Source: an uncultured Caryophanales bacterium (GTDB lineage: Bacteria > Bacillota_I > Bacilli_A > Acholeplasmatales > Anaeroplasmataceae). From it: 49,833 bases of DNA. Location: positions 1-49,833 of the forward strand of contig CAMJOZ010000006.1 of NCBI GenBank assembly GCA_946407635.1, read 5' to 3'. The notes under the pieces are model-generated. The model was given only the letters and a program-made list of their open reading frames with translations, was not told where the DNA came from and searched no databases. The translations under genes and the position numbers were made by a program. Positions 1 through 49,833 of the stretch are shown here, in pieces; the first letter of the stretch is position 1; each line of letters starts with the position of its first letter.

Positions 1-682
1 GGTTTTCATTAACTATATCCATAATTGATGGTGGGAATACTTCATTATCGCAAAATACTACATTACTATTTGAATCACATACACCATCAAAAGAAGTAAT
101 ATCTCCATAAATGAATTCTTCCATAATATATGGAACTTGGAATCCTCTATTATAGAAATTTTCTAAATCTTTTTTATTTTCAATTCTATATGTCGCAGCG
201 GCACCTACACCAACATCTGGTTTAACAACTACAGGATAGCCAACAACCTCATCAATGAATTTTAAATCTTCTTCAAGATTTGTACAGAATTTATATCTAG
301 CAACTGAAACTCCAGCTTTTTTATAAAATTCTTTCATATTTGATTTTGATGTAAATGTTATTACATCATCAATTTTGGCTCCATTAATATTAAAATCAGT
401 TCTTAATTTAGCATCTTGTCTTAACCAATATTCATTATTTGATTCTAAGAAATCAATTTTTCCATATTTGAATGCAAAAAAAGCAACTGCTCTATATACC
501 TCATCGTAATTTTCAAGTGATGATACTTTATAATATTCAGTTAATGAATTTTTAACATTTTGTGTTAATTCATTATATGGTGTATCAGCAATACCTAAAA
601 CATTAAATCCATTTCTTTTTAATCTATCACAAAAATTGTAATAATTAGATGGAAATTGAGGGGATATAAAAATAAAATTCAT
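1..682 (-). CDS. ATP-grasp domain protein, 3' part cut off by the window start
   Basis: A minus-strand reading frame opens with ATG at 682 and stays open to base 1, giving 227 codons with the C-terminal part missing. The start has a GGAG ribosome site nine bases upstream. The N-terminal region (MNFIFISPQFPSNYYNF) resembles the pre-ATP-grasp Rossmann-like domain. Around residues 145-165 a segment reading YPVVVKPDVGVGAAAT matches the ATP-grasp lysine and glycine-rich loop, and MEEFIYGD follows at about residue 190, matching the second nucleotide-contacting strand. Such enzymes join a carboxylate to an amine or thiol nucleophile using ATP. The substrate cannot be deduced because the metal-binding C-terminal half lies outside. 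It diverges from the gene at 802, so the 683-801 gap holds both promoters. Confidence 0.8.
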   Translation of the reverse strand, partial: MNFIFISPQFPSNYYNFCDRLKRNGFNVLGIADTPYNELTQNVKNSLTEYYKVSSLENYDEVYRAVAFFAFKYGKIDFLESNNEYWLRQDAKLRTDFNINGAKIDDVITFTSKSNMKEFYKKAGVSVARYKFCTNLEEDLKFIDEVVGYPVVVKPDVGVGAAATYRIENKKDLENFYNRGFQVPYIMEEFIYGDITSFDGVCDSNSNVVFCDNEVFPPSIMDIVNEN

Positions 683-763
683 ATTATCACGCTCCGTAAA
701 AAATTATATCAAAAAAATATTTGTATTACTACAAATTTTCTTTAAATTATTTAATAAATAAAG

Positions 764-769
764 TATAAT
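764..769 (+). promoter_or_regulatory. -10 element of the membrane-protein gene
   Basis: TATAAT at 764-769 would start transcription near 776. That leaves no room for a ribosome site before the TTG at 781 and supports the GTG at 802 as translation start. The -35 is weak (TTTAAA at 741-746 by spacing). Confidence 0.5.
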
Positions 770-801
770 AGATTTAGATTTTGAAAAAACGGGTGATTGA
801 A

Positions 802-1746
802 GTGGGTTTATTTAATAAAAAGAAAAATAAAGAAGAATCAACTGAAAATATTGAATCTGTAGATTTTGATGAACAAGAAAAAGAAGAATCAACACCTACA
901 GTTTCATTTGATGAAGAAAAAAAGGACGAAGATACTACTGAGGTAGTAGGAAAGCCTAAAAAGAAATTTAAGCTATTTCAAACTTTTAATATTTATAAAT
1001 TTATAGTTAAAATTATCGCAACAGTTTTATTGATTACTTTAGGTATACTTATATTAGTATTCCAAGATCAAGCAATGTTTGCAATATTCATTATCACTGG
1101 TGGTATTGCTTTATTCCAAGCAATAATAAGAGCATTCTTCTTACTTAAAAAGACGAGAAACAAAAAAGCTAAAATTGTTACTGCAGTTGAGTTAGGAATT
1201 CAAACTTTGATTGGTTTATTCTTAATATTTGCAGCATTCGCTACATTAAGTGTAATCAATACAAAAGATGGAGAAGAACCTAATAAGTTCTTTATTAATG
1301 TAAGAGATTTTGCAAATGATCAATTTACATTATTTGCTGCATTATTATTATTTGTTGGTGCTTTAAGCTATTACTGGAGAACAATATTATTAAAAGATGA
1401 AACAGATAACTTTAAATTCTGGTTAAATTTCTTTGATTCATGTGTTGGTATTTTATTCTGTATATTCTATAAGAATAAAGATTTTGAAATTGATGCTAGA
1501 GTAATTGCAATTATAATTGCAGTACTTGCATTCTTAAGTGCTTTAGTAATTGGTGGAGAAGCTATCGGTGGATATATGAATTATCGTAGACTTCAAAAGC
1601 CAAAGACTGAAGAAAAGAAAGATGAAAAAGAAGAAAAACCTGAAATAGAAGCTCCAGGTAAAGATGATGATATCGATTATTCTGATATTGATCCGAATAC
1701 TATCCCTGTAAATGATGATAATAATCACGAAAGTATTATATCTTAA
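802..1746 (+). CDS. Six-helix membrane protein with acidic cytoplasmic ends
   Basis: 314-aa integral membrane protein of unknown function. I chose GTG at 802 over the in-frame TTG at 781 because a GGGTGA ribosome site precedes it and the likely transcript start is near 776. The first 50 residues are charged and rich in E, D and K. Six hydrophobic segments follow, at about residues 64-87, 91-115, 124-152, 174-197, 205-224 and 235-260. The tail after residue 265 is again highly acidic. The first two helices, separated by a short FQDQAMF loop, recall DUF308/HdeD-type membrane proteins, but this is a weak impression. It is a single-gene unit with its own promoter and terminator. Confidence 0.75.
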   Translation: MGLFNKKKNKEESTENIESVDFDEQEKEESTPTVSFDEEKKDEDTTEVVGKPKKKFKLFQTFNIYKFIVKIIATVLLITLGILILVFQDQAMFAIFIITGGIALFQAIIRAFFLLKKTRNKKAKIVTAVELGIQTLIGLFLIFAAFATLSVINTKDGEEPNKFFINVRDFANDQFTLFAALLLFVGALSYYWRTILLKDETDNFKFWLNFFDSCVGILFCIFYKNKDFEIDARVIAIIIAVLAFLSALVIGGEAIGGYMNYRRLQKPKTEEKKDEKEEKPEIEAPGKDDDIDYSDIDPNTIPVNDDNNHESIIS

Positions 1747-1750
1747 TATT

Positions 1751-1778
1751 AAAAGCCTATCGTAAGATAGGTTTTTTT
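1751..1778 (+). terminator. Rho-independent terminator
   Basis: CCTATC-GTAA-GATAGG (1756-1771), flanked by A4 and T7, directly after the membrane-protein stop codon. Confidence 0.85.
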
Positions 1779-1790
1779 AATAAATTATTG

Positions 1791-1818
1791 TTGATATAAA
1801 AAATAGTTATGATATAAT
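1791..1818 (+). promoter_or_regulatory. Trigger factor promoter
   Basis: TTGATA (1791-1796), 16-bp spacer, extended -10 TGATATAAT (TATAAT 1813-1818). Predicted transcript start is about 1825, giving a leader of about 90 nt to the start at 1916. Confidence 0.7.
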
Positions 1819-1838
1819 ATTCTTGATTTTTTTATATA

Positions 1839-1915
1839 GGAAATAGAGGTTTAGTAAAAATTTAATGGAGGAGCAGACTTTCCAAATTGAAAACCTCGGT
1901 CTGCGTTTAAAGATT
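1839..1915 (+). promoter_or_regulatory. Structured 5' leader of trigger factor, possible hairpin-bridged ribosome site or pseudoknot
   Basis: GCAGAC (1873-1878) pairs with GTCTGC (1899-1904), extended by a T1879-G1898 wobble. GAGGTTT (1846-1852) is the exact complement of AAACCTC (1891-1897), so the two helices interlock in a pseudoknot-like order. A strong Shine-Dalgarno GGAGGA (1867-1872) abuts the 5' side of the hairpin, while the AUG at 1916 lies 11 nt after its 3' side and has no ribosome site of its own. Folding of the hairpin would bring the two together. The structure is inferred by eye only. Confidence 0.4.
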
Positions 1916-3205
1916 ATGGTTAAAGAAAAGTTAGAAAACAGTCGTGTAAAATTAACATTTGATGTAACACCTGAAGAATTTGAAAGTGCATTAGACAAGG
2001 CATTCGTTGTTGAAAATGCAAAGGTAACAATTCATGGTTTTAGAGCAGGTAAGGCTCCAAGAAGTGTATTTGAAAAGAACTATGGTGTTGAAGCTTTATA
2101 TGCTAGTGCAATTGATGAAATCTTAAATAATAAGGTTCAAGAAGCAATTAAAGATGAAGAATTAATTAAAGAAGCAATTGGTCAATTTGAACCATTAATT
2201 GAAGATAAGGTTGAACGTGGTAAAAACTTCAAAGTATCTTTAGTTATAGATGTATATCCTGAAGTTGAAGTTAAAGATTATAAGGGTATTGAAGTTAAGA
2301 AGCAAAATACAAGAGTTACAGAAGATGAAGTAAATAAAGCAATCGAATCATTAGCTAAGAAGGATGCTAAGATGGAATTAAAGGCTGAACAAGTAATCGC
2401 TAAGGGTGATTATGCAACATTTGATTTCGTTGGTTCAGTTGATGGTGTTGAATTCCCTGGTGGAAAGGCTGATAACTATGAACTTCAAATCGGTTCTGGT
2501 CAATTCATTCCTGGATTTGAAGATCAAATGATCGGTATGAAGCAAAATGAAGTTAAAGATATTAATGTAACATTCCCTGAAAACTATGGTGAAGCTTCAT
2601 TAGCTGGTAAGAAGGCAGTATTTAAGGTAACTTTACATGAAGTTAAAGAAGAAAAGTTCCCTGAATTCACTGATGAATATGTTAAGAGCTTAAATATTAA
2701 AGATGTTAATACTTTAGAAGAATTAAAGAAAGTTAAGAAACAAGAATTAAAGGATGCTAAGAAGGTATCTGAAAAGGATCGTCAAGTAAATGACATTTTC
2801 AATACTATTATTGATAATGCTAAGATTGATATGCCTAAGACTTTAGTTGATCAAAGATATAATGGTATGAAGGCTCAATATGAGCAACAAGCTAAGATGT
2901 ACAATATCCCATTTGAAACATTCATTCAAATTATGGGTGCTACATTAGAACAATTTGAAGATGTAACAAGAAAGCAAGCAACTCGTCAAGCTACATTTGA
3001 TTTAGTTGCTGGTAAGATTATTGAAGTTGAAAAGTTACAACCAACTGAAGAAGAATTAAAGGCTAAGGCTGAAGAAGAAGCTAAGAAGCCAGGTAACAAG
3101 GCTACAGCTGAAGAAATCTTAAAGCAAAACCAAGCTGTATTCTATAACCAACTTGCTTATGATAAGTTAGTTGAATTCTTATTAGCTAACGCTAAAGAAA
3201 TCTAA
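1916..3205 (+). CDS. tig: Trigger factor, ribosome-associated chaperone and prolyl isomerase
   Basis: 429 aa, close to the 432 of E. coli trigger factor. The ribosome-binding N-terminal domain carries the signature GFRAGKAPRSVFEKNYG at about residues 41-57, where E. coli has GFRKGKVP. The FKBP-type isomerase domain follows at about 150-235 (GDYATFDFVGSVDG, then IPGFEDQMIGM). The helical substrate-cradling C-terminal domain fills the rest. An in-frame ATG at 1865 would add 17 residues, but MVKEKLENSRVKLTF at 1916 aligns with the family N-terminus, so I chose 1916. Codon use (AAG and TTC preferred over AAA and TTT) suggests high expression. In many Firmicutes tig neighbours clpX and lon; here lon is two genes downstream and clpX is absent. 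Confidence 0.95.
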   Translation: MVKEKLENSRVKLTFDVTPEEFESALDKAFVVENAKVTIHGFRAGKAPRSVFEKNYGVEALYASAIDEILNNKVQEAIKDEELIKEAIGQFEPLIEDKVERGKNFKVSLVIDVYPEVEVKDYKGIEVKKQNTRVTEDEVNKAIESLAKKDAKMELKAEQVIAKGDYATFDFVGSVDGVEFPGGKADNYELQIGSGQFIPGFEDQMIGMKQNEVKDINVTFPENYGEASLAGKKAVFKVTLHEVKEEKFPEFTDEYVKSLNIKDVNTLEELKKVKKQELKDAKKVSEKDRQVNDIFNTIIDNAKIDMPKTLVDQRYNGMKAQYEQQAKMYNIPFETFIQIMGATLEQFEDVTRKQATRQATFDLVAGKIIEVEKLQPTEEELKAKAEEEAKKPGNKATAEEILKQNQAVFYNQLAYDKLVEFLLANAKEI

Positions 3206-3217
3206 TTAATGATAAAA

Positions 3218-3246
3218 TTGAGTGATTTATAATCACTCTTTTTTTT
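3218..3246 (+). terminator. Rho-independent terminator after tig
   Basis: GAGTGATT-TAT-AATCACTC (3220-3238) followed by eight T residues. Confidence 0.9.
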
Positions 3247-3284
3247 ATTTTCATATTAGTTATGTTTAAAAAGGATGTAAAATG

Positions 3285-3293
3285 TGCTATATT
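3285..3293 (+). promoter_or_regulatory. Extended -10 promoter of the zinc-ribbon gene
   Basis: TGCTATATT at 3285-3293 is an extended -10. Transcription would start near 3300, just ahead of the GGAGGA ribosome site at 3307-3312. This rules out the upstream in-frame ATG at 3262 as a start. Confidence 0.55.
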
Positions 3294-3318
3294 ATTATAT
3301 ATATTTGGAGGAAAATTT

Positions 3319-3633
3319 ATGAAATGTATTAATTGTGGAAATGAAAATTATGTAGATATCAAAGTAGATAGTAATGATATCACTATGAAGGCATGTACTA
3401 AGTGCGGTCATATTGAATATTTTTATCGTTTAGATAAGGTAAAACTATTTACAGAAATTAGTTTATTAAATAATCAATCAGAGGCTTTAGAGATTATTGC
3501 ATCAAACAGTAATCAATCTGTAAAGGCACAAAATGAAGCAGAAGCTAAAATTGAGGCAATTGAAGAAAAAATTGCAAAGATTAAGAATAAAATCCAAAAG
3601 ATTGATAAGTCTTCAAAGGCTAAAAAGTTCTAA
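3319..3633 (+). CDS. Small zinc-ribbon protein with coiled-coil tail
   Basis: 104 aa. The start at 3319 follows TTGGAGGA with good spacing. The N-terminal half contains two CxxC knuckles (CINCGN at residues 3-8 and CTKCGH at about 27-32), typical of a one-zinc ribbon. The last 45 residues are a charged, heptad-like helix rich in A, E, I and K, likely a coiled coil. I do not recognise a named family. The ribbon suggests nucleic-acid or protein binding, but no function can be assigned. It sits alone between the trigger factor terminator and the lon promoter. Confidence 0.75.
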   Translation: MKCINCGNENYVDIKVDSNDITMKACTKCGHIEYFYRLDKVKLFTEISLLNNQSEALEIIASNSNQSVKAQNEAEAKIEAIEEKIAKIKNKIQKIDKSSKAKKF

Positions 3634-3698
3634 TTTTTGACAGTTTTCTATCAATTTATACTCAAATTAGATAAAATTTGTAGAGAATTTTATTATTT

Positions 3699-3725
3699 TT
3701 AGCAATCTACTTGCAAAAGTGCTAA
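3699..3725 (+). promoter_or_regulatory. CIRCE operator (HrcA site) upstream of lon
   Basis: TTAGCAATC (3699-3707), nine-base spacer, AAGTGCTAA (3717-3725). The CIRCE consensus is TTAGCACTC-N9-GAGTGCTAA, so only one base per arm differs and the spacer length is exact. It overlaps the predicted -35 and spacer of the lon promoter, the position expected for HrcA repression. Confidence 0.85.
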
Positions 3726-3739
3726 AAATGTTATATATT
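3711..3739 (+). promoter_or_regulatory. lon promoter
   Basis: TTGCAA (3711-3716), 17-bp spacer, TATATT (3734-3739). The right CIRCE arm lies inside the spacer. An upstream TTGACA at 3637 lacks a -10 at normal spacing. Confidence 0.6.
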
Positions 3740-3783
3740 ATAATCACTAAACTAAAAAGTTTTGGTGAGAGAGGAGTGATTTT

Positions 3784-6102
3784 ATGGAAAATAATACTGA
3801 AATTGTACTACCTGCAATTGCGGTAAGAGGTGTAGTTCCACTTCCTAATAATGAATTTAAAGTTGAAGTAGGTCGTCAAAATTCTGTTTTAGCTTTAGAT
3901 GCATCTGAAAAGATGTATGGTGGTAACATTATTTTACTTGTTCAAAAGGAAAGTAGTGTTAAAGATGTTAAGGAAGATGACATCGAAAAAATAGGTGTTT
4001 TAGCAAAAGTAACTTTAAAATTAAGATTACCTAGTAATAATTATAGAGTTAAATTTAAAGTAATTGATCGTATTGAAGTAAAAGAATTTAAGTCTGTTGA
4101 TCCATATTTTGTTATTACATATGATAAAATCTTTAGTATTTTATCAAATGATGATTTAGAAAAAGCATTAGTTAATAATGTTGCTGCAAGTGTTTCTAAG
4201 AATGCTCAAAATTTATTAACTAGTCCTGATGAAGTAGCTAAATTATTACAAAATGGTACTAACGCTGATGTATTATCAGATGTTATTGCCTTCCAATTAA
4301 AGCTTTCTTCTAATCTAAGTAAATATAGATATCTAGAAGAATTAAGTGTTTCTAAGAGATTAGAGTTAATCTTAGGTGATATTGAATATGAGAAGCATAT
4401 TGTTGAAATTGAAAATAAGATCAACAATGATGTTAAAAAATCAATTGATGAATCTCAAAAAGAATATTATTTAAGAGAAAAGATGAAGGCTATTCAAAAT
4501 GAGCTTGGAGATAAGGCTCGTCAAGAAGAGGATGTTGAAAGATTAAGAAAGGCTATTGAAGAAGCTAAATTACCTAAGGGTATTTATGAAAAGGCTAAAG
4601 AAGAGCTTCAAAAATATGCTAATACAAATAATCAAATGGCTGAATCTGGAATCATTAGAGCTTATCTTGATTTAATCATTGCTTTACCTTGGCATAAGGA
4701 ATCTAAGGATAATGATGATTTAAAGGATGTTGAAGAAAAATTAAACAAGACTCACTTTGGTTTAACTAAGGTTAAGGATAGAATTATTGAATATTTAGCT
4801 GTTAAAATGATGACAGGTCATAATCCTTCAACTATTCTATGCTTTGCTGGTCCTCCAGGAGTAGGTAAAACATCACTTGCTAAATCTATCGCAGATGCTT
4901 TAGGAAGAAAATTCGTTAAGCAATCTTTAGGTGGTGTAAGAGATGAATCTGAAATTAGAGGTCATAGAAGAACTTATATTGGTGCATTACCTGGTAGAAT
5001 TTTAAAGGGTATGAAGGATGCTGGAACAATTAACCCTGTATTCTTATTAGATGAAATTGATAAGATGACTGCGGATTATCGTGGAGATCCAGCTGCCGCT
5101 ATGCTTGAGGTTTTAGATCCTGAACAAAATAAATTCTTCTCAGATAATTATCTAGAAGAACCATATGATTTATCTCAAGTTATGTTTATAACTACAGCTA
5201 ATGATTTATCAAATATTCCTGCTCCACTTCGTGATCGTATGGAAATAATTGAATTATCAAGCTATACTGAGATTGAAAAATATAATATTGGTATTAAATA
5301 TTTATTTGAAAGAAATCTTGAAGAACATGGCTTAAAGCCTGAACAATTATCAATTTCTGATGATGCTTTATATGAAATAATCAGAAATTATACAAGAGAA
5401 GCTGGTGTACGTGAGCTTAATCGTATGATTGCGACAATCTGCCGTAAGACTGTTAGAAAGATCTTAGTTGATAAGGTTGAGCATGTAGATGTAACTAAGG
5501 ATAATGTTACTGAATTCTTAGGTAAGATTAAGTTTATGGATAATAAGAATAGAGGAGAAAGTCAAGTTGGTGTTGTTACTGGTTTAGCATGGACTCAATT
5601 TGGTGGAGATACTCTAGATATTGAAGTAACTACATATCCTGGTAAAGGTAATCTAGTATTAACTGGTAAATTAGGAGATGTAATGAAAGAATCTGCACAA
5701 GCAGCTTTCAGTTATGTTAAATCTCATACTAAAGAATATGATATTGATTATGAATTCATTCAAAATAATGATGTACATATTCATGTTCCAGAAGGAGCTG
5801 TTCCTAAGGATGGTCCATCTGCTGGTGTTACTTTAACAACTGCTTTAGTATCTGCATTAAGTAAAAAGCCAGTTGATTGTCATATTGGTATGACTGGTGA
5901 AATCACTTTAAGAGGTTCTGTACTTCCTATAGGTGGTTTAAGAGAAAAGAGTATTGCAGCGTCTCGTTCAGGATTAACTAAGATTTTCATTCCAAAAGAA
6001 AATGAAAATGATATTGAAGATATTCCTGATGAGGTAAAATCTAAATTAAAGATTCAACCTGTATCTCATATTTCTGAAATTTTAAATTCTATATTTAAAT
6101 AA
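3784..6102 (+). CDS. lon: ATP-dependent protease Lon
   Basis: 772 aa, typical of bacterial LonA. Lon is a cytoplasmic hexamer that unfolds and degrades damaged and regulatory proteins. The N-terminal substrate-binding LAN domain spans about residues 8-200, a helical region follows, then the AAA+ module: Walker A GPPGVGKTS at 356-364 (Lys362) and Walker B VFLLDEIDK at about 419-427. The C-terminal protease domain has the catalytic dyad Ser679 (PKDGPSAGV) and Lys722 (GGLREKS), the same numbering as E. coli Lon. The start is preceded by GAGAGGAG. A CIRCE operator covers the promoter, so it should be part of the HrcA heat-shock regulon, whereas Firmicutes lon is more often placed under CtsR. Confidence 0.97.
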   Translation: MENNTEIVLPAIAVRGVVPLPNNEFKVEVGRQNSVLALDASEKMYGGNIILLVQKESSVKDVKEDDIEKIGVLAKVTLKLRLPSNNYRVKFKVIDRIEVKEFKSVDPYFVITYDKIFSILSNDDLEKALVNNVAASVSKNAQNLLTSPDEVAKLLQNGTNADVLSDVIAFQLKLSSNLSKYRYLEELSVSKRLELILGDIEYEKHIVEIENKINNDVKKSIDESQKEYYLREKMKAIQNELGDKARQEEDVERLRKAIEEAKLPKGIYEKAKEELQKYANTNNQMAESGIIRAYLDLIIALPWHKESKDNDDLKDVEEKLNKTHFGLTKVKDRIIEYLAVKMMTGHNPSTILCFAGPPGVGKTSLAKSIADALGRKFVKQSLGGVRDESEIRGHRRTYIGALPGRILKGMKDAGTINPVFLLDEIDKMTADYRGDPAAAMLEVLDPEQNKFFSDNYLEEPYDLSQVMFITTANDLSNIPAPLRDRMEIIELSSYTEIEKYNIGIKYLFERNLEEHGLKPEQLSISDDALYEIIRNYTREAGVRELNRMIATICRKTVRKILVDKVEHVDVTKDNVTEFLGKIKFMDNKNRGESQVGVVTGLAWTQFGGDTLDIEVTTYPGKGNLVLTGKLGDVMKESAQAAFSYVKSHTKEYDIDYEFIQNNDVHIHVPEGAVPKDGPSAGVTLTTALVSALSKKPVDCHIGMTGEITLRGSVLPIGGLREKSIAASRSGLTKIFIPKENENDIEDIPDEVKSKLKIQPVSHISEILNSIFK

Positions 6103-6107
6103 TAATT

Positions 6108-6135
6108 AAAGTCATCTCTTTGAGATGGCTTTTTT
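6108..6135 (+). terminator. Rho-independent terminator after lon
   Basis: GTCATCTC-TTT-GAGATGGC (6111-6129, one G-U pair) followed by T6. Confidence 0.85.
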
Positions 6136-6172
6136 ATATTCCAAAATCAAGTTTATAAATTTTATATAAATA

Positions 6173-6181
6173 TGTTATAAT
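6173..6181 (+). promoter_or_regulatory. Extended -10 promoter of the repeat-rich surface protein
   Basis: TGTTATAAT at 6173-6181 is an extended -10. The -35 is poor. A GGGAAGAAG ribosome site follows before the ATG at 6221. Confidence 0.5.
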
Positions 6182-6220
6182 ATTTCTAAATTTGTTTATT
6201 TTTGGGAAGAAGTGTTTCTA

Positions 6221-9200
6221 ATGAAAAAAAAGATTTTATTTGTTTTAATTGGAATAGCCATTATATCTATTATTATTGTTGGTGTAATAATAATTGCAAA
6301 TAATTATAGTAAAAAAAATACATATAAAATAATTTGGGAAAACTATGATGGCTCTTTATTAGAATTAGATGAAAATGTTAAAGAAGGATCTACACCTTCA
6401 TATGATGGTAATACTCCAGTTAAACCAGAAGATGACGATTATAAATATGAATTTAGTGGTTGGACTCCTGATTTAGACATAGTAATGAATGACGCTACAT
6501 ATGTAGCAAAATATAATAAAGTTGAAAAAGATAAATATTATTTAGTTATATTTGATTCTGATTGTGATATTAATGTTGAATCTCAAAATATAAAAAGAGG
6601 AGAAAAAATAAATAAGCCTTCAATTTCTAATCGTGAAGGTTATACATTAATAGGATGGTATTTTGATAATACAGAGTGGAATTTTTCTAATGATGTTGTC
6701 AATGATAATATTACTTTAAAAGCCCGCTGGCAATTAAACAAATATAATTTATTATTAAACATTGATAATAATGACGCTGGTATAATAGATGATATTAGTG
6801 GAATTTATAATTATAATGAAACAATAACTATTAAGGCAACATTAAATCAAGGTTATACATTTGATGGTTGGTATGATGGAAATAGTTTTGTTTCAATTGA
6901 TGCTACTTACAATTTCATTATGCCTGCGAATGTAATAGAGTTAAATGCTGTATTTACTGTAAATACAAATACACCATATAAAGTGGAACATTATTTACAA
7001 AATATAGATGATGATGGTTATCCGACTGATCCTTTTGAAATTGATAATTTAAGTGGTACGACAGATACATTAACTAATGGAGAAGTAAATACATATGAAG
7101 GTTTTACATCACCATCAATTACACAATTAAATATTAATGGTGATGGATCAACTGTAATCGAGTTGTACTATACAAGAAATAGTTATACTTTAACATTAGG
7201 TATAAATAATGATAAGGCAGGTACTATTTCAGGTTCTGGCACATATAAATACGGCAAAGAAGTTACAATAGTAGCTGAAACAAATCCTGGCTATACATTC
7301 ATTGGATGGTATGATGGTGAAAATGAAATAACAAAAAATCCATCATATAAATTTAATATGCAAGCTGCTGGATTGAAATATAAAGCAAAGTATACTGCTA
7401 ACACAAATACACCATATAAAATGGATCATTATTTACAAAATATAGATGATGATGGTTATCCGACTGATCCTTTTGAAGTTGATAATTTAAGTGGTACGAC
7501 AGATACATTAACTAATGGAGAAGTAAATACATATGAAGGTTTTACATCACCATCAATTACACAATTAAATATTAATGGTGATGGATCAACTGTAATCGAG
7601 TTGTACTATACAAGAAATAGTTATACTTTAACATTAGGTATAAATAATGATAAGGCAGGTACTATTTCAGGTTCTGGCACATATAAATACGGCAAAGAAG
7701 TTATAATAGTAGCTGAAACAAATTCAGGATATACATTCATTGGATGGTATAATGGAGATAATGAATTAACAAAAAATCCATCATATAAATTTAACATGCT
7801 TGCTGCTGGATTGACATATACTGCAAAGTATTCAGCTAATACAAATACAGCTTATAAAGTTGTACATTATTTACAAAATATAGATGATGATGGTTATCCG
7901 ACTGATCCTTTTGAAATTGATAATTTAAGTGGTACGACAGATACATTAACTAATGGAGAAGTAAATACATATGAAGGTTTTACATCACCATCAATTACAC
8001 AATTAAATATTAATGGTGATGGATCAACTGTAATCGAGTTGTACTATACAAGAAATAGTTATACAGTAACGTTAGGTATAAGTAATGATAAAGCGGGAAA
8101 TATTTCAGGATCTGGTGTATATAAATATGGTAAAGAAGTTACAATAATAGCTGAAACAAATTCAGGATATACATTCATTGGATGGTATGATGGAGAAAAT
8201 GAAATAACAAAAAATCCATCATATAAATTTAACATGCTTGCTGCTGAATTAACATATACAGCAAAGTATTCAGCTAATACAAATACAGCTTATAAAGTTG
8301 TACATTACAAAGAAACTTTAAGTGCTGGAGTATTTACGTCGGCTGATATTGATTATTTAACTGGAACTACAGGTACGTTAACAAAAGCTAGTGCAAAAGA
8401 ATATTATGGCTTTAATTCACCTATAATTCAACAAGAATCTATAAAAGGTGATGGTTCAACAACAATAATAATTTATTATTATAGAAAGCAAACTGTCATA
8501 ACATTAGAAAAAAATTATAATGCTGGTACTGTAACAGGTGCTGGTGTATATAAATATGAAAAGGAAATAACTATTTCTGCGATAACAGAAGACGATGATT
8601 ATGTATTTGATGGTTGGTATTATGGTTCAACAAAATGGACAGATGCTCCATCATTCACTTATAAAGTTGGTACTTTACCTATGGTTTTTACAGCACAATG
8701 GACAAGAAAACCATTGTCTTATTTCAATTATACAGAAAATGGAGATGTAATAACTATTCATAGTGTTAAGGATACAAGTTTGACAGAAATAGTTGTTCCT
8801 GATAATGTTACATATATTGATGAAGGAGCCTTTTCTGGATGCTCATATCTTGAAAAGCTAACGATTCCATTTATAGGTTATAGTAATTATACAAATTATC
8901 CTATAAATTATCCATTTGGATATATATTTGGTAAAACAAATTATTATAATTCATATGAAGCTTATCAATCTGGAAGTGATGATAGCGGAACTTATTATAT
9001 TCCAAAAAGATTATATGATATAACGATAACAAACGAAGATGAAATATCAAATGGTGTTTTTTGGAATGTTACATCAATGCTAAGTATAACAATTCCAAGT
9101 ACTATCACATCACTTAGTGGAGATATATTCCATGGTTGTGATAAATTAATTGAATTGTACAATTTAAGTGAAATTTATATAGATAAATATTCACATGTCT

Positions 9201-10045
9201 TTTCATTTAATTTGAAAGCAATTCATACTGATTTAAGTGAAGATTCAATAATAATTATTTATGATGATTTTATATTCTCATATGTAAATAATATTGGTAC
9301 ATTAGAAAGTTATGTGGGTGATTTAACATCAGTAGAGCTTCCATTAAGTTTTTATTATAAAGATAATTTAATTAATAGTTATAATCTTGGAGAATATACT
9401 TTCAAAGGATGTAACAATATCACCAATATTATAATTCCTAGTTTCATAGAAAAAATTGGAAAGTGGACATTTGATGGTTGTACATCATTGGATTATAATT
9501 TATTTGATAATGCATATTACATAGGTAATACTGATAATCCATATTTGATTTTAATGAAGTCAGCATATACATATATTCATGATTGTATTATTAGTGAATC
9601 ATGTAAATTTATATATTCATATGCATTTTCACAATGTGTTGATTTGTCAAGTATTATTATTCCAAATAATGTAGTAATGATTGATTTAGAAGCTTTTTCT
9701 GGATGCACAAATTTAACAAATGTTAGTTTATCTAATAATTTAGTCTATATTTCTCAATTAGCATTTTATAATACTGGTATAACTAGTATTGAAATTTATG
9801 AGGGCGTTACTGAAATTGAAATTTTTGCATTTTATAATTGTCAATCACTTGAAAATGTTATACTTCCAAAATCTTTAACATATCTTGGTAATATGTTATT
9901 CGAAGATTGTCCTTTAATTACTAGCGTTTCATATAATGGAACAACTACTGAATGGAATAATTTAATAGCTTACTGTGGTTCAGGATGGAAGGGTAGTTCT
10001 TCAATAACTAAGATTGTTTGTAGTGATGGTGAAATTTTAGTTTAA
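6221..10045 (+). CDS. Membrane-anchored surface protein with InlB-type repeats and BspA-like leucine-rich repeats
   Basis: 1274 aa. ATG at 6221 is preferred over GTG at 6212 because of its spacing to GGGAAGAAG. Residues 4-28 form one strongly hydrophobic helix without a clear cleavage site, so it is probably an uncleaved signal anchor. Two InlB/Listeria-Bacteroides-type repeats follow (YEFSGWTP, TLIGWYFD), then four units of 146 aa, each joining a YKVxHYLQN...LYYTRNSYT module to a divergent InlB repeat (GYTFIGWYDG). From about residue 845 come BspA-type leucine-rich repeats (IDEGAFSGCSYLEKLTIP and relatives). There is no LPXTG motif. Such proteins usually bind host or matrix ligands; no enzyme domain is visible. 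It stands alone between two terminators. Confidence 0.85.
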   Translation: MKKKILFVLIGIAIISIIIVGVIIIANNYSKKNTYKIIWENYDGSLLELDENVKEGSTPSYDGNTPVKPEDDDYKYEFSGWTPDLDIVMNDATYVAKYNKVEKDKYYLVIFDSDCDINVESQNIKRGEKINKPSISNREGYTLIGWYFDNTEWNFSNDVVNDNITLKARWQLNKYNLLLNIDNNDAGIIDDISGIYNYNETITIKATLNQGYTFDGWYDGNSFVSIDATYNFIMPANVIELNAVFTVNTNTPYKVEHYLQNIDDDGYPTDPFEIDNLSGTTDTLTNGEVNTYEGFTSPSITQLNINGDGSTVIELYYTRNSYTLTLGINNDKAGTISGSGTYKYGKEVTIVAETNPGYTFIGWYDGENEITKNPSYKFNMQAAGLKYKAKYTANTNTPYKMDHYLQNIDDDGYPTDPFEVDNLSGTTDTLTNGEVNTYEGFTSPSITQLNINGDGSTVIELYYTRNSYTLTLGINNDKAGTISGSGTYKYGKEVIIVAETNSGYTFIGWYNGDNELTKNPSYKFNMLAAGLTYTAKYSANTNTAYKVVHYLQNIDDDGYPTDPFEIDNLSGTTDTLTNGEVNTYEGFTSPSITQLNINGDGSTVIELYYTRNSYTVTLGISNDKAGNISGSGVYKYGKEVTIIAETNSGYTFIGWYDGENEITKNPSYKFNMLAAELTYTAKYSANTNTAYKVVHYKETLSAGVFTSADIDYLTGTTGTLTKASAKEYYGFNSPIIQQESIKGDGSTTIIIYYYRKQTVITLEKNYNAGTVTGAGVYKYEKEITISAITEDDDYVFDGWYYGSTKWTDAPSFTYKVGTLPMVFTAQWTRKPLSYFNYTENGDVITIHSVKDTSLTEIVVPDNVTYIDEGAFSGCSYLEKLTIPFIGYSNYTNYPINYPFGYIFGKTNYYNSYEAYQSGSDDSGTYYIPKRLYDITITNEDEISNGVFWNVTSMLSITIPSTITSLSGDIFHGCDKLIELYNLSEIYIDKYSHVFSFNLKAIHTDLSEDSIIIIYDDFIFSYVNNIGTLESYVGDLTSVELPLSFYYKDNLINSYNLGEYTFKGCNNITNIIIPSFIEKIGKWTFDGCTSLDYNLFDNAYYIGNTDNPYLILMKSAYTYIHDCIISESCKFIYSYAFSQCVDLSSIIIPNNVVMIDLEAFSGCTNLTNVSLSNNLVYISQLAFYNTGITSIEIYEGVTEIEIFAFYNCQSLENVILPKSLTYLGNMLFEDCPLITSVSYNGTTTEWNNLIAYCGSGWKGSSSITKIVCSDGEILV
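6962..8713 (+). repeat. Four tandem 438-bp repeats within the surface-protein gene
   Basis: Units at 6962-7399, 7400-7837, 7838-8275 and 8276-8713 keep an exact 438-bp period (146 codons). Units 1-3 are nearly identical over the first 225 bases or so. Units 1 and 2 stay almost identical for about 75 more bases, whereas unit 3 has drifted there. Unit 4 is diverged but collinear. This pattern indicates recent duplication or gene conversion. Confidence 0.95.
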
Positions 10046-10054
10046 AAATAATTA

Positions 10055-10081
10055 AATGAGCAGAATTTCTGCTCATTTTTT
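10055..10081 (+). terminator. Rho-independent terminator
   Basis: AATGAGCAGA-ATT-TCTGCTCATT (10055-10077), running into T6. Confidence 0.9.
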
Positions 10082-10116
10082 AATATTTAATGTATAATAT
10101 TAACAGGTGAAAAAAT

Positions 10117-11859
10117 ATGAATATTAATTTTGATAATGTTTCATTTAAATATATAGAAAAACCAATTCTTAAAAACGCATCATTTTCTATTACAGATACT
10201 GATAAAATTGGTTTAGTTGGTACTAATGGTACAGGTAAATCTACTTTACTTAAGCTTATTATGGGTTTAGAAAAGCCTAATAGTGGTGAAATAAATATAT
10301 CTGGTGGTATGAGAATTAATTTTTTAGAACAACAACCACAATATGATATTAATAAATCTATATTAGAAATAGTAATGGAAGGTGGAACTAAAGAAAATCC
10401 TATTTTAGAATATGAGGCAGAATCTATTTTAACAAAAATGGGATTTACTGATTTATCTATAACAACAAAAGATTTTAGTGGTGGTGAATTAAAAAGAGTT
10501 GCCCTTGCTAAGGCAATTGTTACACCATGTGATATTTTAATTTTAGATGAACCAACAAACCATTTAGATTCAAATATTATTTTATGGTTAGAAAAATATC
10601 TAATTAAATGGAAAAAGGGTTTATTAATGGTTACTCATGATAGATATTTTTTACAAAGAGTTTGTAATAAAATGATGGAACTTGAATTTGGTAATATTTA
10701 TCTATATGAAGCTAATTATGATAAATTCTTAGAATTGAAAGCTAAAAGATTAGATGATTTAGAACATTCTAAACAAAAATTAAAAAAATTATTAAAACAA
10801 GAAACAGAATGGATAAATCGTGGTGTTGAAGCTAGAAGAACTAAAAGTAAAAGTAGAATTGAAAATTTTAAAAAGCTAAAAGAAATTAAATTTAACGAAA
10901 ATAAAGAAATGGAATTTTCTTCAGTAGAAACATATCTTGGTAAAAAGATATTAATTATTGAAAATGGTTCAAAAAAATATGCAAATAAAGTTTTATTCAA
11001 TAATTTTAATTTTATTTTAAATAGAGAAGATATAGTTGGTGTTGTTGGAAATAATGGATGTGGCAAATCAACATTATTTAAAATAATAATGGATGAAGAA
11101 AAATTAGATTCTGGTAATCTAATTAAAGGTGAAACATTAAAAATAGGTTATTTTTCACAACATTTAGATTTAATTAATCCTGAAATAAGAGTTATTGATT
11201 ATATTAAAGAAGAATCATCTATTATTGAAACTTTAAATGGATCAATAGATTGTTCTACTTTATTAGAAGAATTCTTATTTGATAAAGATTTACAATATTC
11301 TAAGGTTAAAATGCTATCAGGTGGAGAAAAAAGAAGATTACAATTAATTAGAGTATTATCTACTAATCCTAATGTTTTAATTTTAGATGAACCTACAAAT
11401 GATTTAGATTTATATACATTAGAAATATTAGAAAATTATTTATTATCTTTTAAAGGTCCTATTATGGTAACATCTCATGATAGATATTTTTTAGATAAAA
11501 TATGTAATAGATTATTAATTTATAAGGATTCTAATATTATTGAATCTATTAAGTCTTATTCTGATTATTTAAATGAAGAAGATATTAAAGAATCTAAACA
11601 AAATGATAATTCTAAAAGTAAAAGGCCATCTAATAAGATGCCTGCAAGTCTTAGAAATGAATTAAATAAATTAGAAGAAGAAATACCTAATTTAGAAAAT
11701 AAGGTTAAATTATTAAAGAATGAAATTAATAATAATACAACTGATTATCATAAATTAGTAGAGATTCAAGAAGATATTGATAAATTAACAAATGAAATAA
11801 GTATAAAAACTGATAGATATTTTGAATTGTTAGAAATGAAGGAAGAATATAATGGTTAA
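10117..11859 (+). CDS. ABC-F family ATPase, Uup-like
   Basis: 580 aa, soluble, with two ABC cassettes and no membrane segments. Cassette 1 has Walker A GTNGTGKST (35-43), signature FSGGE and ILILDEPTNHLD. Cassette 2 has Walker A GNNGCGKST (311-319), signature LSGGE and VLILDEPTNDLD. The basic, helical linker between them (about 200-270, containing ARRTKSKSR) is the P-site tRNA interaction motif of ABC-F translation factors. The last 70 residues form a coiled coil like the Uup C-terminal domain. ABC-F proteins act on the ribosome E site to rescue stalled peptidyl transfer or protect against antibiotics. A TATAAT at 10093 and an AGGTGA ribosome site precede it, and its end overlaps the next gene by 8 bases. 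Confidence 0.92.
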   Translation: MNINFDNVSFKYIEKPILKNASFSITDTDKIGLVGTNGTGKSTLLKLIMGLEKPNSGEINISGGMRINFLEQQPQYDINKSILEIVMEGGTKENPILEYEAESILTKMGFTDLSITTKDFSGGELKRVALAKAIVTPCDILILDEPTNHLDSNIILWLEKYLIKWKKGLLMVTHDRYFLQRVCNKMMELEFGNIYLYEANYDKFLELKAKRLDDLEHSKQKLKKLLKQETEWINRGVEARRTKSKSRIENFKKLKEIKFNENKEMEFSSVETYLGKKILIIENGSKKYANKVLFNNFNFILNREDIVGVVGNNGCGKSTLFKIIMDEEKLDSGNLIKGETLKIGYFSQHLDLINPEIRVIDYIKEESSIIETLNGSIDCSTLLEEFLFDKDLQYSKVKMLSGGEKRRLQLIRVLSTNPNVLILDEPTNDLDLYTLEILENYLLSFKGPIMVTSHDRYFLDKICNRLLIYKDSNIIESIKSYSDYLNEEDIKESKQNDNSKSKRPSNKMPASLRNELNKLEEEIPNLENKVKLLKNEINNNTTDYHKLVEIQEDIDKLTNEISIKTDRYFELLEMKEEYNG

Positions 11860-12844
11860 TTTTAAAGATGTTATATTAGAATCAGCAAGATGTACATTAA
11901 GACCTTTTAAAGAATCTGATTTATCTGATTTTTATGAATATGCTAAAGTTGAAGGTGTTGGTGAGGCTGCTGGATGGAGCCATCATAAAAATATAGAAGA
12001 ATCAAAAAAGATTTTAGATATTTTTATTAAGAATAATGATAATTTAGCAATTGAATATATAAAAAATCATAAATTGATTGGATCTATAGGTGTTAAATAT
12101 CCAACTCATAAAGAATTTGAAGTAGAAGTTGGTTATGTCTTATCTAAAGATTATTGGGGTAAAGGCATAATGACTATGGTTTTAAAAAGATTATTAAAAT
12201 ATTTATTTTTAGATTTAAAAATTAAATCAATTGAAATTACATATGATAATGATAATTTAAAAAGTGCTAGAGTCGCAGAAAAGAATAATTTCAAATTCTA
12301 TAAAAAAGAAGATAATATTACTATTGTTTCTTTAACAAGAGATGAATATTTAAAGAATACTGAAATATATCAAATGTATGATAAAACTACTCTAGAAAGA
12401 ACTAATGATATTATCTATAGAGGTCAAACTATTCCAAATAATTTATTAGCATCCGCAGTAGATGTAATTATATATAATCGTAAAACTGATAAATATTTAT
12501 TAACTAAAAGAGATAAAAATAAAGATACTTTCCCAGGATATTGGGAATTTACAGGTGGTATGATTACACATAATGAGGATATAGAAAAATCATTAGTAAG
12601 AGAAGCATATGAAGAAACTGGATTAAAGGTAATTGATTATAAATTTTTATATAAAATGGTTGTAGAAAATATTTTATTTTTTACATATGTTGGATATGTA
12701 GAAGATGATAATATTAAACTTCAGGAAGGTGAAACTGAAGATTATAAATGGGTTAGTCTTGATGAATTTAAATCAATTTATGAGACTGATGAGGTGCCAT
12801 ATACACAAAAGATAAGAATAAAGGGATTTTTTAAAGTAAAATAG
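11852..12844 (+). CDS. GNAT acetyltransferase fused to a NUDIX hydrolase
   Basis: 330 aa. Residues 1-165 are a RimJ/RimL-type GNAT domain (CTLRPFKESD at the start, then VGYVLSKDYWGKGIMT as the acetyl-CoA-binding strand and loop, and ARVAEKNNFKFYK near its end). Residues 190-330 are a NUDIX domain with a perfect box at 236-258: G-x5-E-x7-REAYEETGL. GNAT domains transfer acetyl groups to amines; NUDIX enzymes cleave nucleoside diphosphates linked to another moiety. Its ATG overlaps the ABC-F stop codon (ATGGTTAA), so the two are translationally coupled. No substrate can be named. A joint housekeeping or detoxification role is only a guess. Confidence 0.9.
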   Translation: MVNFKDVILESARCTLRPFKESDLSDFYEYAKVEGVGEAAGWSHHKNIEESKKILDIFIKNNDNLAIEYIKNHKLIGSIGVKYPTHKEFEVEVGYVLSKDYWGKGIMTMVLKRLLKYLFLDLKIKSIEITYDNDNLKSARVAEKNNFKFYKKEDNITIVSLTRDEYLKNTEIYQMYDKTTLERTNDIIYRGQTIPNNLLASAVDVIIYNRKTDKYLLTKRDKNKDTFPGYWEFTGGMITHNEDIEKSLVREAYEETGLKVIDYKFLYKMVVENILFFTYVGYVEDDNIKLQEGETEDYKWVSLDEFKSIYETDEVPYTQKIRIKGFFKVK

Positions 12845-12877
12845 GCCCTTAGATACTCTTTGAAAAGCCCCATAATA

Positions 12878-12906
12878 TTGACAATATGTGGTGTAATTGG
12901 TATAAT
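12878..12906 (+). promoter_or_regulatory. Consensus promoter of degV
   Basis: TTGACA (12878-12883), 17-bp spacer, TATAAT (12901-12906) with TGG before the -10. This is a perfect sigma-A consensus with an extended -10 and should be strong and constitutive. No terminator is visible between the preceding stop codon and this promoter, so some read-through is possible. Confidence 0.9.
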
Positions 12907-12937
12907 GTTTAAGGTTTTTAAACCAAAGGAGAAGCTT

Positions 12938-13819
12938 ATGTCAAAAATTGGTGTTTTAACTGATAGTAATAGTGGTATTACTCAGGATGAAGGTAAAAAA
13001 TTAGGTATAAGAGTTATTCCAATGCCATTTTTTATTAATGGTGAAGAATATTTAGAAGATATAAATTTAACACAAGAAGGCTTTTATGAAAAGCTTTTAG
13101 GTGGAGCATCAGTTTCAACTAGTCAACCATCAATTGGTTATGTTAATTCTATTTGGGATGAAATGCTTACTGAATATGATCATGTTATTTATATTCCAAT
13201 GTCTTCAGGATTATCAAAAAGCTGTGAGTCAGCATTACTTTCTGCCAAAGCATCATATGAAGGTAAGGTTTATGTTGTAGATAATCAAAGAATATCTGTA
13301 ACTCAAAGACAAAGTGTTTTAGATACTATTGAAATGATTAAAAAAGGCTATGATGTAGAAACTATTGTTTCTAAATTAATGGAAAATAAGATGCATTCTG
13401 ATATTTTTATCATGGTTGATACTTTAAAGTATTTAAAGCAAGGTGGAAGAATTACTCCAACAGCCGCTGCATTAGGTGGTTTACTTAAGATTAAGCCTGT
13501 TTTATTAATTAAAGGTGAAAAACTTGATAGTTTTAAAATGCGTAATAGAACATTAGAAAATGCTAAAGAAATAATGATTAAAGCAATTAAGAATTGTATT
13601 GAAGGCTATATGAAGGATTTAGATGGTAGAACTGATAATGTTCATTTCGGTATTGCGTATACTGGTACTGATAAGAGTTTCGCAGAAGAATTTAAAGAAA
13701 TGGTCCAAAAGGAATTTAATTCAACTGATATAGCAGTATATCCACTTTCTTTATCTGTTTCATGTCATATTGGACCAGGAGCATTAGCTTTAGCTGTATC
13801 TAAAGCAATTGAATTATAA
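12938..13819 (+). CDS. DegV family fatty-acid-binding protein (FakB-like)
   Basis: 293 aa. ATG at 12938 follows AAAGGAGAAG; an upstream in-frame TTG at 12860 is excluded because the promoter lies inside that extension. The family motifs are present: GVLTDSNSGI at the start, STSQPS at about 60, and YIPMSSGLSKSCESA at about 88-102. DTLKYLKQGGRIT sits at about 162-174 and the SCHIGPGALAL end motif near 280. DegV proteins hold one fatty acid in a buried channel, and FakB members present it to the kinase FakA for phosphorylation. No fakA is in this window, so the exact role is inferred from the family. Confidence 0.92.
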   Translation: MSKIGVLTDSNSGITQDEGKKLGIRVIPMPFFINGEEYLEDINLTQEGFYEKLLGGASVSTSQPSIGYVNSIWDEMLTEYDHVIYIPMSSGLSKSCESALLSAKASYEGKVYVVDNQRISVTQRQSVLDTIEMIKKGYDVETIVSKLMENKMHSDIFIMVDTLKYLKQGGRITPTAAALGGLLKIKPVLLIKGEKLDSFKMRNRTLENAKEIMIKAIKNCIEGYMKDLDGRTDNVHFGIAYTGTDKSFAEEFKEMVQKEFNSTDIAVYPLSLSVSCHIGPGALALAVSKAIEL

Positions 13820-13831
13820 TAAAGTTATATT

Positions 13832-13855
13832 AAGTTCGTTTCTAACGAACTTTTT
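13832..13855 (+). terminator. Rho-independent terminator after degV
   Basis: AAGTTCGTT-TCT-AACGAACTT (13832-13852) with a T run. Confidence 0.88.
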
Positions 13856-13872
13856 AATTTAAGTTAAAAATA

Positions 13873-13902
13873 TTGTTTATAATTGATATTTTATTGTATA
13901 AT
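13873..13902 (+). promoter_or_regulatory. ktrB operon promoter
   Basis: TTGTTT (13873-13878), 18-bp spacer, TATAAT (13897-13902). The start is about 24 bases downstream and leaves a short leader with GAGGTGA. No ydaO-type riboswitch fits in this space. Confidence 0.55.
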
Positions 13903-13925
13903 AAAATAAATGTGAGGTGAGAAGT

Positions 13926-15236
13926 TTGAAGAGTGGTAAAATTCACCCATATATGATAATAATATCTACTTTCTTAGGTGTTATATTAATTGGAACAATT
14001 TTACTTGTTATGCCATTCGCTTCAACAACTGGTAAATCTATCGGTTTTGTTGATTCATTATTTATGGCAACATCAAGTGTATGTGTTACCGGCTTATCCG
14101 TTGTTACAGTTTCAGCTGATTTAACTGTATATGGAAAGATTGTTATGATGATTTTAATGGAAATCGGTGGTCTTTCATTTATTACTATAGCCGTATTTTT
14201 CTTCACTGTTATTGGTGCGAAAATTGGTGTAAGTAATAGAATATTATTAAAGGAATCATTAAATCAATCTTCACTTAATGGTATTGTTCCATTGGTTAGA
14301 AAGATTATATTTATATCATTTACAATTCAAATTGTTTGTGCACTTATTAATTTAATTTCATTTACCCAATATTATGATTTCTGGGATGCACTAGGTGTTT
14401 CATTATTCCACAGCTGTGCATCATTTAATAATGCTGGCTTTGATATTATTGGTGATGAATCATTAATTCCTTTTAAGGACGATATATTATTGAATATTAC
14501 AACGATATCAATGATCTTAATTGGTGGAATTGGTTTTGTTGTTATCGATGATGTTCTTAGAAATAAAAGATGGAGTAAATTTAAACTTCATTCAAAATTA
14601 GTATTAGTAACAACAGTAATATTATTTGTTGGTGGTGCCTTGTTAATTAAACTTACAAACTGGAATGATATGTCATTTATGCAATCATTTTTTACATCAG
14701 CAACCTGTAGAACAGCAGGATTTGCAACATACGATATGAGTCAATTAAGGGAACATCCAGCAACATATGTTATTGTTGTAATGTTGATGCTTATTGGTGC
14801 ATCACCATGTTCAACAGGTGGTGGTGTTAAAACAACAACATTTGCCGTTGTTATGATTGCTATATTCTATTTTGCTAGAGGTAAAAAAGCCAAAGCATTC
14901 CAAAGAAAGATATCTGAAGGTCAATTATTTAAAGCCTTTGTATTAGTTGCAGTAGCCGTTGCTATTATTGTAATAGGAACATTCTTAATTTGTGCAATTC
15001 AACCTGAATTTAAGCTTGATGAGGTTTTATTTGAGGTTTCAAGTGGATTCTCAACAACAGGTTTAACTATGGGTATTACTAAGGCATTAAATCCTGCAAA
15101 TAGAATTATCATGTGTGTTATAATGTTATTAGGTAGATTAGGACCTTTAACAGTAATTGGTATTGTAAATAAGAACTGGATGACATCATCTAAAGAACAG
15201 ATTCAATATGTTGAAGAAAGTGTGGTTATAGGATGA
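13926..15236 (+). CDS. ktrB: Potassium uptake channel subunit KtrB (TrkH family)
   Basis: 436 aa. TTG at 13926 is chosen because GAGGTGA ends five bases before it; a GTG at 13917 sits inside that ribosome site. The protein shows the four pore-loop repeats of the Trk/Ktr superfamily: SVCVTGLS at about 50, SFNNAGFD at about 170, TCRTAGFAT at about 260 and SSGFSTTGLT at about 380. Each supplies selectivity-filter glycines for K+ between two membrane helices. KtrB dimers sit in the cytoplasmic membrane gated by a KtrA ring, which is encoded next with an ATGA overlap. Confidence 0.95.
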   Translation: MKSGKIHPYMIIISTFLGVILIGTILLVMPFASTTGKSIGFVDSLFMATSSVCVTGLSVVTVSADLTVYGKIVMMILMEIGGLSFITIAVFFFTVIGAKIGVSNRILLKESLNQSSLNGIVPLVRKIIFISFTIQIVCALINLISFTQYYDFWDALGVSLFHSCASFNNAGFDIIGDESLIPFKDDILLNITTISMILIGGIGFVVIDDVLRNKRWSKFKLHSKLVLVTTVILFVGGALLIKLTNWNDMSFMQSFFTSATCRTAGFATYDMSQLREHPATYVIVVMLMLIGASPCSTGGGVKTTTFAVVMIAIFYFARGKKAKAFQRKISEGQLFKAFVLVAVAVAIIVIGTFLICAIQPEFKLDEVLFEVSSGFSTTGLTMGITKALNPANRIIMCVIMLLGRLGPLTVIGIVNKNWMTSSKEQIQYVEESVVIG

Positions 15237-15895
15237 AAAAATCATTTATTATTATTGGACTAGGAAGATTTGGTTCAAATGTAGCGAAAACATTAGTAGA
15301 TATGAACTGTGATGTTTTAGCAGTAGATATTAATGAAGAAAGTGTTACAGCAATTTCTCATTATGTACATCACTGTGTTATCGCTGATGCTTCAAAGGAA
15401 AGTGTATTAAAAGAATTAGGAGTTGGATCAATTGATCACGCTGTTGTTGCAATTGGTAATAATTTACAAGCAACTATTCTTACACTTGTTAATTTAAAGA
15501 AATTAGGTGTTCCTCGTATTACAGTTCGTGCTGATGAAGAAGGACACAAAGAAGTATATAAATTATTAGGAGCTTCTGAAGTAATTATTCCAGAAGAGGC
15601 TTCAGCTATTTCTCTTGCTAACCAAATTACATCAGATTCTATTCTTGATTATTATAAGGTTTCAAGAGACTTCGCCATGGTTAAGGTTATTGTACGTAAT
15701 AGAATTGATCAAAACTTAATTCAATTAGACTTACGTAATAATTATGAAATCAACATCGTTGGTATCATTAAAAAAGATGGAGATTTCTGTATTCCAAAAG
15801 GTACAGATACTTTAAGTGTTGGAGATATCGTAGTTGTTGTAGGTATGAAAGATAAAATAGCTAAATTCGACCAATTCTTAAATGCTAGCGTATGA
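15233..15895 (+). CDS. ktrA: KtrA, RCK-domain regulator of potassium uptake
   Basis: 220 aa, cytoplasmic. The RCK_N Rossmann domain begins at once with the nucleotide-binding motif GLGRFGSN (residues 9-16), ending its second strand in an acidic residue (AVDIN). The RCK_C domain covers about 140-220. KtrA forms an octameric ring that opens or closes KtrB in response to ATP/ADP and, in many species, cyclic di-AMP bound at RCK_C. Both ends overlap neighbours by ATGA (15233-15236 and 15892-15895), so the three genes are translated as a coupled series. Confidence 0.95.
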   Translation: MKKSFIIIGLGRFGSNVAKTLVDMNCDVLAVDINEESVTAISHYVHHCVIADASKESVLKELGVGSIDHAVVAIGNNLQATILTLVNLKKLGVPRITVRADEEGHKEVYKLLGASEVIIPEEASAISLANQITSDSILDYYKVSRDFAMVKVIVRNRIDQNLIQLDLRNNYEINIVGIIKKDGDFCIPKGTDTLSVGDIVVVVGMKDKIAKFDQFLNASV

Positions 15896-16734
15896 GACTA
15901 TTACTAGTTTATAATCTTCACAGTGGTAAAAAGAATCTAGAGAAAAAACTAGATTATATCCGTGAAACTTTAAAAACTAAATATGAAGTTGATGAATATA
16001 GGTCACATGGACCTAAATCTATAACTCTTTATATTAAAAATCTAGATATTAAATATGATATTATTGTTGCTTGTGGTGGTGATGGAACAGTAAACGAAAC
16101 TGTTTCAGGTATCATGGGATATAAATATGAAACTGTATTAGGTATTATTCCAAGAGGAACAATAAATGATATGGGTCATAATCTAGGTTTAAATAAGAAT
16201 TATAAAAAATCCTTAAAATTAATACTTGAAGGTAATAAGAAAGAAATAGATATTTATAAAGCTAATGATTCATATTTTAGTTATGGATTTGCTATAGGTA
16301 TGATGACTGATGTTAGCTATGCTAAATCTAGATCTAAAAAGTTTCTAGGTAGATTATCATATTATATGTTATGCCTAAAGCATATAACTAAAGCTAGAAA
16401 AATTCATTTAAAATTAACAATAAATAATGAAATTATAGAAGATGATTTTAGTTTATTATTAGTAACTAATTCTAATTATTTAGCTGGTTATAGAATTAAA
16501 CAAAATGGTAATTTAGATATTGCATTATTTAAAGGTAATAAATTTATATTTGTAAAGAATTTTATTAAATATTTATTAACAAGTAAAAATAAATATTATT
16601 ATAATGCTGAAAGTATTTCAATTGAAACAGATGCTAAATCATTTAACACTGATGGTGAATATAATGAACTTGATGGCAACGTTACAATTGAAAAATTTAA
16701 AAAATTAAATTTTATATGTAAAAAGAATAAATAG
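15892..16734 (+). CDS. Diacylglycerol kinase-family lipid kinase
   Basis: 280 aa, DagK/YegS/BmrU type. It begins with the nucleotide-proximal strand LLVYNLHSGKK, has the catalytic phosphate-binding motif GGDGT at 62-66 and the substrate-side motif IPRGTINDMGHNL at about 84-96. The C-terminal beta domain ends with TDGE, a family metal/ligand motif. These enzymes phosphorylate lipids such as diacylglycerol at the membrane, recycling it to phosphatidic acid, or sphingoid-like lipids. Which lipid is used here is unknown. It is the last gene of the ktr operon, joined by ATGA, an unusual coupling of K+ uptake and lipid phosphorylation. Confidence 0.88.
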   Translation: MRLLLVYNLHSGKKNLEKKLDYIRETLKTKYEVDEYRSHGPKSITLYIKNLDIKYDIIVACGGDGTVNETVSGIMGYKYETVLGIIPRGTINDMGHNLGLNKNYKKSLKLILEGNKKEIDIYKANDSYFSYGFAIGMMTDVSYAKSRSKKFLGRLSYYMLCLKHITKARKIHLKLTINNEIIEDDFSLLLVTNSNYLAGYRIKQNGNLDIALFKGNKFIFVKNFIKYLLTSKNKYYYNAESISIETDAKSFNTDGEYNELDGNVTIEKFKKLNFICKKNK

Positions 16735-16766
16735 TAGCTCTAATTTAAATAATTAGGGCTATTTTT
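16735..16766 (+). terminator. Rho-independent terminator after the ktr operon
   Basis: TAGCTCTAATT and AATTAGGGCTA (16735-16745 and 16751-16761) form an 11-bp stem with one wobble, then T5. The stem begins right after the stop codon. Confidence 0.85.
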
Positions 16767-16797
16767 AATTTTAACAAGGTTATTTGATTCTTAAATA

Positions 16798-16826
16798 TTG
16801 TAAAGTTGGCTAAACTAAGTTATAAT
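16798..16826 (+). promoter_or_regulatory. Promoter of the purine permease
   Basis: TTGTAA (16798-16803), 17-bp spacer, TATAAT (16821-16826). The leader of about 40 nt carries AAAGGGAGGAAA and is too short for a purine riboswitch. Confidence 0.65.
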
Positions 16827-16871
16827 TATATTGTTATTTTTCATACTATTTAAAAGGGAGGAAATTAAATA

Positions 16872-18518
16872 ATGGATGATATGGAAAAGAAAGAATCCGT
16901 AGAATCTGAAGCTTCAGAAAAAGCTACTGAAGAAGTAGTTGAAGAAAAAGCTGCGGATAAAGCTGTAGAAGAGTCTACAGAAACTCCAAAGGGTGCCCAT
17001 GTCGATGAAGAAGGAATCTTAGAATATGATGATTCAAATGCTTCTAAATTCGATAAATTCTTTGGTGTGACTAAGTTTGGTTCATCTATAAGAACAGAAA
17101 TTATGGCTGGTATAGTAACATTCTTAGCAATGTGCTATATTCTTGTAGTAAACCCAAATAACTTAGTTGGTGGAGATAGTCCACTTTGGGCAAGTGTATT
17201 CATTGCAACAGCATTTGGTGCAATTATTGGTACACTTTTAATGGCATTATTTGCTAAGATGCCTTTTGCACAAGCTCCAGGCTTAGGTTTAAATTCAATG
17301 GTATTTACATTACTCATTGGTGTTTTAGTTACTGGTAAAGCTTATTCATTTGGCGCTGCAATGCTACTTGTATTAATTTCAGGTGTATTCTTCTTAATTG
17401 TTTCTTTAGTTCCAATAAAGAAGGATAAAGATTCTGGTAAATGGATTACATTACGTGAATTAATATTTGATGGTATGCCTGCAACTATTAGAAAGGCTAT
17501 TTCTGTTGGTATTGGTTTATTTATTGCTTTCATTGGTTTACAAAATGGTTTAATCGTTGATAGTCCATTTACATTAGTAGACCTTGTACCATTTAATAAC
17601 CCTGATGCATGGGCTTTAGGTGGCGTATGCTGTAATGCAATAGTAATTCTATTTGGATTATTTGTAATCTCAATTTTATCTCATTTTAAGGTAAAAGGTG
17701 CTATTATAATTGGTATATTAGCAGCAACATTACTTGCATGGCCATTACAAGTTACATCTATTGATAGATTAACAGAAGGCAACTGGGCTTTCTGGGAAAA
17801 CTTCGCTAACTATTTCAAGGGTGTTGAAGATGGTGGAGTATTCTTAGCAGCATTTAGAAATGTTGACTTCCCTGAAGGAACATTTATGTCAAGCTTAATG
17901 GTTGTTATTACATTCTCTATGATTGATATGTTTGATACAATGGGTACAGTTGTAGCTTGTGCTACAAATGCTGGTTTAGTTGATAAAGATGGCAAACCTC
18001 ATAATTATAATAAGATTATGATTTCTGACTCTGTAGCTACAGTATGTGGTGCATTACTTGGTACATCTACAGTTACAACATTCGTTGAATCTGGTTCAGG
18101 TATAGCTGCTGGTGGTAAGACTGGTTTAACTTCTTTAACAGTTGCTTGCTTATTCTTCCTAGCAATCTTCATTTTACCTATATTCCAATTCATTCCATCT
18201 GCAGCATGTGCTCCAGCATTAATTTATGTTGGTGTATTAATGATGGCAAATGTTAAGGATATTGAATTCAAAGATCCATTACTTGCAGTCCCTGCATTTA
18301 TTACGATCATATTTATGCCATTAACATATTCAATTACTGATGGTATTGGTTGGGGTATCCTAAGCTATGTTATTTTACAATCAATTGCTTATTGTGTTAA
18401 GTTTATTCTTTACAAGGCTGGTAAAGCAGAAGAAGCTCCTAAGTGGAATATTTCTATTGTATGTCTAGTAGTAGCTGTATTATTCTTAGTTTACTTCTTT
18501 GTACCAATGAACTTCTAA
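16872..18518 (+). CDS. NCS2 family purine permease (AzgA/PbuG type) with acidic N-terminal tail
   Basis: 548 aa, about 12 to 14 membrane segments. Family motifs are clear: RTEIMAGIVTFLAMCYILVVNPN at about 76-98, then FAQAPGLGLNS. MIDMFDTMGT lies at about 352-361 and STVTTFVESGSGIAAGGKTGLT at about 398-419. AzgA-type members import adenine, guanine or hypoxanthine with protons. Residues 1-60 are an extra hydrophilic tail dominated by E, A, K and V, roughly 50 residues longer than usual. The ATG follows GGGAGGAAA. An in-frame ATG at codon 4 is an alternative start. It is a single-gene unit. Confidence 0.92.
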   Translation: MDDMEKKESVESEASEKATEEVVEEKAADKAVEESTETPKGAHVDEEGILEYDDSNASKFDKFFGVTKFGSSIRTEIMAGIVTFLAMCYILVVNPNNLVGGDSPLWASVFIATAFGAIIGTLLMALFAKMPFAQAPGLGLNSMVFTLLIGVLVTGKAYSFGAAMLLVLISGVFFLIVSLVPIKKDKDSGKWITLRELIFDGMPATIRKAISVGIGLFIAFIGLQNGLIVDSPFTLVDLVPFNNPDAWALGGVCCNAIVILFGLFVISILSHFKVKGAIIIGILAATLLAWPLQVTSIDRLTEGNWAFWENFANYFKGVEDGGVFLAAFRNVDFPEGTFMSSLMVVITFSMIDMFDTMGTVVACATNAGLVDKDGKPHNYNKIMISDSVATVCGALLGTSTVTTFVESGSGIAAGGKTGLTSLTVACLFFLAIFILPIFQFIPSAACAPALIYVGVLMMANVKDIEFKDPLLAVPAFITIIFMPLTYSITDGIGWGILSYVILQSIAYCVKFILYKAGKAEEAPKWNISIVCLVVAVLFLVYFFVPMNF

Positions 18519-18542
18519 TTTACATTTTTTAATAAAAATGAT

Positions 18543-18573
18543 AAAATGCTTGTATAGGTTTACAAGCATTTTT
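18543..18573 (+). terminator. Rho-independent terminator after the permease
   Basis: AATGCTTGTA (18545-18554) and TACAAGCATT (18561-18570), with T-rich flank. Confidence 0.88.
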
Positions 18574-18596
18574 ATTATTTTAAGGAGTATTTTAAA

Positions 18597-19334
18597 ATGA
18601 GAAAAATAGATGAAAATGAAAAGAAATATGTATCTGTTTATATGCATCCAGATAGTGCAAAACAAGATTTAACATATTTTAAGAATCATTACCAATTTAA
18701 AGCTAATGTATCATATTTGAGTGCAATCATGATTGGTGTTGCAATTGCATTAATAGTTTTTGGTGCGAGTATTGCTTATTCAATTTTAGCACTTGGTTTA
18801 GCATGCTTAGGATTAGGTTTAGTTTTAGTAGTTGTTTCTATGCTATTTTTAAGAAAAGTAGAAATAAAGAAAAGATTAAAATTTTTAGATAGTTATGAAA
18901 AAGCAATTGTTAATAACTGCACTATTAAATATCCAAATTATTATGCTTTATCTGCTTTATATCCTTTATATTTATTTTTTGACAATGAAACTAAAGTTAT
19001 TAAATTAGTATACCAAGATAAAGAATATATTTATTGTGAATATGATGATATATTAAATTATAAAATATTAGAAGATAATGTTGTTTTAGAAAATAGAACA
19101 AGACTACCTGAAAATATTAATAAAAAGACAAGTTCTTATATAATTGAAATTACTTTCAATAATAAAAAAAGAGCTCAAATAGGTTTTAATAATACTTTTA
19201 ATAAATTCATTTTAGCTGGAAAATATGATTTTCAACAATTCGCTAATACTAATTCAATAAATAATATTGCTAGAATGCTAGATTGTATTATTTTAAAGAA
19301 TGAAATTGATCCAAATAGATTAAAAAATGATTAG
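18597..19334 (+). CDS. Membrane protein of unknown function
   Basis: 245 aa. AAGGAGT lies 10 bases before the ATG. Residues 1-35 are hydrophilic. Two closely spaced hydrophobic segments follow at about 39-62 and 64-88, forming a hairpin in the membrane, then a basic stretch (FLRKVEIKKRLKF). The remaining 150 residues look like a soluble alpha/beta domain with strands such as VIKLVYQDKEYIYCEYDDI, reminiscent of PH-like membrane-associated domains. This resemblance is from pattern only. I do not recognise the family. No promoter other than read-through is evident. Confidence 0.7.
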   Translation: MRKIDENEKKYVSVYMHPDSAKQDLTYFKNHYQFKANVSYLSAIMIGVAIALIVFGASIAYSILALGLACLGLGLVLVVVSMLFLRKVEIKKRLKFLDSYEKAIVNNCTIKYPNYYALSALYPLYLFFDNETKVIKLVYQDKEYIYCEYDDILNYKILEDNVVLENRTRLPENINKKTSSYIIEITFNNKKRAQIGFNNTFNKFILAGKYDFQQFANTNSINNIARMLDCIILKNEIDPNRLKND

Positions 19335-19338
19335 AAAA

Positions 19339-19363
19339 TACACCATTTTTAAAATGGTGTTTT
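19339..19363 (+). terminator. Rho-independent terminator
   Basis: ACACCATTT and AAATGGTGT (19340-19360) with a three-base loop, then T3 and A/T-rich sequence. Confidence 0.8.
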
Positions 19364-19411
19364 ATTTTGTAATGATTTTCCACAAAAAGAACAAAAATGT
19401 AAAAAAATTAG

Positions 19412-19430
19412 TTGTGAAAACGTTTCACAA
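19412..19430 (+). promoter_or_regulatory. Palindromic operator over the csp promoter
   Basis: TTGTGAAA-ACG-TTTCACAA: perfect 8-bp arms around a three-base centre. It contains the -35 TTGTGA (19412-19417); the -10 TATAAT is at 19435-19440 after a 17-bp spacer. A second site, TGAAGCGCTTTTA (19449-19461), lies at the predicted transcript start. A LacI-family repressor such as CcpA would fit, although the centre spacing is not the classic cre. Confidence 0.7.
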
Positions 19431-19479
19431 GCGTTATAATAGTATTAGTGAAGCGCTTTTATAGCTGAAAGGAGTAAAA

Positions 19480-19677
19480 ATGAACGGGAAGGTAAAATGG
19501 TTTAAAGCAGATAAGGGTTATGGCTTTATTGTTACAGATGACGGTAAGGATGTATTTGTACACTTTAGCTCAATCATTCAAGATGGCTATAAATCTTTAG
19601 ATCAAGGTCAAGATGTAGAATTTGAACTTGAAGAAGGACCAAGAGGCTTATCAGCTAAAAATGTGAAAAAGATTTAA
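19480..19677 (+). CDS. csp: Cold-shock domain RNA-binding protein
   Basis: 65 aa, the normal size for a CspA/CspB protein: one OB-fold barrel. RNP1 is KGYGFIV (13-19) and RNP2 is DVFVHF (24-29), with the surface aromatics Trp8, Tyr15, Phe17 and Phe29 that stack on RNA bases. Such proteins melt mRNA structure and act as RNA chaperones. GAAAGGAG precedes the start. The leader is only about 33 nt, shorter than the structured cold-responsive leaders of E. coli cspA, and the promoter is covered by palindromic sites. Control by a repressor rather than by RNA folding is therefore likely. Confidence 0.96.
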
Positions 19678-19680
19678 TTA

Positions 19681-19707
19681 GAGCCGGTTTTTACCGGCTT
19701 TGATTTT
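19681..19707 (+). terminator. Rho-independent terminator after csp
   Basis: AGCCGGT-TTTT-ACCGGCT (19682-19699), then a T-rich tail with one G. Confidence 0.85.
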
Positions 19708-19743
19708 TATAAAAGCAATTTATTTAATTTTTTTTAAAATTTA

Positions 19744-19773
19744 CCAATAAAACGCTTTCGTAGTTTGTTTAAA
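19744..19773 (+). promoter_or_regulatory. Candidate ECF-sigma promoter of the 821-aa pectate lyase
   Basis: CCAATAAAA (19744-19752), 11 bases, TTTGTTTAAA (19764-19773). The same elements at the same spacing occur before the ECF sigma gene and the 3345-aa lyase gene. The spacer contains AACGCTTTCG, whose reverse complement is the GAAAGCGTTT operator core. Confidence 0.65.
19749..19762 (-). promoter_or_regulatory. LacI/CcpA-like operator half site inside the lyase promoter
   Basis: Read on the minus strand, TACGAAAGCGTTTT shares the core GAAAGCGTTT with sites at 28006 and 41511. It sits between the two promoter elements, as expected for repression. Confidence 0.45.
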
Positions 19774-19801
19774 TGTTAGAGAAAGAAAAGGATGTGTATT
19801 T

Positions 19802-22267
19802 ATGAAATTAAGAAAATTAGGTCTATTTGCAATTTTAGGTTTAGGCTTATTTAGCTTAGCTGCCTGTGGTAGTACATCAAATGATGGTGATCCAACTAAC
19901 CCTTCAGGTCAAACTTCTGGAGAAGGAGAAGGCCAAGGTGGCGGAAGCCAAGGAGGTAATACTCCTAGTGGTGGTGAAGGTCAAGGCGGAGGCCAACAAG
20001 GTGGCGGTCAAGTAGCACCTGAACCAGTTGTTTTAGGTAAAATAAATGTTTCTACATATGCTGGTGATTTAGAATCTTGTTATTTAGAATGGGATAAATT
20101 ACAAGGTGTTAAAGATTATAACGTATATTATAAAGAATCAAATGGAACTCAATATACAAAAATTGATTCACAATTAGTTAGAGAATATGGTGATCATTAT
20201 AGAGCAGATGTTATAGGCTTAAAGGCTGGCACTTATGATACTAAGGTAATCCCTGTTGTTGATAATCAAGAAAAAACTGATTATGAAACTGTAGTTTCAA
20301 ATTTAACAGTTAAATCATATGATAGAACTGGTTTTGCTTTTTCAACTGCATCAACTATGAGTGGAAATACTATTGGAGCATATAATGCTGATGGTACTTT
20401 AAGAGCTGGAGCTAAAGTTATTTATGTAACAGGTGATAATGCCAAAACTGTTAAAGCAACAATCGGAGGTAATGAAGTTACTGGATTACAAGGTATTATC
20501 TATGCTAAGCAAAAAGCATCAACTTCAAGTGAAATTGTTGATATAAGAATTGTTGGTACAATTTATGCAAATCAAATGGATGCTTTTGGATCATCAAAAG
20601 AAGGCTTACAAATTAAAGGTGCAAAAGCACATCAAAATATGAACATGACTGTTGAGGGTATCGGTAATGATGCTGGTATTCATGGCTTCGGTATATTAAT
20701 GAGAAATACTGCCAATGTTGAATTAAGAAATTTTGGTGTTTTGGATTTCATGGATGATGGTATTTCTATTGATACTGATAACAGTAATTTGTGGGTTCAC
20801 AATCTAGATATTTTCTATGGACAAGCTGGTGGAGATGCTGACCAAGCTAAAGGTGATGGTACAATAGATTTAAAAGGTGATTCTAAATTTATTACTATTT
20901 CATATAATCATTTCTGGGATTCTGGTAAAGCATCACTTTGTGGTATGAAGAGTGAAACAGGTCCAAATTATATTTCATATCATCATAACTGGTTTGATCA
21001 TTCTGATTCAAGACATCCAAGAATTAGAACAATGTCTGTTCATGTTTATAATAATTATTATGATGGAAATTCTAAATATGGCTGTGGTGCAGCATATCAA
21101 TCTAACGCATTTGTAGAAGGTAATTATTTTAGAGATTGTAAATATCCAATGTTATCATCTATGCAAGGTTCTGATGTTTATGGTGGAGGAACTGAATATA
21201 ATGCAGATTATGGAACTTTCTCTGGCGAAGATGGTGGAATTGTAAAATCATACAATAATAAGATGGAAGGAAATTATACTTATATTCCATATGGAGCAAC
21301 ACAATATATTTGTAAGGGAACTCAAAAAGCATATGATTTGGCTGGCACAACATCTACGACACATTTTGACGCAGTAGAAGTAACATCAAGGACTGAAACA
21401 ATACCAAACACAATTAGTGCTGTTAAGGGTGGATCTCAATATAATAATTTTGATACATCTATTGATTTAGGTGTTACAGCTGCTCAAATTCAAACACCAG
21501 ACGCAGCTAAAGAAACAACTATGCAATATGCTGGTAGAGTTCAAGGTGGAGATTTAAAATGGACATTTGATAATGCTACTGAAGATACAAATTATAGTGT
21601 TATTAAAGCATTTAAGACAGCTGTTGTTAATTATAAGAGTACTTTAGTTAGAGTATATGGAATTGATTCTTCATCAACTGGTGGAGATACTCCAACACCA
21701 ACACCAATTCCAACTGGCGTAACTGTTGCAGATGTTATTGCATTAATCGATGCTTTACCTGAAGCTTCTAGTGTTACTGAATCTAATAGAACTCAAATTA
21801 TGGCTGCATATGATGCATTTGATTCATTGACTTCAGATGAAAAAGAAGAAGTAACAAATAAATCAAAATTAGATGCATGTATTGCTGCATTGCCAATGCC
21901 AGCATCAGTTACAATTAGTTTTACATCATCTACAGCTGCAACTGGTACAAATAATGTTGTTGTATATGATACTAATAATATTAAAATAACTTGTACTAAA
22001 ATTGCTTCAATTGATTCTACAAGAGGATTAAAATTTAATAGTTCACAAGGATTTACAATTGCAAATAATACATCTAATAATTTACAATTTGTATTAACTG
22101 TTGTGGCAAATGACTCTACAGGAAAATCTTTTACATATGGTTCAACTACAAAAGATTTGAGTAAAACTCCTGATACTATTACTGTAACAATTAATGCTAG
22201 TTCAACATTCACTGTTACTACATCAACTGGTGGAGCTTTCTTAACTAATATTACAATTAATTCATAA
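19802..22267 (+). CDS. Secreted PL1 pectate lyase lipoprotein
   Basis: 821 aa. A lipoprotein signal ends in LAAC (Cys22), followed by a flexible linker of G, S, Q, E to about residue 78. A fibronectin-like domain spans about 80-165. The right-handed beta-helix of family PL1 covers about 170-610, with the calcium-site region DADQAKGDGTIDLKG at about 345-359 and the catalytic arginine motif SRHPRIR (Arg404, Arg407, Arg409). A helical segment (IDALPEASS..., about 645-700) and a C-terminal beta domain complete it. The enzyme should cleave polygalacturonate by beta-elimination at the cell surface. The lyase, helical and FN3-like parts match those of the 3345-aa protein closely. Its promoter region matches that of the sigma gene. 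Confidence 0.93.
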   Translation: MKLRKLGLFAILGLGLFSLAACGSTSNDGDPTNPSGQTSGEGEGQGGGSQGGNTPSGGEGQGGGQQGGGQVAPEPVVLGKINVSTYAGDLESCYLEWDKLQGVKDYNVYYKESNGTQYTKIDSQLVREYGDHYRADVIGLKAGTYDTKVIPVVDNQEKTDYETVVSNLTVKSYDRTGFAFSTASTMSGNTIGAYNADGTLRAGAKVIYVTGDNAKTVKATIGGNEVTGLQGIIYAKQKASTSSEIVDIRIVGTIYANQMDAFGSSKEGLQIKGAKAHQNMNMTVEGIGNDAGIHGFGILMRNTANVELRNFGVLDFMDDGISIDTDNSNLWVHNLDIFYGQAGGDADQAKGDGTIDLKGDSKFITISYNHFWDSGKASLCGMKSETGPNYISYHHNWFDHSDSRHPRIRTMSVHVYNNYYDGNSKYGCGAAYQSNAFVEGNYFRDCKYPMLSSMQGSDVYGGGTEYNADYGTFSGEDGGIVKSYNNKMEGNYTYIPYGATQYICKGTQKAYDLAGTTSTTHFDAVEVTSRTETIPNTISAVKGGSQYNNFDTSIDLGVTAAQIQTPDAAKETTMQYAGRVQGGDLKWTFDNATEDTNYSVIKAFKTAVVNYKSTLVRVYGIDSSSTGGDTPTPTPIPTGVTVADVIALIDALPEASSVTESNRTQIMAAYDAFDSLTSDEKEEVTNKSKLDACIAALPMPASVTISFTSSTAATGTNNVVVYDTNNIKITCTKIASIDSTRGLKFNSSQGFTIANNTSNNLQFVLTVVANDSTGKSFTYGSTTKDLSKTPDTITVTINASSTFTVTTSTGGAFLTNITINS

Positions 22268-22280
22268 ATTATAATATACA

Positions 22281-22311
22281 AATCATGGTTAGAAATAGCC
22301 ATGATTTTTTT
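22281..22311 (+). terminator. Rho-independent terminator after the pectate lyase
   Basis: AATCATGG and CCATGATT (22281-22288 and 22299-22306), followed by T7. Confidence 0.88.
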
Positions 22312-22405
22312 GTTAAAGTAGATTAAGTAATAATGATAACTATAGTTATATATAATTATTTATAATTATGATTTATATTTTTTGATGTAAAAGAGTTGTT
22401 TATTG

Positions 22406-22434
22406 TTGAAATCACATTATAAAAGTTTTATAAT
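22406..22434 (+). promoter_or_regulatory. PFOR promoter
   Basis: TTGAAA (22406-22411), 17-bp spacer, TATAAT (22429-22434); a strong sigma-A match. Start of transcription near 22441. Confidence 0.8.
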
Positions 22435-22470
22435 GTATATGCTTAAACTCAATATAAGAGGAGGATAAAA

Positions 22471-25400
22471 ATGAGTAAAGAAGTTAAAAGAATGGCCATT
22501 GATGGTAACTATGCAGCAGCATATTCATCATATGCCTTTACTGAGGTAGCTGGTATTTATCCTATTACTCCGTCATCTCCAATGGCTGAGTATACAGATG
22601 AATGGGCTTCTCAAGGTAAGAAAAATTTATTTGGTATGCCAGTTAAGATTGTTGAAATGCAATCTGAAGGTGGTGCAGCTGGTACAGTTCACGGTTCATT
22701 AAATGCAGGTGCATTAACAACTACATATACAGCTAGCCAAGGTTTATTATTAAAGATTCCTAACATGTATAAGATTGCTGGTGAATGTTTACCAGGTGTT
22801 ATCCATGTTTCTGCTCGTGCACTTGCTGCACAATCATTAGCAATTTTCGGTGACCACCAAGATGTTATGGCTTGTCGTCAAACTGGTTTTGCTATGTTAT
22901 GTTCAAATTCAGTTCAAGAAGTTATGGATTTAGCTGGTGTTGCACACTTATCAGCTATTGAATCAAATATTCCATTCCTTCATTTCTTTGATGGTTTTAG
23001 AACTTCTCATGAAGTTAATACAGTAGAACCAATTGATTATTCTGTATTTGATAAATTATTAAATAAGGAAAAAGTTGCTGAATTTAGAGCAAATGCTTTA
23101 AATCCTGCTCATCCAAAGACTCGTGGTACTGCTCAAAACGATGACGTTTATTTCCAAACTAGAGAATTACAAGCTCAAAAATATGAGACTGTATATCCAA
23201 TCGTTGAAAAGTACATGGCTGAAATTTCTAAGGCAACTGGTAGAAACTATACTCCATATCAATATTATGGTGCTAAGGATGCTACAAAGGTTATCGTAGC
23301 AATGGGTTCAGTTAACCAATGTGCTGAAGAAGTTGTTGATTATTTAACTAAGAAGGGCGAAAAGGTTGGTATCGTTGAAGTTCATCTATATCGTCCATTC
23401 GTTGTTGAAAAGTTCTTAAGTGCTTTCCCTAAGACAGTAGAAAAAGTTGCTGTATTAGATAGAACAATTGAACAAGGTGCTTTATATGAACCATTAGCAT
23501 TAGATGTAATTGCTGCATTTGCTGGTTCTAAGAATGCTCCAAAGATTGTTGCTGGTCGTTATGGTCTATCTTCTAAGGATACTACACCAGATATGGTTAA
23601 CGCAGTATTTGCTAACTTAGATAAGAAAGAACCAAAGGATCATTTCACAATCGGTATTAATGATGATATTAAATATACATCACTTGAATGTGGTGCTCCT
23701 ATCGATGTTGCTGATCCATCAACTACAGAATTATTATTCTTCGGTTTAGGTGGAGATGGTATCGTTGGTGCTTGTAAGAATATTTCTAAGATTGTTGGTG
23801 ACTACACTGATTTATATGCACAAACCTATGCTGCATATGACTCTAAGAAGTCAGGTGGTTCAACAAGATTACATTTAAGATTCTCTAAGAACCCAATTCG
23901 TTCTACATATTTAGTAAATCAACCTCACTTCGTAGCTTGTACTACAGATGCATATCTTGACAAGTTCGATATGATCGATGGTTTACGTGATGGTGGTACA
24001 TTCTTATTAAATACAGTTGTTGATAAGGATAATATCGAAAAGAGATTACCTAACAAGTATAAGAGATTATTAGCTCAAAAGCATGCTAAATTATACATTA
24101 TCAATGCATATGAAGGTGCTAAACAAGCTGGTTTCCGTGCTGGTTTAGGTGTTAATACTATCATTCAATCAGCATTCTTCAAATTAAACCAAAATATTAT
24201 GGATTATGAAGAAGCTAAACAACATATGAAAGATTTCGCTACAAAGACTTATTTAAAGAAGGGTCAAGATGTAGTTGATCAAAACCATTTAGCTATCGAT
24301 TTAGGTGGTTCAATGCCAGTTGAAGTAGAAGTTAAAGCTGAATGGGCTAACTTAACTGATGAAGTTAAGAAAGTTGATATGTCTCGTCCAGCATTCGTTC
24401 GTGAAATCGCTGACGTTATTAACTCAATTAAGGGTGATACTTTACCACTTTCTACATTCGCTAAATTTGGTGAAGATTGCCATATGCCTCAAGGTACAGC
24501 TGCCCTTGAAAAGCGTGGTGTTGCTACTGCAGTACCTCTATGGGTATCTGAAAACTGTATTGGATGTAACTCATGTGCATTCTCATGTCCACATGCTTGT
24601 ATCCGTCCATTCTTAGTAACTGAAGATGAAGCTGCTAAGGCTCCTCAAGGTGCTCAATTCAAAGAATTAAAGCAATTCCCTGGTTATAAATATCATTTAT
24701 CTATTTCTACATTAGATTGTACTGGCTGTGGTGTATGTTTAACAGTATGTCCAGTTAATACAAAGAATGCAGAAGATAAGGCTAAACAACCACTTGTTGC
24801 TCATTCTATGGAAAAATCAAGAGCTGCTAAAGAAGAAGTTGTTGCTCAATATTTCTTAGACAACGTTCCTTATAGAGGAGATGTTGCTACAAAGAATGGT
24901 GCTTCAATTACTGCATCTTCAATTCAATTCAATCAACCATTATTTGAGTTCTCAGGAGCTTGTGGTGGTTGTGGTGAAACTCCTTATGTTAGAGCTGTAT
25001 CACAATTATTCGGTGATAGAATGTTAGTAGCTAATGCTACAGGATGTTCTTCAATTTACTCAGGTTCTTATCCATCTTCTCCTTATACAACTAACGCTGA
25101 AGGTCGTGGACCAGCTTGGGCTAACTCATTATTTGAGGATAACGCTGAATTTGGTTTCGGTATGAGAATGGCTGTTGAAACATTAAGAGATAGACTTCAA
25201 ACAGTTATGGCATTAAATGAAGAAAATATGCCTGCAGAAGCTAAGGCTTTATGCGCTGAATGGAGAGAAAATAGAAAAAATGGTGCTAAGACTAAAGAAT
25301 TAGCTCCAAAGATTGTTGCTGCTATGGAAAAGATCAACGAACCATATGCTAAAGAAATCTTATCATTAAAGGATTATTTAGTTAAGGTTTCTCAATGGAT

Positions 25401-26043
25401 CATCGGTGGTGATGGTTGGGCTTATGATATCGGTTATGGTGGATTAGACCATGTTATCGCTAATAACCAAGATGTTAATATCTTAGTTGTAGATACAGAA
25501 GTTTATTCAAATACTGGTGGTCAAGCTTCTAAGTCATCAAGAACTGGTGCTATCGCTAAGTTCGCAGCTGCTGGTAAGCCAACATTCAAGAAGGATTTAG
25601 CTTCAATCGCAATGAGCTATGGTCATGTTTATGTTGCTACAGTATCTCATGGTTATAACCAAAACCAAGTTATTAAGGCATTAAGAGAAGCAGAAGCTTA
25701 TGATGGTCCATCTCTAGTAATCTGCTATGCTCCATGTATTGCTCATAATATCAAGAAGGGTCTATTCATGTCTCAAATGGAAGCTAAGAAGGCTACTGAA
25801 TGTGGTTATTGGCCAACATTCAGATTCAACCCTGATTTAGCTAAACAAGGCAAGAACCCATTCACTATGGATTCTAAGGAACCAGATTGGTCTAAGTACA
25901 ATGACTTCTTAATGAACGAAGGTCGTTATGCTCAATTAGTTAAGGTTAACCCTGAAAAGGCTCAAGAATTATTAGATTGGAACTTAAAGGATGCTCAAAA
26001 GCGTTACAATCACTATGTTGAGCTTGCCAACAAGCAATTCTAA
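22471..26043 (+). CDS. nifJ: Pyruvate:ferredoxin (flavodoxin) oxidoreductase
   Basis: 1190 aa, the one-chain homodimeric form. It converts pyruvate and CoA to acetyl-CoA, CO2 and reduced ferredoxin in anaerobes. The N-terminal TPP-pyrimidine domain opens with GIYPITPSSPMAE. Two 4Fe-4S ligand sets lie at Cys696-699-702-706 and Cys750-753-756-760. The C-terminal TPP-binding domain has GACGGCGETPY and YSNTGGQASKSS. The third cluster, near TPP, would use Cys831, Cys834, Cys859 and Cys1089. Strong codon bias toward AAG and TTC and an AGAGGAGG ribosome site suggest one of the most abundant proteins here. It is a single-gene unit. Confidence 0.97.
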   Translation: MSKEVKRMAIDGNYAAAYSSYAFTEVAGIYPITPSSPMAEYTDEWASQGKKNLFGMPVKIVEMQSEGGAAGTVHGSLNAGALTTTYTASQGLLLKIPNMYKIAGECLPGVIHVSARALAAQSLAIFGDHQDVMACRQTGFAMLCSNSVQEVMDLAGVAHLSAIESNIPFLHFFDGFRTSHEVNTVEPIDYSVFDKLLNKEKVAEFRANALNPAHPKTRGTAQNDDVYFQTRELQAQKYETVYPIVEKYMAEISKATGRNYTPYQYYGAKDATKVIVAMGSVNQCAEEVVDYLTKKGEKVGIVEVHLYRPFVVEKFLSAFPKTVEKVAVLDRTIEQGALYEPLALDVIAAFAGSKNAPKIVAGRYGLSSKDTTPDMVNAVFANLDKKEPKDHFTIGINDDIKYTSLECGAPIDVADPSTTELLFFGLGGDGIVGACKNISKIVGDYTDLYAQTYAAYDSKKSGGSTRLHLRFSKNPIRSTYLVNQPHFVACTTDAYLDKFDMIDGLRDGGTFLLNTVVDKDNIEKRLPNKYKRLLAQKHAKLYIINAYEGAKQAGFRAGLGVNTIIQSAFFKLNQNIMDYEEAKQHMKDFATKTYLKKGQDVVDQNHLAIDLGGSMPVEVEVKAEWANLTDEVKKVDMSRPAFVREIADVINSIKGDTLPLSTFAKFGEDCHMPQGTAALEKRGVATAVPLWVSENCIGCNSCAFSCPHACIRPFLVTEDEAAKAPQGAQFKELKQFPGYKYHLSISTLDCTGCGVCLTVCPVNTKNAEDKAKQPLVAHSMEKSRAAKEEVVAQYFLDNVPYRGDVATKNGASITASSIQFNQPLFEFSGACGGCGETPYVRAVSQLFGDRMLVANATGCSSIYSGSYPSSPYTTNAEGRGPAWANSLFEDNAEFGFGMRMAVETLRDRLQTVMALNEENMPAEAKALCAEWRENRKNGAKTKELAPKIVAAMEKINEPYAKEILSLKDYLVKVSQWIIGGDGWAYDIGYGGLDHVIANNQDVNILVVDTEVYSNTGGQASKSSRTGAIAKFAAAGKPTFKKDLASIAMSYGHVYVATVSHGYNQNQVIKALREAEAYDGPSLVICYAPCIAHNIKKGLFMSQMEAKKATECGYWPTFRFNPDLAKQGKNPFTMDSKEPDWSKYNDFLMNEGRYAQLVKVNPEKAQELLDWNLKDAQKRYNHYVELANKQF

Positions 26044-26063
26044 TAACTAATTTTAATAATATT

Positions 26064-26092
26064 AGGTGAGTATTAATTTACTCACCTTTTTT
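26064..26092 (+). terminator. Rho-independent terminator after PFOR
   Basis: AGGTGAGTA and TACTCACCT (26064-26072 and 26079-26087) with a six-base loop and T6. Confidence 0.9.
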
Positions 26093-26128
26093 CTATGATA
26101 AATTTATTATTGATTTTTTAATAATAAT

Positions 26129-26137
26129 GATATAATC
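26129..26137 (+). promoter_or_regulatory. Housekeeping promoter candidate of the sigma/anti-sigma operon
   Basis: TGATATAAT (26129-26137) is an extended -10, with TTGATT at 26111 at a short 15-bp spacing. It would give a leader of about 77 nt that includes the second, shared motif. Confidence 0.5.
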
Positions 26138-26178
26138 ATATATAACTGGTAAATTTTTATGAAAATTTATGAAAATCA

Positions 26179-26208
26179 CCAATAAAAGTGAATTTTTATT
26201 TGTTTAAA
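26179..26208 (+). promoter_or_regulatory. Shared motif upstream of the ECF sigma gene, candidate autoregulated promoter
   Basis: CCAATAAAA (26179-26187), 11 bases, TTTGTTTAAA (26199-26208). It matches the lyase promoters at 19744 and 27960 in both elements and spacing. If used as a promoter the transcript would start only about 10 bases before the ATG at 26221, so part of the ribosome site would be lost; the main start or the role may differ here. Confidence 0.6.
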
Positions 26209-26220
26209 GGATGTGAGAAG

Positions 26221-26739
26221 ATGAATTTAGATGATATAGTTGAAGAATTTAGAGATGCTAACTATACTCATTTTGATGAATTTTATAATCAAACTAAAAA
26301 AAATGTTTTCTTCTCAATTGCTGCGATAGTTAAAGATAATTCTGTTATTGATGATTTGATGCAAGATACTTATATAAAGTTTTTAGAAAACATCAGCAAG
26401 TATAAAAAAACCAGCATAAACGCATATTTGTCCACTATGGCTCATAATATAGCCATTAATTACTATAACAAAGAAAAAAGAATAATACACGATGATGAAA
26501 TTATTGATTATCAACAGGATAATACTAATGATAAGAACTATGAATATATAGAAGCATTAGAATTATTAAAAGAATTAGATGATATATCAAGAGAAATTGT
26601 CGTACTTCATACAATTAATGATTTAAAGTTTAAAGAAATTGCGAAAATTGTAGGAAAACCCATAGGTACAGTTTTATGGATTTATAATAAGGCAATTAAG
26701 GAACTACAAAGAAAGGTAGGTGCTAATAATGAAAAATGA
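26221..26739 (+). CDS. ECF-type RNA polymerase sigma factor
   Basis: 172 aa, with only sigma regions 2 and 4. Region 2 covers about 18-80, including the core-binding stretch DDLMQDTYIKFLE and the -10 recognition part NAYLSTMAHNIAINYYN. Region 4 covers about 107-165 with the helix-turn-helix LKFKEIAKIVGKPIGTVLW. ATG at 26221 follows AAAGGATGTGAG; GTG at 26188 would add 11 non-conserved residues. The stop overlaps the start of the next gene (ATGAAAAATGA), the usual arrangement of a sigma factor with its anti-sigma factor. It lies between two pectate lyase genes whose upstream regions share its own upstream motif, so those genes are its likely targets. Confidence 0.9.
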   Translation: MNLDDIVEEFRDANYTHFDEFYNQTKKNVFFSIAAIVKDNSVIDDLMQDTYIKFLENISKYKKTSINAYLSTMAHNIAINYYNKEKRIIHDDEIIDYQQDNTNDKNYEYIEALELLKELDDISREIVVLHTINDLKFKEIAKIVGKPIGTVLWIYNKAIKELQRKVGANNEK

Positions 26740-27889
26740 TATTAAGAAAATGTTAAAAAAATTATCAGAAGATCAAGAGATTCATGATATTCAAAAGTTA
26801 ATATTAGATAATGTTGATAAATCTAAAGTATTGAATCCAGAACCTATTAAAAAGCCATTAGCACCTAAAAAAAGAAGATTTGTATTCCCAGTACTTTTAG
26901 GTGCTTTGGCAACAGCTGTGTTTGTCGTAACATTTGTAATAGCATTTAATTTTAAAAATAATAATCCTGAAAATAATCCTATTGAACCAAATCCAAATGT
27001 TCCAGTTGAACCAGGTGATATTATTGATCCTACTGAACCAACTGAAATAGATGTTGTATATGATGATGTTAGTATCGATGTTGCAGAAGCGTTCTATTCT
27101 AATTTTACAACAATAGATGCTTCTAACATGATTAATATTGTTAATACATTTAATAAAGTATCATATGTTGAAGTTCCTGATACTACAATTGATGATAAAA
27201 AGCATTATTTAACACCTGAGTTAGAAGAATCAATTGTTAATGATGTTGATGCTTATAGATTTAATTTAGAAGAAATGTTAGGAAAAGTATCATCTACTCG
27301 TACACAAGCACTTAATGATAATCCAAGCTATTCTTATAAAAAAGTTATTGATGTAATTAACGATAGTTTTGAACATCATATTTATTTTACAGAAAACATA
27401 TTAGAAGTTGTTGAAAGTGATGAATCAAGCTTTAGATATAAATCTGAATTAAATGGTGTTATTGTTTCTGGTTCCAACGAGTATTCATTCACTGGTATTA
27501 AAAGAATTAAGAAATCAAGATTATCATATGAGCTAGTTATTACAATCGATGATAATAATTATGTTGAAGTAAAAGAACAATATGATATTAATTCAGATTT
27601 AACTATTAATTATAAGACTTTCAATTATAATTACATTTATCATTCAAATGACTTTATAAAAAATGTTAGAATTATTCAAAAATTTGATTTAGATAAAACA
27701 ACTAAAGAAGTAGAATTTATCTCTAATGAAGGTAAATCTAATGAAGTTAAGATGACTTTTAAGCCAAATAATACATATTATTTAAAATCATCTATTAAAT
27801 CAAGAGAAAGTGATGAATTATATATTACGAAAAATGATAATTCTTATATATATAAGTTTAAAAATTCAAAAAATGAATATGTAAGATAG
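26729..27889 (+). CDS. Putative transmembrane anti-sigma factor with unknown extracellular sensor
   Basis: 386 aa. ATG at 26729 is chosen over GTG at 26720, which lies within the GGTAGGTG ribosome site. About 50 cytoplasmic residues (KKMLKKLSEDQEIHDIQKL...) lead to one membrane helix at about 51-75, then an N/P/E-rich stalk to about 105. A roughly 280-residue outer domain rich in beta-type segments follows; I do not recognise it. There is no classic HxxxCxxC zinc anti-sigma motif and no recognisable RsgI N-terminal domain. The role is inferred from the overlap with the sigma gene and the one-pass topology: the outer part would sense a signal and release the sigma factor. Confidence 0.75.
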   Translation: MKNDIKKMLKKLSEDQEIHDIQKLILDNVDKSKVLNPEPIKKPLAPKKRRFVFPVLLGALATAVFVVTFVIAFNFKNNNPENNPIEPNPNVPVEPGDIIDPTEPTEIDVVYDDVSIDVAEAFYSNFTTIDASNMINIVNTFNKVSYVEVPDTTIDDKKHYLTPELEESIVNDVDAYRFNLEEMLGKVSSTRTQALNDNPSYSYKKVIDVINDSFEHHIYFTENILEVVESDESSFRYKSELNGVIVSGSNEYSFTGIKRIKKSRLSYELVITIDDNNYVEVKEQYDINSDLTINYKTFNYNYIYHSNDFIKNVRIIQKFDLDKTTKEVEFISNEGKSNEVKMTFKPNNTYYLKSSIKSRESDELYITKNDNSYIYKFKNSKNEYVR

Positions 27890-27893
27890 TTCT

Positions 27894-27922
27894 AAACTCA
27901 CCAAAATTTTGGTGAGTTTTTA
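27894..27922 (+). terminator. Rho-independent terminator after the sigma operon
   Basis: A perfect inverted repeat of 13 bases per arm (27894-27906, 27907-27919) around AATT, followed by T residues. Confidence 0.9.
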
Positions 27923-27959
27923 ATTTTTTTAAATAAAAATAAAATTTTTTTATATTTTT

Positions 27960-27990
27960 CCAATAAAACATTTTTTTTATTTGTTATAAA
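27960..27990 (+). promoter_or_regulatory. Candidate ECF-sigma promoter of the giant pectate lyase
   Basis: CCAATAAAA (27960-27968), 11 bases, TTTGTTATAAA (27980-27990). Same architecture as at 19744 and 26179. It would give a leader of about 90 nt holding two operator-like sites. Confidence 0.65.
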
Positions 27991-28005
27991 GATGTCGAGA
28001 AACAA

Positions 28006-28066
28006 GAAAGCGTTTTTATTAAGTTAAAAACTTTTTTAAAAAACATGATTGTAAGCGTTTTAGACA
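28006..28066 (+). promoter_or_regulatory. Two LacI/CcpA-like operators in the giant lyase leader
   Basis: GAAAGCGTTTTTA at 28006-28018 and TTGTAAGCGTTTTAGACA at 28049-28066. The left half of the second fits the CcpA cre pattern (TGNAARCG) well; the right half does not. Being downstream of the promoter, they could act as roadblocks. Confidence 0.5.
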
Positions 28067-28081
28067 GAAGGGAAAAATGAA

Positions 28082-31000
28082 ATGAAAAAGAAGTTTGTTT
28101 ACATTGGAGCTGGATTATTTTTTTGTGCATTATCTTTATCAAGCTGTATAAAGAGTGAATCAAAATATCCTACAAATCCAAAAAAAGAAGAATCATCAAA
28201 TGATGAACCAACAAATAATGATTCATCACAAGTTGTAGATGATTCAAAAGCAGTAGTATCTTTTAATGTAGATGGTGGTACTCAAATTGAAAATATTACT
28301 GTTGACAAAGGAAGTAAGATTAATGAACCTACAACAACGAAACCAACAACTCAAGAATACACATTTACATTTGGTGGTTGGTTTACAGATTCAACTTTTA
28401 CTACTCCATTTGATTTTAATAATTTAATTAATTCAAATATAACTATTTATGCTAAATGGAATAAAGTAAAAAATAAATATACTATTACATGGTTCGATTC
28501 TGATGACTCTGTTTTAAAGACAGAACAAGTAGAATATGGAACAACTCCAGAATATACACCAGCAAAGCTTACAAGCGGCTATACTCAAACATTTGTAGGC
28601 TGGGATACACCAGTTGTTCCTGTAACTGGTAATAAAACATATAAAGCCCAATGGACAACTCCTGTTAAAAATAAATATAATGTTACATGGAAAAATGGCG
28701 AAGAAACAATCAAGGTTGATGAGGTTGAGCATGGGACAACTCCAGTTTATGAAGGTGATGTTCCAACTAAAGAATCAACACCTGAATATACATATTCATT
28801 TATTGGCTGGACACCAGATGTTGATGTTGTTACAGGTGATGTAACATATTATGCTGAATTCTCAGAGACAAAGAATAAATATACAGTAACATTTGTTAAT
28901 TATGATGATACTGAGCTTAAATCTCAAGAAGTAGAATATGGTCAATTACCACAAACACCAGTAGTAAATCCTACAAGAGAATCAGATAATTACAATACAT
29001 ATACATTTGCAGGCTGGGATAGTGAAGTTGTTTCAGTAACTGGAAATGCTACATATAAAGCAACTTATACTGAAACACCAATCGAATACACAATTAGATT
29101 CGTTGATTATGATGGCACAGAATTAGCTTCAGAAACTTTACATTACAATGATGTAGTAGAAGCACCTCAAAACCTTTCTAGAGTAAATACACCTGAATAT
29201 ACATATGAATTTACTGGATGGGATTCAGAAGTATCAAATGTAACTGGAAATAAAACATATACAGCTACATATTCTGAAACAAAAAATAAATATACAATTA
29301 CATTCGTAAATGAAGGTGTAGAATCATCTCAAGAAGTTGAATATGGTTCAATGCCTCAAACACCATTAATTAATCCTACAAAGGATTCTGATAATGTATA
29401 TTCATATACATTTGCAGGTTGGGATAGTGAAATAGTAGCAGTAACAGGTAATAAGACATATACTGCAGTTTATACACCAAAATATATTGAATATACAATT
29501 AGATTTGTTGATTATGATGGCACAGAATTGACTTCTGAGACATTACATTACAATGATGAGGTAGAAGCACCTTCTAACCCTTCTAGAGCAAATACAGCTG
29601 AATATACATATGAATTTATTGGATGGGATTCAGAAGTATCAAATGTAACTGGAAATAAAACATATACAGCTACATATTCTGAAACAAAAAATAAATATAC
29701 AGTTTCATTTAACACATTAGGTGGAAATGAAATTACTGATATTGAAGTTAATTATGGTGATTTAATTACTAAGCCAGCAAACCCTTCTAAGGATAATTAC
29801 AATTTCTCTGGTTGGTATATTGAAGAAGGTTGTATTAATCAATTTAATTTCAACACACCAGTAACAGGTCCTGTAACACTTTTTGCTAAATGGACTGAAC
29901 AAGCTCCTGAGGTTTATACAGTTACATTCCATTTAAATAATGGTTCAACTAATGTAGCTCAAGTAATTACTGAAGGAGAATATGCTTATTTTGGACAAAA
30001 TCCTATTAAAGAATCTACAGTATCAACTGTATATACATTTGTAGGCTGGTATACTGATGAAAATTTAACAGCTGGTAATGAATTTGATTTAACAACTCCA
30101 ATTACATCAAACTTAAATTTATATGCTAAATATGATGAAAGTGTAAGAACTTATTCAATTACTTGGTTAAATGCTGATGATTCTGTAATTGATTCAACAG
30201 AAGTAGCTTATGGAAATCTACCAACACACGCTAATCCAACAAAGGATTCAACTTCACAATATAATTATGAATTTTCAGGTTGGACTCCAGAAGTTGTAAA
30301 TGTTTCAGGTGAAGCAACATATAAAGCTACATATACTGAAAGTGTAAGAAGCTATACTGTAACATGGAGAAATGATGATAATTCATTAATTGATCAAACA
30401 ATATTAAATTATGGTGAAACACCAACACATGCAGATCCAACAAAAGCTTCAACAGCTGAATATACTTACGAATTTGCAGGTTGGACACCAGCAGTTGATA
30501 ATGTATCAGGTGACATTACTTATACAGCAACTTATAATGAAGTTAAAAATAAATATACAATTACATTCGTTAATGATGATTTAACAATCTTATCAGAAGC
30601 ACAAGTAGAATATGGTCAATTACCTCAAGCTCCAGTTGTAAATCCTACTAAGGAAGCTACAGTACAATATAGCTATACATTTAATGGCTGGGATACTGAA
30701 GTTGTATCAGTAACATGTGCTAAAACATATACTGCAACTTATTTAGAAACAGTTAATAAATATACAATTACATTTGTTAATTATACTGGAACAACATTAC
30801 AAACATCTCTAGTTGAATATGGCGAGTTACCAATATATCAAGGTGAAACACCTACTAAACCAGCAACTTTAGAATATAGCTACACATTTAATGGTTGGGA
30901 TAGTGATGTAACAACAGTAACAGGTGCTAAAACTTATCAAGCAGTATTTACTGAAAATACTCAATCATATTTAATTACATTTAAAAATGGTGAAGAAGTA

Positions 31001-34000
31001 TTACAATCTACAATGGTTCAATATGGTGTAATGCCTGTTTATGAAGGTTTAACTCCTTCTAAGGTAGCATCAACAGAATGGGAATATACATTTATAGGTT
31101 GGGATAAGGCTATTAATAATTGTAATGGTGAAGAAACTTATTATGCTTTATTTACAGGAACTAAGAGAAAATATAATGTTTCTTGGGTAAATGAAGGTGT
31201 GCTAATTTATAGTGAATTAGTTGAATATGGTACTACACCAGTATATGATGGTGTAACACCTACTAAAGAATCTACAGTTCAATATGATTTTGAATTTGAT
31301 GGTTGGACTACAGCTGTATCAGCTGTTACAGGTGATGTAACATATGAAGCTCATTATACAAATGTTACTAGACAATATACATATTCATTCTATCAAGAGG
31401 ATGGTATTTCAACATACAAATCAGTTACAGATTATTATGGAACTATAATTGAGGCTCCAGCAAATCCAACAAAATCAGGTGATTTAAGAAGAACTTATGT
31501 ATTTGATGGTTGGTATACAGATAAAACTGGTGGAGTAGAGGTTACTAATTTTGGCACATTAACTTCAAATATTTCATATTATGCAAGATTCTATGAAACT
31601 GATAAATTATATACAATTTCATTTATGGATGGTTCAGTAGAATTAGAAACAGTTTCAAATGCTATTTATGATACTGAATATTCACTAGGAACTCCAACTA
31701 AAACAGGATATGTATTTGATGGTTGGGATGAAACAATTTCTGGTTCAACAATTACAAGAACTGCAATATTCAACGAAGAAAAAGAAGAATATACAGTAAC
31801 ATGGTTAAATGAAGATGGATCATTATTAAGAAATGATACGGTATTAAAGAATGGAAAAGCATCTTATGGTACTAAACCTACTAAGGCAGGATATAAATTC
31901 TTATATTGGGCTAAGGATGGTGTAGAATTTGATGTAGAAAATACAAATATTACTTCAAATATTACATTAAAAGCAGTATTCGCTGAAGTATATTCAGTAG
32001 GCTTTGGTGCAAGTTATACATCATGGAATGAGCTTGTTAATCAAGCTGGTTCAAGTGTAACAACTGATAGTAAAAATAGAAAAGTATTGAATACCGAAGT
32101 AAGCTTAAATGGTTATACATTTGAAAACAATAATAAGAATTTAGTTGCTAGTGATAATTCAGCATATAATAATCAAGGTTCAGACATTGTTGTAACACTA
32201 ACTAAAGAAGGTTCTTTATTTACAACTTGCTCATGGGCATCTTCAACAAGTGAAGGTTATATTACAGTTAAAGATTCATCAGATAATGAAATTTATAAAT
32301 CTAATTCAATCAAAGGTTCTGGTACTGGATGCTCATTCTCAATTGAAGATTTAAATCCAGGTACATATAGAATTCATTCTGATTATTCAATTAATATTTC
32401 ATCAATTCATTACGAAGTAGTAAAAGAATATGCAAATGTTAGCTACGTAACTAATGTAACTGGATATCATATTGACTCAGATAGAGTTGTTGTTGGTACA
32501 ACAATATCTAGCTTACCAGTATTACAAAGAGATGATTATAAATTTATTGGTTGGTGTACAGATTCAACATTAAATGATTTATTTGATTCAACAACAGTAA
32601 TTGATGGAGATTTAATATTATATGCTAAATGGGTTCAATTAACTGAAGAAGAAAAAGCAACAGTTACATTTGCTGTAAATGTTTCAGGTGAATCATTTGA
32701 TCCTATTTCAATTGAAAAAGGTAATACAATTGTTTTACCTTCAAAAAATATAAATGGTTATAGATTTGATGGTTGGTATACATCTAATTCATATAATCAA
32801 TTATTTAATCCATCTACAGTTATTAATGAAGATATAACAATTTATGCTAATTATATTAAGCAATGTGTAATTACATATCAAGATAAAGATGGTAATGTTA
32901 TTACAACAAATAAGGTAGATATCAATACTCCATTTGGTGAGGTCGCAACAGTATCTGCTCCATATGTATCAGGATATATATTCGATTACTGGACAAATAA
33001 TAATGTTGAATTCTCATCTTATGAAGATATTAGTAGTGATATTATCCTAAAGGCACATTATAAAGAAGATGATGGTACAAATGAAAAGATTGTAATCACT
33101 AGAACAGAAGGATTACAAGAAAGTGCATATCTTTTATTCAATGAATATAATAATGCAGATGATTATAGTATTTATGAAATTGATTCTTCAAATAACACTA
33201 GAAGATTATCAAATAAAGAATATTATATTACAAGAACAAATACTGGCTTAAGAGCTGATTTATTCGGCTTATCTGCTGGTAACCATAAGATTATGGTAGC
33301 ACCTGAAATCGGTGGTACAGATGTAATTTCAGTTGCTACTCAAGCTACATTTACAGTAGAAGCATATGATAGATCTGGTTATGCACATTTCAATTACACT
33401 GATGGTGTTGGTGCATATAATGATGATGGTACTTTAAAAGATAACGCAATCGTATTATATGTAACTGATGAAAACAAAAACACTGTTGAACTTTCATATG
33501 GCGGAATCACTGTTAAAGGTATCGGTAATATTTTAAATACAGCAGGTCAAGCTTGTGGTGAGACTGGTCATGAAACTGAATGTAAGAAGGTATCTAGTGG
33601 TAAAACATATTATGGTCTAGGTAATACTAACCAAGGTATTATTAAGAAATTAGCTCAAGATAATATTCCACTTGTTGTAAGATTTGTTGGTTGTGTATCT
33701 AATACAGGATTATATCAAAAGGGTACATTTAACGCAGCAAATACATCACTTATTAATGGTTTAACAGCATATGATTCAAATGATTATGGTGGATCTGAAG
33801 GCGACAATGGTCATATGGCACGTATGAAGAGTGGTAAGAATATTACACTTGAAGGTGTTGGTAGTGATGCAACAATCGATGGTTGGGGATTCCATTTTAT
33901 GGCATCAAGTGATGCAACAGATTTAGGTAAATCATTTGAAGTTAGAAACTTAAAATTTATTAATACACCAGAAGATGCAATCGGTATGGAAGGTGTACAA

Positions 34001-37000
34001 AGTGGTGATACAATTTCAGCATCTGTAGAAAGATGTTGGGTACATAATAATGAATTCTATTGTCCTAATATCTCATCTCCAGCTGAATCTGATAAGGGAG
34101 AAGGAGATGGTTCATGTGACTTCAAGCGTGGTATGTATTTCACATGTAGCTACAACTATTTTGAAGGATGTCATAAGACTAACCTAGTTGGTTCATCTGA
34201 TTCATCACTTCAATATAACCTAACATATCATCATAATTATTGGTATTTATGTAAGGCAAGAGGACCATTAACAAGACAAGCAAACGTACATATGTATAAT
34301 AATATATTCTATGGACAAACAGATTATGCAATGAATACTAGAGCAAATGCTTATATTTTCTCTGAATCAAATTTATTCTATGCATGTAAGAATCCATTTA
34401 GGGTTGATGGTGGTGCAATTAAATCATATAATGATTCATTATCAAGTGCACTTCAATCATATACTTCAGCAACAATAGTTACTGATAAGAATACAGCAGT
34501 ATCTAATTCAGCTTGTCAATATAATGGTGTAAGCTATTCATCATTTGAATTAAATAGCTCATTATTCTATAAGAATGATTATTATTTACAATCTGATCCA
34601 ACAGATGCAAAGAAGGTTATTTATGCAAGATGTGGTACATCTAAAGCATCATTACCTCAAATTGAAGATATTACAATGAGTGATATATCTTATGTAAATG
34701 AAGCAGTAAAGAATGCAACAGTTAATAATTTAAGTGTAAATGGTTCAACTACTGAAACTGGTAAAATATCAAAAACTATTTATGCATTTAAGATTACTGA
34801 ATCAGCAAAAGCAACAATTACATATCAAGATAATACAGATGCCAAAACAGGTGTATTATGTAATGAAGCAGGTGTTGCTTTACTAAAAGCATCTGGTACA
34901 GTTGAATTAAAGCCAGGTACTTACTTCATTCAACCTTATAATTTCCAACCAGGAGATTCAAAGGCACTTTCTCAATTAGTATTTAAAGAAATTGCAAGTG
35001 TATCTATTAAATTAGAAGTATTTGATGATTCTGAATATCAAAATACATTAATTAGTGAATTTAATTCATTAGTTAATAGTTTACCTACAATTACTTATAA
35101 TGATAATTGTTTAAATAAGATTAACGCTGCATTTGATAAATATAATCAATTAAATGATCAATCTAAGGTTACAGTACAAGCAAATTATAATGTATTATTA
35201 AATGCTAATAACACATATAAGAATTTAGGTATAAGCTATGTTGAAAATAAGATTAATCAAATTGTAACTCCAGTAACTGAAGAAAATGCAGATTATGTAT
35301 ATGAGGCAAGAAGTGCTTACAATGAATTATTAAATAAGGTTCCTTCTGCACAAGTATCTAATTATAACAAGTTAATTTCTGCAGAATCAGAGTTAGAAAA
35401 GATTGCAGTAAATATTTTCTTAACCAAGGTGAGCCTATTACCTTCAAACATAACATATTCAAGTTCATGCTTAGAAAAGATTGTTGATGCAGAAAATGCA
35501 TATGAAGGCTTAACTGAGGTTCAAAAACAATTACAAGAGGATGACGCAGATGTAGTTTCTGCACACCAAGTATTAGTAAATGCTAGAAATACTTATAACC
35601 AATTAGAAGAAGATGCCAATAAAGTAACAGTATCATTCGTCGCAGATGGATTAACTATTGATCCAGTTATGGTTAAGAAGAATACTAAGCTAATCTTACC
35701 TCAAGATCCATTTAAGTCAGGATATAGATTTGATGGTTGGTATACTGATGTTAATAGAACAACTAAGTTCAACACATCAACATTAATTGATGAGGATATG
35801 ACTTTATATGCTAAATTTGTTCAACAAGTTACAGTTACATTCATTAATAATGATGGTACAACATTACTTGCAACAAGAAGTGTTGATATCAATAGCCCAA
35901 TGTCATCATCAATTATTCCAAGTGCACAATTCGTATCTGGATATAAATTCAAATATTGGTCTTTAACAAAGAATGGTTCTGAATTTGATTTTAACTCTGA
36001 TATTTCATCTAACATTACATTATATTCTGTATATGAAGAGGCTATAGGTGTATCAGTTGAAATTACAAATTATGGTGGAGACCAAGAAGCATTATATGCA
36101 GAATTCAACAAGCTAGATGGCTTCACTGATTACAATGTTTATATTAAGCGTGATGGAACTTCATCATATTCATTAATTGACAAGCAATTAATTAGAGAAT
36201 ATGGTTCTTATTATAGAGTTGATGCAGTAGGTGTTAAAGCTGGAACATATTCAATGAAGGTTGTTCCATTCAACAATCAAGAAGTAACTGATTATCAAAC
36301 TGAAGTAACAAATATTACTGTTGAAGGTCATATAAGAACAGGATTTGCATTCGTAAATGGTAGTGCATCAGGTGCTTATAACAATGATGGTACATTAAGA
36401 AGTGATGCTACAGTTATTTATATAACTAATACTAATAAGGATACAGTTACATTCAATGGTGCGACTGGCATTCAAAATATCATAACATTATTAAAGAGTA
36501 ATAAAGGATATAGTAAACCATTATGTATTAGATTCATTGGTAACATTACAGATCCACAAGTATTAGGTAAAGGTGACTTATATGTTGATACAGCAAAAGC
36601 TGGCTTAACACTTGAAGGTGTTGGTACAGATGCTACAATCAATGGATTTGGTATAGTAATCAAGAATTCATCTAATGTAGAAATTAGAAACCTAGGCTTC
36701 ATGAACTGCAACAGTAGTGAAGGAGATTCTATTGGACTTCAACAAGGTAATGACCATGTTTGGGTACATAATTGTGATATTTTCTATGGTGATGCAGGCT
36801 CTGATGCTGACCAAGTTAAGGGTGATGGTGCCTTAGATACTAAGACAAGTACTTATATCACTCACTCATTTAACCATTTCTGGGATACTGGTAAATCTAA
36901 TTTACAAGGTATGAAGAGTGAATCAACATCAAATTATATTACATATCATCACAACTGGTACGACCATTCAGATTCTCGTCATCCAAGAATTAGAACATGT

Positions 37001-38119
37001 ACAGTACATACATATAATAACTACTTTGATGGTAACTCTAAGTATGGTGTTGGTATGACAATGGGTGGTTCAGCATTCGTTGAAAACAACTACTTTAGAT
37101 CAACAGCTACAATGAAGCCAATGTTAATATCTCTACAAGGTACTGATGCTTTAGGCGAAGGTACATTCTCTGGAGAAGCAGGTGGTGTAATTAAAGCTTA
37201 TGGTAATAAGTTTGATGGTAATGTATCATTCATTCCACATACAGAAAACTCAACTTCATTTGATGCTTATGTTGCATCTTCAAGAGATGAAGTAGTACCA
37301 AGCTCAATTAAGGCATTATCTGGTGGTACAACTTATAATAACTTTGATACTAATAGTTCATTAATGTATACATATGAAGTAGAAACCGCAGATCAAGCTA
37401 GGATTACAGTAACAACTTATGCTGGTCGTGTTCAAGGTGGAGACTTCACATGGACATTCAATAATTCAACTGATGATGCATCTTATGCAGTTATCGATGG
37501 ATTAAAGCAAAAGTTGGTAAATTACTCAAGTCAGTTAGTAAGAGTATTAGGTATTGAAGGATCATCTCAAGGTGGTCAATCTCAAGAAGAAGATACATCA
37601 ATTGATGATGTAATCAATATGATTGATAGCCTACCAACTCCAGCTAATGTAACATTGAATGATGCTACAGAAATTTATGCAGCTAGAACTGCATATCAAA
37701 AGCTTGATTCAGCTGAACAAGCTCAAGTAACTAATTATTCTAAGTTACAACAATGTATTCAAAAGCTTAACGAACTAGGAAATGATGAGGATGAACACAA
37801 CACATCTGAAACCTTAACTTTCCCTTATAGTGATTCTTATTTCACAGTTGTAGGTAATACTTCAACATCAAAAGGTAGTGTTACATATAACGGAACAACT
37901 TATTCAACATGCTTGAAGATGGAATCTTCAACATCAATTAAGTTCACAACAACAGCGACAACTACTTTAGTAATGGTATTTAACGATACTGATTCGGCTT
38001 ATGTAATGCTTGATGGAGTTAAGACAGGTGGTTCTAATGTAATTACAGTAGAATTAGCTGCTGGTTCTCATGAAATTAAGAAATCAACTACATCTAATTT
38101 GTTCTACTTATCAATCTAG
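28082..38119 (+). CDS. Giant surface lipoprotein with two PL1 pectate lyase domains and 23 InlB-type repeats
   Basis: 3345 aa. Signal peptide ends in LSSC (lipid-anchor Cys22). Order: 18 InlB-type repeats (about 58-1300, each with an FxGW-like core); a beta-sandwich (about 1303-1448); three repeats (to 1665); FN3-like domain plus lyase domain 1 (about 1668-2193) with RGPLTR (Arg2060, Arg2065) at the catalytic position; beta and helical modules (to 2513); two repeats (to 2650); FN3-like domain plus lyase domain 2 (to about 3160) with SRHPRIR (Arg2966, Arg2969, Arg2971); a helical module and a C-terminal beta domain. Lyase domain 2 is close to the 821-aa enzyme; domain 1 is distant and may act on another pectin form. 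AGAAGGGA precedes the ATG. No LPXTG motif. Confidence 0.93.
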   Translation: MKKKFVYIGAGLFFCALSLSSCIKSESKYPTNPKKEESSNDEPTNNDSSQVVDDSKAVVSFNVDGGTQIENITVDKGSKINEPTTTKPTTQEYTFTFGGWFTDSTFTTPFDFNNLINSNITIYAKWNKVKNKYTITWFDSDDSVLKTEQVEYGTTPEYTPAKLTSGYTQTFVGWDTPVVPVTGNKTYKAQWTTPVKNKYNVTWKNGEETIKVDEVEHGTTPVYEGDVPTKESTPEYTYSFIGWTPDVDVVTGDVTYYAEFSETKNKYTVTFVNYDDTELKSQEVEYGQLPQTPVVNPTRESDNYNTYTFAGWDSEVVSVTGNATYKATYTETPIEYTIRFVDYDGTELASETLHYNDVVEAPQNLSRVNTPEYTYEFTGWDSEVSNVTGNKTYTATYSETKNKYTITFVNEGVESSQEVEYGSMPQTPLINPTKDSDNVYSYTFAGWDSEIVAVTGNKTYTAVYTPKYIEYTIRFVDYDGTELTSETLHYNDEVEAPSNPSRANTAEYTYEFIGWDSEVSNVTGNKTYTATYSETKNKYTVSFNTLGGNEITDIEVNYGDLITKPANPSKDNYNFSGWYIEEGCINQFNFNTPVTGPVTLFAKWTEQAPEVYTVTFHLNNGSTNVAQVITEGEYAYFGQNPIKESTVSTVYTFVGWYTDENLTAGNEFDLTTPITSNLNLYAKYDESVRTYSITWLNADDSVIDSTEVAYGNLPTHANPTKDSTSQYNYEFSGWTPEVVNVSGEATYKATYTESVRSYTVTWRNDDNSLIDQTILNYGETPTHADPTKASTAEYTYEFAGWTPAVDNVSGDITYTATYNEVKNKYTITFVNDDLTILSEAQVEYGQLPQAPVVNPTKEATVQYSYTFNGWDTEVVSVTCAKTYTATYLETVNKYTITFVNYTGTTLQTSLVEYGELPIYQGETPTKPATLEYSYTFNGWDSDVTTVTGAKTYQAVFTENTQSYLITFKNGEEVLQSTMVQYGVMPVYEGLTPSKVASTEWEYTFIGWDKAINNCNGEETYYALFTGTKRKYNVSWVNEGVLIYSELVEYGTTPVYDGVTPTKESTVQYDFEFDGWTTAVSAVTGDVTYEAHYTNVTRQYTYSFYQEDGISTYKSVTDYYGTIIEAPANPTKSGDLRRTYVFDGWYTDKTGGVEVTNFGTLTSNISYYARFYETDKLYTISFMDGSVELETVSNAIYDTEYSLGTPTKTGYVFDGWDETISGSTITRTAIFNEEKEEYTVTWLNEDGSLLRNDTVLKNGKASYGTKPTKAGYKFLYWAKDGVEFDVENTNITSNITLKAVFAEVYSVGFGASYTSWNELVNQAGSSVTTDSKNRKVLNTEVSLNGYTFENNNKNLVASDNSAYNNQGSDIVVTLTKEGSLFTTCSWASSTSEGYITVKDSSDNEIYKSNSIKGSGTGCSFSIEDLNPGTYRIHSDYSINISSIHYEVVKEYANVSYVTNVTGYHIDSDRVVVGTTISSLPVLQRDDYKFIGWCTDSTLNDLFDSTTVIDGDLILYAKWVQLTEEEKATVTFAVNVSGESFDPISIEKGNTIVLPSKNINGYRFDGWYTSNSYNQLFNPSTVINEDITIYANYIKQCVITYQDKDGNVITTNKVDINTPFGEVATVSAPYVSGYIFDYWTNNNVEFSSYEDISSDIILKAHYKEDDGTNEKIVITRTEGLQESAYLLFNEYNNADDYSIYEIDSSNNTRRLSNKEYYITRTNTGLRADLFGLSAGNHKIMVAPEIGGTDVISVATQATFTVEAYDRSGYAHFNYTDGVGAYNDDGTLKDNAIVLYVTDENKNTVELSYGGITVKGIGNILNTAGQACGETGHETECKKVSSGKTYYGLGNTNQGIIKKLAQDNIPLVVRFVGCVSNTGLYQKGTFNAANTSLINGLTAYDSNDYGGSEGDNGHMARMKSGKNITLEGVGSDATIDGWGFHFMASSDATDLGKSFEVRNLKFINTPEDAIGMEGVQSGDTISASVERCWVHNNEFYCPNISSPAESDKGEGDGSCDFKRGMYFTCSYNYFEGCHKTNLVGSSDSSLQYNLTYHHNYWYLCKARGPLTRQANVHMYNNIFYGQTDYAMNTRANAYIFSESNLFYACKNPFRVDGGAIKSYNDSLSSALQSYTSATIVTDKNTAVSNSACQYNGVSYSSFELNSSLFYKNDYYLQSDPTDAKKVIYARCGTSKASLPQIEDITMSDISYVNEAVKNATVNNLSVNGSTTETGKISKTIYAFKITESAKATITYQDNTDAKTGVLCNEAGVALLKASGTVELKPGTYFIQPYNFQPGDSKALSQLVFKEIASVSIKLEVFDDSEYQNTLISEFNSLVNSLPTITYNDNCLNKINAAFDKYNQLNDQSKVTVQANYNVLLNANNTYKNLGISYVENKINQIVTPVTEENADYVYEARSAYNELLNKVPSAQVSNYNKLISAESELEKIAVNIFLTKVSLLPSNITYSSSCLEKIVDAENAYEGLTEVQKQLQEDDADVVSAHQVLVNARNTYNQLEEDANKVTVSFVADGLTIDPVMVKKNTKLILPQDPFKSGYRFDGWYTDVNRTTKFNTSTLIDEDMTLYAKFVQQVTVTFINNDGTTLLATRSVDINSPMSSSIIPSAQFVSGYKFKYWSLTKNGSEFDFNSDISSNITLYSVYEEAIGVSVEITNYGGDQEALYAEFNKLDGFTDYNVYIKRDGTSSYSLIDKQLIREYGSYYRVDAVGVKAGTYSMKVVPFNNQEVTDYQTEVTNITVEGHIRTGFAFVNGSASGAYNNDGTLRSDATVIYITNTNKDTVTFNGATGIQNIITLLKSNKGYSKPLCIRFIGNITDPQVLGKGDLYVDTAKAGLTLEGVGTDATINGFGIVIKNSSNVEIRNLGFMNCNSSEGDSIGLQQGNDHVWVHNCDIFYGDAGSDADQVKGDGALDTKTSTYITHSFNHFWDTGKSNLQGMKSESTSNYITYHHNWYDHSDSRHPRIRTCTVHTYNNYFDGNSKYGVGMTMGGSAFVENNYFRSTATMKPMLISLQGTDALGEGTFSGEAGGVIKAYGNKFDGNVSFIPHTENSTSFDAYVASSRDEVVPSSIKALSGGTTYNNFDTNSSLMYTYEVETADQARITVTTYAGRVQGGDFTWTFNNSTDDASYAVIDGLKQKLVNYSSQLVRVLGIEGSSQGGQSQEEDTSIDDVINMIDSLPTPANVTLNDATEIYAARTAYQKLDSAEQAQVTNYSKLQQCIQKLNELGNDEDEHNTSETLTFPYSDSYFTVVGNTSTSKGSVTYNGTTYSTCLKMESSTSIKFTTTATTTLVMVFNDTDSAYVMLDGVKTGGSNVITVELAAGSHEIKKSTTSNLFYLSI
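29084..29705 (+). repeat. Duplicated 405-bp block within the InlB repeats
   Basis: 29084-29300 recurs at 29489-29705, offset exactly 405 bp (135 codons), with long near-identical stretches such as the segments beginning 29221 and 29626. The two-repeat unit was duplicated recently compared with its neighbours. Confidence 0.85.
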
Positions 38120-38130
38120 TTTAAAAAATT

Positions 38131-38159
38131 GAGATAGAGTTTGACTCTATCTCTTTTTT
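38131..38159 (+). terminator. Rho-independent terminator after the giant lyase
   Basis: GAGATAGAGT-TTG-ACTCTATCTC (38131-38153), then T6. Confidence 0.92.
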
Positions 38160-38185
38160 GTTTTAAAATTCTTTTGGGTGTTATT

Positions 38186-38716
38186 ATGAAATATTTAATT
38201 GTATCTGATATTCATGGATCTAGTGATTCATCTAAGAAAATATTAGAATTATTTAAAAAAAATAAATGTGATATGGTAATGATTTTAGGTGATATTTTAT
38301 ATCATGGACCTAGAAATGATTTACCAGAATCTTATAATCCAAAAGAAGTAATTAAGGATTTAAATTCTATTAAGGATAATATTATCGCAATAAAAGGCAA
38401 TTGTGACGCTGAAGTTGATGAAATGGTTCTAGATTTTAAAATATTAGATTCATTTGATGGGATAATAAATAATATTAATTTACATTTAGAACATGGTCAT
38501 CATTTAGATTTGAAAAGATATAATAATTCTAAATTAGTATTATTTGGACATACTCATATACCTACAATTTATAATGAAAATGATGTATGCTTAATCAATC
38601 CAGGTAGTATAACATTACCTAAAATGAATAATCCTAGATCATATGGTATTTGGGATAATAACAATATTAAAATATATGATTTAGAAGATATTATTTTAAT
38701 TGATTATAAATATTAA
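38186..38716 (+). CDS. yfcE: YfcE-family metallophosphodiesterase
   Basis: 176 aa (E. coli YfcE has 184). ATG at 38186 follows GGGTG; an in-frame start at 38141 would fall inside the upstream terminator. All metal-binding blocks of the calcineurin-like fold are visible: SDIHG (8-12), ILGDILYHGPRN (about 47-58), KGNCDAEVD (about 84-92), HGHH (about 118) and FGHTHIP (about 137). In E. coli the enzyme hydrolyses phosphodiester test substrates with Mn2+; its physiological substrate is unknown. It is a one-gene unit without a clear promoter of its own. Confidence 0.92.
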   Translation: MKYLIVSDIHGSSDSSKKILELFKKNKCDMVMILGDILYHGPRNDLPESYNPKEVIKDLNSIKDNIIAIKGNCDAEVDEMVLDFKILDSFDGIINNINLHLEHGHHLDLKRYNNSKLVLFGHTHIPTIYNENDVCLINPGSITLPKMNNPRSYGIWDNNNIKIYDLEDIILIDYKY

Positions 38717-38737
38717 TTTTCTCAAAAAAATGACGTT

Positions 38738-38774
38738 AAAGAGATACTTTATTTCTAAAAAGTATCTTTTTTTT
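38738..38774 (+). terminator. Rho-independent terminator after yfcE
   Basis: AGATACTTT (38742-38750) and AAAGTATCT (38759-38767), then T7. Confidence 0.82.
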
Positions 38775-38854
38775 CTTTTTTATAAAATAATTTCAAAAAT
38801 TTTAAGCATTTCTTACTATCATTTAATATATTAAAAAAAAGAGGAGAACCGAAA

Positions 38855-39394
38855 TTGAAGAAAAAGGAAATTTTTGCAATAATCATTATTTTAGGTCTAA
38901 CTATATTTTTAGCATTCTTACCAACTATTATAAATAGTAATAATAAGAAAGAAGATGATGTAATATTAAATGAAGAAAAACCAAAATATATTATTATCAC
39001 AATAAAAGGTGAATTAAAAATAGAAGAAATAAATTTAAAAATTCCATATGGTTATACATATGGATATATAATTCAAAAAATAGATCCTTATTTAAATGAA
39101 TATAGTATTGTTTCAGATAATTTAAAGAAAAGATATTATAATGATGAAACAATAATTATTGAATCTAAAGATATTAATAATGAAGTAGTAATTGAAACTT
39201 CAAATAAAATAAATATAAATACAGCGTCATCTGATGAACTAATAACATTATATGGAATAGGAGAAAAAAGAGCTCAGGCTATCATTGATTATAGAAAAAT
39301 TAAAAAAATAGAATCATTTAGTGAATTAAAAGAATTATTAGGAGTATCAGATGAAGTCATTAATAATATCAAAGATAAAGCTATACTCCAATAA
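38855..39394 (+). CDS. comEA: ComEA-like DNA-binding competence protein
   Basis: 179 aa. TTG start after GAGGAGA. One N-terminal membrane helix (about 5-27), then an outer region with a SLBB-like beta segment (about 48-110). The C-terminal helix-hairpin-helix pair runs from ININTASSDELITLYGIGEKRAQAIIDYR to GVSDEVINNIKDK, about 117-176. ComEA binds incoming double-stranded DNA outside the membrane and passes it to the ComEC channel, encoded next with a 44-base overlap. No pilus genes (comG) are in view. Confidence 0.9.
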   Translation: MKKKEIFAIIIILGLTIFLAFLPTIINSNNKKEDDVILNEEKPKYIIITIKGELKIEEINLKIPYGYTYGYIIQKIDPYLNEYSIVSDNLKKRYYNDETIIIESKDINNEVVIETSNKININTASSDELITLYGIGEKRAQAIIDYRKIKKIESFSELKELLGVSDEVINNIKDKAILQ

Positions 39395-41459
39395 TTTTCA
39401 TTTCTTTTTAATTCCTATTTTGTTATGCTTATTAGGTTTTAATTCATACATATTTTTTATATTGCTTGCAATATATTTATTATTTGTTTATTTCAAAACC
39501 AAATTAATATTACCAATATTATTAATAATTTTATTATTTATAATAAGGTATTTATTATTTTTATATTTTGTAAATTTACCAATCGATGAAGAATCAAATT
39601 TATATATTTTAAATAGAAATGATAATTCTTATGAAGGCTATATCGGATTTAAGAAAATAATTATTTATGGAAATAATTTAAAATATAAGCCTGGAGATAT
39701 TATTAAATGCAAATTAAAAATAAACGAAATATCTAAAAAGAATTATAGTGAAGATTTTGATTATAAATTATATTTATATTCTAAAAATACAAATGTTACT
39801 GCTTATATTGAAAAAGAAGAATTGATAAGTAATTCATTTTCTATTTATAGTATAAAATATTATTATTTGAATTATTTAAAATCTAATCTAAGTTTAGATT
39901 CATATAATTATATTAGTGCTTTAGTGTTTGGTACTAATCAATTTGAAAATGAATTAAAGGATTCATTTAGTGCTTTGGGTATATCTCATATAATTGCTAT
40001 AAGCGGTATGCATATAATATTTTTAAATAAATTTTTAAAATTTATATTATTTAAATTATTTGGGTATTATAAGGATTTAATTCCTAATTTTATAATATTT
40101 ATCTATTTATTAATAATTGGTTTTCCATTATCTAGTGTTAGAGCCTTATTATTTTTAATAATAGGATCTTTATCAAATAAATCTAAAGTATTATCTAAAT
40201 TAGATATATTATCTATTTCATGCTTAATAATGTTATTTATTAATCCATTTTATGGATATAATACTGGATTCTTATTATCATTTATAGTTTCATTTGTTTT
40301 AATATTCAAAGCTGATATTATTAAAAATTCAAATAATAAAATTATTGATTCATATAAAACATATTTCTTAATATTTTTATTTACATTACCACTAGTTATA
40401 AATATGAGTAATAGAATATCATTAATATCTTTAATACTATCTCCTTTATTATCAACAATTATATCTTTTATAATTTTACCTTTAAGCTATGTTTTAGCAA
40501 TTATTCCAATATCAGATTTTATATTTAAATATATATTTATTTTCTTGAATCAATATTTAATTAATATTTCAAATTATAATTTAATGATTCCAATTAAATC
40601 ATTAAATATTTATTTATCATCAATTTATTATTTAATATTATTTGTTTTCATTTATTCATTAATAAAGAAGAAGCTTATTATTTTTAATTTTAGCTTATTA
40701 ACATCATATTTATTGATAATATTAACATTTAGATATATTAATCCAATTGCTAAAATTACTTTTATAAATTGTGGTCAGGGAGATTCATCCTTAATAGAAG
40801 CTCCTTATAGTAAGGAAATAATAGTAATAGATTGTTATAATTCATATGAATTCTTAAAAAGACAAGGAATTTATAATATTGATTATTTAATATTGTCTCA
40901 TTCAGATAATGATCATATTGGAGATTATAAAGAAATCTTAAATGATTTTAATGTTAAAAAAATCATATATCCAAAATATGATTTAAGATTTGAAGAATTA
41001 TTGGTTGATTATGATAATAAAATTGGAATTGATGATAAATATATAATAAATGATTATTTAAACATAAATATATTAGGACCTATTAATTCATATGATGATC
41101 CTAATTCAAATAGTATTGTAATAAAATTAAATATTTATAATACATCTATTTTATATACTGGTGATATGACAGAAAAAGAAGAAATAGATGTAATAAATAA
41201 ATACCAGGATATATTAGAATCAGATATCTTAAAGGTAGCGCATCATGGATCAGATACATCCTCAAGTATTGATTTCTTAAATTGTGTAAATCCTAAAGAT
41301 TCAATTATATCAGTAGGATTGAATAATTCATATAATCTTCCAAATGATGATATAGTAGAAAGGTTAAAAGAAAGATCTAATTTATATATGACTAAAGATA
41401 GTGGGAATATCACTTTACGGATATATGATAATAAATATAAATTATCCACATATTACTAG
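39351..41459 (+). CDS. comEC: ComEC/Rec2 DNA uptake channel
   Basis: 702 aa. ATG at 39351 follows TTAGGAG and lies inside the comEA gene. Hydrophobic helices at about 15-70 are followed by a small soluble OB-like section. The Competence domain comes next (about 195-460), with the family motif HIIAISGMHI at about 213-222 and many membrane helices. From about residue 470 comes a metallo-beta-lactamase domain (FINCGQGDSSLIE, then SHSDNDH at 516-522, then YTGDM and AHHGSD). ComEC carries single-stranded DNA across the membrane, and the C-terminal domain probably degrades the second strand. All three parts are intact. Confidence 0.95.
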   Translation: MKSLIISKIKLYSNNFHFFLIPILLCLLGFNSYIFFILLAIYLLFVYFKTKLILPILLIILLFIIRYLLFLYFVNLPIDEESNLYILNRNDNSYEGYIGFKKIIIYGNNLKYKPGDIIKCKLKINEISKKNYSEDFDYKLYLYSKNTNVTAYIEKEELISNSFSIYSIKYYYLNYLKSNLSLDSYNYISALVFGTNQFENELKDSFSALGISHIIAISGMHIIFLNKFLKFILFKLFGYYKDLIPNFIIFIYLLIIGFPLSSVRALLFLIIGSLSNKSKVLSKLDILSISCLIMLFINPFYGYNTGFLLSFIVSFVLIFKADIIKNSNNKIIDSYKTYFLIFLFTLPLVINMSNRISLISLILSPLLSTIISFIILPLSYVLAIIPISDFIFKYIFIFLNQYLINISNYNLMIPIKSLNIYLSSIYYLILFVFIYSLIKKKLIIFNFSLLTSYLLIILTFRYINPIAKITFINCGQGDSSLIEAPYSKEIIVIDCYNSYEFLKRQGIYNIDYLILSHSDNDHIGDYKEILNDFNVKKIIYPKYDLRFEELLVDYDNKIGIDDKYIINDYLNINILGPINSYDDPNSNSIVIKLNIYNTSILYTGDMTEKEEIDVINKYQDILESDILKVAHHGSDTSSSIDFLNCVNPKDSIISVGLNNSYNLPNDDIVERLKERSNLYMTKDSGNITLRIYDNKYKLSTYY

Positions 41460-41509
41460 TAGAATGTAACTATTATATATATAATATATAAAATTTATGA
41501 AAAAAGTGT

Positions 41510-41547
41510 GGAAAGCGTTTGCAAAAATGTTAAAAATATCATATACT
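41510..41547 (+). promoter_or_regulatory. Promoter and LacI/CcpA-like operator of the 1202-aa lipoprotein
   Basis: TTGCAA (41519-41524), 17-bp spacer, TATACT (41542-41547). GGAAAGCGTTTGCA (41510-41523) overlaps the -35 and shares the GAAAGCGTTT core with the lyase genes. The CCAATAAAA motif is absent here. Confidence 0.6.
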
Positions 41548-41576
41548 ATAAGGTGAATTTTTACTAGGAGGAAATT

Positions 41577-44500
41577 ATGAAAAAGAAAAGAATTTTATTA
41601 GGCATTGCTTTAGCAAGTGCCTCAATCTTTGCTTTAGCATCATGTGGAGGAAAAAATGATAATACTCCAAATGATGATGAACAAAAAGATACAAGTGGAA
41701 GCCAAAGTGGTGATAGTGGCCAACAAGGTGGAGGTCAACAAGGCGGAGGCGAAGGTCAAAGCCAAGGTGGTGGAGAACAAACTGTCACTAAATATTCAAT
41801 TACATATAATGTAAATGGCCATGGTACTGCCCCTGCAAATAAGACTGATGTAACAGCTATTACTGATGCTGATTTAGCTGCAATTTCAGCACCTGGTTAT
41901 TTATTTGAAGGCTGGTTTACTGATGAAGCTTTAACTCAAGCTGCAACTGCAGGAAATATTTCTACTAATACTACATTATATGCAAAATGGTATGGTGCAT
42001 CTTATGAAGCAGTAAAAGAAAAGGGTAATGTTGCATTAGATGAACGATTTAATGAATCTAAAGTACTTGATAGTTATTCATATATGTATTCATTTAATGA
42101 TACTGGTATTTATTTTGTAAGTGCTGTTCATTCTGATAAACCTGATAGTCCTAAATCAACTTATAGTTACACAATTGCTGATAAAAAATTAACTTTAGTT
42201 GATGGTGATGCAGCAAGTGGTGGAGATACTAAAGGTTCTGCAAAGGCTATTGTTAGTTTTGGAAATACACCAAAAGCTGAAATTTTAGAAGGTTATGTTG
42301 ATGTTAATATTCCTGTAAAAAATAATAACTGGACTTTCTTCCAATTATATGGTACAGATACAGTTAAAACTAATAGTGAAATTTTTGGTCTAAGAACTGT
42401 TGAAGAAACAGTAGATAAAGTTAAGAAAACATTTATTCAATATCGTATTGATGGTAATGTTAAAACTGAAGGTATTATTAATAAATTTGAAGTAACTGAT
42501 AATACATCATTTGGTATGCACTTAGTTATTAATCAAATTACTGGTAAAATTTCTATTGATTTAATTAAGGCTGATGGTACAGTTTTACCATTTATTAAGG
42601 ATGTTGAGATTCCTGGATATGTTTTATCTACACGTTATTTATTTACATCAACAGATGGTGGTAACAAGGTATTATCTTTTACTAATGTTGTATTAAGAGC
42701 TGAAAAAGAAATTACTGATGTTGCTCAATATAAAGCTAAAGTTTTAGCTTATTTCAATCCAGTACTTTCTGAAATGGCACCACGTTATGTTACAAATAAG
42801 ACTCAATTTGAAGCTGCAAGAGATGCTATAGTTGCTGCCGTTGAAGCTGCAGAAACTATTGATGCTATTGATGCAATTGTAGATATATCAAGCCAAGAAT
42901 CTGCATCTCCTGAGATGATAGCATTAATGTCTGTTGAAGATGAATGGACAATTAAAAGAAATTATATTAATGAAAATTATCCAGAAGATAATTATACAAT
43001 AAAATCTAGTGATTATTATGCTGCATGGAATAATTTATACAGGGCTTCAACTATAGATGAATTAAATGCAGCAGTTGCAGCATTTGCAAATGTTCAAAAT
43101 GACGAAGCTGCAAAGGCTGATTATATTGATTCTAAGGTTGCTGAATTACAAAAACTTTTACCTGCTTCAAATTATACATTTGAAGATACAGAGTATAATA
43201 ATAAGCCAGCTTATGATAGTGCAATAGCTTTTATTACAGGAAACCATAAAAATGATATTGATAAATCTTATTCCCAAGCAATTACAGCTATAGCATCTAT
43301 TCCAACAAATGCTTTATTATTATCTTCTGCAAAATCTAATTATTTGGTTTCAGTTGGTAATTATAGAACTGATTTAACTGGAAAAACAGTAAGTTCAAGT
43401 GAACAAACTGCAATTGATGAATATTATGGATCAACAGCAGAAGATTCTTTATATAATACAAAGAAAGCTACAGCAGCATCTTCAATTAATGCTGCAGAAA
43501 CTCTTGATGCTATTAAATCTGCATATTCTACATTTACATCTGGTGTTGATACAGATATCAATGGAATTGTAATGTCTCTTGAAGATTACAAGACAAATAG
43601 AAAGAATCAAATTAATAATGTCGATGCACCTAACTATAAGGAATATCAAGATGATGATATTATTGACTTAATTGATGCAGCTGTAACAGAATATTGTGGT
43701 AATATAGATTCTGCAACATCTAAAGAAGCTGTAAAAACAGCATATGATGCTTGTATTGCTCAATTTGATTTAATTTATTATAAGAGAGATGCAAGAGCAA
43801 ACTTTAGAAAATGGATTACAGATACATATTTTACAGCTGGTGCTGAAAAACAAATTAAGACAACTAAATATGCTGTATTAAAAGAATTTGACACAGTAGA
43901 TGAAGAAGCAATACAAGCTATTTTCGCTGCAAATAGTGAAGCAGATGTTGATACTGCTGTTGTTAATGGACAATCAGCATATGAAGAAGAATATCAAAAA
44001 TTATTAACATATGAATTTGATGTTGATTTTGAAAATGTTGAATTAACATCTGCAAAGGTTGTTTATGGTAATACATTACAGCAACCAGCTGATCCAGCTG
44101 TAGATGCTGATAAGTTATTTATTGGTTGGTATGCAGATTCTACATTTACAACTCCATTTGATTTCACACAACCTATTTATGAAGACACAACTTTATATGC
44201 AAAAATTGTTGCTGCTGTGACTGTAACATTAAATTATAATGCTACAATTAATAATGTAACTACTAAATCTATTAAGATTGAAAGTGGTACAACAATTTCA
44301 TCTACTGAATTAAATGTTACTCAAGATGATGCTATGTTATTTGATTGGTATCAAAATGCTGATTTTAGTGGTGATGCTGTAACAACAACTACTGTATTCA
44401 ATGATAGTACAACAATTTATGCTAAGTGGGCTGATATTTATACAACTACTGTTATGAGTACTACATCAACTGCTACTCCAGCTGCTGTATCTGCTGAAGC

Positions 44501-45185
44501 AGGTGAAGGAGTACTTTCAAGCGGAAAAATTGTTGAAGGCAAATCTATTACTTATAATGAATTTACATTTACTGCTGGAATTTCATTTGATGGATCAAAG
44601 AGAATTCAATCTAATGGTGGAAGTCAAAATGCTGCTGATAAATTAAGACAAATTTTCATTACAATAGAACATACTGCAACTATTACATTAACTGAAAATA
44701 AAACATCAGCGGGAAGACATGCTGCTATTTTTAATGGAACAGTAACATCATATAGTGCTGATGCGGCTCTTGTTATATTGACGACAAATAATACTGATAC
44801 AAATACTGCATCAATCAAATTAAATGCTGGAACTTATGTAGTATTATTTGATGCTTCTGTTAATTTGACATCCTTATCAATAGTTTATGATGCCTATAAT
44901 GTTAATACAATAATTGAGTCAATTACCGCAACTGTTCCTTCTGAATGTAATGATGGTAAAATTTCAGTATCTGATATTAAATTAATTCCAAATGGTGTAA
45001 CAGATCCAACTCAATATGTTGCTATAACTGAAGGCTATACTATTTTAGTTAATGGCGTTGATAGAACTGATGAATTTGTAGGAAATAAACTTGCAGTATC
45101 ATCAGGAGATTATACAGTTACTATTAAATATGGTGATTATACAGTATCACAATTATTTAATGTTTCTGTTATTGCAATGTCTTAA
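41577..45185 (+). CDS. Large surface lipoprotein with InlB repeats and an unassigned beta domain
   Basis: 1202 aa. The signal ends in LASC (Cys23), followed by a G/Q/S/E-rich linker to about 70, as in the 821-aa lyase. One InlB-type repeat is at about 72-140 (YLFEGWFTDEAL). Residues about 140-380 form a beta-rich domain with the look of a jelly-roll or LamG-like carbohydrate module, but I cannot name it. About 390-810 is a series of helical three-helix-type repeats, then two InlB repeats (FIGWYADST, FDWYQNAD). The C-terminal beta domain (about 965-1110) resembles the beta module near residue 1303 of the giant lyase. AGGAGG precedes the ATG. No catalytic motif was seen; polysaccharide binding is an inference from the shared parts. 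Confidence 0.82.
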   Translation: MKKKRILLGIALASASIFALASCGGKNDNTPNDDEQKDTSGSQSGDSGQQGGGQQGGGEGQSQGGGEQTVTKYSITYNVNGHGTAPANKTDVTAITDADLAAISAPGYLFEGWFTDEALTQAATAGNISTNTTLYAKWYGASYEAVKEKGNVALDERFNESKVLDSYSYMYSFNDTGIYFVSAVHSDKPDSPKSTYSYTIADKKLTLVDGDAASGGDTKGSAKAIVSFGNTPKAEILEGYVDVNIPVKNNNWTFFQLYGTDTVKTNSEIFGLRTVEETVDKVKKTFIQYRIDGNVKTEGIINKFEVTDNTSFGMHLVINQITGKISIDLIKADGTVLPFIKDVEIPGYVLSTRYLFTSTDGGNKVLSFTNVVLRAEKEITDVAQYKAKVLAYFNPVLSEMAPRYVTNKTQFEAARDAIVAAVEAAETIDAIDAIVDISSQESASPEMIALMSVEDEWTIKRNYINENYPEDNYTIKSSDYYAAWNNLYRASTIDELNAAVAAFANVQNDEAAKADYIDSKVAELQKLLPASNYTFEDTEYNNKPAYDSAIAFITGNHKNDIDKSYSQAITAIASIPTNALLLSSAKSNYLVSVGNYRTDLTGKTVSSSEQTAIDEYYGSTAEDSLYNTKKATAASSINAAETLDAIKSAYSTFTSGVDTDINGIVMSLEDYKTNRKNQINNVDAPNYKEYQDDDIIDLIDAAVTEYCGNIDSATSKEAVKTAYDACIAQFDLIYYKRDARANFRKWITDTYFTAGAEKQIKTTKYAVLKEFDTVDEEAIQAIFAANSEADVDTAVVNGQSAYEEEYQKLLTYEFDVDFENVELTSAKVVYGNTLQQPADPAVDADKLFIGWYADSTFTTPFDFTQPIYEDTTLYAKIVAAVTVTLNYNATINNVTTKSIKIESGTTISSTELNVTQDDAMLFDWYQNADFSGDAVTTTTVFNDSTTIYAKWADIYTTTVMSTTSTATPAAVSAEAGEGVLSSGKIVEGKSITYNEFTFTAGISFDGSKRIQSNGGSQNAADKLRQIFITIEHTATITLTENKTSAGRHAAIFNGTVTSYSADAALVILTTNNTDTNTASIKLNAGTYVVLFDASVNLTSLSIVYDAYNVNTIIESITATVPSECNDGKISVSDIKLIPNGVTDPTQYVAITEGYTILVNGVDRTDEFVGNKLAVSSGDYTVTIKYGDYTVSQLFNVSVIAMS

Positions 45186-45206
45186 TTAATTTAATTATTA
45201 ACATCT

Positions 45207-45242
45207 TAAGGTTTACCTTTCTAAGGTAAGCCTTATTTTTTT
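45207..45242 (+). terminator. Rho-independent terminator
   Basis: 13-bp stem (45207-45219 with 45223-45235, one wobble), loop TCT, then T7. Confidence 0.9.
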
Positions 45243-45300
45243 AATGAATTAAATTATCTTTTGAGTTATAATAATATTGTTTAAAATGGAGGGTTTTAAT

Positions 45301-46743
45301 ATGAGTTGTACAACAATATTAGTTGGTAAAAACGCATCAGTAGATGGATCTACTATGATATCAAGAAATGATGATGGTGGATTTGATTGTAAAAAATATG
45401 TAATAAGAGAAGCTAAAGAAAATAATAAAAAATATGTTTCTAAAATATCTAAAATAGAAGTAGAATTACCTAAAAAAGCTTTTAGATATTCAGCTTTACC
45501 TAATGTTAATCTTGAAAGAGGATTATGGGAAGCTCAAGGTGTAAATGAATTTAATGTAGGTATGACTGCGACTGAAACTATCACATCTAATCCAAGAGTT
45601 TTAGGTGCGGACCCTATGGAAAGTCGTATGATTAAAGGTAAAAAATATCCTGTTGGAATTGGTGAAGAGGATATTGCTACTTTAGTATTACCTTATATCA
45701 AAAGTGCTAAAGAAGGAGTCAAAAGATTAGGTGAATTATTAGAAAAATATGGTACATATGAAGCTAATGGTATTGCTTTTAGTGATAAAGATGAAGTATG
45801 GTATTTAGAAACAATAGGTGCTCATCATTTTATTGCTATAAGAGTACCTGATGATAAGGTTGTAATTTTACCTAATCAATTAGGTATTGATTATTTTGAT
45901 TTAGATGATGCTTTAAATAATCAAAAGAATTATATTTGCTCTAAAGATTTAAAAGATTTTATTATTAATAATAAATTATATAAATTAGATTCAAATATTA
46001 TTAATCCTAGAATTATATTTGGTTCTAAATCAGATCAAGATCATTTATATAACACTCCACGTGCTTGGTTTATGCTTAAATATTTTAATAAAGAAGAATT
46101 TAAAAAAGTTGAAAATGATCCAGAATCTGATAATATTCCTTTTATGATTAAACCAGATTCATTAGTAACTGTTGAAGATATAAAATATTTATTAGGTTCA
46201 CATTATCAAGGAACTAAATATGATCCTTATATTCAACATGATGATAAAACTTATGCAGGAAAATATCGTTCAATTGGTATTAATAGAACAGATGATTGTG
46301 CTTTAATTCAAATAAGAGGATATATGGATAAAAAATATCAATCTATTGAATGGATTAGTATGGGTTCAAATACATTTAATACATTTGTACCTCAATATAC
46401 TAATGTAAATAAAACACCTAATTATTTAGGTAATACTTCACCTTCACTTAATTTAAATAATTATTATTGGGCTATTAGAATGATTCAAGCACTTGCAGAT
46501 AAAAGCTATGCTAAAGTAATTCAAAATATTGAAAGATATCAATTAGATACAATGAGTGAATTTCATAAAATAATTAATAAATATGATGGATTACTTAATA
46601 AAGAATTTAATGAAGAATTATTAGTAAAAGCTAATAATGAACTTGCAAAAAGATTAGAAGAAGAAACAACTAAATTATTAGAAAAAATATTATATTTATC
46701 TAATTTAGATATGAAAAATTCATATTCTAGAGCGGATAAGTAA
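45301..46743 (+). CDS. C69-family dipeptidase (PepD-like Ntn hydrolase)
   Basis: 480 aa. ATG at 45301 follows TGGAGGG. The protein begins MSCTTILVGKNASVDGSTMISRN, the family start; Cys3 would become the N-terminal nucleophile after removal of two residues, and DGSTM with ARN/SRN is the pocket signature. Other conserved blocks are ERGLWEAQGVNEFNVGMTATET and EVWYLETIGAHHFIAIRVPDD. Lactobacillus PepD homologues cleave a broad range of dipeptides in the cytoplasm. No signal peptide is present, fitting an intracellular role. TATAAT at 45267 is a likely -10. The GH3 gene follows after 17 bases, probably in one operon. Confidence 0.92.
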   Translation: MSCTTILVGKNASVDGSTMISRNDDGGFDCKKYVIREAKENNKKYVSKISKIEVELPKKAFRYSALPNVNLERGLWEAQGVNEFNVGMTATETITSNPRVLGADPMESRMIKGKKYPVGIGEEDIATLVLPYIKSAKEGVKRLGELLEKYGTYEANGIAFSDKDEVWYLETIGAHHFIAIRVPDDKVVILPNQLGIDYFDLDDALNNQKNYICSKDLKDFIINNKLYKLDSNIINPRIIFGSKSDQDHLYNTPRAWFMLKYFNKEEFKKVENDPESDNIPFMIKPDSLVTVEDIKYLLGSHYQGTKYDPYIQHDDKTYAGKYRSIGINRTDDCALIQIRGYMDKKYQSIEWISMGSNTFNTFVPQYTNVNKTPNYLGNTSPSLNLNNYYWAIRMIQALADKSYAKVIQNIERYQLDTMSEFHKIINKYDGLLNKEFNEELLVKANNELAKRLEEETTKLLEKILYLSNLDMKNSYSRADK

Positions 46744-46760
46744 GAAGGAGCTAGGTATAT

Positions 46761-49106
46761 ATGGATTATGATAAAATAATTGAAGAATTAGATATATATG
46801 AAAAAATCAATCTATTATCTGGTCATAATTTCATGTATACAAATGAAAATACTAGATTAGGTATTAAAAGTTTAAGAATGTCTGATGGACCATCAGGTGT
46901 TAGATTAATAGAAGATTCTAATAATGGTATTACATCTAAATATAAAACAATATCATATCCATCTGGATTTGGTTTATCTTCAACATTTAACAAAGAATTA
47001 TTATACAAGGTTGGAGAACAAATAGGAAAAGAAGCTAATTCTAATAATATTGATATAATGCTTTCACCATCAATTAATATGGTTAGAAGCTTATATAATG
47101 GTAGAAATTTAGAATTTATGGGTGAAGATAAAATATTATCCTCAAGTCTAGCATCATCCTATATTAATGGTATGCAACAACATGTCAATGCGACCTTAAA
47201 GCATTTTTGTCTTAATAATAATGATGGTGCAAGATTTTATTCAGATTCTATTATTTCTAAAAGAGGATTAATGGAAGGATATTTATATAGCTTTTATAGA
47301 ACTATTAAGGATTCTAACCCTCATGCGATTATGACATCATATAATAAATATTTAGGAACATATGTTTCTGAAAATGATTTTTTAATTAAAGATATTTTAA
47401 GAAATAAATTTAAATATGATGGCTTAGTTATGACTGATTGGGGCGGAACATTTGATAGAAATAAGTCCTTAAAATCAGGTGTTGATTTAGAAATGCCTGG
47501 AGATTCAGATTATGGTAAATATCTAATCTATGACAATTATAAAAGAGGAAATATTAGTATTGATGAAATAAATAGTAGTTTAAAAAGAATATTAAATGTT
47601 AAAAGATATGATAAGGTTGATTTTAATATTAATGAGGCTTTAGATATATCATTACAAGCATCAATAGAATCTCATGTTTTGTTAAAGCATAATAAATCAA
47701 ATTTTCCTTTAAATAAAAATAAAAAATACCTTGTTTTAGGCAAATCCTTTAAAATGCCTCGTTTTCAAGGTATGGGAAGTATGAATGTTAATCCATATAA
47801 TTTTAGTACTATTGAAGATGAATTTAATAAATTAAGAATAAATTATAGTTATGATAATATAGAAAATTTAGATGGAATAAATGATTTAATTTTATTTTTA
47901 GAAACTGATGCTAAGGATGAAGGAGAATCAACTAATAAAAAAACAATTAAATTAGATTCATATTCATATGAATTAATTAATAAAATTAAAGATTTAAAAA
48001 TTAATAAGCATTTAGTATTAATTTCAGGATCTGGAATTATTATTGATTTTGATGATTATTTTGATAATATAATTTTATCTCCACTTGCTGGTGGCGATTT
48101 TTCTAAAGCTATAACTGGTTTATTATTTGGACTTTATAATCCATCTGGAAGATTATCTATCTCATTTCCAAAAGAAGAATTAATTGAATTTAATATGCAT
48201 GATTATGAATTATATAAAGAAGATATATTCATAGGTTATAAATATTATTATTCTAAAAACATCAATTTAAAATATCCATTTGGATATGGTCTTTCTTATT
48301 CTGATTTTTTATATAAAGGAATGAAATTAGATATTGATAAGGATAATTTAATTATTAATTTAGTTATTAAAAATATTGGAGAATATGATGATTATGTTGT
48401 TCCACAAATATTTGTTAAATATAAAAATTCAAATATTTATAGACCTAAAATTGAATTAATTGGCTTTGATAAAGTATTTTTAAAGAAGAATGAAAAAAAG
48501 AAAATAGAAATAAAAATACCTTTATTAAATTTAGGATATTATGATGTAAATACAAATAATTATGAAATAGAAGATTTAGATTATAATATTTTAGTTGGCA
48601 ATAATATTTATGATATTTTATTAGATAAAGAAATTCATATTAAAGGAACTAAACCTATTTTATCTAATAATAAATTAGATATAATTTATAAAAATTATGA
48701 TTTTGATAAAATTACTGATGAATTATTTTTAGAATCTATTGGTTATAAATTAGATATTAATGATTCTAAAAAGATATATTTTGATACACCTATATATAAA
48801 TATAAAAATAGATTTATGGGTAAATTAGTATATAAAATATTTGAAAATATTTATAATGATTCATATAAAAAGGCATTAAAAGAAGAAAATCCTTTTATTA
48901 AAATAAATAAGATTAATAACACTATATTCTTAAAGAATACAATTTTATCATCAACAATGATGTCTATAATGTATTCATCTAGTGGAAGATTAAAATATAA
49001 TGTCGCAGAAGGATTATTATATATTGCTAATAATAGATTATTTAAAGGTCTATTTAAAATGATGAAAAGCTATAAAATAAAAGGGGCTGTTAAGAAACTC
49101 AAATAG
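46761..49106 (+). CDS. Glycoside hydrolase family 3, beta-glucosidase-like, with C-terminal extension
   Basis: 781 aa, no signal peptide, so cytoplasmic. The N-terminal barrel shows the GH3 blocks RMSDGPSGVR (about 39), NGRNLEFMGED, LKHFCLNNND and GLVMTDWGG, where Asp226 is the expected nucleophile. The second domain contains DEGES (about 391), matching the region of the acid/base glutamate, and SPLAGGDFSKAITGLLFG. A fibronectin-like C-terminal domain begins with YPFGYGLSYSDF at about 510. The last 130 residues, basic and partly hydrophobic, have no counterpart I know in GH3. It likely removes terminal beta-linked sugars from imported oligosaccharides; the sugar is not predictable. GAAGGAG precedes the ATG. 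Confidence 0.92.
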   Translation: MDYDKIIEELDIYEKINLLSGHNFMYTNENTRLGIKSLRMSDGPSGVRLIEDSNNGITSKYKTISYPSGFGLSSTFNKELLYKVGEQIGKEANSNNIDIMLSPSINMVRSLYNGRNLEFMGEDKILSSSLASSYINGMQQHVNATLKHFCLNNNDGARFYSDSIISKRGLMEGYLYSFYRTIKDSNPHAIMTSYNKYLGTYVSENDFLIKDILRNKFKYDGLVMTDWGGTFDRNKSLKSGVDLEMPGDSDYGKYLIYDNYKRGNISIDEINSSLKRILNVKRYDKVDFNINEALDISLQASIESHVLLKHNKSNFPLNKNKKYLVLGKSFKMPRFQGMGSMNVNPYNFSTIEDEFNKLRINYSYDNIENLDGINDLILFLETDAKDEGESTNKKTIKLDSYSYELINKIKDLKINKHLVLISGSGIIIDFDDYFDNIILSPLAGGDFSKAITGLLFGLYNPSGRLSISFPKEELIEFNMHDYELYKEDIFIGYKYYYSKNINLKYPFGYGLSYSDFLYKGMKLDIDKDNLIINLVIKNIGEYDDYVVPQIFVKYKNSNIYRPKIELIGFDKVFLKKNEKKKIEIKIPLLNLGYYDVNTNNYEIEDLDYNILVGNNIYDILLDKEIHIKGTKPILSNNKLDIIYKNYDFDKITDELFLESIGYKLDINDSKKIYFDTPIYKYKNRFMGKLVYKIFENIYNDSYKKALKEENPFIKINKINNTIFLKNTILSSTMMSIMYSSSGRLKYNVAEGLLYIANNRLFKGLFKMMKSYKIKGAVKKLK

Positions 49107-49129
49107 TTTCTAGCAGCCTCTTATTTTTT
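49083..49129. terminator. Bidirectional terminator between GH3 and yidD
   Basis: GGGGCTGTT and AGAAACT (49083-49099) pair with AGTTTCT and AGCAGCCTC (49105-49120), one bulged base, loop of five. T-runs lie on both sides (TTATTTTTT on the plus strand; a T-rich run on the minus strand). The stem contains the GH3 stop codon. Confidence 0.8.
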
Positions 49130-49408
49130 GTTATTATATTCGTTTATATCTACAAATAATTCATCATTTTTTTGTCTAAGTTTTTCTTCCTTAGTTAATG
49201 GTACTGGATCATATCCACCTTTTGATAAAGGATTACATTTTAATAATCTTTTAGATACTAAATATGATGCGTGAACAAAATTGAATTTTTTGTAGCATTC
49301 TAAAGCATAAGTAGAACAAGATGGAAAATATTTACATTTTGGTGGGTCATAAGGATTTTTAGATTGTTTATAATTATTGATTAGCTTTATAGCTAACTTA
49401 TTTCTCAT
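49121..49408 (-). CDS. yidD: Membrane protein insertion efficiency factor YidD
   Basis: 95 aa from ATG at 49408. The family core is clear: KCKYFPSCSTYALECYKKF, then KRLLKCNPLSKGGYDPVP, with the conserved cysteines. YidD is a small membrane-associated protein that assists YidC-dependent insertion, usually encoded near rpmH, rnpA and yidC; none of these is here. An upstream ATG at 49432 would add eight residues. I prefer 49408 because the family starts there and its ATG overlaps the stop of the preceding gene (ATGAGAAATAA). Confidence 0.9.
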   Translation of the reverse strand: MRNKLAIKLINNYKQSKNPYDPPKCKYFPSCSTYALECYKKFNFVHASYLVSKRLLKCNPLSKGGYDPVPLTKEEKLRQKNDELFVDINEYNNKK

Positions 49409-49833
49409 AATAAATCTTTTTCCAAACTTCATTTAGCTTTTCTTCACCAAATAAAGTTTTAATTATTTCGTATGCAAATTCAATAGAATAAGCTACACTT
49501 CTAGATGTAATTATATTTCCATCCTTAACTACACCTTTATCATGATATTTGCCACCACAATCTTCATTCATTGATGTAAAACAAGTATAATTTTTTCCTT
49601 TTAATATACCAAGTTTACCAAAGACAACAGGGGCTGCACAAATACCACATAATAATCTATTATTATCAAAAAAATATTTTATTATATTTTGTGCTTCAGT
49701 TGATTGACATAAATTTTTATATTGACCAGGTCCTCCTGGAACAACTAAACAATCATATTCTTTATAATTTATTTCATTTAATAATTTAATTTCAGACAAA
49801 TAAATGTTATGTGTTCCTCTAACAGTAGTTGTG
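49398..49833 (-). CDS. DJ-1/PfpI family protein, 5' end outside the window
   Basis: The minus-strand frame runs from the stop at 49398 out past base 49833, so the N-terminus is missing; the visible part is 144 codons. The sequence GTHNIYLSEIKLLNEINYKEYDCLVVPGGPG matches the second half of the DJ-1 fold. The nucleophile elbow reads LCGICAAPVVFGKLGIL, with the Cys after GI in the conserved position, followed by the family pattern VVKDGNIITSRSVAYSIEFA. Members act as glyoxalase/deglycase-like or redox-sensing proteins; the function here is open. A TTG at 49799 could be read as a start, but the conserved sequence continues upstream of it. Confidence 0.88.
   Translation of the reverse strand, partial: TTTVRGTHNIYLSEIKLLNEINYKEYDCLVVPGGPGQYKNLCQSTEAQNIIKYFFDNNRLLCGICAAPVVFGKLGILKGKNYTCFTSMNEDCGGKYHDKGVVKDGNIITSRSVAYSIEFAYEIIKTLFGEEKLNEVWKKIYYEK

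Follow-up and report, generated by a model that had tools for sequence, protein, structure and literature searches.

A giant lipoprotein with two pectate lyase-type domains, probably born from gene fusion, in an uncultured Anaeroplasmataceae bacterium

PelC (1air), Bsp165PelA (3vmv) and the Bacillus clausii enzyme 7xks are short PL1 pectate lyases made of a single domain. A gene from an uncultured Caryophanales bacterium (Acholeplasmatales, Anaeroplasmataceae) codes instead for a lipid-anchored chain in which two divergent PL1 domains follow one another, which raises the questions of whether both domains are active, where such a chain comes from and what it does at the cell surface. The gene lies in a window of 49,833 nucleotides (the whole stretch of DNA that was analysed: contig CAMJOZ010000006.1, assembly GCA_946407635.1). 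Very likely, it encodes a surface lipoprotein with two Ca2+-dependent PL1 lyases acting on homogalacturonan, derived from a gene fusion, in a host that is probably devoid of a cell wall.

The gene and its modules

The reading frame starts with ATG and is uninterrupted; the corresponding frame of the opposite strand has many stops. The gene is flanked on both sides by terminator-like hairpins (Table 1). The first-pass annotation proposed that the product is a lipoprotein of 3345 amino acids, and this is what we find: it has a signal peptide and a lipobox (...SLSSC) at Cys22, and LspA (signal peptidase II, PF01252) is encoded in the genome.

The Pfam families detected in the protein are Flg_new (7.7e-106), Pectate_lyase_4 (1.5e-42, in two stretches) and CBM77 (2.9e-29). 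The InlB B-repeat family (Flg_new, PF09479) scores 346.7 bits, above the cut-off, and an iterative repeat HMM returns 23 InlB-type repeats in three groups, of 18 (residues 57–1305), 3 (1451–1666) and 2 (2515–2656), which is exactly the number that was first read from the sequence, including the 18 that form a stalk behind the lipid anchor. Within the stalk, a unit of two repeats is duplicated in tandem (405 bp, 1.9 copies, 85% match, positions 28921–29709), so that the length of the stalk may vary and is sensitive to assembly; its exact repeat count is less certain for this reason. The repeat fold is shared with the Listeria InlB B-repeats (2y5p, TMt 0.84, 37–38% identity); in InlB, however, they belong to an invasion protein that also has an LRR domain, whereas those of the giant protein carry enzymes.

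The lyases and repeats do not exhaust the composition of the chain: the first-pass annotation overlooked a CBM77 module (residues 3250–3343) as well as FN3-like, beta-sandwich and helical modules. The CBM77 module scores 102 bits, against a cut-off of 25, and matches the Ruminococcus flavefaciens CBM77 (5fu5) both by sequence (E 5.7e-19) and by fold (E 4e-7), with 49% identity. The beta-rich domain that separates the stalk from the repeat triplet (residues 1306–1450) gives no Pfam match above cut-off and no firm PDB sequence match in profile searches; the model of the D1 region, taken as a whole, weakly matches 8x8h and 8wc1 ("carbohydrate binding domain of a putative pectate lyase"), and this domain is possibly carbohydrate-binding. 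The Pfam scan detects no dockerin in the protein, which therefore does not qualify as a cellulosomal enzyme. Every named module of the giant protein belongs to a known family.

Table 1. Features of the giant gene, its flanks and its paralogue in the window
Feature	Position	Strand	Evidence
D2-type paralogue: PL1 lipoprotein of 821 aa, 48% identical to D2	19802..22267	+	
Terminator-like hairpin, upstream, between the giant gene and the sigma-factor pair	27894..27919	+	
Giant dual pectate-lyase lipoprotein, 3345 aa	28082..38119	+	uninterrupted ORF
Signal peptide with its lipobox LSSC, up to Cys22	28082..28147	+	sequence; lipobox in most family relatives; LspA encoded
Stalk, 18 InlB-type (Flg_new) repeats, residues 57–1305	28250..31996	+	Pfam and iterative HMM
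Beta-rich domain, about 145 aa, residues 1306–1450, spacer between stalk and triplet	31997..32431	+	AF2 pLDDT about 90; position conserved in relatives
Three Flg_new repeats, residues 1451–1666	32432..33079	+	iterative HMM
FN3-like beta domain preceding lyase 1, residues 1667–1759	33080..33358	+	AF2 strands; weak fold assignment
PL1 lyase domain D1, residues 1760–2150	33359..34531	+	Pfam, PDB sequence matches, AF2, fold match, alignment
Beta-sandwich after lyase 1, residues about 2195–2320	34664..35041	+	AF2 model; conserved in relatives
Helical linker, residues 2321–2513, ending at the fusion junction	35042..35620	+	AF2 models; junction mapping
Two Flg_new repeats, residues 2515–2656, from the D2 gene	35624..36049	+	HMM; junction mapping; InlB B-repeat 2y5p, TMt 0.84
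FN3-like beta domain preceding lyase 2	36050..36316	+	AF2 strands; weak FN3 matches
PL1 lyase domain D2, residues 2746–3100	36317..37381	+	Pfam, PDB sequence and fold matches, alignment
Short helical linker ahead of the CBM	37589..37777	+	AF2 model
CBM77 pectin-binding module, residues 3250–3343	37829..38110	+	Pfam; 5fu5 match
Terminator-like hairpin just 3' of the giant gene	38131..38153	+	

Two divergent lyase domains with conserved active sites

Both domains match PL1 enzymes. D1 scores 77 bits with Pectate_lyase_4 (cut-off 24) and matches 3vmv with an E-value of 1.4e-21; the AF2 model of its region has a mean pLDDT of 89.7, and the pectate lyase 7xks is its top fold match in the PDB (TMt 0.69). 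D2 scores 93 bits with the same family and matches 7xks with an E-value of 1.5e-24. The model of the D2 region has a mean pLDDT of 75.4, with low confidence across much of the beta-helix, and the corresponding alignment includes 13 sequences; the PL1 matches of this region (3vmv, 7xks) are strong both in sequence and in fold. The two domains are only 31% identical and each has an RxPxxR motif (RGPLTR, residues 2060–2065, in D1, and RHPRIR, 2966–2971, in D2) whose arginines are invariant among relatives, in agreement with the initial description of two different PL1 domains.

We take residues D131, E166, D170, K172, K190, R218 and R223 of PelC to be the Ca-ligand and catalytic positions. Their counterparts are, in the same order, D1965, D2009, D2013 (Ca), K2015, K2032, R2060 and R2065 in D1, and D2882, D2915, D2919 (Ca), K2921, K2938, R2966 and R2971 in D2. 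They are invariant in 48 of 48 D1 homologues, including that of R. flavefaciens FD-1, and in all 13 D2 sequences, so that the loss of calcium ligands or of the catalytic arginine, which would have argued against the initial reading, is observed in neither domain. The position of E166 is occupied by an aspartate in both, which preserves the carboxylate. The geometry of the Ca site is deduced from conservation in the alignments rather than from the coordinates of the models. An alternative placement of PelC D131 in D1, suggested by phmmer (D1976, in the sequence GDTI), was rejected: an aspartate is present there in only 4 of 48 sequences, and D1965 is invariant.

As the Ca-ligand, Lys and Arg positions of PelC are retained throughout the aligned homologues, D1 and D2 are probably both active Ca-dependent pectate lyases, sharing with PelC, 3vmv and 7xks the beta-helix, the Ca ligands and the catalytic Arg and Lys positions. 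The retention of the Ca ligands favours a pectate lyase over a Ca-independent pectin lyase. It could be argued that D2 is the only active pectate lyase and that D1 has a different target (some other uronate polymer, or pectin bearing substituents) or serves mostly for binding, considering the low identity between the two domains, the insertion of about 8 residues that follows the first Ca-ligand strand of D1, and the C-x4-H-x3-C loop that D1 has in the window protein, in four of its five fused relatives and in some other homologues. We consider this rather unlikely, because the Ca ligands and the K and R residues of PelC are invariant in the 48 D1 homologues, that of R. flavefaciens FD-1 included, and because the top fold match of D1 is a pectate lyase. 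That D1 is active but has a different substrate preference is possible. The C-x4-H-x3-C loop itself (residues 1825–1834, positions 33554–33583) is found in all but one of the six fused proteins, and also in L068, L070 and L071, whereas most D1 homologues lack it; it is possibly a metal-binding or disulfide loop.

Lyases of the D1 type are widespread in Bacillota of the gut, R. flavefaciens FD-1 and Lachnospiraceae among them. The FD-1 enzyme (L114) has the same active-site residues as D1, but the D1 genes of R. flavefaciens encode a single lyase, with neither lipobox nor InlB-repeat stalk, unlike the giant gene. Regarding D2, sequences from Monoglobus pectinilyticus are 44–46% identical to it (plasmid search). 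The 821-aa lipoprotein encoded in the same window was first described as near-paralogous to D2; this is too strong, as the two are 48% identical and fall in separate D2 sub-clades of the tree. Named relatives situate the window within the MAGs of Acholeplasmatales and Anaeroplasmataceae from rumen and gut; Anaeroplasma is placed within the Mollicutes.

A fourth PL1 gene of the source genome (G000:C25:6627-9089; L004, L035) encodes a D1-type lyase with a CBM77 in a frame of 1177 aa; in the tree, its D1 joins those of the genes of G002, G004 and G026, which are not fused, and not that of the giant protein. A giant of another design is encoded in a Clostridia MAG (L119:2027-12124), where a lyase domain, divergent but of the D1 type, lies close to the C-terminus of a frame of 3366 aa.

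A probable origin by fusion of two lyase genes

The two lyases are found in one frame in six genomes of the same genus (the source genome G000, and G003, G008, G013, G015 and G019). A profile running from the linker to D2 matches end to end in these six and in none of the others among the 160 genomes of the order that were searched. The design is thus rare, as was first noted, but it is not unique. In other members of the order, D1 and D2 are encoded by separate genes that are often adjacent (L041, L042, L043, L048, L053, L061) and mostly carry their own lipobox. Among these separate genes, the stalked PL1 lipoproteins of Anaeroplasmataceae L044, L045, L048 and L053 are built from the same modules as the giant protein (lipobox, repeats, spacer domain, triplet, D1 or D2, and often CBM77), but they have one lyase per chain, whereas the giant protein is a fusion of both types.

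The comparison with G024, where the genes are not fused, locates the junction. Residues 690–2530 of the giant protein align to the G024 D1 gene, and the match to the D1 gene ends around 2513–2530; residues 2513–3345 align to residues 1549–2392 of the G024 D2 gene (57%), starting inside the repeat triplet of the latter. In the tree, the D1s of the fused proteins group together (support 97), and so do five of their six D2s (support 99); the sixth D2, from G008, has no firm position relative to that of the unfused G024. Because the D1-gene and D2-gene alignments meet at about 2513–2530, and because sister lineages keep separate genes, we propose that the giant gene results from the fusion of two genes for stalked lyases, a single event being the simplest reading. 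One parent gene would have encoded a lyase of type D1 and the other a lyase of type D2, both on stalks, and both types are lipoproteins in relatives; on fusing, the D1 gene would have lost its C-terminus, and the D2 gene its signal peptide, its stalk and the first repeat of its triplet.

The reverse scenario, in which an ancestral two-lyase protein was split into separate genes in sister lineages, would fit the adjacency of D1 and D2 genes, which is seen in many lineages (Ruminococcus and a Lachnospiraceae among them). It is nevertheless very unlikely: the order of the two genes varies from one lineage to the other, the unfused state is widespread, with a signal peptide for each gene and often its own stalk or CBM, and the fused forms are limited to one clade of one genus. 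The preference for fusion over fission is based on topology and on the fit of the junction. It is also conceivable that the chain is a chimera, created when adjoining repeat-containing genes were assembled, since the source is a metagenome assembly with internal repeats and the 405-bp tandem duplication. This can be dismissed almost with certainty, and we reject it as regards the linkage of D1 to D2: the same succession of D1, helix, two repeats and D2 is seen at the junction in the five other MAGs, and the four fused relatives that were aligned are 62–80% identical to the window protein over both lyases. The C-terminal domain is less constant than the lyases, being a CBM77 in some fused relatives and another sequence elsewhere. 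The fused protein of G008 (L036) has an N-terminal membrane segment and neither a recognisable lipobox nor a long repeat stalk.

We found no published description of such a protein in the open-access literature that we searched. The nearest published two-lyase chain that we found is ABN53381.1 from Clostridium thermocellum, whose architecture is PL1B-dockerin-CBM35-PL9 (PMC4319962). Like the giant protein it combines two lyase domains and a CBM in one chain, but it pairs PL1 with PL9 and has a cellulosomal dockerin, whereas the giant protein pairs PL1 with PL1 and has a lipid anchor and a stalk. In the giant protein, well-known parts come in a new combination: a lipid anchor and a repeat stalk that bear two PL1 domains joined through gene fusion, in a lineage that is probably without a wall.

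The stalk, the cell wall and the use of pectin

The transpeptidase (PF00905), FtsW/RodA (PF01098) and MraY (TIGR00445) have no match in the source genome or in the five other fused genomes. The source genome is a MAG that is 95% complete, and the absence of a gene from a MAG is not proof; yet the lack of all three suggests that the host is probably wall-less, in which case the stalk need not cross a wall. Within the same genus, G004, G011, G014, G022 and G026 match all three genes, and G002 the first two. PF00905 is found in 6 of the 27 MAGs of this genus (g1, G000–G026), namely these six, and is absent from the others, nearly complete genomes among them; such a patchy distribution suggests that the wall was lost recently or repeatedly.

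Stalked lyases also occur in relatives that have wall genes (g5, G002, G014), and the stalk is therefore not tied to wall loss. Stalks of about 5–10 repeats were seen in relatives with wall genes, and the longest ones, of 16–20 repeats, in genomes without such genes, in a small sample. The idea that a stalk is required for crossing the wall is likewise unsupported, since stalks are found in both kinds of relatives, again in a small sample. The first-pass annotation held that the enzymes are displayed far outside the envelope: the 18-repeat stalk stands, but what it says about the envelope needs care, as genes for peptidoglycan synthesis are missing and long stalks are present in walled relatives too.

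Our proposal for how the protein works is the following. The lipid anchor would tie it to the membrane of the probably wall-less cell, and the stalk, if extended, would keep the enzymes clear of the membrane; at a rough guess of 3–5 nm per repeat, its 18 repeats would span about 55–90 nm. CBM77 would capture pectate, and D1 and D2 would cleave homogalacturonan internally by beta-elimination, with an arginine as the base and bridging calcium. The unsaturated oligogalacturonides released would be taken up, trimmed and catabolised by way of GH88/105, KduI and KDPG aldolase. In the source genome, three contigs have pectinesterase-type matches, and a GH88/105-type hydrolase, KduI and KDPG aldolase are encoded as well; the genes are dispersed among contigs, and matching a family is no proof of a pathway. 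One of the pectinesterase matches (G000:C19:17389-18333, L122) lies within an open frame of 1722 aa, which possibly encodes another large pectin-active surface protein.

The long stalk, the CBM77 and the resemblance of the repeats to those of the surface protein InlB would also suit an adhesin that holds cells on plant fibre, lysis being secondary. That this is the main function is unlikely, considering that both lyases have fully conserved active sites, and that in some fused relatives the CBM is swapped for another sequence while the lyases stay. We thus favour a role in pectin degradation. A broader idea, which is speculative and which we put forward with some doubt, is that a group of rumen and gut Anaeroplasmataceae, having lost their own wall, specialise on the pectin of plant cell walls: giant lipoproteins with a stalk and several lyases, set on the bare membrane, would do the work of cellulosomes or wall-anchored enzymes, the fusion being a step in this direction. 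If this were so, a cell without peptidoglycan could still display pectinases, by means of a lipid anchor and a very long stalk of repeats, each anchor bearing several enzymes, and the locus would offer a clean case of enzyme fusion whose unfused precursors are still present in sister species. The genus includes bacteria with and without a wall, so that what the stalk does, and what wall loss entails, can be compared among close relatives.

Last, we note several genes around the giant gene. Upstream, an ECF-type sigma factor gene (26188–26739) is followed by a gene (26720–27889) whose product has a single likely transmembrane segment, matches no Pfam family and is a putative membrane partner of the sigma factor; the two are possibly a sigma/anti-sigma pair. 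Two other large proteins encoded in the window have Flg_new repeats: one of 1277 aa (6212–10045), which also has Flg_new_2 repeats, BspA-type LRRs and a membrane segment at its N-terminus, and a lipoprotein of 1202 aa (41577–45185) with a long, probably helical region.
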